A stretch of 64,000 nt of DNA, taken from contig WIXG01000166.1 in assembly GCA_009869945.1 (NCBI GenBank), positions 1 to 64,000 of the forward strand. The letters are read 5' to 3'. Source of the DNA: Mesaphorura yosii (taxonomy: Eukaryota; Arthropoda; Collembola; Poduromorpha; Tullbergiidae). This document shows, one piece after another, positions 1 through 64,000 of this stretch. Below the pieces are notes generated by a model, which did not search any database, had not been told where the DNA came from, and was given only the letters and a program-made list of their open reading frames with translations. How positions within the stretch are numbered: the first letter of the stretch is position 1; each line of letters starts with the position of its first letter. The translations under genes were made by a program, and so were the position numbers.

Positions 1-86
1 CCCGTGTAGTCTGTTGTGGGGGAAGATGGATCTTCCGTATCTCCCGTGTAGTCCGTTGTGGGGGAAGATGGGTCTTCCGTATCTCC
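1..86. repeat. 42-bp coding minisatellite
   Basis: Two near-identical 42-bp units (1-42 and 43-84) followed by the start of a third. The units differ by a few substitutions. On the minus strand each unit encodes DTEDPSSPTTDYTG, so the period is exactly 14 codons and copy-number changes keep the frame. The array continues beyond the left edge. Confidence 0.85.
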
Positions 87-707
87 CGTGTAGTCCGTTG
101 TGGGAGGCGGCGATTCAGTTGTAATATCCTCGTAGAGCACCTTGATCTTATCGATAATAACACCAGCGCCTGGCACTACTATGACAAGGGTCTGAGAAGG
201 AAGAGATTGTACTGTAAGTGTCATGATCATTCTTCCCCAGGTTTATACTTAAGTCAAGTTGCTTACGCTATCGTCCTGTATTCCGAAGTCCTGAATATCA
301 ATTTTCGTCAGTTCCCAATGGTTTTTGATGGTAAGGTTGATAGGTTCTGGCGCATCATCGACGCTTAATCTTAGTCGGTTCTCAATTCCAGATGGAAAAT
401 ACGCTTGGAAAGTCAAGAACTTCGGAGGTTCAGTTATTCCAGTTGTGTACAACCGTATTTCAATCACCGAGAATCCCGCACCGATGCATCCGGTCCAATA
501 TCCCCGATTTGAGTTGAACGGTGGCGTCGTTTGACCTCTACAGACCAATGGAATGTTTTCCCAGGTTTCGTTGTACACTAGTCCAACTTGAAACCAGGTA
601 AAGCCGTCCAGGTGTGATTCAACATCTAAGACAAGCGACGACTGAGCAAGTGCGTGTGTGAGACTGCAGAGAAAAATAACCACCACGATGACACGTGAAA
701 CAGGCAT
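1..707 (-). CDS. Secreted Ser/Thr/Pro-repeat protein, 5' part (runs off the window)
   Basis: Two exons are visible, 267-707 and 1-191, joined at phase 0 across a 75-nt intron (donor GTAAGC, acceptor TCTCAG). The start is placed at the ATG at 707, which opens a clear signal peptide (MPVSRVIVVVIFLCSLTHALA). An upstream in-frame TTG at 737 would only add charged residues. The mature N-terminal region (about 120 residues) has two cysteines and one NETW and one NLT glycosylation sequon. After the intron comes a beta-like stretch (VIVVPGAGVIIDKIKVLYED), then a Ser/Thr/Pro linker made of a 14-residue repeat. I do not recognise the fold; the look is that of a secreted or cuticular/matrix protein with a carbohydrate- or ligand-binding head and a mucin-like linker, which is inference. 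The 3' end lies outside the window. The intron length is a multiple of three, but it contains two in-frame stops. Confidence 0.7.
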
Positions 708-737
708 ACTCCTTTCTTTGAACTCTGAATTTGGCAA

Positions 738-2193
738 TAAAAATTCTGAACACGGAAGAACGTTGCTGTCTAATGTCTAATGTGTACTAGTTTTGACTTT
801 CCATGTGAAACTGGCAATAACCGTGTTACAAGTCGTCCCAATGAACCTGTACACACCAGGCCACAAGTCATTTTACACGATGACGACATACTTTGACATG
901 AGCCAATTAAAATGATAACTCGGGTCTCCAGTCACTACAAACGCTAGCAAAGCGCCAAGAACATGTGCAGATTTCCATTTACATGCTCTGTTATCACCCA
1001 ATTACTGCAATTGTAGAAGTACGTGCTCGCTTATAGCTAGAAGAGAGAATCGCTGTCTTTGTAGTGTCATACTTGGCCGGCGATGCTGATAAACACAATT
1101 GACTTGATTCTATGGCTCTTTCAATTGATTATTGCATCACGAAATAAAATTCCTCGTGACTAACACGCTTGGCACTTGGAATTCACATCAAAATGGGAAT
1201 TTGATCATGCTTAGAGTGATTGGGACCAATATCCACATAATTTTGTCACGTTGCACGAGAATGGTTTGTCAGTGAACGAGGGAATTCCCTGGACCTTGGC
1301 TCACAGTCGTCAAGAAGTGAAAGTAGTGACGTTCGAGGACACATTGTAATATCAAGGTATTGTGTTCAGTTGAGGTAGGGCGATTCGTGATGCTTATGAA
1401 TCAAGAGGTCGTAAACACTTGACTCAACGTTAAGCCCTAAATCCGTTTTAATCGCCACCTGTCAATTTAATAGTCTAGCTGCGCGTTATGCAGGATCAAG
1501 AGCGATTAGTACGCAATTGATGCTGGCTACAAAGTTGTGGCTGTGGCGTGGCTCGAGGCATCTCCATTTCTGCGATGATTAAATATGAGGAATCTCATAA
1601 TTGTTCCAAGTACCCAATTATGAGATTGCGCTGTTACTGCCTGTTGGTGATGAGCTGCATTCTTGCATCATCCTCAATCCGGAATAATCCAGTTAGGATT
1701 GCAATTAACATCCAATTGGAAGGCTTTTCAGTAATGCTCGACTGTGCGTGATGAAGGCTTGACATTGTTCTGATCATCACGCAGTGCATGTGGGCCTCCG
1801 AAGTAGTTATCAAGTATGCGGTTTCATTCAATTCAGCCAAAGCCATGTTCTCTTATCAGTATTTAGAAATTTGAAGCATGTGGGAAAGACGATATGGCAC
1901 ACATAGTAGTGTTTTCTGTTTCTGTCAATGAAATTGAAATGAACTTGCTTGCTTTCACGCGGCTGATTGGGTACTTTACAGCATCTTCCTTATCAGATTC
2001 GGAGGGCAAACAAGATTCTTCCGCAACTCATACACAACCTCGAGTTCCCAGATAAACTCCATGCTGTTGGCTTCATAAGTGTTTTACAAAATATATTATA
2101 CACACTATAGTGCAATAGACAAGTACTTTGGTTGATTTTATTTTCATTCGTGAGCTAAGATTTCCGACCCAATTGCAAGTGCTGAGGCTGAAA
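738..2193. other. Intergenic, no gene seen
   Basis: Spacer between the secreted-protein gene and the end of the diverged cullin gene. It should hold the promoter of the former and the 3' UTR of the latter. The short open frames here (for example around 1550-1850) have no splice-supported extension and no recognisable domain. Confidence 0.6.
2137..2142 (-). terminator. Poly(A) signal of the diverged cullin gene
   Basis: AATAAA on the minus strand, about 55 nt after the stop codon at 2194. Confidence 0.6.
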
Positions 2194-5100
2194 CTAAGCG
2201 ATGTAAATATATTTGTCGCTCCCGTCTTCGGCGCGTTTCATGTACTCTCTCTGAATCAAGTTTTCAATACATTTCTGCAAATATTCAATGAATTTCAATG
2301 AATTTATGACAAATTGCGATTCGCAAAAAAAATAAGTGAAACCCTGTCTTACTCGAATCGCGACAGAGTCGGGTTGAAATTGATTGTGAGTTTGATTCAC
2401 AACTGCCAACTCAAGTTCCTTGTGGGTGACGGTTTGGCGTGTCTTCATGATTTTCAGAATATGACACTGCAAAACAAACTTCCTGCTCTCCTTGATCGTA
2501 TGCTCGTGTTTGTCTGCCTCGGCCCTTTTCTCAAATGCCAGTGTGCTCGGAAGTGTAACACGGTATCGATGATTCGTGTATTCCACATTCAGCCTGACAC
2601 CTGTGTCGTTTGTGACTTCATCCGATCCATTTACATTCTTTTTGATTAGAATGCCAGAAGACGTCAGTGTGTCCAGCACCTGGAGTCATGGCGAAGTTAA
2701 TGCCAGTCAGATTTTGCTTTGAATGTGCTGTCTGTCTGTCTTACATTTGAACACAATTCTGGAGTCATGCTTGTGAGTTCCCGGAGTTCCTCAAAGCGAT
2801 GCTGTGCTGCCGTCGTGTTGTACTGCAGCAGAATCGCCATTTGAAACAGGTTCAGTTGAAGAATGTGAGGCTCCTTAAAGCAGCTACAGTTTAGTTCGCC
2901 CTTTGAACGATTGTGCAACCAAATCAACTTCCGGCCTTGATGCTTTCCATTAGTGTAAAATTCCACGAAGTTGTTGATGGACGACTCGAACTGTAAATAG
3001 GGAATTGAATTTTCACCGGTATGAGCCACAACGACTATTGAATGCTGTTAAAATCTTACTTCTTGTGGCAGCGAGACGTCGCTGTTCATAACGTGCTTAA
3101 AGGGCCAGGACCCAGAAGTCAGGATGAGTGGTTGAAAGTCGAATGGAACTGGAACTTCCTTCTTCGTCGTGAACTGCTTAAATTCGTCGTGGAGGTCTTT
3201 GGAAATCACAATGTCCTGGGAAATTGTAGACGAGAAAGAAATTTAATGTGATACCTTTTGGAAGTCAAAGCTTAAATTCACCTTGTACATAATCGACAAC
3301 TTGTTCGTGTACTCAAAACCGCTATGCTGCTTGAATTTGGTTATCATCGCCTGCTCCGCGTCGTCGCTCGCCGAATTTTGGCTAATCAAACGGTTCGCAA
3401 GTCGAACCGAGTAATAAGTTTGAAATGCGTCTTTGTCCAGCAGAAACTGGAAGATTTGAATCTGTCAGGAAATGTGAATCCACATACAGAAGGAAATACA
3501 CAAAGCATGCACTGAATCATGTTTCCGACTCCTTGCTATCAGCCTTACAATGCCATCCAACGACTTATCGTCCACTGTGCGGCCAGACTTGCGCAAAATC
3601 ATATCCGCATATTTCGCAATCAGTTCGGCAGATTTCTGCGAAGAAAGAGCATCTTGAGTGACCGCATTGTTATTCACAAATGCTGCGCAGGCAATGTCCA
3701 AAGCAGACTGGAAGGCAGTGTTGCTGTTAAACGCTTCTATGACCAAGTTTTTGAACCCATCGTGTACTCTCAATAGAGTTTCAGTGTACAGTTTTGGATC
3801 CTGGGGTAAAATTGAATAGAATGGAAGTTGCAGAGTTCTAACTGAATTACTAAACGAATTGTCATTAATTACCATTGCATCCTTATTTTTGTATGCCTTG
3901 ACCAAATTGAGAACGACTGTCTCTCCGTGCGTCCTGATGTGTTCGGTGAACAAATGACAAAGCGGTGGCAGTTCGTCACCCAGACGGTAGACCAAAGTGT
4001 ACGTGCGCGCTAAATCTTCTAGACTCTCCTTTCCCAAAAATACTGTGAAACTGTTCCGGATTTCCTCTACATGAGCCCTGATCAGCGCATCGTCAACGAC
4101 AACCAGAAGCTTCGAGAAGCTTAAAGTTGGGAGGTACGTCCGCGTACGCCCTTCTTCAAGAGCGATCTCTGTCTCAACCTGCGACCAGGACCAGGAGAAG
4201 GTAAAGGAAAAGGTTGACGAATTGCTTCAATCAACCTACCATCTTCATGTATTCTGCGATTGCTCCTTGATGGCAAGAAATGTAATTCTTTGCCAACTTG
4301 CTAAAATAGTTACTCGTAACCGTGATTAAATGCTGTTCGAGTTCTTCCTGGTAAAAATGTGGATCCAGTGTTAATTGCGTGAAGGAGTCGATGATAAAGG
4401 CTTCTGAAGATTCCGAGTGCAGAGAGTCGGGATTGTGTACCGCATTTGTCAATCCTGAAATGAAATTTATAACCTGTCTTATCTGAAGCAACTGATGACT
4501 AATTACGATGACACACTAAACTCCATTTCCTATTTACCTAACTCAATGTAAGAGTAAATCACTTGTTTCAGAACATTCTTATGGGCGCTGGAGACTTGCA
4601 ACCGATCCTTCTCGTATTCACACAGAATTTCTTTCAATAGCTGAAATTAGAAATTAAATGTGACAATTAGACGCAAATCATGACGGAAGCTATTGCTTGA
4701 CTTACATTCTCCTTAATCATTTCGAAGACGGTACTCTTCCACAGGTCGACTGCTAATTGATAAATCAGGAAGCCTTTGCTGGACTCTCTGTTTTCTCCCG
4801 GCTCATGATGGATCCCTTGCCTGGAATAGAAGCTGGTAGAAACGAACCAGCTCGCTGAATTCGCAACATGCATTGAGTACCGATTCAGGTAACTAAAAAC
4901 TCGATTGACGGACTGTGAATTGGTCTTGAAAGCCTCCCATTGGTCGTTGTATAGTTGCAGCAGTTCGAGTCCTGTCTTTGAGCTGAGACCCTGAAACCGA
5001 GAGTAAATAGGATTAACTGCGCGCCATGTTTGACGTTCAGCTTTCCACACAAACACACACGATGACTTCACGTACGTCAGCTTTCTCTTTGAGGATGTCA

Positions 5101-5504
5101 GTCAGGAGAAGGGCCAGTTGTTCGTACAGTCGCTTGCCAACAAAATACACAGACCCTGCCTGGTTTCCCGCGTCGCCATCCGGCCACTGCTTCCGACGGG
5201 AGCTCCCACGTGTTGAACTCTTGCTGTCAATCAGCATGAACGTTTGCGGACGACACATGCAGTAGTTATAGACTTTCCTGGAACCGAAACCGGTCTGGAC
5301 ATGGACGTGCAATGAGAAGCTTTGGTGTACGATATTTGTCACAAGACAAACTTACGAGTACAGCTCAATATAACGAGTTCGGCTGATGGGCTTCGACTGG
5401 TGAATCTCTCGGACTCCGTTTTCAATGTCACTCCACATCGAGACAAGTGGGTCATGTGTGTGGCTAACAGGGTTTTGTTGCCTGCCGCTAGCACTGAACT
5501 CCAT
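2194..5504 (-). CDS. Diverged cullin-1 paralogue
   Basis: A full-length cullin of 813 residues in 13 exons: 5356-5504, 5076-5277, 4881-4990, 4706-4820, 4538-4640, 4240-4454, 3873-4178, 3549-3800, 3282-3461, 3060-3215, 2745-2990, 2353-2679, 2194-2274. All junctions are GT-AG and the total length is divisible by three. Cullins scaffold RING E3 ubiquitin ligases: N-terminal repeats bind the adaptor, the C-terminal domain binds Rbx. Landmarks kept: the IELYSKVYNYC start region, FVNNNAVT, the NRLISQNSASDDAEQ stretch, GSWPF, GKHQGRKLIWLHNRSKGEL, and a C-terminal winged helix. The neddylation motif reads ILKIMKTRQ, keeping the acceptor lysine (about residue 757) where the neighbour reads IVRIMKMRK. 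The last exon matches the canonical copy at 13 of 26 residues. It is intact, so more likely a fast-evolving functional paralogue than a pseudogene. It lies immediately downstream of Cul1 on the same strand. Confidence 0.93.
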
Positions 5505-5808
5505 GATGGAATGTCGTCTGGAATGTACGCACGTTGCTTGGCACAAATCACTTTTCCGACTCCAACGCGTAACATGTAACCACACGAGCGGTCCTAGCGC
5601 GTCTTGAATATTGCCGTTGATCTTAGTAAACGGTTCCTTGACCTAATTTTTGGTGAGAGAATTGTGTTTACGGAAATTATGCTGCGCCGTGTCGTAACAA
5701 AGACAACGAAATCCAACATGGCAGCTGATGGCTTATGAAATGAGGAGGTAGCAAAGTGGCGTGGCCCAGACGCACTCCTGCTTCGTGCATCAAGAGTACG
5801 AGTATTAT

Positions 5809-5814
5809 TTTATT
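5809..5814 (-). terminator. Poly(A) signal of Cul1
   Basis: AATAAA on the minus strand about 155 nt after the Cul1 stop. It leaves only about 300 nt before the start codon of the downstream cullin copy. Confidence 0.55.
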
Positions 5815-5969
5815 CACTTAAAATTACAAGATTAATCAGTACAAATTGCTATCGCTGCTTCTTGGGCGATTTTCATTTTAATTGGTTAGTAAACAGATAG
5901 GTTTCAAGTTACAGTTACAATGAAAGAATTAGAAAAGCATTCACTAAAAGAAAAGAATATCAACAGCAA

Positions 5970-8900
5970 CTATGCCAGATAAGAGTAAGTGTCCTTTTGT
6001 CCTTCGGTGCGTTCGAGATACTCCTTCTCGATGAGGATGTCGATGCATTTCTGCAATGCAAACGAATACAATGCAATTGACTAGAAATAGACATGAAGAC
6101 ATGGCGCAATAGAGGATCTTCAATATTTCTTACCTTTATCATCGGAACCTTCGGGTTGAACCGATTTGCAAGCTGCGTAAGAACTTCGCTCACGAGTTGT
6201 GAGTGCTTCAGCTGCTTCCTCATCTTCATTATTCGGACAATTGCCGCTTGGATGAGCAGCTTCCGATCTTCTTCAATCACAGCGTGCGTTTGTTCTTGCT
6301 CTTGCTTCACTTCCGCCTTTAATGGGACGTTAATGTTCACACGCAGTTTCTTGTTCTTGTACTCAGTGAAGAGACTAACGACGGAGTCAGCATGCAGCTC
6401 TTCCTCGTTATCTGAGCAAATTAGCAGCTTCACTTTGATCATAATTTGGAGCATCTGGAAGCATCAAAGCGTACCATTGTAAAGTGTCGGGTTGTTGAAA
6501 AGAGAACTCACGGAATTTTTAACACTTACTCCTGCCTTACCTGAGACAGAATGTCTACTTTGAGCTTCGTTGCTTCAGCGAGTTCACTTATTTTGTAGGA
6601 CAATGCGGTGTTAAACATGAGTAGAATGGCTAACTGAAACGTTGAAGCCTGGAAGGTGTAGCGATTCTTGAAACAATTTGTCACAATGTCTCCCTTTGAA
6701 CGGTTGTAGAGCCAGCTCAATTTTCTTCCACTGTGCTTTCCATTATAAAATTCATTAAACTTGTTCACACTGAGTTCCAGCTGCCGAAAAAAACAAGAAT
6801 AGCAATTAGTTAACCAAAATAGGACAAAACAAAGCAGAGAAATCTGACTTCTGACAAGTGTCAGCGTCAGCATTTCTACTTTTGATATGGCATCATTGTA
6901 ACTCTCGTTTTCGGCACATTTGAGTTCATTCAATTTGAAACTAAATGCTTCCTACGGAGTGGAGTTAATCTGCCCCAATATTTCACAATTTGGAATGGCA
7001 CTAAACATGACTTTTCAAGTTGTCAATTTAGCGTGGCGATGGGGCATAGTAGCAGCATCCGTTTTGTGAGTATGTCAAGTAACACGCAATTACCTCACTA
7101 GGAAGTGCGAATTCAACGCACTGGGTGAAAGGCCACGAACCGGACGAGAGAACTTGAATTTGGAAGTCAATTCCTACAGACTCGCTCTTGTTCATCAAGT
7201 AACGTTTGAATTCATCGTTCAGATCTTTGGAAAGCCCAATATCCTAAAGGTATCAGATATCACAATGAAATAAATGTCTACAAAAGCGAAAGTGTATAAT
7301 TCACGCTTACTTGGTACATTCTTTGTAACTTTGAAGTGTACTCAAAGCCACAAGCGTGCTTCAATTTCGCAATCATGTTGGACTCCGCTTCGTCACTCGC
7401 TGACTGATGCTGCACAAGTCTGTTGGCCAACATTTTGCTGTAGAACTTTTGAAACACGTCCTTGTCTTCCAAATATTTGAAAACAACCATCTGGAATGAA
7501 GACAGCAAGTTGTCCAAATGCCATTCTCTCATTCATTACAAAACCAGACTCATAGACTCATTTAGCTGACTAGGGCGATTTACCACTTGGTTAAGAGTTT
7601 CCTCGAGTTCTTGGTCCTCTGGGTACTTGTTAGTTTTTTTCAATAATCCATCGCAGTACCTTGCTAGCAATTCTGGAGACTTTTGTGCAGTGCTAGATTT
7701 CAATGTCCAATAAATTAGGCAGTTGTTACAACCAGAGCTTAATAAAATTCTGACTTACCTCGTTACGGCATTGTTATTAATGAACTTCCCACAGGCCTTA
7801 TCTAATGCAGCAACAAAACCCGAATCACTCTTGAAAGCCTGCTGAACCATTTGGCTATATTTCTTATGAACGTCGAGTATCGTCCACACATATACTTTTG
7901 GTTCCTAAAAGTTAAATGAATTGTAGACATAGTTTTAGTATTTTCATTCCGACCTTCAACTTTAGATGAATTATGGCAGTAAGGAAAACTCACTATCACT
8001 TGCGACTCCGCCACCTCATCTAAGCATGCTAGACCTTGGTTACAAATATGATTTTCCAGATGCTCTTTCATGTTTCCGAGAGCATCTTCCAGACGAGCCA
8101 CAAGTTGATACATTCGACCAAGGTCCTCCTTCTTTTCTTGGTGGAGTAAATTTTTAAATTCTTGGTGCAAATTATCTAACTGCTTCTGAATTAAAACCTA
8201 AAGAGTAAGACACAGCTTATGCAATATTCACCTTGTTTGGGATATCTCAATTTCGTTGTAACTTACGGTCTCGCATGTCCTCATGAGCTTGCCCAAAGTG
8301 CTAATATGAAGGTAGAGTTCCACTCTCTTTTGCTCCTCCATCAATCGTTGCTCAGCCTATTTTTAAATAGTTAATAAATGAATAGTTTCCTTGCACAGCA
8401 TTAGCGGTCTTAAAACAAAATTCGTATACCTTTTTCATGTACTCAGTCACTGGATTTTGCTGCAGAAAACTAATTGATTCTTTCGAATAAAAGTTTTCCG
8501 TATCTTCTAAAAACTGTGACTCGAAATGTTTTTGATATGTTCCTAGAAGTGGACCAGCTCTTGAGTTGAGTGCCTGAGGTGTGGAAGGGGAGCCACTAGA
8601 GCTGCCTTGATCTTCATCCTCGAGTCCTGCAGGTACAATGTATATTAGTTCATTAAATGATTCAACTTACAAGGGTGGATAAGAGAACAGAGCGAAACTT
8701 TCGAAACCATTACCTAGCTCAACATAGGATCCGATAACTCCGCTTACAAGACTACTATTTATAGTTTCGCCATTTCTTTCTTTTTCAATCAACTTGAGAA
8801 CTGCATTTGTAACCTGAAATACCGAAATAAATTGACGTAACTAAATTTCCCTGAAGCACAAGAGCTGCGCATTCAACTTTGGAAAAACCTTAAAACTCAA

Positions 8901-9748
8901 CTAATTATGCCCTACCTGCTTATGAAGACGCCCGAATAGAGTTTCCTTCCATATTACAAGAGCAAGCTGGTATATTTCGTAAACACATTTTCGGCCCTCG
9001 TCACATTCTCTTCTCACCCAGTGTCTAAAATGAAATTGAAAAAATTTCATTAAGCTCAACTAAACAATTGTACAGTCTATTGATATAATGTACCTGTTCA
9101 AGTACGCACACACTCCGTTTAATACTTTAGAACTAAAACGATATTCTTCCCATTGTTTTGTATAAAACGTTAAAACTGCTTCTCCCATTAAATCTTCTCC
9201 TTCCTGTGAAAATGAAAGCACATCAAATTTTGCCAGTCTCCAGACAATTTTGAATATTAAATAATTAAAATTTACCTTAATCAGTTTGCTCAGGTATTGA
9301 TTCAAGAACTCCTTCAGACGCTTGTACAACTCTTGCCCCACGAACTGGGCTCCGCTGTTATGATTTTGTTGTCCATTACTGGAAGCATTACTCCCACCAG
9401 CTCGACTTCGGGTTCGGGTCGACACTAACCGATTTGAATTCCCAGAATTGGCACCAGTGGACTGCTGGTGCACGCTTGTGCAGTAGTTGTATACGTGCCT
9501 ACGAAGTTAAGTATAATTTACAGTTAAATCTGAAATCTCATGGTAGTTTTAATCATAAATTCTGACATGCTGATTACAGTTATGAAAACTTACGTGTAGA
9601 GCTCCATGTAGCGTGGCTTGGACATTCCGCTCCTCTCATAAACTTGTTCGATCCCCTGCTTTAAGTCATCCCAAATCTGATCCAGGTCAAAATTCTTACC
9701 ACTGACAGCTCCTGCGGCCTGGGTGCCCCCAGAACGAGTACCACTCAT
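5970..9748 (-). CDS. Cul1: Cullin-1, SCF ubiquitin-ligase scaffold
   Basis: Fifteen exons give 804 residues: 9594-9748, 9276-9498, 9094-9203, 8916-9024, 8714-8813, 8430-8626, 8267-8356, 8197-7994, 7759-7904, 7584-7692, 7311-7490, 7094-7243, 6541-6780, 6134-6454, 5970-6050. The protein reads as a close Cul1 orthologue: [20 protein letters not shown] and YMELYTHVYNYC at the N terminus (Skp1/F-box side), [48 protein letters not shown], the cullin-homology [19 protein letters not shown], and the neddylation site IVRIMKMRK with the acceptor lysine near residue 748. It ends in DTYSYLA, typical of Cul1. In cells it bridges Skp1-F-box receptors to Rbx1 and E2. It is slightly longer than the roughly 775 residues usual for the family, owing to an Asn/Ser-rich loop after VHQ and a Gly/Ser-Pro insert in exon 6. 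Confidence 0.97.
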
Positions 9749-11478
9749 CTTTGGTATCAGTATCAGCAAAAGTTACTACACTTGGAAATCGTAATTTAAT
9801 TCGTAATCACAACAGTTGTGTTGCGAGTTCGAGTTCAAGTCCAGCAGTGTCCTCGAGTGCTTCCTTAATTATTTCGCAACGATTGAAGCAGGAAGAGAGA
9901 TCTGTAACACGAATTTGTTCTACTATTATAATTACTTGACCAAGAACTTCGAAAAACGAGGATAATTTTAATCGAGTTTTAATAGAATTGGCTGTTATTA
10001 TTTCTCATCTCGAAAGTCTCGATCTCAGGAACAAAAGAGAACTGCAAGCAAGTCATCCAAAAGGAGAGCGAGTAATTTTGTAAAGGCGATTTTTTGCGAG
10101 CGAGCAGAGAGGAGTATGAGTACAAAAACACCACGAAACTGTTTGAATGTTTATGCCATCGATTGCCAGTGCGAATAACCTTTCTTGGTTGTACGAGTCG
10201 CGAGTTGGTAGATGGCAAGGCACGGCGAGTCGTGAGCACAAAAGTAAAGCAAATACGCCGTAAGTTCCTGTATTGATTTGCACATAACAGCATACAGCAA
10301 CTGGCCGTACACATTGCTAAACATAACAGTACATAATACATAACACATAACACATACACATAGCCGAAAGTAGATTGTAAAAAAGTTCAAGTTTGGTTTT
10401 TTAAAATTGATTTGGACATTTAACTAAATTTTTACACGAAGGACTGAACTCCAGTGAACTTGTGCCAGTTTTTCAACTCTGTATTCATGCATTCGGACTC
10501 TTCATCGTGGAAGTACGATTTACACACTAATCGCAGTTAATCTCCGTGCTACACATGATCTTGGAGGGAAAATGAGTGCCCGTACCTGTACGTGATGCTG
10601 TGTTGCTAACTCTGAAAGATTGCTTAGAAGTTAGAAGTAAGTTTCAAAATTTACGAGCTCAGTTATGTAATTGACCTAATTTTTAGCAGCACTTAATGGA
10701 AGAGATTAAAATCGACTTGCTCGCTTGCACTACTTTATGTGTAGGCGACGATACTGATTATGTCTAATGCTTTGATCTTGCTTTCTTTCCTTTCAGGTCG
10801 AGTCTATAAATCTAAAATTGTCAATGTGAAGTTATTTCAACTGGGACGCCGAGTGTGAGTATTAACTACTTGGTAGTTGGAGTCGTGCTCGTGCCTGCTG
10901 GGGAGTCGACATGAAGTCTGCCATTCTTCCTACTCGAGATTGTTGTAAGTATGAATATTTAATTTAAACATGAATCATCAGCTTAGCTGTAAATCCAATC
11001 CGACTGAACTTCCCGTTCAATGAAAAGAGCTTAATCTTCATACTTCATATGAATATTTAAATATTTTCCCATTTAATTGGACAAGAGCAGAAAAGATGTG
11101 AAAGGTTATCCTTATCTTGTCATTTAGTCACCATCTTACAGCTTTTAATAAAATGATGCTTAGAAGAAAGCTTGATCTCTGACCTTGCTCTGCATTTCAA
11201 GCTCTACTGAGGCTGAACTCTAATTAATTGCGGCAGCTGTCCAACAACGTGTTGGAATATTAAATGGAACTTGTTTAAAATTTTCAATTGATTGAATTGA
11301 TGGCTTCGTGTGAGTTTGATAGTGTAACGCGTTTAAATGTCAGATGATGGAAAGTTCAATGTGTCAGTTCAGTGTAGTTTATGATAATGTGTAATTTTAC
11401 TTAATTTTCAGATGCGAGGTAGCCGTGAGAATTCCTAATCACCTTCAGCTTCAAGAGTTTCAGCAATAAGTGGTATTT
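9749..11478. other. Divergent promoter region and CTDSPL2 5' leader
   Basis: Head-to-head spacer between Cul1 (minus) and CTDSPL2 (plus). The right part has the look of spliced 5' UTR exons of the plus-strand gene: acceptor at about 10797 (ctttcctttcag), donors at about 10855 (GTGAGT) and 10945 (GTAAGT), and a final acceptor at 11411. A short AT-rich run of TAACACATAA-like units lies around 10319-10365. No other coding exon was seen. Confidence 0.5.
11412..11438 (+). promoter_or_regulatory. Upstream ORF in CTDSPL2 leader
   Basis: The last leader exon begins directly with an ATG after the splice acceptor and encodes MRGSRENS before a stop, 40 nt ahead of the main ATG at 11479. Such a short uORF may reduce or gate translation of the phosphatase; this is inference from position only. 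Confidence 0.45.
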
Positions 11479-14400
11479 ATGAAATTACGAAAGTCTACAA
11501 GGTTGGCGATGTGCTCCAGGAGGAGGGCACAGCCAGCTGATTCGACTTCCAAGAAGAATGTCAAGTTCAAACCGCAAAAGAATAAAAAGATGGCACAAAG
11601 TAGGTCTTCGAAACAAGTGCCGAAGAATGTGCTAATCCGGGAGATAATGACAGGTTCCACACCAGTCGTGTGCATCCGGAAGACATCATTCACAATTCCA
11701 CCGGTGGTTACAGATTCAATTATGACACGGCGCATCTCTCAGCGACTGCAACGAATTAACTCCGATGATTCGATGAGGCCTGCTCCAACAAGAGTATTGC
11801 GGTCTAGGAACCTGAATTCATCGACAAATTGCTCCAGTTCAAGTGCTTCCCGTGTAAAACACGATAACAAAGCAACTTGCTCTTCGAAAGCCAGCAATAG
11901 GGATCGTGGTCCTGCCAAATTGGGAAAATGTGCCGACAAGAGCAAGTTGGTAAAATCCAGCAAGCACAAAGGAACAACAGCCAGCAAGTCATTACATCAC
12001 AAAAACAGCTCGTGCCGTGGCCTGAGAGGAAGTAATTCCTTGAAGCCTATGACTGCAACCTCATCGCCTGATACGAAAACTATTTCCGATGTGGAGCCTG
12101 TAGAACCACGTGGTTCTATACTTTCTGCTCCAACCCAAGCGAGTTCCATGCCAGCGCATGTTGGCTCCATTTCCACTGCAGAAAAAAATTCTACTACGTA
12201 CAATCAAAATGCAAATTGTCCACAAGTAAGAAACTTGGATAAGGTTCCCATTTCTTCAGTCAACGAAGCAGGCTTTTCGGCAGAACCTTCTCCCAATGTC
12301 GCCCGCACTAGTTGCGAAACTGTTAATCCAAACGACAATTCCAGTTCTGAATCCTACAACGGCGAAGAGGATTTAACAGCCTACGAAGAGTTTGATTTCC
12401 TGCAAGAGGAGTACTGTCCAAACGGAGGTGGTTACAGTCTGAGTGTCGGTTTTGGGCCAACCACCTCTACGAGGAGTTGTGATTTTATGGCAAATTCTTC
12501 CGAACTGGGATTAGTTGGTTCAAACCAGACGAGGTCTCATCCGTCAGTTTGGTCATCATGTGCGTCTCCGACTACCGTGACTGACGCCGGACGAACTGTG
12601 ACGTCAGGGGATGGCTACGTCTACAACGACCTTTCTAATAATTTCGGCGTAGAAGTGGAAAATGAACAATCCTCATCCTCTCAGTCGATTGATGCCTCAA
12701 CTGGCAATTTTTACGGTGCTTGTACTTCCGTTAATGATAATCATTCGTTTCAGTTCAACGCTCAGAAACCTTGTTTACCCGGGTCAAATTCTCCGTCTGC
12801 CAGAAACGAAAACGAAGTTGAGAGCAATAGCAATGGTTCGGCTGGGCGCACTGTGGAGTACAATCATTTTTTGCCTTCAGCTTCTGTTAATGGAACTGTA
12901 GTTGGTGTGAACCAAGGAATTCAAAGTAACGTCCATTGCACAGCACCTGACTCAACCTCTTTCAATCCATTGAACGTGCCTTCCTTTGCTAACAACAATT
13001 ACTGTTACAGCAGCGTTAGTCCAACGGGCCAGTCATTTCAGTCATTCCACCCGGCATCATCCCAGTCATCGCCATACCAGCACCAGCTAGTTCAGTCACA
13101 CTCAAACATCAACGACGGATCACCGATTGCGTCAGCTGTACCTCAAATGTACTACTACAACAGTAAGTTTTAGTTTTGTTATCAGAAGAATAATCTGACT
13201 TAATTACTTCTTACATTGCAAAATATTTGTCACTTGATGAGCCGAGAACTTCATTATTCAGAGTCTTACTCCTCGACTCAGACTTCAGCCGAGCCATCAA
13301 AAACCAAGTCAAGCTTACGGTCACAAACGCCGGAATGGCCGGAAAGATTTTTAATGTGTTTATTCGCTGACCTTTTGAACTTGCTCATACACCAGAATTT
13401 TAACTCTGGCGTTATTGTGTAATGTGACCGCCTGTTGTTGCTTCAGTCAATATAAAACATTCCAGTTTATTCTATTCAGATCCAGTTTCATTTATAAAAA
13501 CCAATGTTTATGGTAGGTCACAGACGCGTGTCGCAATAATTTATAGAACAGCAAAGGAGCAGCAGCAGCGGAAACTTATCTCGTGACTCAATAAGCAGGT
13601 CGACCGTTCCTCAGTCTTCTCAAGTCAGACCCAGGCCATGCAGATAACCTGATTTGCTGATTTTTCTGTCACCAATCAGAATTTCATGCAACCCATATTT
13701 AGTTACATCGAGTGAGGGTGAAATGAGGCGACCTTTCTAGTTTGTGCTGATATCTCGACCCCTTAATGCAATTTTGCAGTTGTGATAATCAGTTATTACG
13801 GCCAAAGCGTAAGAAGGTTTCAAGAACAGCAGAGGATCTGGCTATAAAATTGTGAATTGCAAGTCTCGAGACTTCTTTCATTGTTTTTTGCAAAGAGAGT
13901 TCAGCTTCGTAGTTGATAAACTGAAGCCCCTTTGGTTTTTGGAGTCAAGTTCATGTCAGATGGGAAGCGAACGATGTCATACCTAGCCCATATCGTGATG
14001 CGAGGAATTGTTGCTACAAGAACTGACTGATTTATTTAGTGTAATATGTGATTGTCGAAGACTGCATACTTTGACGTCAAGGAGCTTTATCATACCGTGA
14101 TTTTGTGCGCATAAAGTTTTAAAGCGACTAATGGGTGTTGCAGACTCAACTGGAGAATTCTACTACGACGATTACTGGGACAATTTCAACCCGTACTTCT
14201 TCATTAAGCACTTGCCACCACTCACTTCAGATATGATGGCGCGTGCGCCAGTTCTACCTCTGAAAACAAGAAGTTCGCCGAAATACAGCCTTGTCCTGGA
14301 TTTGGATGAAACGTTGGTGCACTGCAGTCTTCAAGAAATGGATGACGCTGCGTTTTCATTTCCTGTGTATTGTCAAGACTCTACTTACCAGGTAAAAAAT

Positions 14401-15137
14401 ACGGCAATGGATTTCTTTTTATTACCTCTCTTCAACACATCTTGAATTGCAATCGTAGGTTTATGGGCGAACCCGCCCCTTCTTCAAGGAGTTCCTGGAA
14501 GCCGTGTCCTCTCTCTTCGAGGTGATTCTCTTCACTGCTTCAAAGAAAGTATATGCAAATAAAATTCTGGACCTCTTGGATCCGGGCAGAAAATGGATTA
14601 AGTAAGTCCTATCCTATCACTCTGAAGAACCATCATCTAGCATAAGTGACAATTGGTTGGGGTTATGTAATTAACATTAATATCCGAACAGGTACCGCCT
14701 ATTTCGCGAGCATTGCATATGTGTGAATGGAAAATATATTAAAGACCTCAGTATTCTTGGGCGTGACCTTTCCAAAGTCATTATTGTTGACAATTCTCCT
14801 CAGGCGTTTGGTTATCAGGTAAAAGAATCCTTACAATTTGGCTTTAATGCATGTAATATGTGGATTTCGTTCAGAAAATAATAATTGCAATTTACTTATT
14901 TCAGCTTGAAAATGGAATTCCGATTGAAAGTTGGTTTGTTGATGAAAATGATCAAGAACTGATAAAATTGGTACCGTTTCTTGAAAGCCTGGTCAAAATG
15001 GTACGTAGACAGACGCAAGAACAAACGATAGAGCTTATGACTTTTATAACTTCTATGATTGTTTCTTTCAGAATGAAGACGTACGACCTCACATTCGCGA
15101 CAAGTTTAAGCTCTTCTCCTTCTTACCACCAGATTAA
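11479..15137 (+). CDS. CTDSPL2: CTD small phosphatase-like protein 2 (CTDSPL2 type)
   Basis: Six exons, 787 residues: 11479-13162, 14144-14391, 14459-14601, 14692-14818, 14905-15000, 15072-15137. The C-terminal 220 residues are a clear FCP/SCP HAD-type phosphatase: [10 protein letters not shown] lead-in, catalytic DLDETLVHC (the DxDxT motif), [59 protein letters not shown] and the closing [21 protein letters not shown]. The family dephosphorylates serines on RNA polymerase II CTD or SMAD-type substrates. The first exon encodes about 560 residues of low-complexity Ser/Asn-rich sequence with basic patches ([11 protein letters not shown]..., resembling the basic start of vertebrate CTDSPL2). It is much longer than in the vertebrate protein (466 residues in human) and is likely disordered. 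The start at 11479 is preferred over the in-frame GTG at 11470. The 0.98 kb first coding intron is unusually long for this window. Confidence 0.93.
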
Positions 15138-16082
15138 TGAACAAACGGGCAAATGTGGGGAACTAGAATTATCACGCGTACGCGCACATTCAATGTGATG
15201 TATAATGCTAATGGGTGGATCAAGCAGCTTTAGGTTGCAGGTTTTGTTCAATACACTGGAATATACTTTTCTCAACTTGGACAATTAAAAAGATGGATGA
15301 TGCTAAGGATTTTATATTTCCACACAAATCACACTTCCTTTAATCTCAAACTATATTTGAATAGATGTTGTTATTTCTTATTATTAGTTATCTACTACTA
15401 TTTGTATTTCTGACTTTAACGTTAGTATTAGTTAAATGAAACGAATTCCGTGTCTGGCAAGAAATTGAGAGACCACAGCTCATTTGGTTACTACAATGCA
15501 ATGTAGAATGTGTTAAATTTGATGCCTCGTCAATGGTATGACAATTGACTTCGCAAGTAAAAGTACAACGGAAGAAGTGAACTTGATTGTGGATTGTACC
15601 ACGCGCGTAGGCGCGTTGCGTGAGACTTTATTCTTTTAACTACTTCTGAGAGTCTTCTCTATTTATGTCAATGTCCACGACCCTCCGTAGATTGTTCACT
15701 GTCACCCAGCAATATAATTAGAGCATGTACTTTTGATATTTGCTGAAACAACATGCACAATAAGTGGCATTAATAAGTTAAGAATCAGTAATTTTATTTT
15801 AATGTTAGATTAGCACGAAAGTTTTAGTATCCGATGAAGTACGGAATAGACAGGTTTATTTTTTTAATTTGTTCTAGACTAAAGTTTAAATAATCGTTCT
15901 ACAGAGACGTTCACTCGAGCTTCTACTTTATGTTTTGTTCTATTACAGCTTTCGTTGTAGTTCTACCGTTTGTAATTTGTTACTGGCTGAAATGCTGGAG
16001 GGCTTGACCGGTGAAATCTTTAAGTTACTGGATAACTTGTTTTTAGATCACGAAATCGACTACTGACGATAGACTATTATGC

Positions 16083-16088
16083 AATAAA
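16083..16088 (+). terminator. Candidate poly(A) signal of CTDSPL2
   Basis: AATAAA about 950 nt after the stop. The sequence between (15138-16080) has no coding exon and reads as an AT-rich 3' UTR. Confidence 0.4.
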
Positions 16089-16099
16089 TTATTGTTGGT

Positions 16100-17977
16100 T
16101 TAGTGAAGCAGAAACGGACTATTAGTTAATCTAGAATTTAAGCTAGTCGTATTCACTTTATTTCACAAAGTGTAAGCTAACGCTGACCGTTTCTACTACT
16201 CTACTTATCAGCCGAGATAAATCAATAGGACAAAATACAACGTGCGAGAGTTGTGACGCTGTATGATTGTGATTAGAGACCGTACAAATTACAATCGAAT
16301 GGAAGATTTTATACAGTTTATGAACACAGCCATATTACACGTAAATGGTGTCAATCCAACGTAGGCAGTTACTTTACAGTAGATTAAGATTACTTATGAA
16401 AATGTTGAATTAGTATTTCTATCATCGCATTAATGGGACTACGCATGGATCGTCGGAGAGTGCGAGGGTCGGGTGATTTTTGTCTTGTTGCCATTCTTTC
16501 ACTTTCAAATGCAAACTAGAGAATTATTTAGTCCGCATATTTTTTCTCTGACATTAGTGAGTTACACTAAATGCGGATTGCGAAATATGAAACATGAAAT
16601 AAATGAATGTCAATGTCAGTTATTCAAATTCACTTTAGCTCCGGTGTCAGGCTCCAGACTCAATTTACCGATATCTAGTGCAAGCGAACCAACGCGTTGC
16701 CTGCGTCATTTTAAATAGTTCACAGGAAATGTGACAGGCGACTTGAGATCACGACTGACTGATAAGCTCAACGAGCTCAATCGTGTCGTGTGCATGTGCG
16801 AACCGTACAATTTTACAAGCTTATCGTGCAATGCGATGAGTGATGATTCATGGCGAGCGAGCCTCGAGCCCAGCTTTTCTTTTTTGGTGTTAACAAATGA
16901 ATGATAAAGTATGCCGCAGCAGTGCGAATTAAAATCCGAAGCATATCTCGAATCGTGAATCGAATAGAATGGAATGAGTCACCGCTTGTAACAATTAACA
17001 ACCTGTTTGCCACAAAACTCATCAATGCGATCAATGAATGAGTTCGCATTGCCGGAGTCCAGCCAGTAGCCAGTGGGACCTGGCATACGTGTGCTTTAAA
17101 TGCGACGCTGAGCTGAGTCGATTCATCAATTAAAAACGCTTTATTGCTCTAATAATTTATTCCATGTCGCACGCCGGCCGGCCTGTTGTGTGGTTTGTGG
17201 TTTGCGTTTTATTTATTTAGGCGATCAGCTGGACCAGCCATTCATATTTTTGCTAGACACGCTAGACAGACAGAGTGAGGTGCTAGTCGCGTGGCCATGA
17301 CCCGACCTTCCTAAATGCAAAGCTTGCATTTCGCTTTCTTGTCTTGGAAATTTCAATATTCTCATTCCTAGGAATTGGATGACTCATCGCAATTCTCGTC
17401 TTTGAAGGTGAAGCAAAGGCATTCAGAATTGCACGAGAAAAACAATTTCGTTCGCGAAACGTTTCGCCGTCGAGGTAGAGAAACTCTCGGTTTTGTGGAC
17501 CAATCACAGCCAAGTAGGTTAGCCAGGTAGGACGGACGAGCTCGCTGCGTTGCCGAATTGCACGTACATACGATAGGATTCGACAGGTGCAGGCTGTGAT
17601 AAGGTGCTTTGGAGACGGCAACTCCTTTTGCCTTTCTTGCATCATCTCGTGACCGATTCATGTTCAAACTTGCACACGTAGCTATAGAAAGAGACTGTGC
17701 GGGCCGGAATAAAATTCATATCATCGTTAAACTTGGAACGGGTTGGTTGTGCCTACAACAGAGCTCTCTCAATTTTAATTAACGTCGTTTTGCGAACGTT
17801 TCGTAGCATCTAAAAAAATCTCAAGTTTTTGACCATCAATCAGTGACTCTTCAGTAACATTGCTTATTGTTGACTGAATAAGATTTGACTGATTGGTAAG
17901 TACGAGTTGTAACTCTCTCGCGTTCTTTGAAAATAAGAACTTTGATAAGGTCAAGCGGTTGATGTGCAAGAAATTGC
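16100..17977. other. Intergenic and bZIP-gene 5' leader, no coding exon seen
   Basis: Contains open frames on the minus strand near 17283-17667 without splice-supported partners or a recognisable domain. A consensus donor (GTAAGT) at 17893 could end a non-coding first exon of the bZIP gene, but no ATG in the right frame precedes it. Confidence 0.4.
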
Positions 17978-20900
17978 ATGGTACTTAATTGTGTTTCTGA
18001 TGAATCTTTCGCAGAAATCGCGACTAACATCATTGTAAAGAAAGGAAAAGGAAACGAAGACATAATTGTGCCTACAGAACTTATTATCAGTACCGATATA
18101 GGTACCACGGTACGTTTTTCTCATCTTCCTTAAAATTGGCTTAAGCTGTTCACATTACTCCGTCCGTCAACTCACTTCAATTCAGTAAATTTAATGATTG
18201 ATTTGTGGTTGCAGGAAAACATTCAAGACAATCCAAACGACGAATTCATGAATTTTCTGATGGACGGCTTTGGCTCCGAGTCCTACATGTGTCTTGATTA
18301 TGCACTCTTGGAAAATGTTGCACCGGCAATGGATGGTGAAACCGTAGCTAACGTGGCCAATTCTAACGTGGTCCCTGTACCAGATAATTCAGTAGAAACC
18401 GACTGGAGCAATCAATTCAAAGAAATTGATAGCAACGACCTTATTGATTCGCCTGATCCTTTTGGAATTAAGAGCCTGGCAAAATATATCTTTGATCAGC
18501 CAGCAGAAACCACTATCAACAACATGTACGAGAACACTGACATGAACTCATTTCCTGAAGCTGTGACTCCAGGCGCATTTGAGGCAGAAGTCCTTGCAGA
18601 CGTGAAACAAGAGGCAGTGCCTAAGACCAGAACCCGTGGCCGAAAACCGAAAACCAGCTTGATCTCCGATCCCAGCCTCTCGGCAGCACATACCATGGAA
18701 CTTAGAGACGTAAAGCCATCTTCAAGCAGCCTCAAACGAATTTTTGATGAAGCTTCAAATATGTCATCTACCTCCGTCAGCGGTGGAAAGAAAATGAAGA
18801 AATACATGCAAGATTCTGACGATCCAGCAGTCAAAAATGCGAAAGCTGCAAAACTGAATCGTATACGAAAGAAGGAAGAAATGGAATCTATGAAGACTGA
18901 GCTTGAAATCTCCAAGAAGACGATCGAGGAGTACAAGTTCGCCATGGCACAGACCCAAAAGGAGCTGGCCGAGCTGAAACGAGAGAAAGAAGCTGTCCAT
19001 GCGAAGTACTTGACATCCAATGGTCTCCGTGGTGTCGCACCCAGTATACGTGACTACCTCTCAACGACCATTCCTGCTCTTCAAGAGGCCTATGGTAGGT
19101 TTGAAGTGGAATTTTCACAAGTCTTCGACGAAGTCTCCTTCTCCCATAACCCAAACATTCCGGAGCAGGGGACTATGCTCGGCAACCCCAGCAGACAGTT
19201 CACAACTGTGGTCGACATGGACAACAGAAGGCTTCGCGTGGATTACGACCCATGTAAGTTATGATGCACATGCTATCATTACCATTTCCCTCAAGTGAAA
19301 GCTTCAATTGTCCGTGCCCCCAAATTTCAACGGAAGGTTAATTTTGAGTGTGGGTGAATGGCGATGTGAATTTGTATGCATGCAAGAATGTGAATATTTT
19401 GGGAGTAATTATTGGCTTTATTCAAGTAACTTAACTTAGCTTGGTTTTGTCAGTTCCTCTCTGCATACTTAAAGAGAAGTCGTAAGGATTACTATTAAAT
19501 CTATTAGTAATTCCTTTTGACGACAAAACTGCTTAGAATCCATTATGTGGTATCGCAACTTAATACATTAGTTGGCAATTGACAGCCACAAATAATTCTG
19601 TGAGTGTAGGAAGGAATCTAAGGTTAAAAGTGAATAATACCTGCTTAGATGTTCCAACTTGAGGTAAAAGCTAATAAAAAGATCTAAAATCTATCTCTAT
19701 TTTCTATATCTGCACGTATCTTAGACCGTCATAGATAAGATTAGCTTAGTTTTGTCATTAAAGATTAAAGGCTTGATTGGCAGAATTATTTCCCTGAAAT
19801 TAAATATAACTATTCAGTGACTTCTATTTTAAGCTAGAGGTCACGCGCTTTGTTGACTGTTGACTTTGTTGGTTATAACTTATATAACCTAAATCAACGA
19901 GACAACGAGGGAGTGAAGAAGTCTAGAAACTAAGATAGGGTAAAATGGTTTTAATTCGGTATGACCTGAAGCCAACATGTCAACAATTGCCATTCATTTC
20001 TTCGTAAGTTTTTACTGTCGGAATGGATAACAGCTATATTAGGTTAGTAAGATTACAGAGTAGGTAGGTTTAATAGATCAATGGTAAGAACTCAGAACTA
20101 TCATTTCGCTTAATTAATTAATCCTGTTGTGGTTAATTAATCCTACGTTTGCTTTTAATCTTCTGTCTGATTGTGCCTTCCTTTTCAGTAACGTTACGAA
20201 GCTTCGATCTGCACCTGCTACCATTAAATTATTATTATTATGATTATTTAATGAAATCCTGATCCTCCAATAAATCTTGTTGTATTTTCTAATATAGGTA
20301 CACCCGACCTGTCCTCGGTGTTATGTTCTGATGCAGATTTTTTAAATAATGGGAGTCCAGCTGCGGGATAACGTTTCAATTTAATTGTCCATGAATTTAA
20401 CGTTGACATTTTGGATTTACGATAACGGCCTGGAAACTGTAAAGAATGGGAAACGTGGGTATTTAGACGAATAACGTACCAGAACAGAAGCACCGGGTGC
20501 TGGCGAACAATGGGCAAGGAAAGAAACAGGCCTCGTGGAGAGGGTTCAAGAATGGAGATCAATGAGGACAGAATGCAAGGACAAACCGTGGGACTTGCGG
20601 TTTTAGCAAATGACCTCGAATGATTGATGGAACCCTTTATGAAGCGGACTGTTCATTAATAGGCTAATGAACACTCTCCCCGAATTCATCCTCACCTCCC
20701 CACTTCCTCACTTATCATCCTCTTTCTATTGATTTCTCGTATTCTCTTTCTCTGCGTCTAGATAAATATTATATCCTCCCCTAATGGAATGGAAGCAATT
20801 CCAAGCCAAGATGTTAAGACGCTTTAAGATCAAGCTTTCCTGTTAACCGATTTCAAGATATCCTTTTTAGTTGACTCTTTAAAGCTAAAACTCAAGTCCA

Positions 20901-21446
20901 AGAATAAGAAACTTTCAAGATTATATTTCGTTGGTGAGTACGCGATACAAATATGAAAATTCAGCATTGTCCCTAGTGGTTAGTTGGACAGACTTCAATG
21001 GATACCTCCATTGTCATTGAATCCTGTCCGCGCGGCTTAGCACGGCCTCTGCTTAACGAATAGGCACTTTGTTCTCTTCATCGCTATCCTTCTTTCATTT
21101 TTTCAGAGGCCGTGTTAAAAATAAATTTTTCCAGTATTCTTGCAAATCAGATACTAAAATTCAAATGGAGTAAGACTACACAGATAGAGTTCGCGAATCT
21201 GTTAAGTAATGAGAAAATTCAAAGACTGTCATAGACGTTAGATCAAAGTAAAGCAACTCGATTCGATTCTTGTTCTAGCAAGAATGTGAGTTCATAATTG
21301 TTCATTATTGTGCAGTTTGAATGAGTTTGCAATTTAAAAAAACGTAGTTTTTTACTCCAAATTCGATGTGTCGAATGCAACCGACTAACTGGCCTCTCTT
21401 TGAATGTCTCGCAGGTTTGGGCGGATTGGACAGATCTACGACCTAA
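17978..21446 (+). CDS. bZIP transcription factor with CREBZF-like basic region
   Basis: Exons 17978-18109 and 18215-19253 are confident; they join at phase 0 and encode 390 residues. A final exon is needed after a phase-1 donor at 19254. The best fit giving a short tail is 21415-21446 (CLGGLDRSTT), for 400 residues, but other acceptors exist. Acidic N-terminal half (activation-domain-like), then a Lys/Arg stretch (TRTRGRKPK), then basic region KNAKAAKLNRIRKKEE around residues 248-265 followed by a leucine-zipper-like coil (MESMKTELEISKKTIEEYK...KELAELK) to about 312. The AAKLNR core, with Leu where most bZIPs have Arg, is like the AARLNR of CREBZF/Zhangfei. The assignment rests on this motif alone. 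The post-zipper part (about 75 residues) has no match I recognise. The start ATG at 17978 is the first in frame. Confidence 0.6.
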
Positions 21447-21658
21447 ATTAAATGGCGCTACTCGACATTCAACCTTGGGAAGATTTGATTGTGAATAGTT
21501 GTTGGTGTTGGGTTCTCATGAGTCAAGTCAGTTGATGTTACTGAAGGCGAATTACATTCATTATTATTACGTTGGATTTGTTTTTGTTATATATTGGCAT
21601 CATTTTTGTACTTGACTATTTTTTTGTGACTTGACTTACTTTTGTACGATCGAAATTA

Positions 21659-21664
21659 AATAAA
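21659..21664 (+). terminator. Poly(A) signal downstream of bZIP gene
   Basis: AATAAA on the plus strand about 215 nt after the proposed stop at 21446; supports a terminal exon near 21.4 kb. Confidence 0.5.
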
Positions 21665-21994
21665 TTAACGATTTGGTTAACTGAAATATCCTGTCTGCTG
21701 CTGTTGGGTTGTCGTTCATTAATGCATTTACAACCTAAAGCAAGTGAAAATCGTGAGAAGAAAAGAAGTCAATTTTCAATTCCAACCAGGTTTTATTCGA
21801 ATTCATTCACAGCATATCGATGGAATTTCCTCTCACTTCTGCCAGCAGCCTGAACGTTGGTTAATACGGAGATTTTACATTTAAAATAATTTTAATCTTC
21901 TGTTTTAGCCGTCGCACTCATTTTATCACTATCACACTTTAGTTGTACAGGAAATTACTCCTATTCTAATTTCAACTCTTAAATTAGTCTAGGA

Positions 21995-22000
21995 TTTATT
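21995..22000 (-). terminator. Poly(A) signal of pyruvate kinase
   Basis: AATAAA on the minus strand about 95 nt after the stop. A second one lies at about 21792-21797. Confidence 0.5.
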
Positions 22001-22095
22001 ATCAGCGTTGAGGGGAGAAATACTTTGAGATAATTCCCGAGATATTCATAAATCCATATTCACATTACTAAAATGACTGTTCGGAGTAAAGAAGT

Positions 22096-24558
22096 CTATT
22101 CAACTTGAACAACGCGCATGGTGTTGGTGAATCCACTCCCAGCCTTCCATCCAGTTAGCACTATGACCGTATCACCAGTTTTGACCATGCCTCTCTTCTT
22201 GGCGTACAAAACACCGACCTGCACTCGTGCTTGCACGTCATCCAGCCAGTCGCTTAACTTTTCACCTGCTCACATTAAAAACGCAAATTATATTCCCGGA
22301 AAGGAAAGAAACAATTTATCTGGCCAGGATTCACGCTTCACCTTCGTATTGAATCGGCAGAATGCCCCTGTACAGATGACACTGTCTTGCAACCTGCGCA
22401 AAGCGTGTAACGGCGATGATGGGGCACCGGGGCCGATACTTGGACACCAAATGAGCGGATCTGCCCGATGTGGTAATGACAATAAAAGCTGCCGCGTTGC
22501 ATTTGTGTGAAGCCTCAACTCCTGCAATTGCCATCGTATGCGCCGTGTCCACGGTGGAAGCAACCTTGAAGATCGAGCAAGAAAGACATGCAGCATGAAT
22601 AGCGTGGAGAATTCATTAAGTTTTGTCCCCCATTTGCATGCTCACTTTGCTTACGAGGTCGTTGAATAATTGCTTGTGCCAAAGTGCCGCTTCGGCTTCG
22701 ACACAAATGTTTGCCATCGTGCGCACCTGGAAGAGCAATCAAATTATAGAAACTTACAGTTTCTCATTTACTTTCTTGTGGAGGCATTTCTTACGCATTC
22801 GAGCGGGTAATCGCCCTTCGCCGTCTCCCCAGACAGCATTACACAGTCCGCTCCGTCCAGAATAGCGTTAGCCACGTCGGAAGTTTCGGCTCTGGTTGGC
22901 CGGGGCTTCTTCACCATCGATTCCAACATCTGAGTAGCACAAATCACTGGCTTTCCTTCCTGCAAATTAACGCGTATGGAATACGAAGTGACGAGGAATA
23001 TTATATTCAAAGAATTATCTGATTGCTACCTTATTGCATTTTGCGATCATAGCCTTCTGCGCTAGAAACACTTTCTCGGGTGGAATTTCAATTCCTGGAA
23101 TAGCGAAATGGGGCATAAATTATCAAAGTCATGGAGAACTACCTGAAAGAAAGTCCTTACCAAGATCGCCTCTTGCAACCATGATACCGTCTGAGCAAAA
23201 ACAAATCCAGTAAAATCAGCGTAAAAATGACAAGGTCGGTGTACATTTTTGTATGCGGGTTTACCTGAAGCTGCAATGATTTCGTCCAAGTTCTTTACGC
23301 CTTGATGATTTTCAATTTTTGAAATAATTAAGATATTTTTGCCAGCTTCACCTGCAAGACAATAGCACATCAGAAACGCCAAATTCCCGTGCTACGTTCA
23401 TGCGTGGAAATATAATGTCAGGTTACCTAGAATTCTCCTGATCTCATGAACGCCGGCCGCATCACGAATGAAAGACGCGAAGATCATGTCAACTCCTTGC
23501 TCGATTCCAAACATAAAATCCGATCTGTCCTTCTCCGATACAGCAGGAAGATCAACAGGTACACCAGGCTGCAAGCAATTACAGAAATGTAAGCTACGAA
23601 TGCTCAGTGCGTCTTAATCGAAGGTTAGATTTACGAGGAAAGGGCAGACATACCAAATTACAACCTTTGCGGCTCCCGAGTAGTCCTCCATTTTCAATTT
23701 CGCAAACAAGTCCATCCGCCTCTGTCAAATCAGCCACAAGGAATTAGGAAATGATAGAGGCGTGAAGGGTAAACCGATTGAACATAAATTGGCTCACCAA
23801 TCTTTTGAACAATCAGCGAAATAAGACCGTCATCAACAAACACACGATTTCCCGGCTTGACCACCTTCACAATATTTGCGTAATCGACGTATATAATTTT
23901 ATCGCTGCACTTCTCAGAGTATGCCGCGTCGACGGTTAACTTCACAGTTTCGCCCTTTTTCATCTCCACTTCGGCGGAAGCACCCTAAAGACAGACACAA
24001 TAATTCACCACTGCTAACTCTAGCGTAGTAATTCCTGACTTACTCCTTCGAGAAGCCCGGTTCTGATTTCCGGCCCTTTTGTATCCAATGCAATTGCAAT
24101 TGGAAATGCCAAGCCGAGCTTCTTCGAGTAGTTTGCAGCCGCTGTGCGAACATTGCGAATAGTCTCAGCGTGGTATTCGTGCGACCCATGTGAGAAGTTC
24201 ATCCGGGCGATATTCATTCCCGTAGCCATCATCTTCTCCAGCATCTCGGGTGACTTGGACGCTGGACCGATGGTGCAAATGATTCCTGACAGGCGGTTGT
24301 ACGGTGACTCGGAGTCAATGTCCAGGGCACACATGTGGTCCAGGTGACTGGACGCGTACGCGGCCTGCATCTGTGCTTTCGGCACCTTTGAATCTCCACC
24401 AGGACCCATCTGCAAGAAAATTACCACCAGTAATTATCGACAAGTCAATGTAGGTAGTGTTTTCAAGGGATGTCAAAAATTGACGCGATGCGCGACTAGT
24501 TTTGTCTCAGCCACCACTTCCTTACCGTCGTATCCACATTCTCGTTAAACCAGACCAT
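22096..24558 (-). CDS. Pyk: Pyruvate kinase
   Basis: Twelve exons, 535 residues: 24526-24558, 24044-24409, 23798-23984, 23654-23721, 23427-23568, 23265-23351, 23161-23190, 23030-23094, 22795-22959, 22655-22726, 22342-22564, 22096-22265. Last step of glycolysis: PEP + ADP to pyruvate + ATP, cytosolic. Visible signatures: [32 protein letters not shown] (nucleotide/PEP-binding Arg), [13 protein letters not shown]-domain [15 protein letters not shown], active-site [10 protein letters not shown] with catalytic Lys and the metal-binding Glu, [43 protein letters not shown], and a C-terminal domain ending SGFTNTMRV. The GSGFTNT loop belongs to the allosteric fructose-bisphosphate site in this family. 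The first 11 residues ([11 protein letters not shown]) come from a small separate exon. One exon is only 30 nt (GIMVARGDL), and the acceptor of exon 11 is AAG rather than CAG/TAG. Confidence 0.97.
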
Positions 24559-25330
24559 TTTGCTGCTTGCTTGTGTATTCAAGAAATGCAAACTCGAGTT
24601 CTCACGGGAAATCCTTTCAGTAAGGCTACAAGCGGTTTTAATTTGGTTCACTGATGACACAAAGACAGAACACTGCACGTTAGTCCTGCTTCGGGATTTG
24701 TAACTTCGCCAAAGCGGGTTAAGCAATGTCCAGTAACTCTTGCACGGGTAAATTTTAGCTTTCAGAGCAGCACGTGAGAGACAAAGATTCCAATTTGACG
24801 TTTGTGCTGTTGGCCAATGTGTACACGAGCTCAAGTTGCACTAATACCCACTAATTTATCGTTTATAAATAAACGTTGGTTGAGAAATTCGTCTGAGCTT
24901 CTGCAATTACAAGAAAATGAGACTGCGCTCAAAGATCGGATTCTCCGCTCGGTTGCGATCATGCAAATGCCGTAGACCAATGCACAACTTCCGTCCTGGT
25001 ACTTTTCCTTCAAACCCGCTTGCTACCTTGAAAATATCCTGCTGCTGAAAAGCCAAGTTCAGGGTTAACTTTAGAAGTTGCGCAGAATAAGAAAGGAGTG
25101 TGAATACACGTATTATTAATGGTCTGATCTCAAATCTCATGCAAGACCAAAAAAATGAAACTGAGAGCACGAGCAACAATGAGAAAGGAGAATTTCTTGT
25201 AATTGCAGACAACAAAGCACTTGAGATTCGCTTTTGTTCGGCTACCTTTACAGTTTTCACGTAATTACGAACGTTATTGTTGAGGGGGGTCTGCACGGCC
25301 TGACGGGACTGATTTTCGTTCGAATCGGGA
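24559..25330 (-). promoter_or_regulatory. Pyruvate kinase 5' leader/promoter, possible alternative first exons
   Basis: Upstream of the proposed start several splice-like segments occur on the minus strand. One is a 63-nt segment ending with a donor at about 25246 (25247-25309). Another is an 18-nt segment flanked by ttttcag and GTAGCA near 25030-25047. Both would join in phase with the second pyruvate kinase exon, but no ATG opens that frame, so they are at most untranslated leader exons. Confidence 0.25.
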
Positions 25331-28300
25331 CAGAAGGAAAAAAGTGAGAGATGACGAAGGAAAAACCTAAACGCAAGGAACGAGCACGAGCTGAGTTAGT
25401 GCTCACCATTCAGCGAGGCTGCACTTATTTCGGTTTTGCGTTATCCTCCTAGCCTACTTACGGTTCCCATCCCAAGTTTTCGGAGCCCAAAAGAGCTCTG
25501 CGCTTGCTTTTAACGACCTAGTGAAGTCATGTTCCGTTCTGTACGAGAAACGCAGAGTAATATCGAAAGTAAAGTAGATTTCTGCATTCGGGTTTCATAC
25601 ACGGAACCGTGAACGTCCTTGAAAGAAGCGTGTGAGCTGTTTCTGTGCGATTTTTGGCGAACAGGGAACCGAACCATTGCATTTTCCGAGTGACGGTATG
25701 CGAATTTGGGCCATTGGCCACGGTACAAACTTTGATTCAAATCTTTGTGGAGGGAAACTGAGGACGTTCAGAATCAGCAAACCCGTGCAAGAATTACGGA
25801 CAAGTTACCCAATATTTCACTTATGGCGGTGCTTCTAACAGGTGGAGGTTCTGTGGATTGTGTCACCAATTACCAAGTCAACCAGCGTCCTTCGTATTAC
25901 ACGCTAGATTCAGCGATCTGCTGCTCTCACATATCGCACTGACTGACTGATTGGTTCGCAGTTCGTATGCAAGTGAGATTTGGATTGTACAGGCGAAAAT
26001 GATTGATCGAAGCGCATGTCAATGCGATGAGTCTGAAATGCATGTGACTTTTGTTTCGCAAATTAGTACTTCATTTCATTGTCTCATTAACGAATCGTAA
26101 ATTGACTTCGGCCTGTCATGTCTGCGAAGCCATGCCGACCGCCGGGTAGTTACGAAGGCCATGTGAGTTGCGAATGTCACATCATTCAAGTCATGCCTCT
26201 TTCTTTTATCATTTCATTATTACCTCAGAGGCCTCAGATGCTGCTGAGCACGATGTCCCATGCCCGTGAAAACCACAGACCATGACTGACTACCATGCCC
26301 GGCTTGTATGCAACCATTTCACAAAATTACAAAGTCAAAACCTCATATCACACATTTATAATTACGTCCAGCATGTAGGAGAAGAAAATAAGCCACATAC
26401 GTAGTTAGAATCGCTGCCTAGGCTTAAGCTTCGCTACGCAATGCAAATCACCAATCACGGCCGCGAACTCTACGATCAGGTGCATTGGCTGTGGCTAATT
26501 CCTGCAATTCGAACACGTATCATCGGCGTGTAATGAGGTCGCAATCTGATAACCCAGTTTTTACTAGCACAGTGCAACAGATTTCAATTGCAGAATTACA
26601 ATGTTTTGAAGAAGTGTCGCGAAATGCCGTAAAGTCGAAAGCTTTCTGTTGGTTGATTGCTAGCTTGTTCGGCTTCAATAAATTGTCTTAATGATTTGAG
26701 CTGCAGCTGTGAGATAGTTGTCGATCTTACCTTTATAGCAGAATTATCGGATTCCGATCAACACTAAAACGATTTTCAAGTCCACCCGGAGAGATTTTGC
26801 ACTTGTTTGAATTTCCAAGATGATGAATGGACTTGAACTTCTACGGCCTGCGGTAACTCCAAGACTAAACAATCACTTTGGAGGGTAACTTGCAGAGTGA
26901 TTGCACGCAGACGGAGGAAGTCTATATAAAGAAAAAATTAATTGGAGCAGTGAATTCGCTGAAGAATGTGTGAGCAGGGAATGAAAGGAAGTTATGGTCC
27001 AATGCACGATGTAATCACAAGGTCTCTCCATGCGTTCCATGTGTTAATGTTTGTGACTCCGGACTGTTGCACAAGGCACAAGTACAAGTGTTATGTAACA
27101 TTGGCTAACCCACAGAGAGAGTGTTCACTTGTACACTTGTCCTCATCTAATCCCACAAGCCAAACACAACGGCCAAGTTTGGTTTGACTTGGCATTGCAG
27201 TATTTAAATGCAAATTCAAGCACATTAATCCTCCCTCGTAAAGATCCTGAATAAATTGAGCTGAGCTAAAACTCTCAAGGACGAGGGACGCTGATGAATC
27301 CATTAACATTCTACTTTGCATGTCGGATATCGAATTGGACGGGCTACTATAAACAAACAGAAAGTGAGCTTACCTTTCAAATGATCCCAACTTGGCCGTC
27401 CATTTCCTGTTCCTGTCAGTGGCAAAACTGTAATGGGACTATTAAGAACAGCCACAGACAGGTTAAGAATTTAATGTCTGATGTATTTACCACGACTTAA
27501 TCACACTCAAGATAACACGCGTAGCTTCCAGCTGTGTGCCTTCTATCATTTGCATCTTCTATCATTTAGAAGAACCACGAGCCTTGCCATGAATCCAGCA
27601 TTTACGCAGTCCTTGCTTGTGGCCATGCACTTGCTCTCCACAGCGTTAATTAACATGTGCATGATGAATGAATCTATCGAACAAGTATCACAACTAAACA
27701 AGCTGAGCCGGCATCGGCACCTTGACATTTGACAAGTGAAAACTTGAAGCTTGTGGCATGGCTTCGCCATTTCCACTGCACGGCGATAAAATCGCACCGA
27801 GCGGAAACGTGTGATGACCATAATTAAATGATTAAATCAGGGTCTACCTCAAATGGAGCCATGATTCATGATTCTCGATGCTCCAGTCTGGACTAGCATG
27901 AGTCAGTCCATAAGCGCATTCATGTCAAGTAGATAAACTCGTGTTCGTGAACCATGAGCCATGCATCATTCTCCTACACCGTGTAAATATGAGCAGGATC
28001 GTGGGAATGATAAGCGATAAAGATACATAATTTCATTAGCAGAAGAAAAGTATTATGCTTAGTTTACTAGTTTTAGGAATAGAATTGGTTAGACCAGAAT
28101 TCATAATTGCTATCTACTTGCAAAAGCCTTGCAAAAGCGTCGGTTTTGCGATGTGCGTATGTTTATGCCTTTTTTTCGTAAATCCATCGGATGGAGACTT
28201 TAGCATAGAACTGACACTCTCTGGTCGTCGGCCAGTCTTGGTGAAAGTGCTGCATTTCAAGTTGTAACCTAAACGTTGAACCAGAACATTAATTACACAT

Positions 28301-28728
28301 GGAAGAAATTTGAACCTTGTCACTTGCCTATTTAATTAAAAAATGACAGTTATAATTTTTTCATTTTTTACACACAGTCTGGTAAAAATCGGTTAGTGTG
28401 TTAATGATTTGCAGTGGCCTTAAAACGCGACGAGATATCAATCCTGCAAATTCTGTTACTCCACATTCGTCGACTATCATCATTGCACGTGTTCAATCAT
28501 TTGAGATCATTGCGAATTCAGACTCCAAGACTTGAAACCAGGTTTGGACTGCGACCGGACACTGAGCTGCTAATCCAGAGGCATCGATAAAGCTGAGATT
28601 AACAAATGAACTAGGCGTAAGTATTGGTATTGGCATCTTTTTGTGCTCTCGTGATTTGCAATTTATTGTAATAACGTTCAATTCGTAGAAATCACTTCAA
28701 GACCTCAGCTGTGCGTTAAACGTCCGCG
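25331..28728. other. Gene-poor interval, nothing coding recognised
   Basis: About 3.4 kb with only short scattered open frames on both strands. A consensus TATATAAA occurs at 26923-26930 (plus) ahead of a 73-codon frame at 26966-27187, but without splice sites, a domain or other support. The right end must contain the promoter of the CENP-B-domain gene. Confidence 0.5.
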
Positions 28729-30121
28729 ATGGCTCTGCCTATACGTGGCCGTCGTCGTCCCGGCAAGGGTATCCACTGGCTGGACGAACTGGAGGAGGAG
28801 TACTTGGACCCTCCACTTAAGCCTATTGCCGGTGAAACGGAGTCACAGACAGATGGCATTGTTACACCCACTGGGCAGATAGAAGCACTACAACTGAATG
28901 GGTTTGACCGGAATGTGCCGGAAACAGCTGCCTCAACTCCCTCAACCCTGGAAGAAGAATCAGGACGTAAGTTGCAACCGTTGACGTCCGTGCGCCAGGA
29001 AACTTCGCGAGAAACCGGATGTCGTGTGAAATTAAGGATGTCAAGACCACAAATTTTTATGGACACAATGGAGGCTTGGTACCTGTCAGTTAAAAAGAGA
29101 CGAACTTTGACAAAGACTTTGTTAAAGCGAAAAGCTGTGCAAGTGGCTGCAAATATTCGTCTTGAAACGGGAAAGATTCCACGTGACTGGATATCTACTC
29201 TTCAGAAAAATGTTGGCCTCGAAGTATTTTCTCGACATAAAGGAGGTCGGAAAGCTAAGCCTGTGAAACCCCAGGCAATTCTGGACGACGACGATATTCC
29301 TACGAATAACTTGGACTCGGTGGATATTAAAAAGGAAATCAAGAAAAGAGACGATATGGTAAAACTCGAACTTTAAAGAGTAAAATTACTTTTCTCACTT
29401 TTCCGTTGAATTTTCTATTCCATGTGTAGAGAGTTACGTCGTGCGGAAGGATTATCAAAGCTCCAAAAGTCCTCATATTAACCAAGGGAGGATCTCACAC
29501 GCATGTGAAGGTCACGGAGGTGATAGACTTAACCCATGACGTGTATGAGTGTAAGACTTCGACTCAAGACAAAAGCAGTCAGGAAAAGAAGCCAAAGATA
29601 GTATGTGCCTTAATAATTTACAGTAGTGTAACTTCTCATGAACTTAACCGAGTTACATTCTCACTAAACCATTTCCCATGTCAGATTGACCGATCGGGAG
29701 AACTCCCGCCAACTTGGTGGATTGAAAAATACAATAGCACTGGCATTGCTCCACCACGCGAACTGGTATTTTACACGATCCAAGACAAAACAGTTGTCTA
29801 CTATGATTACGAGCTTCCAGAAAGCTATTATTCAAACTTTCGGACGGTAAGATTTACAACAATAGCTTTAAACAGCTGGTCCTGTTGCTTACTTGTAGAC
29901 GTTCTTTTTCCCACAGGAAAAGGAAGAAGGCGAAACTGCAGCCGTTGCAGATCTGGGACGCAGACAGATGCGGGTCGCTCATGACGGGAATAAATGTGAG
30001 TGGTGGGCGAAGAAATGTTAGGAAAGTTCGGCAGATTTTGGTCCTGAAGAGTAAAAATCTTTCAACAGGTTCGTTTTCGAGACTTTATTTGGACAATACC
30101 GGAGCCAACGCTTTTATTTAG
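28729..30121 (+). CDS. CENP-B-type DNA-binding domain protein with SUMO-interaction motif
   Basis: Five exons, 364 residues: 28729-29358, 29430-29600, 29685-29846, 29917-29995, 30069-30121, all phase-consistent. Residues 108-166 (from FMDTMEAWYLSVKKRR through KNVGLEVF) have the spacing of the HTH domain of CENP-B/Tc5/pogo-type proteins: an initial W about 10 residues into the helix, a kA..iA helix, then the second Trp of PRDWISTLQKNVGL. No DDE nuclease domain follows, so it is not an intact transposase; a host gene that captured the domain is likely. At residues 241-245 VIDLT followed by HD fits a SUMO-interaction motif. The rest (GELPPTWWIEKYN, ELVFYTIQDKTVVYYDYELP) I do not recognise. If the fourth intron is retained, a different end (EWWAKKC) at 30021 results. 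Probably nuclear DNA-binding, inferred. Confidence 0.75.
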
Positions 30122-30170
30122 AGATTCCTAGGCAAAGATATTAAGGCATTATGACACACATGTCAAATGC

Positions 30171-30251
30171 GTTTATTGACCTTGTTAAGAATTTTGTTAC
30201 ACTTACTATATTTGTTAGAAGCGGTAGCGTTTTCAGCTGACGTGTAATAAA
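30171..30251. terminator. Overlapping poly(A) signals of two convergent genes
   Basis: AATAAA on the plus strand at 30246-30251 (for the gene ending at 30121) and on the minus strand at 30172-30177 (for the gene ending at 30322). Each signal lies beyond the other, so the 3' UTRs overlap by roughly 70-100 nt. Confidence 0.6.
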
Positions 30252-30321
30252 TTAGAAATTGGTTTCAATTCTCGAGTACAGGATTTCATCAAATCATTGC
30301 TGTCATTGCTCACAAGCCCGG

Positions 30322-31045
30322 TCATTCGTTGTCGATCTTCGTTGTTGTTGTCGGAGTTTCATTCACGTGAGCGTCTGCAGAAATGCAGACTTCTTCAACG
30401 CGATTTCCATGTTCTATCAGCTGAACTTTCACTTGGATGTCAAGCTATTTGATCAAGAAAGCGGATCGGTTAATTCGCTTACAATTAACGAAGCTGAATT
30501 ATGTTATGGATATCTTACTCCTTCGAAAAGTGCAGTGACAGGCAATTCGTAGTGCAGTGTGTGTCTTTCTCCTGGCTCTATCGATGCTTCAACGATTTCA
30601 TCCAGAACAACCACGCTGGTATTCTCAGCCGTCCCGGTCACGACGACATTCCACAAGTCTCCACGCGTGCCTATAAAACACGCATCAGTATTAGTTAAGC
30701 AAGCTCGTGTGATTCACTGAAAAGCAAGCGAAGTAAATCGCTGCTAACTTGTTGAGAAGTCCACTTCAATTTCGTAAATGTTTTCCGGCAGAAGCTGGCA
30801 AGGCGTCCTGTCACAGCCTTCGACCCTCACTTGGTACACGCTGCCTCGCGAGCCTGGAGCCGGGTTAAGAAGTAATAAATCGACTCCTTCCTTTTACTTT
30901 ATGCACGGTTCGCGAGTTTTTACTTACCACAATCCTGCACTCCTTCGACTACCCCACGTGCATTTTGCGGGGCGGCGTGTAAGACGCTTGACCACGTTAT
31001 CAGTGCCAGCAGTTGGACCACAAAATTCTGAAGTTGGGGCCTCAT
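30322..31045 (-). CDS. Secreted ML-domain (MD-2/NPC2-like) lipid-binding protein
   Basis: Four exons, 165 residues: 30928-31045, 30749-30853, 30519-30670, 30322-30444; phases 1, 1, 0. A signal peptide (about residues 1-25, ending SVLHAAP) precedes the ML fold. Visible hallmarks: VQDCG, then VRVEGCDRTPCQL (the GC...PC pair), FSTSTRGDLWNVVVTG, HYELPVTALF, DIQVKVQLIEHGNRVEEVCIS. ML proteins bind lipids or sterols (NPC2), lipid A-like ligands (MD-2) or pheromones. The outer and first disulfide pairs are present, but the middle cysteine pair of NPC2 is absent (four cysteines in all). The tail (NETPTTTTKIDNE) is polar, with one N-glycosylation sequon; another is ENTS. The donor of intron 2 is GTTAGC, weaker than its neighbours. 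Confidence 0.88.
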
Positions 31046-31990
31046 TTCTGCCTCTCACGGAGCTTATGTATACTGGAGTAGTGAATTATGGTAGAGAATC
31101 CGTTCCAAACTCCGCCACTTCATTCGAGTCCAAAATTGGAAGCGGCCGCGTCATGTGCTGCACTTTTATCTGGATGGTATTTTTATCAGCTCCGCATTCC
31201 GCGTTCGAGTTTGCAAATCGTATACTCGTACCTGAGTCACATTTAACTTTGCACTTAAAGCTCTTGATGCTTCGTCACGTCCTCACAGCCATCCATTTCA
31301 AGTTCTTTCTACTAAAGAGACCATTGTTGTGCTGTTAATTGTCAGCGCATGACCGTATGAGGTATTTTATGTTTGCTGTGAATGCTAACAGGGTTCACCA
31401 ATTCATGAAGAGTCAGTCGTAAGAATAAATTGTTCTACTGCATGTGCAGATTAAACTTTATGCATAAAAATGATTGTAGAGATGATCGCCATTGTTCCAA
31501 TATCAAAAACTGAGATTTATTGTATTGTATTTTTCGGGTAAATGCGACAATGAGATTGCTGAGAATAAGCGGAGCAGATGCGTCAGTCTAAATACTAATT
31601 GTTGGCTGACAAGTTGCCACCTGTAACTTTTTACTTAAGGGATAAAATTGAAACCAAAAATGTAAGAAGTCTCCGTCGTGATTATAAAGATGCTAACATG
31701 AGAACGAGAGCCTACTCGCTACGCGTACCGTCGTTTTCCAGAATACCTTTTTCCTCAATACACTTTGTCACAATTTTTTTCCTCAAAAATACTTTTTGCC
31801 ACAATGTCTCATTACCACAATTCCTAAATTAAGTGAACATATGCAAGTACAGATAACTCAAATTCTAGACTTGAACTCTGTGAGTTATTAATAGGATATT
31901 GAATATTAAATAGGATGATGAAGATGGCAACTGCCGACGCAGAATCAGATTCCTGACGAGCTCGCATTTATCGCCTCTGTAATGCTATCG
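31046..31990. other. Promoter side of ML gene and distal 3' region of sulfatase gene
   Basis: No exon recognised. AT-rich, with poly-T runs near 31740-31810. The plus-strand open frame at 30778-31338 is the antisense of ML exons and is not a gene. Confidence 0.5.
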
Positions 31991-31994
31991 CTTG

Positions 31995-32000
31995 TTTATT
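31995..32000 (-). terminator. Likely poly(A) signal of the sulfatase gene
   Basis: AATAAA on the minus strand, 551 nt past the sulfatase stop; no nearer consensus signal was seen. Confidence 0.4.
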
Positions 32001-32040
32001 TAAATACGTGGTTTTATGCTTGCAAGTGATACAGCGAGGA

Positions 32041-32270
32041 AAGTATGCCAATACTTCGCAGGCAACTATATTGGCGTTTCATGGGAGGGCAATGTTTCCA
32101 ACCTTTTGGAATTGGTACACGAGATTTTCTGATGAAGTCCCAAGAACCAATAACAGCCTTGGCCATGAGGGTTGGCATTTCAAGCTCAATTGTTTCTTGT
32201 CCGGATGTCATCAGAATATGTTCAAGTGTATTGGGATGCTTTGGAAAGTGATAAAATGAATGCCCGACAG
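32041..32270 (+). pseudogene. Relic of a Mutator-like (MULE/FLYWCH-associated) transposase
   Basis: On the plus strand, codons around 32085-32250 read MFPTFWNWYTRFSDEVPRTN, then NS, LGH, EGWH and a Cys/His-containing segment. The W.NW...P-R-T-N-N-S...EGWH arrangement is the conserved C-terminal signature of MULE-type transposases and of FLYWCH proteins derived from them. Only about 75 codons remain, with a small insertion between NNS and EGWH and a stop soon after. There is no ATG-led full gene, so it is a decayed fragment. It lies antisense within the presumed sulfatase 3' UTR. The opposite strand of the same segment has a 96-codon frame (32014-32304) which I consider incidental. Confidence 0.5.
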
Positions 32271-32550
32271 TTGTGGCAAAAAGTACTTTCTGGAATTCGG
32301 TCATTGTGGAAAAGGACTATGGCATTCTGGAAACCGTTTTGTGGCAAAAGACGTAAGACCATTCGCTAATCACTAACCTCTTAGATCATCACAAATCCAT
32401 CATACAAAACGAACCATTTTATGAGAAATCGTGATGAGTATTTTGTACTAATTATGAACCAGCGCGTACATGAACACCGTCGATAATTTCTTCGAACACG
32501 GATCACATGAACTTAAAGGAAAAGATGCAATTTTCTTCCACATGTTTTGA

Positions 32551-35500
32551 TCACTGCTTCAGCTTTCGACTTGGGCGACCGTTCTCATCTCGAGTTCGAT
32601 TCTTCTTGTGTTTCTTCTTTCGGCTGAAATTAAGAAAGCAATGAGGGAATAGGTGAAGAAATGATCGAGATTGGAGGAAATAAAAAAAGAAATTTACCTG
32701 CCAAATATTCTCTCCCAAATTGACGGCTCCAACACCCTACTGGTTCGACTCCCACCATAATCCACACCGTGAATTCCGTCTGAGTCGGAAGCCCCAGTGT
32801 ATGCGTCTTCTCGATTAATGCTCTCTTTCCCGACGAAACAATCTTGGAGACCTTGACACTTTTTCAGCTTCAACAATGCCGCCAGCATCCAGTCCTCTTC
32901 GTGAGCTGGAAGCGTTTCGATCGTATTTCGCAACTGGTACGAGTCTGGGAAATTGAACGACAATTAAAAAAATTGAAGAATCCAGGGCCAGTTTGAACAA
33001 AAACAGAACCTTACCCTGATTCAAATCAAAGTACATTTTGAACCCCGTAATGAAGTGACAGTACAGATAATTGTGTGTGGAATTTATCGTCCGAATGCAA
33101 GAATACGTGTTGTTATTTGCATTCATGCAAAAGCAGAATGACTCCAAAGTCCATTTTGGTTCCGTGCGCCAGTGGCTGCGGTCGTGCCAGAAGCAGTTCA
33201 TTTTGTCTTCACTGCCACATGTCTCTGCCTCATGTCTTTCAGCCGAGTCGTTGATTCTGTGAAGAAATCTTTGCTTCTTTCTTAATTTTGAAAGCAACTT
33301 TTTCCGTTTCCTTTCTTCGCGTTCTTGTTGGCGCAACCATCGTGGACTGTCTCTAATTCCAGTACAATCACAGTCGTCATCACTGCTTCCACCAGAATTA
33401 AGCTGAGCATCGCTTGAACCTGAAAACATAGAGTTAACGACGACTTCGTCTTTTAACTGTTTGAACTGATTTTTTAAAGCCACTGTTGTCATCGACGTAC
33501 CCTTCCTCTGTCCCTTTACCCTTTTGCGACCATTTCTGTGGTTTCTTCCATTCTCACCATCGTCCTCACGCACTCTCTCTCGTCCCTCATTGGTCTGACT
33601 AGCTTTTGGCCTGTTTTCTCTGCTCTGGCTGCGAGCGACTTCTTCATTGTTGCGCCCATTGTTATTCTTCCTCAGTGGCTTCGTTGTCGTTGTTGCTTTC
33701 TTGGCTCCTCTTGTGTCTGGCAATGTAATAGAGTAGTCTGTCGGGTCAATTTCCCAAATGTCGTCCTCATCTTCAAACAATCCGTCGTGGTCTTCATAAT
33801 CTTCCAGAACCTCTTCGGAATGATCATGAAATGTTCTTGTGGATTGGCTCTGTTTCCGGTTTTCTTTCTTTCTACCGAAATTAGCATTTTTGGGGGTGTC
33901 AGCACCAGTTCCAGCCGCGGACGTGACCTCGTCAAGGTTTAAAATTGTTGTAAAGTCAATTTTTGGATAGAGGTTGAATGCGCTTAGGAATGTGACATTG
34001 TTTGCGCTTCCGCTGGCACCGGTAGGCGTGGGCAATGGAATAAGCGTAGGGACAGGAACGTTGTTATTCTTCACTTTCTTCGGTCGCTTGGAATGCCCTA
34101 CTGAAATTGGGAGAAACGAAGCAGCGGGAAGCGAGCTATGAGATGGACTTCTGAACATGTCGTGATTTCCTGACGGAGACGAGGCCCTGATGTCAGTGCT
34201 GCTGTTATAAAATTGTCCTGGTCCTGAGAACTTTCTTCTCATGCCTCGCCGTCTTTCACGAAGTTCTTCGATTCGGAGTTTCAGCGACTCGATTTCATCA
34301 TCAATCATTTGCCTTTCTCTTTCCCACTCGGTTTCGCCAGTAGAATTGTTCGCACTCCGCTTAGTTCGCGGGCACGCACATTTCCGGCCGTTTCGGTCGC
34401 GTCCGAATTCCTCGTTCGTGCCCGTGATGTTTAGTCCATAAGCGTACAGTGCAGTGTCTCGAATGAAGTCTTCGTCGTACCTGCATTTTCGAAATCGTAG
34501 TCGATTCTTTTCACGACGACAGTACTTCTTTTGCCCAAGATGGCAAGGATACGGATGAAGCTGACACAATGCAAGTTCAGTCGCCGTGGTCTCGTTCTCA
34601 ATTAAAGAAGGGTCTGGCGTTTTCGGTTGTTTTCTCCTCGTTTCTTGTCCCGCATCAAAAATATCTACGTGATTTGAGTTGCTTCTCATTGTTGTGGCAG
34701 GAGATGAGTCTCGATACTCCGAGTTTCGGTCAATCGGGTCGCGCCGCCCTGAGCTTTCTATGAGGAAACTGTGTATCCACTCCAAATCGCCTTCGTCATC
34801 AATATAATCATCTTCTCTGCTGCTGCTGTCTGTCGGTGCTTGTCCGGAATACTTTCTCAGGAGCTGTACCATTGACCTACCGTCCATATCGTCTGGCACG
34901 GGAAGATTTCCCAACTCCAAGAAAGTTGGCGCTAAATCAATGTTTAATACTGGCTCATGGATCATTGTTCCACCCGGTGGAGCGCTCTCAGCCCTTCCTT
35001 TCGGAGGTGACAAGAAGAACGGGACACGAATATCGAATTCATATGGCATTGATTTCCCTTTGACTAGACCAAATTGCCCGACGTGGTACCCGTGATCTGA
35101 GGTGTAAAACACGTACGTATTTTCAGAAAGACCAGACTCCTGCAGCAGATTCATAATCCTGGAAACGGCCAAGTCCACACTTTGCAGTGTTTGCAATCTC
35201 TTCGTCATGAGCATATTTGTGAAGTTCTTGAGTGTCGGATTCATTTTCGACGTCACGCGCAGTATCCACTGCTTGTCTAGGTTGGGCGCATGGTTGTAAC
35301 TCGGTGTGTGATGGGCGGTTGTGTTGAGGAACATGTCTTTGTACTCTGGGGCGGAATCTTCTGGACCGTGTGGAGACGGGAAACTTGCGACGAGCAAGAA
35401 TGGTTGCTGTATCCGACGCGTATTTGCCTGGCCCTTGCCATTGTCCCTACTTTCAGAACTCGATTTGATATTTTGGGTTGACACAGCAATCATTCTCCGA

Positions 35501-36842
35501 AGAAAGTTGACGGTGTCATTCGCAATGGAATTTGGATAATAATCTTGTTTATAATTACTGCCATATCTTATTTTTACACCATTGCGATTTACTGTGTAGT
35601 TGTAGAATCTCGAGTTCATCAGAAGAGCGTTCCATTCGTCCTGCGTCATTGGAATCTTTTATTATCAAGCACTTGGAAATCTGAACGACTCCTGTTTACT
35701 CACCCAACCATACGGAATGTGTGAGCCGTCATATTTATTTAGATACTTTCCAATGTAAGATGTGTAGTAACCAGAATCCCATAAATAAGAGGCAAATGTC
35801 CTTCTCTCAAAGTTCTCTCGCCATTGAATTGAACTGCAGTTGTCGTTGTTGGTGTAAACTTGATGATTATGAACGTATCTACATCATAAGGACATCAACC
35901 ACGTTATAATTAGTATTACAACGTGCAAATCACTAGTGCGCTCTTACAATCCAGTGAGAATCGAACTTCGAGATGGGCAACACATCGGCGTGGTCACGTA
36001 TCCATGCCGGAACTCAACGCCTTGTTCCCGGAAAGCTTTCAGGGTCTCAGGCATATACTCCATGCTTCCTGAGATTCAGCGTACAATCAGTTACAGTCCT
36101 TCAAAATGTAAACAAATCATTCAGCCTATCCTTCTTACCAAGCTCAATGTCCTGGTCATCTGTCAAAATGAGAATAATGTTGGGCCTCGAATCCTGTTTT
36201 ACGGGCTCTAAAATTAAATAAAACTCCTGTATTATTGACCAAGCCACAGCAAACTTACCGTATAGCAAGTTAAATACCCATTTCGTCGTAGTTGCCATCA
36301 GTCAAAATGTCATCTGCTGTAGCATCGTTGTCAGCTTCTTTAGATTCCTCTTTGTCGTATTCGTCTCCATCGTCCTCATGTTCGTCCTCGTCGTCATCCC
36401 CCTCATCTTCGTCTTCATCCAGATCCTCATCGGCCGAAGCAGGTTTTGGCTTAGATGCTCGTTGTTGTGGCTGTGGTGGTGGCAATACGAGCGGAGCCAC
36501 CGCCCAGGAACTATCACCAGCATTCGTGACATGTGATCCGGATCTTCTGCCGTTGCCAGCACCCAACCTCTTCTTCTTATGCGATACCTCTTCAATGTTT
36601 CCAACCTGGCGGACTGGCAACGATGACTTAGGAATAGTTGGTATGTCGATTTGTAATTCACTCGGGAGCTTGACGTTCCTAACTCGAGGGGCTTGTTGAG
36701 AAGGTGAAGATTTGCCAGCATCTTCATCTTGAACGGATGAGTTTGCGCATATTTCACGTCCTGCTAGCATCCATCCAGTAACTAATATTATAATTAAGGT
36801 CCTACTAGTTCCACGTCGTATATGATACAACACCTTAAACAT
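32551..36842 (-). CDS. Sulf1: Extracellular heparan sulfate 6-O-endosulfatase (Sulf)
   Basis: Seven exons, 1291 residues: 36278-36842, 36139-36207, 35948-36068, 35704-35878, 33015-35640, 32698-32944, 32551-32623. Sulf enzymes remove 6-O-sulfates from heparan sulfate chains on the cell surface and so tune Wnt, FGF and BMP signalling. Seen: a hydrophobic N-terminal segment ([14 protein letters not shown], signal peptide/anchor), metal-site [13 protein letters not shown], formylglycine motif [12 protein letters not shown] (Cys near 241), [76 protein letters not shown]. Then a long basic/acidic hydrophilic domain, a furin-type RTKR site, and the conserved Sulf C-terminal domain ([53 protein letters not shown]). 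It is longer than human SULF1 (871 residues) because of an added N-terminal segment with a very acidic run and an expanded hydrophilic domain. Confidence 0.96.
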
Positions 36843-36948
36843 CTTCTCAGTGTGGCGGCCGTGACGCGGGTGGATTTAGGAATGTGTCGGTCACTTTTAT
36901 CAAATTAGAGATATCGTTGATGGCGTTCGCACAGTCATTTTCACTCAC

Positions 36949-37121
36949 CTTCAACTTGACAATTTGATGCCACCAACCTGAATCGTCACGAAAGACATGT
37001 GCGTCTATTACTTTATCACTATTCGTTAGTGCAATTGTCGGCTTCAGAATTGTCGTCGTGTATTGTTTGCACTGATTGTAACTGGTAGAGGCTGATCTTG
37101 ATGGACCTGGCTCAATCACTG
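36949..37121 (-). other. Candidate exon upstream of the sulfatase gene
   Basis: A 173-nt minus-strand segment bounded by a good acceptor (tttcttaacag) and a consensus donor (GTGAGTG). It is open in one frame (QCKQYTTTILKPTIALTNSD..., WWHQIVKLK) and, if read through the donor, runs to a stop at 36847, five bases before the sulfatase ATG. The simplest reading is a 5' UTR exon of the sulfatase gene. A short secreted cystine-type domain cannot be excluded, but I see no start exon. Confidence 0.3.
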
Positions 37122-37129
37122 CTGTTAAG

Positions 37130-37781
37130 AAACACAGTGTTTAATCATGCTGTAATTCCGTTGGAATTGAGACACACGCGCAGAGCATCGCGTCTCGAAG
37201 ATCAAGATCAAGCAAACGAGCTGTCACTCTCTCGAAATGATGAATGAGATCACTGCACTCGTTGATAATGATAAGAGTATTGCGAACTTGGAGTTTGCAA
37301 CATTAAATGTGCGATGTGAGATCAAAGCCGCCCAAGCGAATGGAATGTGAATGACAAGTTACATGAACTTTAAATGCCCGGAGATGTGTCAAGCACGTTT
37401 GTGTTTAATTGGCTTGCTGGTTTTGCATCATGCACACATGAGCAAGACATAAACAAGACCAAAGAGTGAGAAAAGGTTCAATTTTTTGAATTGCGCCATC
37501 AAAAAGAGTCACTCAGCATTTCATTTGTTCATTTCACTTCAGTCCCGCATTCCTGCCTGCCAATAATAAAAGATGCTCCTTTTTTTTAAAAGATGCACCT
37601 CCGAAATCCAACCCTTCTTGATAAAAAAGGAAACGAAGTTCGAGTCCACAATGAAATGGGATTATTGTTGTCAGCGTTGGGTTGTTAATGGCAAACGAGA
37701 GCTCACATTAACACAACAAGTGTCATTCAGCTGCTAATGAATCAACAAGTTTCCATGATGCACAAAACTTCGTTTTGTTAA
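37130..37781. other. Divergent spacer, no exon seen
   Basis: Shared upstream region of the sulfatase gene (minus) and the small helical-protein gene (plus). Confidence 0.4.
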
Positions 37782-38449
37782 ATGTCCAGACTCGGTGCAA
37801 TGAATACTCAAATGGAGTCAAAGACAAAATTGTCTCAAGGCAAGGTCGTCAACTGCTCACCCCAAACTTCCTCAAATAATGCCGCTGTTCCGAAATTGAT
37901 ACTGAATTGGACACCTCACCGGAAATCACGTCGACACTTGGCAATTTCCAGAAGAAGAGGGCGATTATGCTGCTGAATCGCTCCAGACTCAGAACAGCCA
38001 CGTCGTATCTGTACAAAGTTGACTCTTACGATGTTCCAAGCAGATTGGCATCCGCCAGACAGAATTGCACCGATGCGATTGGCATACTACCAAAATTGAC
38101 ACCTGAATGTCATGAGAAGAGTTGTTCACCGCGCGAGACAGTCCAGACAGGCGATGAAGCTGAAACTGAAATGGAGGACAACCTGTACCTCGGCCAGCGG
38201 AGACCGGACATTGACGTGGAGATGGCGGACGAAGTGGAACAGCCAAGGCTCAAGGACATTCTCAGAATGATCACCGGTAGCCTGCAAATGTGGTCTTGGG
38301 CGAACACACTCCTACGATTTATGGCCCGCACGGGACGACGTGTTCACGATTTGGATTTGGAGCTGGCAGAACAAGACGAAAGACTGCAAGAGCGAAGAAC
38401 AGAAGTCGAAGAAGAGGGCCAAGTTCAAGAAGCAATTAGTGTAGTATAG
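37782..38449 (+). CDS. Small helical protein, unrecognised, frame problem at 5' end
   Basis: The 3' part (about 37880-38449) is one long open frame with natural-looking sequence, but its only usable ATG is at 37967. An upstream ATG frame (37782: MSRLGAMNTQMESKTKLSQG) is one base out of register. A 107-nt intron, 37845-37951 (weak donor GTCGTC, acceptor tttccag), would join the two in phase and give 186 residues. Alternatively there is a one-base shift near 37890-37910, from sequence error or decay. The C-terminal half is rich in Leu/Arg/Glu (LKDILRMITGSLQMW, TLLRFMARTGRRVHDLDLEL, then EQDERLQERRTEVEEE) and should form amphipathic helix/coiled coil. No family recognised. It has a poly(A) signal at 38596, so it is probably transcribed. 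Confidence 0.5.
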
Positions 38450-38595
38450 TTATCATTTAATAGTGTGGTCACCGCGTCTGTATTTTGTTTGGCACTGATA
38501 ATCATGGTATTACAATTGAACAAGTAATCAATCGGGGAATCGGTTTTGGAATCGATGGAATTACAGATGCGTCGCGTAACTTGCGTTCCTTGAGA

Positions 38596-38632
38596 AATAA
38601 AAATGAGCCATTTAAATTCGAGGATATTTATT
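38596..38632. terminator. Facing poly(A) signals of two convergent genes
   Basis: Plus-strand AATAAA at 38596-38601 and minus-strand AATAAA at 38627-38632. Cleavage some 10-25 nt past each signal would make the two 3' ends meet or overlap. Confidence 0.6.
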
Positions 38633-39025
38633 GACTCAAGTTTTGGTCTGAAATTAAAATTCTCTTATAATCAGATTTTATGCTCCAATTTTCACGATTC
38701 TACATAAGATTAGAGAATTCATGGTTCATAAAAGAGTGCGAAGCACGTTGAACATCTGTGACAGTTTAGATTATATTGTCAGGGAGGTTAAAAGAATCTA
38801 TTACAAATATTTAAAGGAGTTTCCACTACTCAATTATATAAAAGCCTTTCGTTGGTAAAATCTTAAGTAAATGGTTAACTGACTCAAATAGCAGTCGCTA
38901 GTTCACAATCACACAACATTGGCGCTTGATGAATGCAAGGTGACTCCAGCACCTTGCGTTTGCATTGACATCAACTCAATTGACCCGCGTCCAAGCATGC
39001 GATGGCTAAAATTCTAGTCCAGCTG

Positions 39026-42000
39026 TTAGTACACGTAAATCTGTTTGAGTTGCTCGCGAGTTTCGACCGAAATGTTATAAATATTAAATCTTTTCTTCTC
39101 TGCCTGATGTTCTTTCATTCTTTTTGGAAATTGCAAGGCATTTAGAACACGATCACTGAACGAGGATTTGGAAGGCGACGGTGAAATTCCAGCACCGCAG
39201 CCACTGCTGGGATAATTCAGACTATTATTTGAACTACTCATTTTATGAATAGAGTTGGTGCTATCCACCACATTATTGTGGTAATTGCCACCGCCGTTGC
39301 AGGGAATTGACACTGACTGTGTCCGAGGACGACCACTTCTTGAGACTTCGTTTGTCGAAACCGCAGACGCTGCACTGCCCCGGCGCGGGTGGCTACTCAT
39401 TTCGTCGTGCACGATCACCGTTGAGAGCTCCGGCGCCGTCGTCATGTGTGGGTCATCCGGGTCGACCAAACCCAGAATTACCGGAAGCGGAATGGACTTC
39501 TTATTGTTAAGTAGGAAGGAAGGTGCGAGCTGCTGCTGTGAGGGTTTCAGACTGACGGAGTGCGGAATGTCCTCGATCGAGATCTCTTGCGAATAGTAAT
39601 GGGAGGTTGGTGAACGCAAACTTGTGCATTTCTCCTCGTCGTCTATCTCCCGCCTGCTTTCAGCCCGTCTCATCCTCCTAGAAAAACGTCATCGGTCGGT
39701 CAATAAATTTTAGCTCCATGCATGTGCTTATGGCCTCCTCCTGCCGTCTTTGGGAATTTTGTGTACCTTATCAGAAGGGCAATGATAAGGATGGCACTTA
39801 TGGCAATCGCCAACGGGACGAAGAGGGTGCAGATCACAATTAATGAGTCGCCTGCCGCTCCCTTGCTGTCAGAAGCCTCCAATTCTGCTCCTGTGAAACA
39901 AAACAAAACGCAAACATAAATTATGGAGATCAGCAGGCTGGCACAGCGTGAATGATTTAACCTTGTCCGTCCTGCCGTGAACTAGATCACAAAAATCATG
40001 CTACAGACAGCACTGCTTTACTCCATTATTAATTTCCAAGGTCAGAACGCGTGTGTTTGTGTTTAACGTGGGGAAGTGGAATCTGTGTGAAGGAAATCTT
40101 TTGTGCCAGAATTAGGAAGTCAAAGTCAGAGAAGGAAGAAGATTTCCAGGTGAAGGTTGCCATTTATTACGTACAGTGCAACAAAACACATGAATTTCAT
40201 CCCAGCGTGTTTGTGCGATTGTGCGCCTGCGTAAATTGGCGTGCCAAGGTGAGACTCCTCAAGACTCGGTTATCCGACACAAGAAAACATCAAATCAAGG
40301 TAAAGGTTAAGCGTATAATTGTCTGTTACTCTTTCAACCCGTCGCGTCAACCCGTGCCGTATTTATTTGTCGCGTCCAAGGGACAAGGAAAGGGTCAGTC
40401 CACAGGCTGGGAAAGGGTTCATCTCTTGCCCAGGGGAATAAATATCCAATCTTGACCCGTTACTTTCCCGAACCGTTGTGCTATACAACATTCACACGGC
40501 ATAACCCTTCATTCTGCCTCCTTTTTGACGGGAAACCCACGGCCAAACACCGCGCCGGTCTTTCGTAAACATGTTTTTAATTAAATTAATGAGAGCTGTT
40601 GAATGCTAAACCGTATTTCTTTAAAATCTGCGAGGAATTGCTAATGACTTCGTTGAATACAAGCAAAGCTTTTGCAGAATGCGAAACCAATGGAAATTAC
40701 CTTATAATGGAAATTCTTGAAACTAACTATTGTCGACGCACCTGAGTCTGGAATCACAATTGTAGTGTCGCACACAGGAAGAACTAATGCAAAATGTCAG
40801 GAAGCTCTGCGAATCTGGCTTCGAACAATCTGATTTCAATATTCAGCCGCAAGTGTTAAGTGCTCGATCATGTGTGGTCGTTGATCTGCTGCGCCACGAC
40901 ACATAAGCCTTTTATACTTTAATTCTTATCTCGAGAATTAACGTACTCTGGTGTGTATGTGATACCTTTTTGATTGAACAAGTGTGAAAATATTTCGGTG
41001 AACCCTGCTCCCACGACCGAAGTCTACAAAGTTAGACCCAACACACGTCATTAGTCGACTCACCTCAAAAAATTCCTGTGGCTGTGGAATTGTTACGGGA
41101 CGAGCCTGATAATTTTAATGTTGACTGAACGAATTCGTGTCAATTACTGAGAAAAAGAATTGAAAGTTACACGCAAACACTTTCTTAGAAGTCTCTATCG
41201 CACTATTTACATTAACGCTAGAGAAGCTGTGAATGGTGTGATTAATATGCGTATTAATGATGAGTAATGGCATTGCGTGTCATTCATTGTCTTATGTTTC
41301 TTAACCCTGCCGACAAGATAGACAACGCATTTAACGACTTGACGCATGCACAGAGCAGCATTACAGCATTTGACGTCCTTTGATGTCAGGAGTCAAGAAT
41401 AAGCATTTCTTGTGCAGCCAATGCAGAATGCATCTGAGTCTATTTATGGTCTATCATTTCACGCACGCAAAATGGAACGCAATATGTAAATGATTCATTT
41501 CGTGGCCTAGCGTAGCATGGTCAGGCCAGACTGGTAAACAAACCAAAAACAGTCATAAGCCCCTGCTTTTGCTTCATTCCGGTGTAAACAGGATTATGGA
41601 ATATGGTGTGAAACTATAAACGCAAAACTCTTACTCATCAACCACAAACGAATGCGGCGATTGTTATCGCTATCATTCATGTGCTGGACACGTGAAAAAG
41701 CGTCACAAGTAGTCATAGACCCAATTGTGTACTTGCGCTTGTGCTGAATAAGAAAGTTGTGCGGACTAATGGAATTTTACATCACATTCGCATCAAATCC
41801 TTAAGTGTTCCTTTTTGAGAATTTGCGAAAGAATTTTAGACCCCGACTTCTTGGAATTCGAAATCTGATCGTAATCACAATACAATACATGTTCCAGAAG
41901 TGTGTTGATTTGATGCCGAGCAAGTTTTTACCATCACGATGCCAGAATTGTCACGTTCAACTTCATTCAAATGCAAATACCTTCGAATAATTATTCGAGT

Positions 42001-42981
42001 TATTTTGGGCTTCAGTTTGGGGTTCATGCACGGAGTCCAATTATAAACAAGCGCAGAAATCTCAATCAGGCCAGCCTGGATCAGCCCAGTTCAGACTCGA
42101 TTCAATTCCTGGATGTCGAGTGGTTTGGCTTGACTTTAATTAACTGATTAACAGGTCATGCTCATGTTCTCATCAACAACTTTCTCATTACGGAAGGGTT
42201 AAAACATGATCGGGCGCATTAGCATGCCATGCAAGCGAGTACGTACAAACAAAAGAATCTGCAACCCAACCAGTTTTTACAGCCAGTTAGCACGCGTTCG
42301 CGAATCGCGATTCTTTGTTATTCAAATGACTGGAAATTCAATTCAGCAGCGTGCCGAGAGCTTCGTACAGTCAATTTAGAGGGTAGAGTCCAGTCTTAAT
42401 TACTCACATTACCATCAAATTATGGACCACGACGCTTTTGTCTTTTATATTTCCCACTTTAATTACTTTGACTGTGACTGTCCTGCAATGCAATGCATTT
42501 AATGACTGTTCAACTTGGTACACGCGTTCCATGCATTAATGAATCGGAATTCTGAATTGAGGGTCGAAGAGTGCAAAAAAGGTTACAACACTTTCCTTTG
42601 TTTCATTCGTTTTCTGACGTAAGCAAGCGTAGTGAATCGGATTTCTGAGACACGCCACAGCAAAAACCAAGCGTATATCTTTGTCCTTGACATGAACTTA
42701 AAATAGTTTGAGTTCGTGTAAAAGCTTTCTTCGAGTTCGAATTCGAAGCGAGGCCTCAACCTTTGGCCGGCCTGTGACTTACCAAATTCGAAGCTCGACT
42801 CGTTGGCCACAGCCAGACTGCCTTCCCATGAAGCAGTGTGATCCGAGTGCTGATAAGCAGTGATCATTGGGTCGGAGAACTGCGTATGCTGCTGGTCATA
42901 CTGAAGAGATCGGCTCGTGCGATGCGTGTGCGCACTTATCGTGCTGCTGTCTTCGGGTCCGCTGCTCATCGTGGAACTCAT
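39026..42981 (-). CDS. Single-pass membrane protein, orphan
   Basis: Three exons, 324 residues: 42783-42981, 39767-39890, 39026-39677, joined at phases 1 and 2 across introns of 2892 and 89 nt. Residues 1-80 are Ser/Thr/His-rich without a signal peptide (MSSTMSSGPEDSSTISAHTH). Residues about 82-107 form one strong transmembrane helix (LIVICTLFVPLAIAISAILI). This is followed at once by a basic stop-transfer (RRMRRAESRRE) and a 215-residue Ser/Pro-rich tail ending KQIYVY. The positive charges after the helix predict N-out/C-in, that is a type III topology with a long cytoplasmic tail. Short C-tail patches (FSDRVLNALQFPKRMKEH, RFNIYNISVETREQLKQ) look structured. I do not recognise the family. 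The long-intron junction is the least certain part; a start within or near exon 2 is possible. Confidence 0.6.
39891..42782 (-). other. Long intron of the membrane-protein gene
   Basis: 2.9 kb with no convincing nested gene. The 134-codon plus-strand frame at 40051-40455 lacks a recognisable domain and splice context. Confidence 0.5.
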
Positions 42982-45900
42982 TGTTCCTTCTTCGGTCGGG
43001 TAGATTTGTCTGCGCTAGTCTTGAGATTTCATTTTAGTTGTCGCATTGCCAGCTGATGTTGCGAATTGCCAGTCGGAACTCTATCCATTGACTTGGTCGT
43101 TGAAATATATATCGAGCACTTCACTTTCCAAGTACTGGAGAAGAAAAGAACCTGTTCAATTAAATCTGTCTGTCATTGCCACTGCTTGGTAGCCCAAAGC
43201 ACGTGGAAAATTAAGAAGAATGCATTTGGAATGATTTCTATTCACACTCGTGTACTCGCAGGCGTGCAGTGTGCAAACTGCGTATGGCGTATCGAACGTC
43301 GTATCACATTAAAATGATAATTTCTCTGAAATATTCCTAAAAATTAAAGAAATGTCGGCCTACACTTGTTGCAGAACGTGAATAACTTGGAGTTGTTATT
43401 CTAGCTTAGCCTATGCAAGTGCAAAGCAGAATGGTTGAAAATCCAAATGCTGGAAATGAATGAAAGGCCACGGCTACACTTTTCACCATTCGCGTTCCAG
43501 AGCCTGAGTGCCTTTGCCTTGCTTTGCCTTGTTAACTGTTAAGGTCTTGGCCTCTGGTCTTCTGAATGATGCACAGTATTTATTATGCACACAAGAAATG
43601 ATTAGCTTACCTGTGCAAATGTAGAGACTAAGACCGAGACCCTTTCAACTAACACAAAGTGAAGCCCACACTGCACTGACACTGAAGCCGATGATACGTT
43701 AATAGTATTCTGACTCTAAGCTTAAGCTTAAGCATGTCATTAACAAACTTGCGACTTATGAGCCTGGCTTGGCGTACGTTGCATGAACTCGGCCGGTCAC
43801 TCTGCACTTCTGTTATAATGAATGCATGAAAACTAGCTGGCTGTCTGCTCATTGTTAATTGTCATTGTCAATCACAGTCGCCGTCACTGTAAATTGCCGT
43901 GCTCTGCGTGTTCGCTTCACTTTGACTAGACTCTGTAGACTCATTTAGCCTTGTCATGGAAGCTTTTGTATTTGTTCCTTTTGCATTCTGCAGGAATTCA
44001 GAATCCTGATCCTGAATCCTGACGGGATCATAATCAGCGTCATACCATTTTGCTCACATTTCGCATTCGCACATGCGAGTGTGGCTCCGAAGTGAAGTAA
44101 ACTTGACATTTGTTTAGACAACTGTTGGCATTCAAGATCGGACTGGTTGCAAAATGTGTAATTCATGGTTCATTTTCATTAACTGGCAGGATTTGGCTCC
44201 CTTTGATGTCATTGTTCTCTAATTTTTCACCAATGACACGTTGCATTGCATAAGAAGCGACCGGAGCTTCCCTGCCCTTCAGCATCTGATCAATATTGAC
44301 AATTCATTTAACACTCGCGCCGTCTTTGCTCGTTACTTAATGCAGGTGCGATGTGATTCATCACGAAAATGGCTGAAGCAGTGTCTACGCTGTATTTTGC
44401 TCTCAATTGCGATTAAGAGTGCGTGCTGTTGCGTCACTAAACTGAACTGAACAACTGAGCATGTGCTCAATTGTTGTATTATCTAACACGATACACTGCA
44501 ATCTAAATTGATACTGACAGCCCGAACTCCGACCACTGTTAAGAGTACAAAAGCATAATTGGCTAAGTACAGAATGAGAATATGATAAGACCCGAAAACT
44601 CATTAAAATCCAATTTATGGGTTTCCCAAGTGTACCGCTGCATTTGCATTAGCTTCGCTTAGTGTTGATTAAGAAGCATTTATGTTTTAGGATAAGAAAC
44701 TTACGGAAATGATGAGGATCGATTCTCTTCAGCAAATGGAAAATCAGAATCGAACCAAGTTTTGCTCTATCTCAACTCTCAAAGTCCAACGGTTTAAGTC
44801 TTAACTTCACAGATTCACGGCTCACGTTCTTCTGTCTTATTTCAGTCTGCTGACGACGATAATTATTGGAAAGTTACAGCGCGTGTAGCGTTTTCAGTTC
44901 CCGAGGCAGTCGTTCGGCAGGGTATCCAAAACTGCACCTGATTAACAAAGTTACTCGGTCTTGAATTCTGAGCTAATTCAGTAGCGTCTCAAGTTATAAT
45001 TTGAGGAGCGTCACTTTGCCAAAATTATGCTGCAGCCACAAAGAAACTAAACTATTTTTGCATATGTGCAAAATAACCGTCATTAACTCCTGGCTCTAAT
45101 TATGGCAATTACAGAGTTGTTAATGCGCGTCTTACTCATTGAAGCTGCTGCCGCTGCTTGAATAGTAAAGCGAATTAACTATATGATCTGTCACAGTCTC
45201 ACAATGATAAACACTGTAAATTCTAATTGACACCACACAACAGCTTATATAACAAATACACCAGGCTGGGCACGTATTCACGTACACCTGTGAAATGTGC
45301 TACTGGCTATTGTACTAATTGTACGCACATTATTCACTGTCTTAGTCTATGGAATTGCAGAAACACCAACAGTAACAGCTAAATTACAATTAGAAAAGAA
45401 TAGAATCTGACTCAAAGCGTGCACTGCGAGCAAAGGCTTGCATTTTGCCATTTGGCAATTGAGGAGGCTTAAACCAGTTTATTCCGAAATTTGATGTTGC
45501 TCACATTTGCTCCCACTTAAACTTCTTAAGTCCCACCACCTTCACCATCAGCTGCCACAACCTTTCATTAGCGATGGATTCTAGGCTTTTTGTATGAAGC
45601 ACGTGTGGAGCGACCACAGAGCAAGCTCGATTGGAATGATTTTTGCAAAACATTTAATTAGGAGTTGTTAGCGTCTGTTAATGACGTTAGTGTAAATAAT
45701 TTGATAGTTAACGCCAACTAGCGAATGGCCATCTTCATAATTGCATTGCACAACGAAAACATGTGGCGTGTGTTGCCATTTCTTGGAATCGGAAGAGCCC
45801 CTCGTGCTTTGTTAGTGACTGATAGAGTGGGTTGGGTGTTAGTTTATTTGTTAATTGTTACAAGCGATGGCATGTTTAAATTAGCACTGATCGTGATGCT

Positions 45901-46090
45901 CTTGTAACCTGGAATAAATGAATTAAGATCTCGTAACGCTAAATGAACTGTTTGTATAACAAGATTTAATGATGCAGTTTTTAGATTCTGTTTATTCCAG
46001 CAGAATTCGTTTCACAAATTGTAATTTACTACAGTAAGGTCATAACAGAAACCAAAATGGCGGCTACCTAAAATGCACAATAGAAATACA
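42982..46090. other. Gene-poor interval, nothing coding recognised
   Basis: AT-rich non-coding sequence with small local repeats (for example TAAGCT units near 43717-43735 and GCCTTT units near 43507-43530). Short open frames only. Confidence 0.5.
45991..45996 (-). terminator. Poly(A) signal of the 95-residue membrane protein gene
   Basis: AATAAA on the minus strand about 103 nt after the stop at 46099. Confidence 0.55.
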
Positions 46091-46098
46091 CGTATTAT

Positions 46099-46386
46099 TT
46101 AGTGATAGCGTCGTAAGGGTGCCTGATAGGCCTGATTTGGTCTAGGCGAGAGCATTACATAGAGGAAGTAGCCGGTGATGTGGTGGAAGATGCCGCAGCA
46201 GATACGGCACATGAAAATGAAGAAGAGGACAGCAAGTATAGCGAGGGCGATCATGAAGATGACTGAGATGATGTACAGCACCGTGCAGCTGGCGCTGTTA
46301 TCCTCTGAGGCGCAGGATCCGAACGTTGTCCAGGTCCCACTCGCGTGCTTCTCTGTGTAGTACGAAAATCCGGAGCCAGATGCCAT
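46099..46386 (-). CDS. Small single-pass membrane protein, orphan
   Basis: A single coding exon of 95 residues. It has a short polar N terminus with two cysteines (SCASEDNSASC), a long hydrophobic helix (about residues 35-61, VLYIISVIFMIALAILAVLF), a cysteine cluster right at its end (CRICCG, candidate for palmitoylation), and a 30-residue tail with aromatic and Pro/Arg content (PRPNQAYQAPLRRYH). An acceptor-like TCCATAG just upstream (about 46405) suggests a spliced 5' UTR. A poly(A) signal follows. Family not recognised; the open frame with a sharp amphipathic layout and flanking signals makes it a credible gene. Confidence 0.65.
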   Translation of the reverse strand: MASGSGFSYYTEKHASGTWTTFGSCASEDNSASCTVLYIISVIFMIALAILAVLFFIFMCRICCGIFHHITGYFLYVMLSPRPNQAYQAPLRRYH

Positions 46387-47017
46387 ATTTAATTAGTCCA
46401 CTGCCTATGGAAGATCCGAGACACGAATTTAGACAAGGCCAGACTGAAGATAAAAGTTAAGTCATACTTTACGCTTGGGCTCCTTCAATCAAGGAAACAC
46501 ACCTTCGCGTCGATTAACAAGAAGTAAACTAATATTTACCGTTTAATTATCGTTAGTTACGCCGCATTGTTCTAACGCAATGCTAATTCGAAAAGCCGAG
46601 TCTCTGAGTCTCAAGCTGGTGAAATTTTCATGCTTGTTTGAGTTCCGCAAGCTAATCTTATGGCTTTCGCTATCACCTTCATTTAAACCACGAACGATGT
46701 TGACTCACTCGCAATAGCATGGACAAGACGCCTTAAAACCAAGACGGTAAGTGAATTTCTATCCCATTTAAATGGTCAACCACAAAGATAAGTTATTAAT
46801 CTCCAGTCTAGGCCTCATTACTCATTATGTTTGTACAATAAACGGTCAATCCATGCAGAAATGCAGTAGTAGAGTTCAAGCGTTCATGTTCATCGAGATC
46901 TTTGTGCCCCGCTGCCTTTGCATGGCCGATGCTGAACTCAACTTCAAGCCCAATGGAATTTTAGACGAGGAAACAATTTATTAAACCCGATTAACACAAG
47001 AATTGACAATGATTAGA

Positions 47018-47023
47018 ATTTAT
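47018..47023 (-). terminator. Poly(A) signal of the 53-residue mini-gene
   Basis: AATAAA on the minus strand about 175 nt after the stop codon at 47197 (position within a few bases). Confidence 0.4.
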
Positions 47024-47196
47024 TTTGGGGAAGTAGAATTTGATGCAAGTGATTGTAGCTTGCTGTCCCGTGTGTATTTCGCCATTTCTGAAACAGATCC
47101 AAGGGGAACAATGAACAAAGTTACAATCCCATCAGCTAAGTAAAAGTCTGCTTAACCTGTGAGTAAAAGTCTTTACCTTTTTCCGGAATTGATCGA

Positions 47197-47358
47197 TTAC
47201 TTGATTTCAACCCCTTGGGTAATGATTGGTTTGCCGTCCGCGTCGTATGACACTGAAGCTGTTTGAATAACTTGCTGAGCAGGCTCAGCTGAAATAGTTT
47301 CAGTGGTGGTGACCTTTCCGGTCTTTGGGTCGATGGTAGCAGTTATAGACAAGGACAT
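47197..47358 (-). CDS. Possible 53-residue single-exon microprotein
   Basis: The frame starts at ATG 47358 (MSLSITATIDPKTGKVTTTE) and ends QGVEIK. The composition is strikingly regular: Thr/Val/Ile-rich alternation with DPKTGK and DADGK turns, as in a small beta-sheet protein. No cysteine, no signal peptide, no membrane helix. The frame is open 27 codons further upstream (to an ATG at 47439), so a longer start is possible. A TATATAAA box lies about 115 nt upstream and an AATAAA downstream, giving a complete transcription-unit layout without introns. No family recognised; it could also be the last exon of a gene whose other exons I missed. Confidence 0.4.
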   Translation of the reverse strand: MSLSITATIDPKTGKVTTTETISAEPAQQVIQTASVSYDADGKPIITQGVEIK

Positions 47359-47470
47359 CCACGTACATAGAGTAGCTTGGCATGACAGTGAGCTTACGGC
47401 ATTATCAGATGCTAACCACAATTGGCAATTGGGTGACAAAGACGGACGAAAGACTTATCAAAACCTGGAA

Positions 47471-47478
47471 TTTATATA
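47471..47478 (-). promoter_or_regulatory. TATA box upstream of the mini-gene
   Basis: TATATAAA on the minus strand; a start site about 30 nt downstream would fall near 47445, ahead of both candidate ATGs. Confidence 0.4.
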
Positions 47479-48108
47479 TGCAGTGAAATTGCAATAGAAC
47501 AGAACAAGTGCTATAGTTTCTAACCTCTTATCAGTCTACATGGAATGTAGGTCACCAGTCATCGAATGTAGCCGAACCTTCAGCATATCCTAAAGTTATT
47601 CAGCATGATCAATTGTATTAGCTGCAAGCAGTAAAGATGTAAAATCATTTTAACATTTCAACAAGACTGGAACCACGCAGAATTTCAGACTGAAATGAAA
47701 ATCTTGTGCGTAGCAAATTCGTAATCGGAAATTACGAATACCTGAATTCTTGCAAATGGAGCTTAAAATGATCGGAACATCAATGATTCCTTAAAAAGAT
47801 TCTTGATTGAACCACATCACCACATGCTATGCCAAATGCCATAAAAAGCTATCTTATGCTTACAACAAAGACAAAGACAAAAAGACTTTTCTGCGCTGGA
47901 TTTTTCTTTTTAAATTTTGATGTCGGTCGAGCTTTAGTGTGACGTTCATGGAGGGTTAGTTTGAATTGTGTTAAGTTAGCTAAAAGTTAGTTTTTAGTTT
48001 CAATTCAGCTAAAAAACAGACTTCAACAAGGCTTCGTTTCAGCTTAGCTTTTTTATTCGCTAAAAATTACACGAAGCAATCAGCGCAATCGTTGAAAACA
48101 GGACCTCA

Positions 48109-48176
48109 GTAAGTTTTTGAAGTGTATGATGAATTAATTATTGGAAGTGTTTGAAGTAAGTTTTTTTTTTTTGCAG
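48109..48176 (+). other. 5' UTR intron of FBXO9
   Basis: Donor GTAAGT after GGACCTCA and a strong polypyrimidine acceptor (12 T then GCAG) define a 68-nt intron in the leader. Confidence 0.6.
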
Positions 48177-48287
48177 CTTGATAGGATCGTGATCACCAAA
48201 ATTGAAGCTGAACTTCAAAAGGCAACACGGAGAAAGTTCAAGAATTTCCGGTCGCTAATTGCAAGTCGCAATTTCATTTGTACTATA

Positions 48288-50040
48288 ATGGTATGCCTTT
48301 TCTCTAATCTTACGCTTGCCTAGTTTGTCCCTTCATATCAATTGCTCTTTCTTCTGATCTGCTGAAAAGGATGGAAATCCAAATCCAGTTGCAACGTCGA
48401 GTTCTGGCTCCGTCTCTACTGGAAATGCTGGCCGAAAACGCAGTGGAAATTTATCAGATTCTGACGAAGAGGATACCGAATCAGAATCATCATCGTCTTC
48501 CTCAAGAGCCCTTCGTGGCTTCCGTAAGGAATGGCAAAGCGAATTGAAGGAGTCGTCTAGCAGTGCCAAAACTACAGACTCTACGACCAACGCTAAAGAC
48601 TCGACAATTTCGCCAGCTGAGCAGCAACATGCTTTTAAAGCACCTGCTCCAAGTGATGTGGAGGAAGAAGCAAAAAACTTGTTCCTGATGGGAGTCGGTT
48701 TAGAACGTCAAGGGGACTTGTATGATGCTGTCCGCCACTATCGTCGTGCCATGCAATTGGTACCTGACATTGAATATCGTGTGAATCAGAATGAAACTCC
48801 AGCGAATGAAACAAATTCACAAAATGATTCGGATTCAGAACATGAACATGAGTATCAGCCTGATCCTGAGGATGACCTTGACTACGATGGAGATTTAAAA
48901 ACCAAATTCCTCAAAACAATTGAAGCGAACGGTTGGAAATTTTTCGAGAAAAAGCATTCAGACACTAAAGTGCACTTGAACAATATTCCGGTTGAAGTTT
49001 TGACTTACATCTTAAGGTTAGCTGAATCTTTTACCAGGTCTCCAACAACATTGACTGATTTCTCAGTGTAAAAATTCGCTTCTTCTCTGAACAGATGGCT
49101 AATTTCAGATGAGCTAGATTTGAGAAGTCTGGACATAGTTTCCCGAGTGTCCAAAGGATTTTATTGCCTTTGTAGAGACGAGGAATTATGGAAAATGGCT
49201 TGCGAGAGGTGGTTTAGCTCTTTTGGAAGATATCACTTCAAAAGCTTATCTTCATATCTTCTTATGCTTGCGCTTCTTCAGGGTTTGGAACAAGACTGAT
49301 GGATTCAGTGGAAGTACATTAAGTACATTTTCGTCCTATCGTGAAATGTTTCTTTGTCGACCAAGACTTCGATTTGAAGGATGTTATATCAGCAAGGTGT
49401 CATATGTTCGGCCTGGTGAACATTCTTTTCAGGACCACTCGTACAGGTTAGCTCGAAGTTTTGCACGATAATAAATTGTTAGGCGTTGTGATGTAACTGA
49501 TTAATGTTGTTCGGTTGCAGACCTTGGCATTTAGTCGAATACTACCGCTATTTAAGATTCTTCCCGGATGGTACCTTACATTTTCTGACGACATCGGAAC
49601 AACCCGCCAATACTGTGTCTGGGCTCAGGGATCACACGCCAAGAAATCCGGCCACTCTGCAAGGAGAATATAAAATAGTGTACGACAACTTCATCACGGC
49701 CCGGGTCGACGCAAAGCAACCATCAGCGAACTACAATAGCCGGGCAGGAAAATCCAAGCAGAAGACCCAGAGCTCGTCATTGAGAACCACATTTCACATG
49801 GCATTTCAAGTTGAAAAACTTCGTGGTCGGCCCAACTGGGTACTGAATTGGAACAGCCACTCTGTGGTGTTGATCACGAAGACAGGTGTGGAGCCTGACG
49901 TTGTAGTCGAAATACGTTCGAAGTTCGAAATAACTCACAACAAATACCCTCCTCTATATTTTTCCCGTGTTAAATCGTACACAAGTAAGTCTGAGAATAT
50001 TCTTGAGCCACCGCCTTTAGATAAATCGGAGACAGATTAA
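48288..50040 (+). CDS. FBXO9: F-box only protein 9
   Basis: Five coding exons, 482 residues: 48288-48290, 48370-49016, 49095-49208, 49282-49446, 49521-50040. The ATG is the last three bases of its exon, immediately before a GTATGC donor; no earlier in-frame ATG exists, although that exon stays open. Layout: Ser/Asp-rich N terminus (DSDEEDTESE), a TPR/MIT-like hairpin (EEEAKNLFLMGVGLERQGDL, then YDAVRHYRRAMQLVP, about residues 98-135), an acidic linker, the F-box (NNIPVEVLTYILRWLISDEL..., about 205-250), and the long FBXO9 C-terminal domain (REMFLCRPRLRFEGCYISK, YYRYLRFFPDGTLHFLTTSE, YPPLYFSRVKSYT). In SCF complexes it binds Skp1-Cul1 and recruits substrates (Tel2/Tti1 in mammals). Length is close to the vertebrate protein. 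A poly(A) signal lies at 50226. Confidence 0.95.
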
Positions 50041-50225
50041 CATGGATAAGACTGGTAGTCAATTTGTTCAGGCTCTTCTTTAAATCGTGTTTTATGTAGA
50101 TTCTAGGTGCTCGGTTCTACTGTTCTTGTTAATTCTCCAATTTCGTTCTAGTGGTGCTGTACAAATGTTTTCCCAATGCTACCTGATTAAATGTTGTGCT
50201 GTACTTAAGGAATCATTAAGTAAGT

Positions 50226-50231
50226 AATAAA
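50226..50231 (+). terminator. Poly(A) signal of FBXO9
   Basis: AATAAA 186 nt after the stop. Confidence 0.6.
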
Positions 50232-50858
50232 ACGCACTACCTACAATAATTGTTGATTGAACACCCGTCGCAGTGTTTAATTAGGCCCAATGCATCTTTC
50301 CATTCGCGATACATAAGCTATGTCCTGATTTTTAATGGACTCCATTCCCATTGGGTTATACTACCAAGTGGACTTGGTCGAACTGGAATAAAATTGCTCA
50401 TATGCTTTCGTGTATATCGAACAAACTTTGTTGTGTTCCTCAGTGCTTCTGCCTGCCCTTCATCGCATGCATTAATATGACGGAAATGCACAAACCTTCA
50501 GCCTTCAGGTATCTCCTCTTGGAATCTGGTGCCGGTATGATACGCATAATTGCATGATTGTCTCAAATTGGAGCTCATTCTAGACAACCTGTCCACCAGG
50601 TGCGTCAAATTGACGTGCTGATGGGCAATTACGATCTCGGACTTGCATCATGCATGAGAAATGTCGAAATATGCAAGCGCAAGGGCAAGGGAATGCGAGT
50701 GTCAATCGGAGATGGACTCGATAGACAGATAATTGACACGTGTAATTGCATGTTGATTTCTTCACCCAGGACTTTACGACGTGTTTTAATGACATGCAAT
50801 TCAGTGCAGCAGTAGAAAAGCATGCTAAAACTTTCACTAATAATGATTTAATCAATAG

Positions 50859-50864
50859 TTTATT
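50859..50864 (-). terminator. Poly(A) signal of the C-type lectin gene
   Basis: AATAAA on the minus strand about 187 nt after the stop at 51051. The interval 50232-50858 holds no exon. Confidence 0.5.
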
Positions 50865-51050
50865 AACAAACACAAAAAATAACAACGACTTGTAACTAAA
50901 AAGTTGCAAGGTTAAATTAAAACAAAACGTGTACAAACGAGGGCATCTGAAATAGAATAATGCGCTAGATAGAAGTTATCAAATATCAAGGCCTATCGAA
51001 GATTCACGTCAGAAAATACTAGTCGAAGTTTCATCTGCAATGTGGTGTGG

Positions 51051-52100
51051 TCACGGAAAACGATCTGCATAAAGACAATAGCATTTCCAATTCCACGCGA
51101 GCAGTACGTTTAGAGAGACCAAGGCGACTGAACCCAACAAAGCACGACTAGAATTCGGCTTTGCATCCATTCTAGAAAACAACATGAATATTTGTAATTA
51201 TCCCTTTGAAATAATGAGAGTTTTCTACGCGAATTGAAATCTTACGCGTACTTCGGTTTGGGCTTGACGTCAATTTGCTGATTCTGAACCGACTCCACAG
51301 CGTCCGATTGCACTTTGGATTCTGACGACTCCATTTCTTCTTCGCTTGTTTCAGCTTCGACTTCGGCAGAGTCCTCTGCTTTCGGACTTGCCTCCGCCTC
51401 TTCGGCGACTGCTGCATTTGCTGTCTCGCTTGTGACCGTCTTCGACTTCCGGGCATTTGACTTTCTGAACTCGGCCACGGTCTCGTTCGTCTTGACGCAC
51501 ACAAAGTTGAGGACGGTATCACAACTCGAGTAACCCCACTTCCCGTGCAGGTTTGTTGTTAGCCCACAACATTGACTGGGACACAGTGGTGGCGGAGTCT
51601 CTGCCGCCGGTTGCTCTTGCCCTGCTTTCGGCGCTGGTGTCGTGAAGTCCTTCTCGTTAAAATTTGTGTAGAGCATCTGAGTTCCGTCGAGCCAATTCTT
51701 CCGCTCGTTGTCCGTTGCTCCAATCCACGTGTCGTTATACGAGGTCAGAATTCTTCTGATGAATCTGTGCTCCTCGTACGAAGACGGCTTGGCCAAGTCA
51801 CCGCCTAATCGTTTACATGTCTGCTTTGCGACTGGAAGTGTTCCGCCTTCCTGTTCGCTGGCTGTTGTGTAGAAGCACTTGGAATCGTGTGCCCGCCACG
51901 GCGGTTCACACGCCAGGAGCGGATCTTCAGTCTGCGTCTCATCGGCTGAGGAGAAAATTTGGGCTGCAATAAACAAAATGCAAAAAGCGCGTGGCAAAAG
52001 TCGACTAAATACGTCGCTGGCCAGAAAACTTACCCATGCAAGAGAGACTAGAAGCGTGTACCGAGAGTATAAAAATAACGGCAAATTTGATCGTATTCAT
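51051..52100 (-). CDS. C-type lectin-domain protein with C-terminal membrane anchor
   Basis: Three exons, 301 residues: 52034-52100, 51246-51963, 51051-51171. Exon 1 gives a signal peptide (MNTIKFAVIFILSVHASS). Residues about 40-180 are a C-type lectin domain: WRAHDSKCFY, AKQTCKRLGGDLAKPSSYEE, WIGATDNERKNWLDG, CPSQCCGL and WGYSSCDTVLNFVC. The typical carbohydrate-binding EPN/QPD and WND motifs are not visible (GKWGYSSCD instead), so sugar binding is doubtful. A Glu/Ser/Ala-rich stalk follows (to about 260). The last exon adds a hydrophobic segment (ALLGSVALVSLNVLLAWNW) and a short tail, giving a type I membrane protein. If the last intron is retained, the protein stops right after KPKYA and would be secreted. 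Confidence 0.9.
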
Positions 52101-55100
52101 GACGTATGGCGATTTATTGGACGTGCAGCAATCAGGAAGCATTTCACACTCACGCGTGGCGCAACGCGCGTGGGGTGGCGACGTCGCGTCGTCGAAGCTG
52201 CCAAATAATTCAAATCTCTCTCGGTCTTATCTTCCTCGAGAAGGTGAAGAAAGTTCACGACGACGACACGAAGAAGCCAGCAGCCAAGCCAGTGCTTAAA
52301 TATCAAAAGTACAGTCACGAAAATTGAAAATAGCGATAGCCAAGATCACACTCAAGCACTCGCACTCGCACTGCACACGAGAGACTCAAGCCAGAGCGGA
52401 ACAGAGAAATATTTCTGAAATCCGGAAGTAGAAGCGATGAACGTAACTCCAGCTCCAACGCGTGCTTCTTGTTTGTGGAGCACGCTAGGCGCTAGACAAT
52501 GTGAGACACGTGAAACTAAACGGCAGGCAGGCAGTTTGCTGGGCGTTCATTCACTTTCCGTGTTCCACTTTTATCAACCGTGCCATTTAATTCATTCTGC
52601 TGTGCTGTGGCTTCGGTGACCTTTTTAATTCAGCGTGCTTGCGGCAAGTTGGACTAGAAGACCAACCTGTCGTGTCCAAAACTGATTCCACACTAAACTG
52701 ATAGCAGCACGGACGCTCGATACGATATAGAGACAGATGCCCGTATTGGTAAAGTCAACACTGAACACTGCTGCGGGAGATCATGCGCACGTTTTTCTTG
52801 TTCTTGTACAGATATATTTTCGTCTCAACAACTAAACAACTCCATTTCCTTATGCATTAAGTTTATGGCGCGCTACCGCCGCGCACTGGCGCACTGACTG
52901 CTTTGTAACAGACCTAGGCCAGGCAAAGACAGACGACTTATTAGCGAATAACAAATCACACTGGCAGGAAACAATAGGCGAGGAGTTTGCAGCAGTCATA
53001 AATTAATGTCACCAGAAGAGTAGCAGTTCACAGTTCGAACTCGGTCTTTCACCCAAGCCTTCCTTCACCTCGCCCGCACAATCAAGCGACTGTCCTTTCT
53101 TGGAACAATCTCAATCAAGCCACTCACTCGTCAGTGCTTAACAAGTGTGCCTGATATTGAGATTCAGACTGTCAACTCTGTGAAATTCAGACTGTCAACT
53201 CTGCCAGTTTGTACTACACAAATGGGATTATGAAATTAGTCTCACCACTTTTGCAGTAGTCTCAGCAGTACAGATTTCGCACGGTAAAAGTGAAAACTTG
53301 CTAAATGTTAAATGCTAACTCGTCACTACACTCGCTAAATGTCACGTCACAGCACTCAGAAGGCAAAGGCAGAATCACTCTGGACTTGGTTATGAAAGTG
53401 AGGACGATCATTTCCCAAGAGCCATGCCAAGAAACGAAATGCACATACGCTTTTCTGATCTTCGTTTTTGAATACACGGTACGAGTACGAATTTGGTAAT
53501 AGGCAATAAATTTTATGGAGAAAAAGGAAGAGTTGCTCTTGGTGCTGAAACGACTGCAATGTTTATGTAAGAAAGTACTGCACACGAATGGCTCATCATC
53601 GTCGTCTTCATCTTCGTCTTTAGAAGTACATGGATAGCGTAATTATGGCCCTGCTAAAAGATTTCCTAGTTTTGGCGTGGCGTGGCTCGCCTCACATCTC
53701 TCGTGAATCGTGTATCGTATGTTTATCAATTCCAAGTCGAACGAACCTGATCATCATTATGCACTCTCTCTGCCATGGAGCGTTAACTTTCTTGGTACAA
53801 CACTCGGCCGCAGTAATTCAGTAATTTTCCTACGCATCGCGTTTGCTTTTTTAGGTCTGAATTTCCATGTTCGAATTCGACATCGACACGTTTCAGTTTT
53901 TAGCATACGGAGCGTGTCATAAACTGATTATTATTGTTTCAGTTTTTAGAAAAACAGCTTATGTAAGCAGCAAACAAACACAGCAAGCAGAAAACCCAGA
54001 AATTTGGGATCGGGAACAGAAAGCACGCACGCACACATGGGCCAAATTCCCAAATATCCAAATGCCGCGCATATGTGAGACTGAAATCGAATCCAGCAGC
54101 AGCAGCGTACTTTATTTACTTTTATTTCGCCACATTCGGGATGAACTCATAAACAACCAACAACACAAGTCGGTCGGTCGTAAACTTGATTTGGAAATAT
54201 TTGCTTCTGAGCCGCGAGCGTGCCGAAAGATCCAGACGCTTAATACAAAAGCCTGGCTTTTGAAAGAAAGAAATTCAGTCAAGCAGCAAGAAAGCGGCAG
54301 ACAGGCAGACCGGCCATGCCGCATAGCATCAGCATTGCTCATTAAGCAATTAAGCCTTTTCGGAACGTGTTTAACGCCTTTGTTGATTCTTGATTGTGGG
54401 TTGCGCCGTCGTGGGCTGCAAATTGCAAGCAATTGTGAAGCGACATGCGTGGGTGGAGTTCAATGTAATTGTATCAGGCAGGCAACAGAAGATGCGTTGA
54501 GTTGTTAATTTGTCTGCTCGACCAAAGTGAAAAGTGATCCTACCACTTTTTACGTGTTGAATTTGTGGAGACCATTCAGCAGCAAGCCATCGTGTCGTAA
54601 ATACGGGGCTTATTGCTCTTATTACGATTATGAGGAGCGAGAGAGACGCGACAGAAGGGTTCACAAGTCAAGTCAAGTCGAGTGCTACATGATTTATTAA
54701 CATTTGATACACATTAAGATAAGGCTCGGTTAAGTTTCTCTTGCGGGCTCGCTTGCGGTTAGAAATGAGGAAGTGAACCGAAAAGCAGTCTCCTGTCTCT
54801 CTCGTCTTCTTGCCCCAATGACTTTTGACTGTTTTGACACAAAATCGAAAGAGCTGGAGCCTGTTGGCGGTTTGCTTTGGCTTTTTGCACGGAAGCGGCA
54901 ATTTCGCAATGTAAACATTGTGGACCTCTCGCTTTTCGCACTCTTTCTCATCACACGCACGGTCAAAGCAGTCATTTATCGCCTTTCGTTGTGGTGGTGG
55001 TGCCTGCACGGGCTTGAAGCTGGCAGAAACAATAAACAGATTTGTCTCATAAAACGATAAAACCAGCATGATCGGCACGGCATTCGGCATCTGTGAGCAG

Positions 55101-58100
55101 ATGAGATCAAGTGTTCGAGTTCGCATTCGCATTCTTTCTGTTTGAGTCACAGTCGCAGTCGTAACGCATGGAAAGAATTCTCCCAACCGAAGCTGCAGCG
55201 ATGCGAAGGGCCACTTATCAAAAAATAACATTTCCATTTACATATTGACACTGCACTTGTTAATACGACGACTTGTTCTGCGCAGGCCGAAGCAGAAGAC
55301 GAAGACGTGGAATGAATTGAATTTCTTTCTTGTGATTTGCTTAAAATTTGGAGTATTTAAAAATAGAAATATTTTTGCAGAATCATCAATATCAATATTG
55401 TTCCTACCACCAAGCTGCTGAACTGCCACTAAAAGATCAGAGACCGGGCATATTTACGTATAAAATTTCGCCTTTACGGTTATGGAAATTGCAGTGATCC
55501 GAATATTTTCCTTGTTCACAAGTCGTAGCGACACGATAACGCCCGCATAAATTACCCGGTCCCGCGAGTCCCACTCTACCATTAAAATTGTCTCTGTAGT
55601 GTAATTAGACAAGTTTATCTCCGTCCAATGTAGTTTGAGTCAATGCCAATTCGCGAAGCGACTTCCGAATTTTTGTCGTGTTCAACTTGAGTTGTAATTA
55701 TATTGCTCTTTGCCCATGCGTTGGCAGAGGATGCGGGAATTAAAATTTTCAATCGCAGTGTCTGGTGGTGGAAAGGCAAAGACAATAAGACGAAGTCACG
55801 TCTATCAAACAGACGATAGACGAAGACGTCTGTCTGCACTGCGTCGGTGGCTTGGCCTGGCCTGTCTTCAGGCTTTAAATAGAAAATCAAACGCCAATGC
55901 CAATACTCCAATAGAAATAATAGCAAGAGGATTAATGACAAGACAAGACGGACGCATGAGACGAGAATTAACCGAGCGGACAGAGAAAACTTCGTTGTGA
56001 TATGATACGCGGATGCAATCCAGCCCATGCATGCATCTCATGCATGTAATGACTCTCTAATACGCTCACAGTCGTTATTGCTGCGATTGTTGCGTCCATC
56101 ATACGATTTGATGGCTGCAGGGTTCAAATCAGGCGGAATCAGAAATAGTCTCATGCCACGCCGTGGCCGTGATTGACAGTCGGCTCGATTGACTGAATGA
56201 AGCACGGGCACAGGTACCAAAGGAAGAGACGCTCGCTCAATCTCATCTCATCATCATCCTCTGATTCACGGGCATGATGGTCTTGGACTTGAGCTTGGAC
56301 TGGCAAGGTATTTTGGGCTCTCCTCACGGCAATACCGCAGTAAGCACACATGCAATCCAAATCCAAGCGACGACGGTGCGTCGTCGTGGCGTGGCATATG
56401 CGGATGGCTTTCTGCTTTCTTGCCTTATTATTATCGCAGAGATGCGTAGCTTACATGAGAGGCACACGCCCAACAGTTAAGGAATGATCGTGTATTGCTG
56501 TGTAATGCCAGGAGAAAGAAAATTGCTCAGGTGTACACTACAAATGTGCAGGTATACAACTGGGCTGGCAGGGAATGAATCCTTTAGTTAGTCGCTGTTT
56601 TTGAAGAGTCATTGTGTAAGGCCCGCAGCCGCAGTGGAAGAAGGGCGCAGTCAGACTCAATCTCCTTTCAACTGGAATAACCAAAGCACCACGCTACACC
56701 ACGGTTACAATGCACGCTGTGACCGTCAGTCGTGGTTCTTTTTCGGGAGGTGTTTCTAAACAATAAGAAATAGAAATGTGAGGAAGAAATTCTTGATTAG
56801 GTTTGAAGGGCGATTGCGAGTCAGCGTCAGCGCAGCGCATGAGAGACTGAAAGGAGCATGCACGAAGAAAGAAGATAATGACGATCGCTTTATGCTGGAC
56901 TCGACTCGAGCATGAGCCTTCAAGTACGTCACGTCGCGGGCGCACCGCCTGAACTAAATTAACTAAACTCTTCCTCTTCCTGTTGTTAGCAGTGCGATGA
57001 TGGGAAATGGGTTACGAGCTGTCGTATTTGGTAATCGATTCACATATTCGCAAAACCTGGAGTGATCTGATAAGCCGGTTACAATATGTGCCATTGTTTT
57101 TCTTTTTCCGAAATCTCGCCATGTGCTGTGCCGTGCTACTCTTTGCAACGCACCAGAAACAAAGTCCGAACGTTCAATCATTTCTAATCCTTTAATCCCA
57201 ATCGCAAATCTAGCATGTAGCCTAATATTGTGTGGCTGCTCGTTTGACGGCGATGACCGATCCGAAATTAACTACGTTCCGCTTTTGAAAAGAAGCTCGT
57301 TGCGTTCAGCTTTGACTGGCTACTGCTGTTGCTCGGTCGCATGCAGATGCATTTTTTGTGGTAAAATAATTTTATGATGTAACATAATGAGCTCCATTTA
57401 ATCGCCGACAGGTCCTCATCAATATTTTTTCCTGCCACGACCGACCGCGTAGGCATCGGGCAATTATGACCGCTTATTACTTTACACGCATCGTTTATAC
57501 TTTGTTCGCGGCAACAACTGCCGAAACAACTGAATAATTTTACGGTAGCAGTAGCAGTAGAAAAGCAAGCAGGTAGACTAGCGTTTAGCGTGTTATCGAT
57601 GATTACATGCTCCTGTTTTCTCTCATCGCCGGGCCACATGAATTTAAATGTCTGAACCAAACCGTAAACCGAGTCAACCTGAAGACAACTACCAAATCGA
57701 CCGTTGAAGATTGAATTAAGTTAAGAAGAAGTCAGCGCAGCCGAAACCGTGAGATTCATACCGTTTGCAGATTTATTCGTTTGGGTTTGGCGGGCGGGCG
57801 GTGATAAATTTAGATTTTTATTCAGTATTTGTTATTCCTTCTTTCAATCAAAGAAAGAGTTTTCTCATGCCATGCAAAAATTGCCGTTGCCGTTGTGTTT
57901 TTGAGTTGTGGAAGAAACCACAGCAGCCCTGCCTTGCCTTCATGTTCGAACGTTGTGTATTATTTTAGTCAATTCTTGATAAAAATACAGAATACTCATT
58001 CTCACACTCACTAATTTGAGACCTCAAGCAATCTCGGATGGATGAATTAGGCTGTCAATGGCAAGGCACTGGGATTCTTTCTTACGTACGGTTGCGTCCG

Positions 58101-58390
58101 GTGGTGGTTCCTTCTGAGAACGATTTTGCCAGTCGTCTCCCACGTTCCTGTTACGCCTTGGCCATAGCCGTCTTTCCATTGCCAACAAGAAATAATTAAG
58201 CTCAATGAGTCGAATGATATTTTTATGGGCCAGCCCTGAATGAAATTCCAAGGTTTGTGGCATGGCATGAGAAACTTTGCCAATAAGAATAACAAACTCA
58301 AGACTCCTTACTCGATGGACCATTCAAAGAATGAATGGGTTGTAGGACAACATACAAATAAACAAATTGGACTAATTTTTCAGAATTATG
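52101..58390. other. 6 kb gene-poor interval
   Basis: No coding exon with credible splice partners or domain. Several long but unremarkable open frames exist (for example plus 53867-54508, minus 54668-55237). A 24-bp unit containing ATTCAGACTGTCAACTCTG is duplicated in tandem near 53160-53206. May hold the distal promoter of the lectin gene or regulatory DNA. Confidence 0.5.
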
Positions 58391-58397
58391 ACTGTCA

Positions 58398-58403
58398 TTT
58401 ATT
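58398..58403 (-). terminator. Poly(A) signal of the meteorin-like gene
   Basis: AATAAA on the minus strand about 275 nt after the stop at 58679. Confidence 0.5.
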
Positions 58404-58678
58404 CAGCCAAGGCAGAGTGACTCCAAAATTTCGAGCCAATAAATTAATGAGATGTACGAGCAAACTTAATCAATCAACTTATGCGATTTGTCTATTTTTA
58501 AAATTAATACGCAGTACAAAGTCGAGATCACAAGATAACATGGTAATTTGTAAATACGAAAAGGAGCCTCTTAAGCCTAGAAACTCGTTATACAATTTGG
58601 CACTGAAGAACTGCGTGGCACATTCAGGACACGCTCCTATTCTAATCACTTGACTTTGTGCTAAAACTATGTTCTGGC

Positions 58679-61552
58679 TCATCCCAAGGAAACTGGACAT
58701 TCAGCCGGGGTTCTTTGTACTAGCTGCACCCACGAGTCCCAGTGCATGACGCAGTCCGTGATTGGTCGCCCAAACCGAAACTTAATCATCCACAAGTACT
58801 CTTCGCCGTTGCCGATCGAGGAAGCGCATTGTGTCGGATGATGAATGATGCCACCGTACAAATCTCCGCGCAGACTCTCGAATCTTTGTGGTTGATTCGT
58901 GTTGAATCGGACGGCGGATGATGAGGAGGCCGACCAGGCTTCAAGGAAGTGCGATAAGGAATCGTAGTGTTTGAACAGCGGCTGAGTCTGGTGCACCACA
59001 AACGTCGATTTGATGTGAATAGAATCAAAGTCGTCCGCTTCATTTCGAGTTGGAGGTGAACCTTGCGGCTGAAGGGCGTTGGCGGGATTGATTTTCACGA
59101 TGGAGCCTCGTGCGACTAGAATTAAAGGAAAAAGTTGTTAGTAATTTGTACAAAATGTACGTGGCATTGCACACGGTTAGTTACGGTGTTTTTACCTGCA
59201 TCGGCTGTACAATATGTCCTCAGCGCCTCCATCTCCGAGCAGGGCGTACAGGGATCTCCATAACCTGAAAGACAACAAATAGGGCAAGAGAATTATAACA
59301 ACGATCGAGATGAGATCGAACTTAATTAGAATATTATCGGTCCAGTAATCTAGCCACCACACGAGCACAACGAACAACAAATCTAATCCGCGCCATTGTA
59401 ATTTTGTAATTTGTAGTCTCATTCACATTCTCACACTCCAGGTTTTGTTTCTTGGAGTCTAAAGATTATTTGCATTTGTCCAACCATCCGTCTATTCAAA
59501 TCGGACGTGTAATAAATTGGTATCATTTAAAACTGTAATGAATCATTCTTATTTTTAGTTAGTCTCGGTCTGTTTGCACGGCACTTGTTGAGCTGAATTT
59601 ATTGTTCACGGAGTGTTTAGCGTCTGGCCAGATGTCAAGAGCTTAGAACTTGCATTATTAGCACTGCATCAGCCCATTTGCTTTCTTACCTCAAAGAAAG
59701 CCATCAAAGCCAGCCCAGTCCGAGTTCGAGTCTTACGAGAGATTTCACAGCGTGCACTTTTATTATTATTACATGTTCATTCTCAAAATATTAACTCTCT
59801 TTCGGGCCAAAAGTACCGAGTAATGATAACAACAATAATAACAATGATGACTTGCAACAAAAGACGGACAAGAGACTCGACGGAAGACTCTTTCTCTCTT
59901 TTACATATTACAACATCATTTGCTGGGGCTCTGGGCTCTTTTTATCAGGCAATCAAATCTTAAATTAGAAAAGTAAGATTTACGAGCAGTTAAAGATTTT
60001 CACTTGGCTTGCTGCTTGCCTGCCTGCCGATGATGTGCGTTTCCTTAAATTGGCTTTTTGGCCCTTGAAGCTATCATTATCGCTTTCGTTAAGTCAAAGC
60101 GTGCATCGCGCATTGTGCATACGAAACGATCGACGAAGGTTTTATCCATTTATCGATGTGAGACGAGGATGAATCCGCGAGGCATCTTGTAATCTGTCTT
60201 GAGCATCTTTCACTCATCATCCTCATCAAAGAAAGTCAAAGTCAAAGTCCCAATCGGAGCCAGCCCGTAAAAAATGAGCAACTACAGATTTGTGAGCCGC
60301 ATTTGCAATGCACTACATTTGTAGCGATGGCCAAAGTACGAGACAAAGTTTCGACTCCAACAATGTTGCGTACAATGGCATTTGGCATGGCGTAGCTTAA
60401 CAACAATCCGAGCCTTAATGAGTCTCGCAGCATGGGCTCCACACTACACCTAATTATACATACTGCGTTGTTCGCTGTCCGTCCGGCCAAACGGAGCAAG
60501 AAGATTAGGCAGAAAATGCTACGAGCTATTTTTGGTATTTAAAAGTCAGCTCGATCATTCACGCTACGCCACGGATCACAGACGAGTTCTCGTATCATTT
60601 GTTACCTTTCTCTGTTTGAATTTCCAATCGCAATTGCATGAAAAAGAGATTAATAAGAATTACATGCGTCTCTCTTTACGTTTAAGCATTGCATCGGACG
60701 TGTGTGGCTATCATTACGGTACGGATTTACTTTACATATTTAAAAGATCCCTAGACACTGGCCGGGATCTTTGCCTTACCTCTGAATGACTCGATTTCGT
60801 AGTATAATGAGATTGTGTTCCCTTTACTATTAATACTTGAACTCGCACCATCGTCTTCAGGAAAATCATTCTCGAGATGATTTTGATTGATTAAAAATCC
60901 ATCAGCATCCACATCATCAAGAAGCTGAAGTTCTACGTCACCGTCACCATCTCCGTCTCGAGGCAATGCGGATTCAGTCTGACTGCTGCTGCTCTCGCTG
61001 CTGTGTTCGATGTAGATTACTGTTGGCTCGTCTGGCACTCCGATTGCGCCGCTGCCGAAGCCACCACTGCCGCTGTCGCCGTACATTTGGTAGCACTTCG
61101 AGTCGCTACTAGTAAGAATCGGCAGCAGAGAGACGCCACTACTGCTCGTCGTCGAAGACTGCTCTAGAAGGATTCGGACGGACTTTAAGGTACTGCGATT
61201 CTCCAAACAGAGTCTGTACGGTTTCTTGACGCTGGGGTGAATGCTGATTTTGAGACCACCGAGTGGATCTCTCCAGTACACTCGTCCCGCACTGCAGCGC
61301 AGGTTGACTGTCTGCACTAATGCGCTTGTCAATAAATCTTTGTCGTATTCGTGCACGCGCGATTGAATTACTTGACCATTTGCCGACGCCGTCGTCGAGT
61401 TTCTGATATCCATGTCACCCGAGTCGTCGTCAGACTGCTCGTAAGTGACATGATGATGACTATTTCTGGTGGCTGTGGTCATTGCCAGCGTGGTCGGCGG
61501 CTCGTTTGAAGAGGGACGCGAACTCGAGTCCGAACTGGCCACAATTCCTCCT
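58679..61552 (-). CDS. Meteorin-family protein (5' exon missing from view)
   Basis: Three exons: 60780-61552, 59196-59264, 58679-59115, joined at phase 1 both times; the visible part encodes about 425 residues. The first visible exon begins mid-codon, so an upstream exon (expected to carry the signal peptide) is missing, perhaps beyond 64000. Meteorin/METRNL features: VNLRCSAGRVYWRDPLGGLK, a CLENRSTLKSVRILLEQ strand, TISLYYEIESFRG, then GYGDPCTPCSEMEALRTYC with the conserved CxPCS and TYCTADAVARGSI, followed by the NTR-like C-terminal half (VVHQTQPLF, CASSIGNGEEYLWMIKFRFG, closing AECPVSLG). Meteorins are secreted factors in vertebrate neural, glial and metabolic signalling; the arthropod role is unknown to me. 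A roughly 100-residue Ser/Gly/Asp-rich insertion interrupts the N-terminal domain, and a His/Ser/Asp-rich segment precedes it. Confidence 0.8.
59265..60779 (-). other. Long intron of the meteorin-like gene
   Basis: 1.5 kb, AT-rich; includes short GTCAAA tandem units near 60231-60250. No nested exon recognised. Confidence 0.5.
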
Positions 61553-64000
61553 CTGTAAAGAGAAATAAAAGAAGTCATTAATAAATTATTGACATAATGT
61601 GAGTGCAGATTCGGTCTAACAAGAAATTCGTGATTATTTAATAACCGGGCAATAATGTACACAGAAATGAATTCATTATTCATCATTTACGCGCTCTGCG
61701 GCTGCGCGAGTAAATAAATTATACTTTTGCGCTGCATGATCCTTCATATTCAATTCGGATCAATTCATCAAACGAGGCAAGGCACAAGTTCCATCGCCAT
61801 CGCCCTGCCCCCTGCCTGGAACGTTCATGATCGAAGATCGACACAGAAAGAAATGTTAATATTCATAATATTTGTGATTGTTTCTGACTTGACTTGAATC
61901 TGGAATACGGCACGCACGGCATGACACAGAATATGAATGAATTACAAACTAATGGACCGTGCTGTGCGTGTACGCTGTAAAGTGGCACTCCATAATTTGA
62001 AGAAGGTATAGATTTGACGAAGCAGACGACGAGATCTTCCCTGCTGCGTAAAAATATCATGGAACATCGTTTCTTATTCTTCCATAAATGTTTGAGTATT
62101 TGAGTTTGAAGCACAGTGCGAGACAACAGCAACAGGTTGTTCGTTTTTTTCTGTGTCTGCCCGTGCTTTATGGTCCGATAGACGTAAAGAGTTCGGTATC
62201 CATTTTTTTGCCATTTTCTTTGTGGCGAGCCCGCAACAAGTGCGTGCCTTCGCTTTTCAGGAGTAAAGGTTTTTTGTCACGTGTGTGAGGTCGTCAGAAT
62301 GGAAAAGGCTCAAAAGGCAAAGGCAACTCAGCTCGAGTCAGGGAATTCATAAAGATCATGGATCATGTTGATGTTGATGTTCATGTAGCTTGTAAATGCT
62401 CGAGAGCATTATGCTTAAAATGGGATCATGAAATGAAACCGCCTCGCCGGGCAGCGCAGGGTCCATACTGCGTTACTATGTATTTATGTTCTGGAGCCAG
62501 AATTTATGGCATGCAGAAGACTCCAGGCTCAGAACTCATTTTTGTTTTAGTTGCTGTCTAAAAGGTTAATATTTGGGCATTTCTGGTACAAGAACACAAA
62601 AAATGGATTGTTTTGTTTCGTGCGTCGTGTTTGGAAAGCCTTTTGACTCGACTTTGTATTGCGCTCAAATTTTTCGGTCTTCAAAGTATGTAATTACAAG
62701 TTGAGAGTGCACATGCACTTGCACTAAATGCCGAATGCACTTTCTGGTCAAGCACGAAGTGAAGAAATCTGAACCTTTTCCATTCGTTTACAATTCGAGA
62801 TCCCTTGTTGAAGGAAATTATACATTTTGGGAGAATTTAGTGGAGCATTTTACACGCGGGCCATTAATACCGTTTATCGGACCAGAAAATCTTCGGGCCT
62901 GAAAACAACACATAACTTATCACCAGAGCCCCTTTCCCTTATTATTTCATCGTTCTTACAATTTTAATATGCTCAATACACGGAAAAGGCTTTCCTCTTC
63001 CTTGTCCAGTGCCTGACTTGGCGTTTGCGCGGCTCACCCACTCAGAATTCAGAATTATGATCCTTCGAGTAAATTGTAAATAGTCTGCACTGATGAAGTC
63101 AGCGTCAACATGGACTCAATTGCTCTCGAGTTAGTGTAGCCATCGAAGCATGGCGTGGCGCAGTCTCGGTCGATCTTGAATTTCAGCTTAATATGGTTAA
63201 GGTTCATCTTCCAAGTAATACTTATTATTAGGCTTAACCTACACGAACCCCATTGTGGACGTGGATTAGTTGGGCAGAATTCGAAACCAAAAGGCTGGGT
63301 CCACGTCTAGGCAACGCAGTCAAAACAACAGAGAGAATTATTATTTTATTTACGTAACGCTCCAAGTCGAAGCTGCTGAAGACGAATCTCGAAAGACCCT
63401 CAAGTCAAGAGCGCTGCAGCCTCAGAGAAATATTTCCACACTTGGTCCATGCGTGGTTCTAGCCACCAGCCATTTATAAAATATCAAACTTCATCATCAA
63501 CAACAATCAAACGACGAGCCAACAATGTGCATTGTATTTCGCTCCGTACCGTCCGCGTACGCTGTGGCTGCACAGTCCAGTCGTCGTTCACTGAAATGAA
63601 ACCCCACACTCGCACTCAGAGCTTTTTATTTTTGTATTAGTAATTGACATTGAGAGAAAGGAAAATATAATAACGTCCAACTGCGTGGATTCTGCGCTTG
63701 GCGCTGCGCTGCTGCGTTTTGTTCTACGGACTTCTTCCTTCGTTCGGCTCTTCGTCCCGAGACTTTGTAAATTGACTTCTTGAGAAAGGGTCGTCGTCGT
63801 CTCGCGTCTTGGCACTCGAGTTCTCGATGCTCAACAATAAACCACGACCACAAGAGTCAAGAGCACAATGACGGATCATTTTTTACTTATTTCCATTCTC
63901 GGCTCGGTTGAAGTGTATATTGAGAAGGCATGGGTGGCTCGAGCATTGTTATTACTTCCTATTAGTATTGGTATTAGTCCCTATTGTCTATTTCACAGTT
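61553..64000 (-). other. Upstream intron or promoter of the meteorin-like gene
   Basis: A good acceptor (ttctctttacag) ends here, so this is intron rather than promoter at its 5' edge. I searched the minus strand for a signal-peptide exon ending in phase 2 and found none that convinces. Confidence 0.5.

Follow-up and report, generated by a model that had tools for sequence, protein, structure and literature searches.

A canonical CUL1 and a diverged CUL1-class cullin in tandem in the springtail Mesaphorura yosii

The cullin CUL1, the scaffold of the SCF ubiquitin ligase, has to fit many partners, and for this reason it generally evolves slowly and is present as a single copy. Diverged extra cullins are already known in worms and flies. 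C. elegans CUL-6 is described as induced by infection and stress and as working with Skp-related proteins, RING proteins and F-box proteins in a complex of the SCF type, its neddylation lysine K673 being needed for thermotolerance (PMC11238739), and the Drosophila CG11261, or CUL-Dros, group is assigned to no main cullin class (Marin 2009, PMC2785787). Amongst the matches listed in the open-licence PMC literature, none describes an animal with a diverged CUL1 in tandem.

Here we describe two complete cullin genes lying head-to-tail, copies A and B, of which B is probably an extra scaffold of this protein-degradation machine. Like CUL1, B is full-length, with the same domain order, the NEDD8 lysine and a similar C-terminal tail; it differs in being only 36 % identical to human CUL1, as against 68 % for A, and in its strongly altered H5 and neddylation domain. 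C. elegans CUL-6, compared here by description, resembles B as an extra cullin whose acceptor lysine has a kept equivalent in B. Unlike CUL-Dros, likewise compared by description, B matches CUL1 clearly best and lies in tandem with it.

Organization of the gene pair

Both genes lie on the minus strand of the 64-kb window (the whole stretch of DNA analysed, 64,000 nucleotides), where hand-made spliced models gave the following features.

5970..9748, minus strand: copy A, canonical CUL1, 804 aa, 15 exons (hand-made spliced model)
9748-9594, 9498-9276, 9203-9094, 9024-8916, 8813-8714, 8626-8430, 8356-8267, 8197-7994, minus strand: A exons 1-8
7904-7759, 7692-7584, 7490-7311, 7243-7094, 6780-6541, 6454-6134, 6050-5970, minus strand: A exons 9-15
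6224..6226, minus strand: codon of the A NEDD8-acceptor lysine, K748, context IMKMRK, aligned to human K720
5505..5969, minus strand: intergenic gap of 465 nt, running from the A stop to the B start; AATAAA at 5814-5809, ATTAAA at 5882
2194..5504, minus strand: copy B, cullin of the CUL1 class, diverged, 813 aa in 13 exons (hand-made spliced model)
5504-5356, 5277-5076, 4990-4881, 4820-4706, 4640-4538, 4454-4240, 4178-3873, minus strand: B exons 1-7
3800-3549, 3461-3282, 3215-3060, 2990-2745, 2679-2353, 2274-2194, minus strand: B exons 8-13
5356..5390, minus strand: end of B exon 1, start of the stretch matching the SKP1-binding helix H2 by alignment (...RYIELYS, running on into exon 2)
4821..4880, minus strand: B intron 3, 60 nt, in frame; read-through possible (+20 aa)
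2443..2445, minus strand: codon of the B NEDD8-acceptor lysine, K757, context IMKTRQ, aligned to human K720
2137..2142, minus strand: AATAAA polyadenylation-type signal, about 50 nt past the B stop

The first-pass annotation had reported two full cullin-1 genes on one strand, and its coordinates, 2194-9748, proved exact, as did its stop-to-start distance of 465 nt (A stop at 5970, B start at 5504). The exon lengths pair as it had described, being 81/81, 321/327, 240/246, 150/156 and 180/180 for A/B when counted from the last exon, with 110/110 for exon 3 of each, and the last exon, said to differ by half, is identical between the copies at 13 of 26 residues. The claim of a matching exon layout stands for the introns, since all 12 introns of B coincide with A introns in both alignment column and phase, but not for the number of exons, which is 15 in A and 13 in B; A introns 7 and 9 are absent from B. 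Both coding sequences are divisible by three and free of internal stops. The 14 introns of A and the 12 of B, 26 altogether, all begin with GT and end with AG, partly by construction, because splice sites were placed by hand on the basis of GT-AG and cullin similarity. For B intron 3 splicing is preferred over read-through, given that the coding sequence of A is interrupted at the corresponding position in identical phase. The 465-nt gap leaves room for separate transcription units of A and B.

The two proteins match far above chance (blastp E = 3e-167) at 36 % identity, and blastn between the two loci (E <= 1e-3) aligned three pieces only, two of 68 nt and one of 40 nt. An assembly artefact or an allele was considered and ruled out, as neither is credible for two proteins that are 36 % identical and two loci whose DNA similarity is near-absent. 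No third cullin copy was found within the window, all tblastn matches at E <= 0.01 lying inside A or B. Two scans each of viral and prokaryote contig collections yielded pattern matches, amongst which tblastn identified no relative, as expected for an animal gene.

By its sequence, A is a normal CUL1. It is 67.9 % identical to human CUL1, scores 1114 bits against the CUL1 of the PDB and carries the Pfam domains Cullin (628 bits, cut-off 33) and Cullin_Nedd8.

Class of copy B and the timing of its divergence

The downstream copy had been said to keep the cullin-homology core and the neddylation lysine, and both statements hold. Its two Pfam cullin domains score above cut-off (Cullin, PF00888, 478.2 bits against 33.2; Cullin_Nedd8, PF10557, 68.9 bits against 36.9), and in the alignment human K720, the NEDD8 acceptor of CUL1, corresponds to A K748 and B K757. 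Both domains, together with an acceptor lysine in the C-terminal winged-helix domain, place B in the cullin superfamily. Against the cullins of the PDB, B scored 471 bits with CUL1, 287 with CUL2, 206 with CUL4B, 182 with CUL3 and 164 with CUL5. At the 185 sites where A equals human CUL1 and human CUL2 and CUL3 both differ from it, the residue in B is that of CUL1 at 51, that of CUL2 at 21 and that of CUL3 at 19. By score and by class-specific residues, B shows CUL1-class affinity and is closest to CUL1 among the human cullins. In the best LG-type tree B adjoins the group of A and CUL1, and its placement with CUL2 or CUL3 is not rejected (AU 0.43 and 0.28, LG+G4).

In our view B probably goes back to an old tandem duplication of CUL1 and has been held under selection as a second SCF-type cullin scaffold. 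A competing reading, which we regard as rather unlikely, is that B represents an ancient cullin lineage that branched off ahead of the split between A and human CUL1, still lies beside CUL1 and was lost from the animals usually studied. The bearing of the sequences on this point is in conflict, as LG-type models and shared-residue counts disagree on the timing of the split.

In trees of A, B and human CUL1-3 (LG+G4 and LG+F+R3), B outside A + CUL1 was preferred by 14.6 log units; B as sister to A obtained AU p values of 0.034 (LG+G4) and 0.045 (LG+F+R3) and an SH p of 0.07, the program warning of too few replicates. When data were simulated with B as sister to A (100 sets with shared and 100 with redrawn site rates), a difference of 14.58 was reached in 0, and a value above zero in 1 and 0 sets, respectively. 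These results argue for the ancient lineage. So does the first half of the alignment, where A+B was rejected (AU 0.028), although the tree preferred there joined B with CUL2; the second half preferred B outside A + CUL1, with A+B not rejected (AU 0.25). Six-taxon trees including a provisional fly sequence point the same way by score, B outside reaching -8417.6, A+B -8426.0 and B as sister to A + fly -8430.8, in a comparison that covers three of six trees. On the other side, the C20 and C60 models do not separate the trees, though with worse likelihoods and branch lengths at their ceiling. A quartet with the provisional fly sequence and without the long outgroups leans towards A+B, though its advantage over fly+B is not significant (AU 0.23); the same quartet speaks against B with human CUL1 (AU 0.015, but KH 0.057 and SH 0.064), and the sites pairing B with one partner only number 11 for A, 5 for human and 12 for fly.

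Shared residues are similarly divided. A and human CUL1 have different residues at 239 sites; B agrees with A at 43 of them and with human CUL1 at 36, a near parity that suits the ancient lineage. Against it, residues unique to A recur in B more often than those unique to others (29/162 vs 95/887, one-sided p = 0.009, no fly; 20/134 vs 99/983, p = 0.064, with the provisional fly sequence added). Odd-one-out states shared by B do not favour A (A 11/73, human CUL1 4/34, provisional fly 12/101); these and the unique-residue counts were taken over 696 gap-free columns from the six-taxon alignment. The tight tandem and the 12 of 12 shared introns, compared between A and B only, suit a later duplication better, and five genes, CUL1-5, are attributed to all animal groups by Marin 2009 (PMC2785787), which also speaks against an ancient lineage.

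A broader proposal, which we hold to be possible though doubtful, is that B is an unrecognised old animal cullin lineage, which would have arisen when CUL1 was duplicated in tandem, either before this animal's lineage parted from that of vertebrates or very soon afterwards. B would have stayed 465 nt away from CUL1 since then, acting as a second SCF-like scaffold that has an adaptor and a NEDD8 regulation of its own.

Putative partner surfaces of copy B

The H2 stretch of B, assigned as in published CUL1 structures, is identical to human CUL1 at 10 of 21 residues, against 2 for CUL2 and 5 for CUL3 (columns present in all five). The excess of CUL1-specific residues in this stretch is not significant (5/13 vs 46/174 elsewhere, Fisher p = 0.35), and the H2 window is outscored by 94 of the 754 windows of the same length, 21 residues. 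H5 is identical to human CUL1 at 6 of 27 positions and keeps 0 of 8 CUL1-specific residues; the neddylation domain keeps 1 of 20. With 31 of 86 residues identical to human CUL1, the latter domain is further from CUL1 than are those of CUL2 (45) and CUL3 (41), so that normal neddylation of B is not to be taken for granted. An AlphaFold prediction for the single B exon holding most of this domain, from an alignment of 2 sequences, was too poor to use (mean pLDDT 50, pTM 0.31).

The loss of CUL1-specific residues from H5 and the neddylation domain makes a changed use of adaptors or regulators by B plausible, and the pattern of kept residues is compatible with the earlier suggestion that B is an additional SCF scaffold whose choice of adaptor has changed. 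The accompanying idea of an altered Rbx choice found no specific support. RBX1 is held by the C-terminal core in CUL1, and in B this core, with 115 of 265 residues as in human CUL1, is better kept than the N-terminal part, with 109 of 349 (both summed).

As a second scaffold derived from CUL1, B would still hold an RBX-type RING protein through its C-terminal core and be neddylated at K757, while its N-terminus would still hold a Skp1-type adaptor and F-box proteins through the half-kept H2. The residues lost from H5 and the neddylation domain may have tuned it to a different adaptor paralogue or set of regulators, and a scaffold so tuned could ubiquitinate other substrates or be confined to certain tissues or stress conditions, in the manner of C. 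elegans CUL-6. A long-kept B with nearly two thirds of its residues changed would show which cullin surfaces can vary with the machine presumably retained. The A/B pair could also serve as a natural experiment on the origin of new SCF variants through co-evolution with duplicated Skp1 or F-box genes, an idea to which the CUL-6 complex of C. elegans, induced by stress and infection, points.

The altered surfaces might instead point to a competitor or decoy, inactive through its neddylation domain or adaptor face, that sequesters RBX, CAND1 or Skp1 and damps SCF. This we judge improbable: the distance of the neddylation domain from CUL1 and the near-complete loss of class-specific residues there and in H5 would fit it, but the acceptor lysine is kept, pan-cullin invariant positions are retained alike in the neddylation domain (24/34) and the C-terminal core (47/65; Fisher p = 1.0), and nothing points specifically to inactivity.

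Counted against the explanation of B as a selected tandem duplicate are the non-significant retention of CUL1-specific residues in H2, their losses from H5 and the neddylation domain, the distance of that domain from human CUL1, and the LG-type trees, which oppose a duplication within the lineage of A.

Age and constraint of copy B

Codon-position identities between A and B are 0.51, 0.61 and 0.29, the last against a chance level of 0.25. By the NG86 method dN is 0.68, and dS is not computable, the synonymous sites being saturated. Such saturation indicates that B is old. It is no fresh copy, since its synonymous sites are saturated and yet it keeps its frame and 100 of the 147 positions invariant in human CUL1-3, of which A keeps 136. 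The first-pass description of a CUL1-class tandem pair whose second copy is strongly diverged yet intact is supported, and B is best read, from its coding sequence, as an old, maintained and altered scaffold of the CUL1 class.

That B is a pseudogene in the making, with relaxed constraint, is very unlikely: its branch is long (1.1-1.4 substitutions per site under LG+G4, vs 0.20-0.25 for A), it has lost 42 of the 136 positions at which A agrees with all of human CUL1-3, and a very recent loss of function would be compatible with a single genome, but 813 codons without stop or frameshift and 12 usable introns have persisted despite synonymous saturation, and its constraint still tracks the conservation pattern of cullins. 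When the sequence of A was altered at random, with 30, 50 or 60 % of its sites changed (300 runs per level), it acquired on average 27, 36 and 37 stops, with a minimum of 14, where B has 0.

A tandem pair of cullin genes

The region contains two complete cullin genes, for which spliced models were made by hand, the splice sites being set with GT-AG borders and similarity to cullins as guides:

9748..5970, minus strand, copy A, a normal CUL1 gene of 804 aa in 15 exons (hand-made spliced model)
5504..2194, minus strand, copy B, a second complete cullin gene of 813 aa in 13 exons (hand-made spliced model)

Both coding sequences are unbroken, 26 of 26 introns have GT-AG borders, and the exon length pairs listed for the two copies in the first-pass annotation are exact in the spliced models. 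The spacing between the same-strand genes, put there at about 465 nt, is 465 nt from the stop of copy A to the start of copy B. Each copy has its own AATAAA signal (5814 for A, 2142 for B), which makes separate transcription units plausible. A tblastn search of the window (E <= 0.01) gave no further cullin piece outside the two genes. Intron 12 of copy A (6781-7093, minus strand) is 313 nt long, the 13 other introns of this copy measuring 66-102 nt. Such short introns, together with the genes present, point to an animal source.

All 12 introns of copy B match an intron of copy A in both alignment column and phase, copy A having two extra introns (numbers 7 and 9), and the proteins are 36% identical over an end-to-end alignment (E = 3e-167). 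Judged from these comparisons, copies A and B are one gene, duplicated. Similarity at the DNA level is nearly lost, with only three pieces of 68, 68 and 40 nt, and the last exon, described earlier as differing at half its residues, has 13 of 26 residues identical between the copies.

Class of copy B and age of the duplication

Identity to human CUL1 is 67.9% for A and 36.4% for B, and B contains the Pfam domains Cullin (478 bits) and Cullin_Nedd8 (69 bits). Against cullins in the PDB, B scored 471 bits with CUL1, 287 with CUL2, 206 with CUL4B, 182 with CUL3 and 164 with CUL5. At 185 positions A and human CUL1 share a residue found in neither CUL2 nor CUL3; B carries the CUL1 residue at 51 of these, the CUL2 residue at 21 and the CUL3 residue at 19, the human sequences compared being CUL1, CUL2 and CUL3 only. 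By these scores and residue counts copy B is of the CUL1 class, with the qualification that trees joining it with CUL2 or CUL3 were not rejected.

As far as the sequences tell, the duplicate is old whichever tree holds, and the evidence conflicts on whether B split off before A and human CUL1 diverged or arose by duplication within the lineage of A. In favour of the earlier split, trees of five proteins (A, B and human CUL1-3) under LG+G4 and LG+F+R3 preferred B outside A plus human CUL1 by 14.6 log units; B as sister to A received AU p values of 0.034 (LG+G4) and 0.045 (LG+F+R3) and an SH p of 0.07, from 2,000 replicates, which are too few according to the program. None of the 100 + 100 data sets simulated with B sister to A attained the observed log difference, so simple long-branch attraction is no explanation under those models. 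At the 239 sites where A and human CUL1 differ, B agrees with A at 43 and with human at 36.

Duplication within the lineage of A, on the other hand, is favoured by residues unique to A, which were found in B at 29/162 sites against 95/887 for residues unique to the other proteins (one-sided p = 0.009). On adding a provisional fly Cul1 sequence, the counts became 20/134 and 99/983 (p = 0.064). A quartet with this fly sequence and without the long outgroups also preferred A with B, not significantly; simple odd-one-out counts, however, showed no preference for A. The tandem position and the identical introns fit a duplication in this lineage better, the intron comparison being of A with B only. 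The C20 and C60 models gave no decision between the two trees. If B is sister to A, the duplication falls only about a quarter of the way along the branch of A (0.076 lies before it and 0.201 after it, LG+G4).

Constraint, regional change and a possible role

The copies agree at 0.51 of first, 0.61 of second and 0.29 of third codon positions; chance alone would give 0.25 at the third. For the dN/dS comparison proposed in the first-pass annotation, NG86 gave a dN of 0.68 and a dS beyond computation; together with the near-chance identity at position 3, this implies that synonymous change is saturated. Despite this saturation the reading frame of B is perfect. Random change of the copy A coding sequence at 30, 50 and 60% of sites introduced on average 27, 36 and 37 stops (300 runs per level, minimum 14). 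Positions common to human CUL1-3 (n = 147) are kept at 100 in B and 136 in A. We infer an old gene that selection has maintained through most of its history, very recent decay being possible in what is a single genome.

Regional identities were counted over columns filled in all five proteins, with region borders of our own choosing in human numbering. B matches human CUL1 at 4/26 residues in the N-terminal stretch, 32/120 in the remainder of the first repeat and 57/155 in repeats 2-3. The corresponding values are 10/21 in the H2 stretch (CUL2 2, CUL3 5), 6/27 in H5 (9 and 8), 50/100 in the four-helix bundle (66 and 45), 65/165 in the alpha/beta plus WHA region (56 and 46) and 31/86 in the neddylation domain (45 and 41). 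In published CUL1 structures helices H2 and H5 make up the Skp1-binding face, and RBX1 sits on the C-terminal core. CUL1-specific residues occur in B at 5/13 positions in H2, 0/8 in H5, 1/20 in the neddylation domain and 45/146 elsewhere, a total of 51/187 rather than 51/185 because positions at which B has a gap were counted here too, which adds two sites; the excess in H2 over the rest is not significant (p = 0.35). Pan-cullin positions are kept equally often in the neddylation domain (24/34) and the core (47/65), and the NEDD8-acceptor lysine, correctly noted before as retained in the downstream copy, is K757.

Copy B probably acts as an additional scaffold in an SCF-like ligase, a proposal in which all steps of binding and activity are inferred from sequence. 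A RING protein would sit on the better-kept C-terminal core, NEDD8 would be attached to K757 and a Skp1-type adaptor would bind at the N-terminal face, about half of which is kept. Given the changes in H5 and in the neddylation domain, B may use another adaptor paralogue or respond differently to the NEDD8 enzymes.

Related cullins and neighbouring genes

Marin 2009 (PMC2785787) reports CUL1-5 in all animal groups and two further groups of narrower occurrence: CUL7/PARC, confined to chordates, and a diverged group in Drosophila, assumed to stem from a recent duplication specific to flies. For C. elegans CUL-6, PMC11238739 reports Skp-related, RING and F-box partners, induction by infection and proteotoxic stress, and a neddylation lysine required for thermotolerance. 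Drosophila CG11261 is reported to have alleles modifying an eye phenotype (PMC5678704) and apically enriched testis transcripts (PMC6154878). Copy B appears to be another such extra cullin, set apart by its clear CUL1-like score and its position beside CUL1. A comparable tandem CUL1 pair in an animal was not found among the literature matches listed, which were drawn from open-licence PMC papers.

About 40 kb from CUL1, at 48358-50037 on the plus strand, lie exons of an F-box protein gene with a TPR match below the cut-off and an F-box-only C-terminal domain, which we presume to be FBXO9-like; the neighbourhood of these two SCF-pathway genes is probably coincidental. A small secreted-looking protein frame without a Pfam match occupies 1-776 (minus strand), and directly downstream of it, at the window edge, is a 42-nt tandem repeat of 2.5 copies (1-104). 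Two plus-strand open frames also have no Pfam match, one of 567 codons (11470-13170) that appears Ser/Asn-rich and one of 376 codons (18134-19261), overlapped by a 185-codon open frame on the opposite strand. In a single open frame of 947 codons (32818-35658, minus strand), residues 21-250 form a sulfatase domain; the sole further match in the long stretch behind it is an overlapping sulphohydrolase C-terminal one. Exons of a NIF-domain phosphatase-like gene (14101-15195, plus strand) and of pyruvate kinase (24023-24433, minus strand) represent ordinary conserved neighbours.
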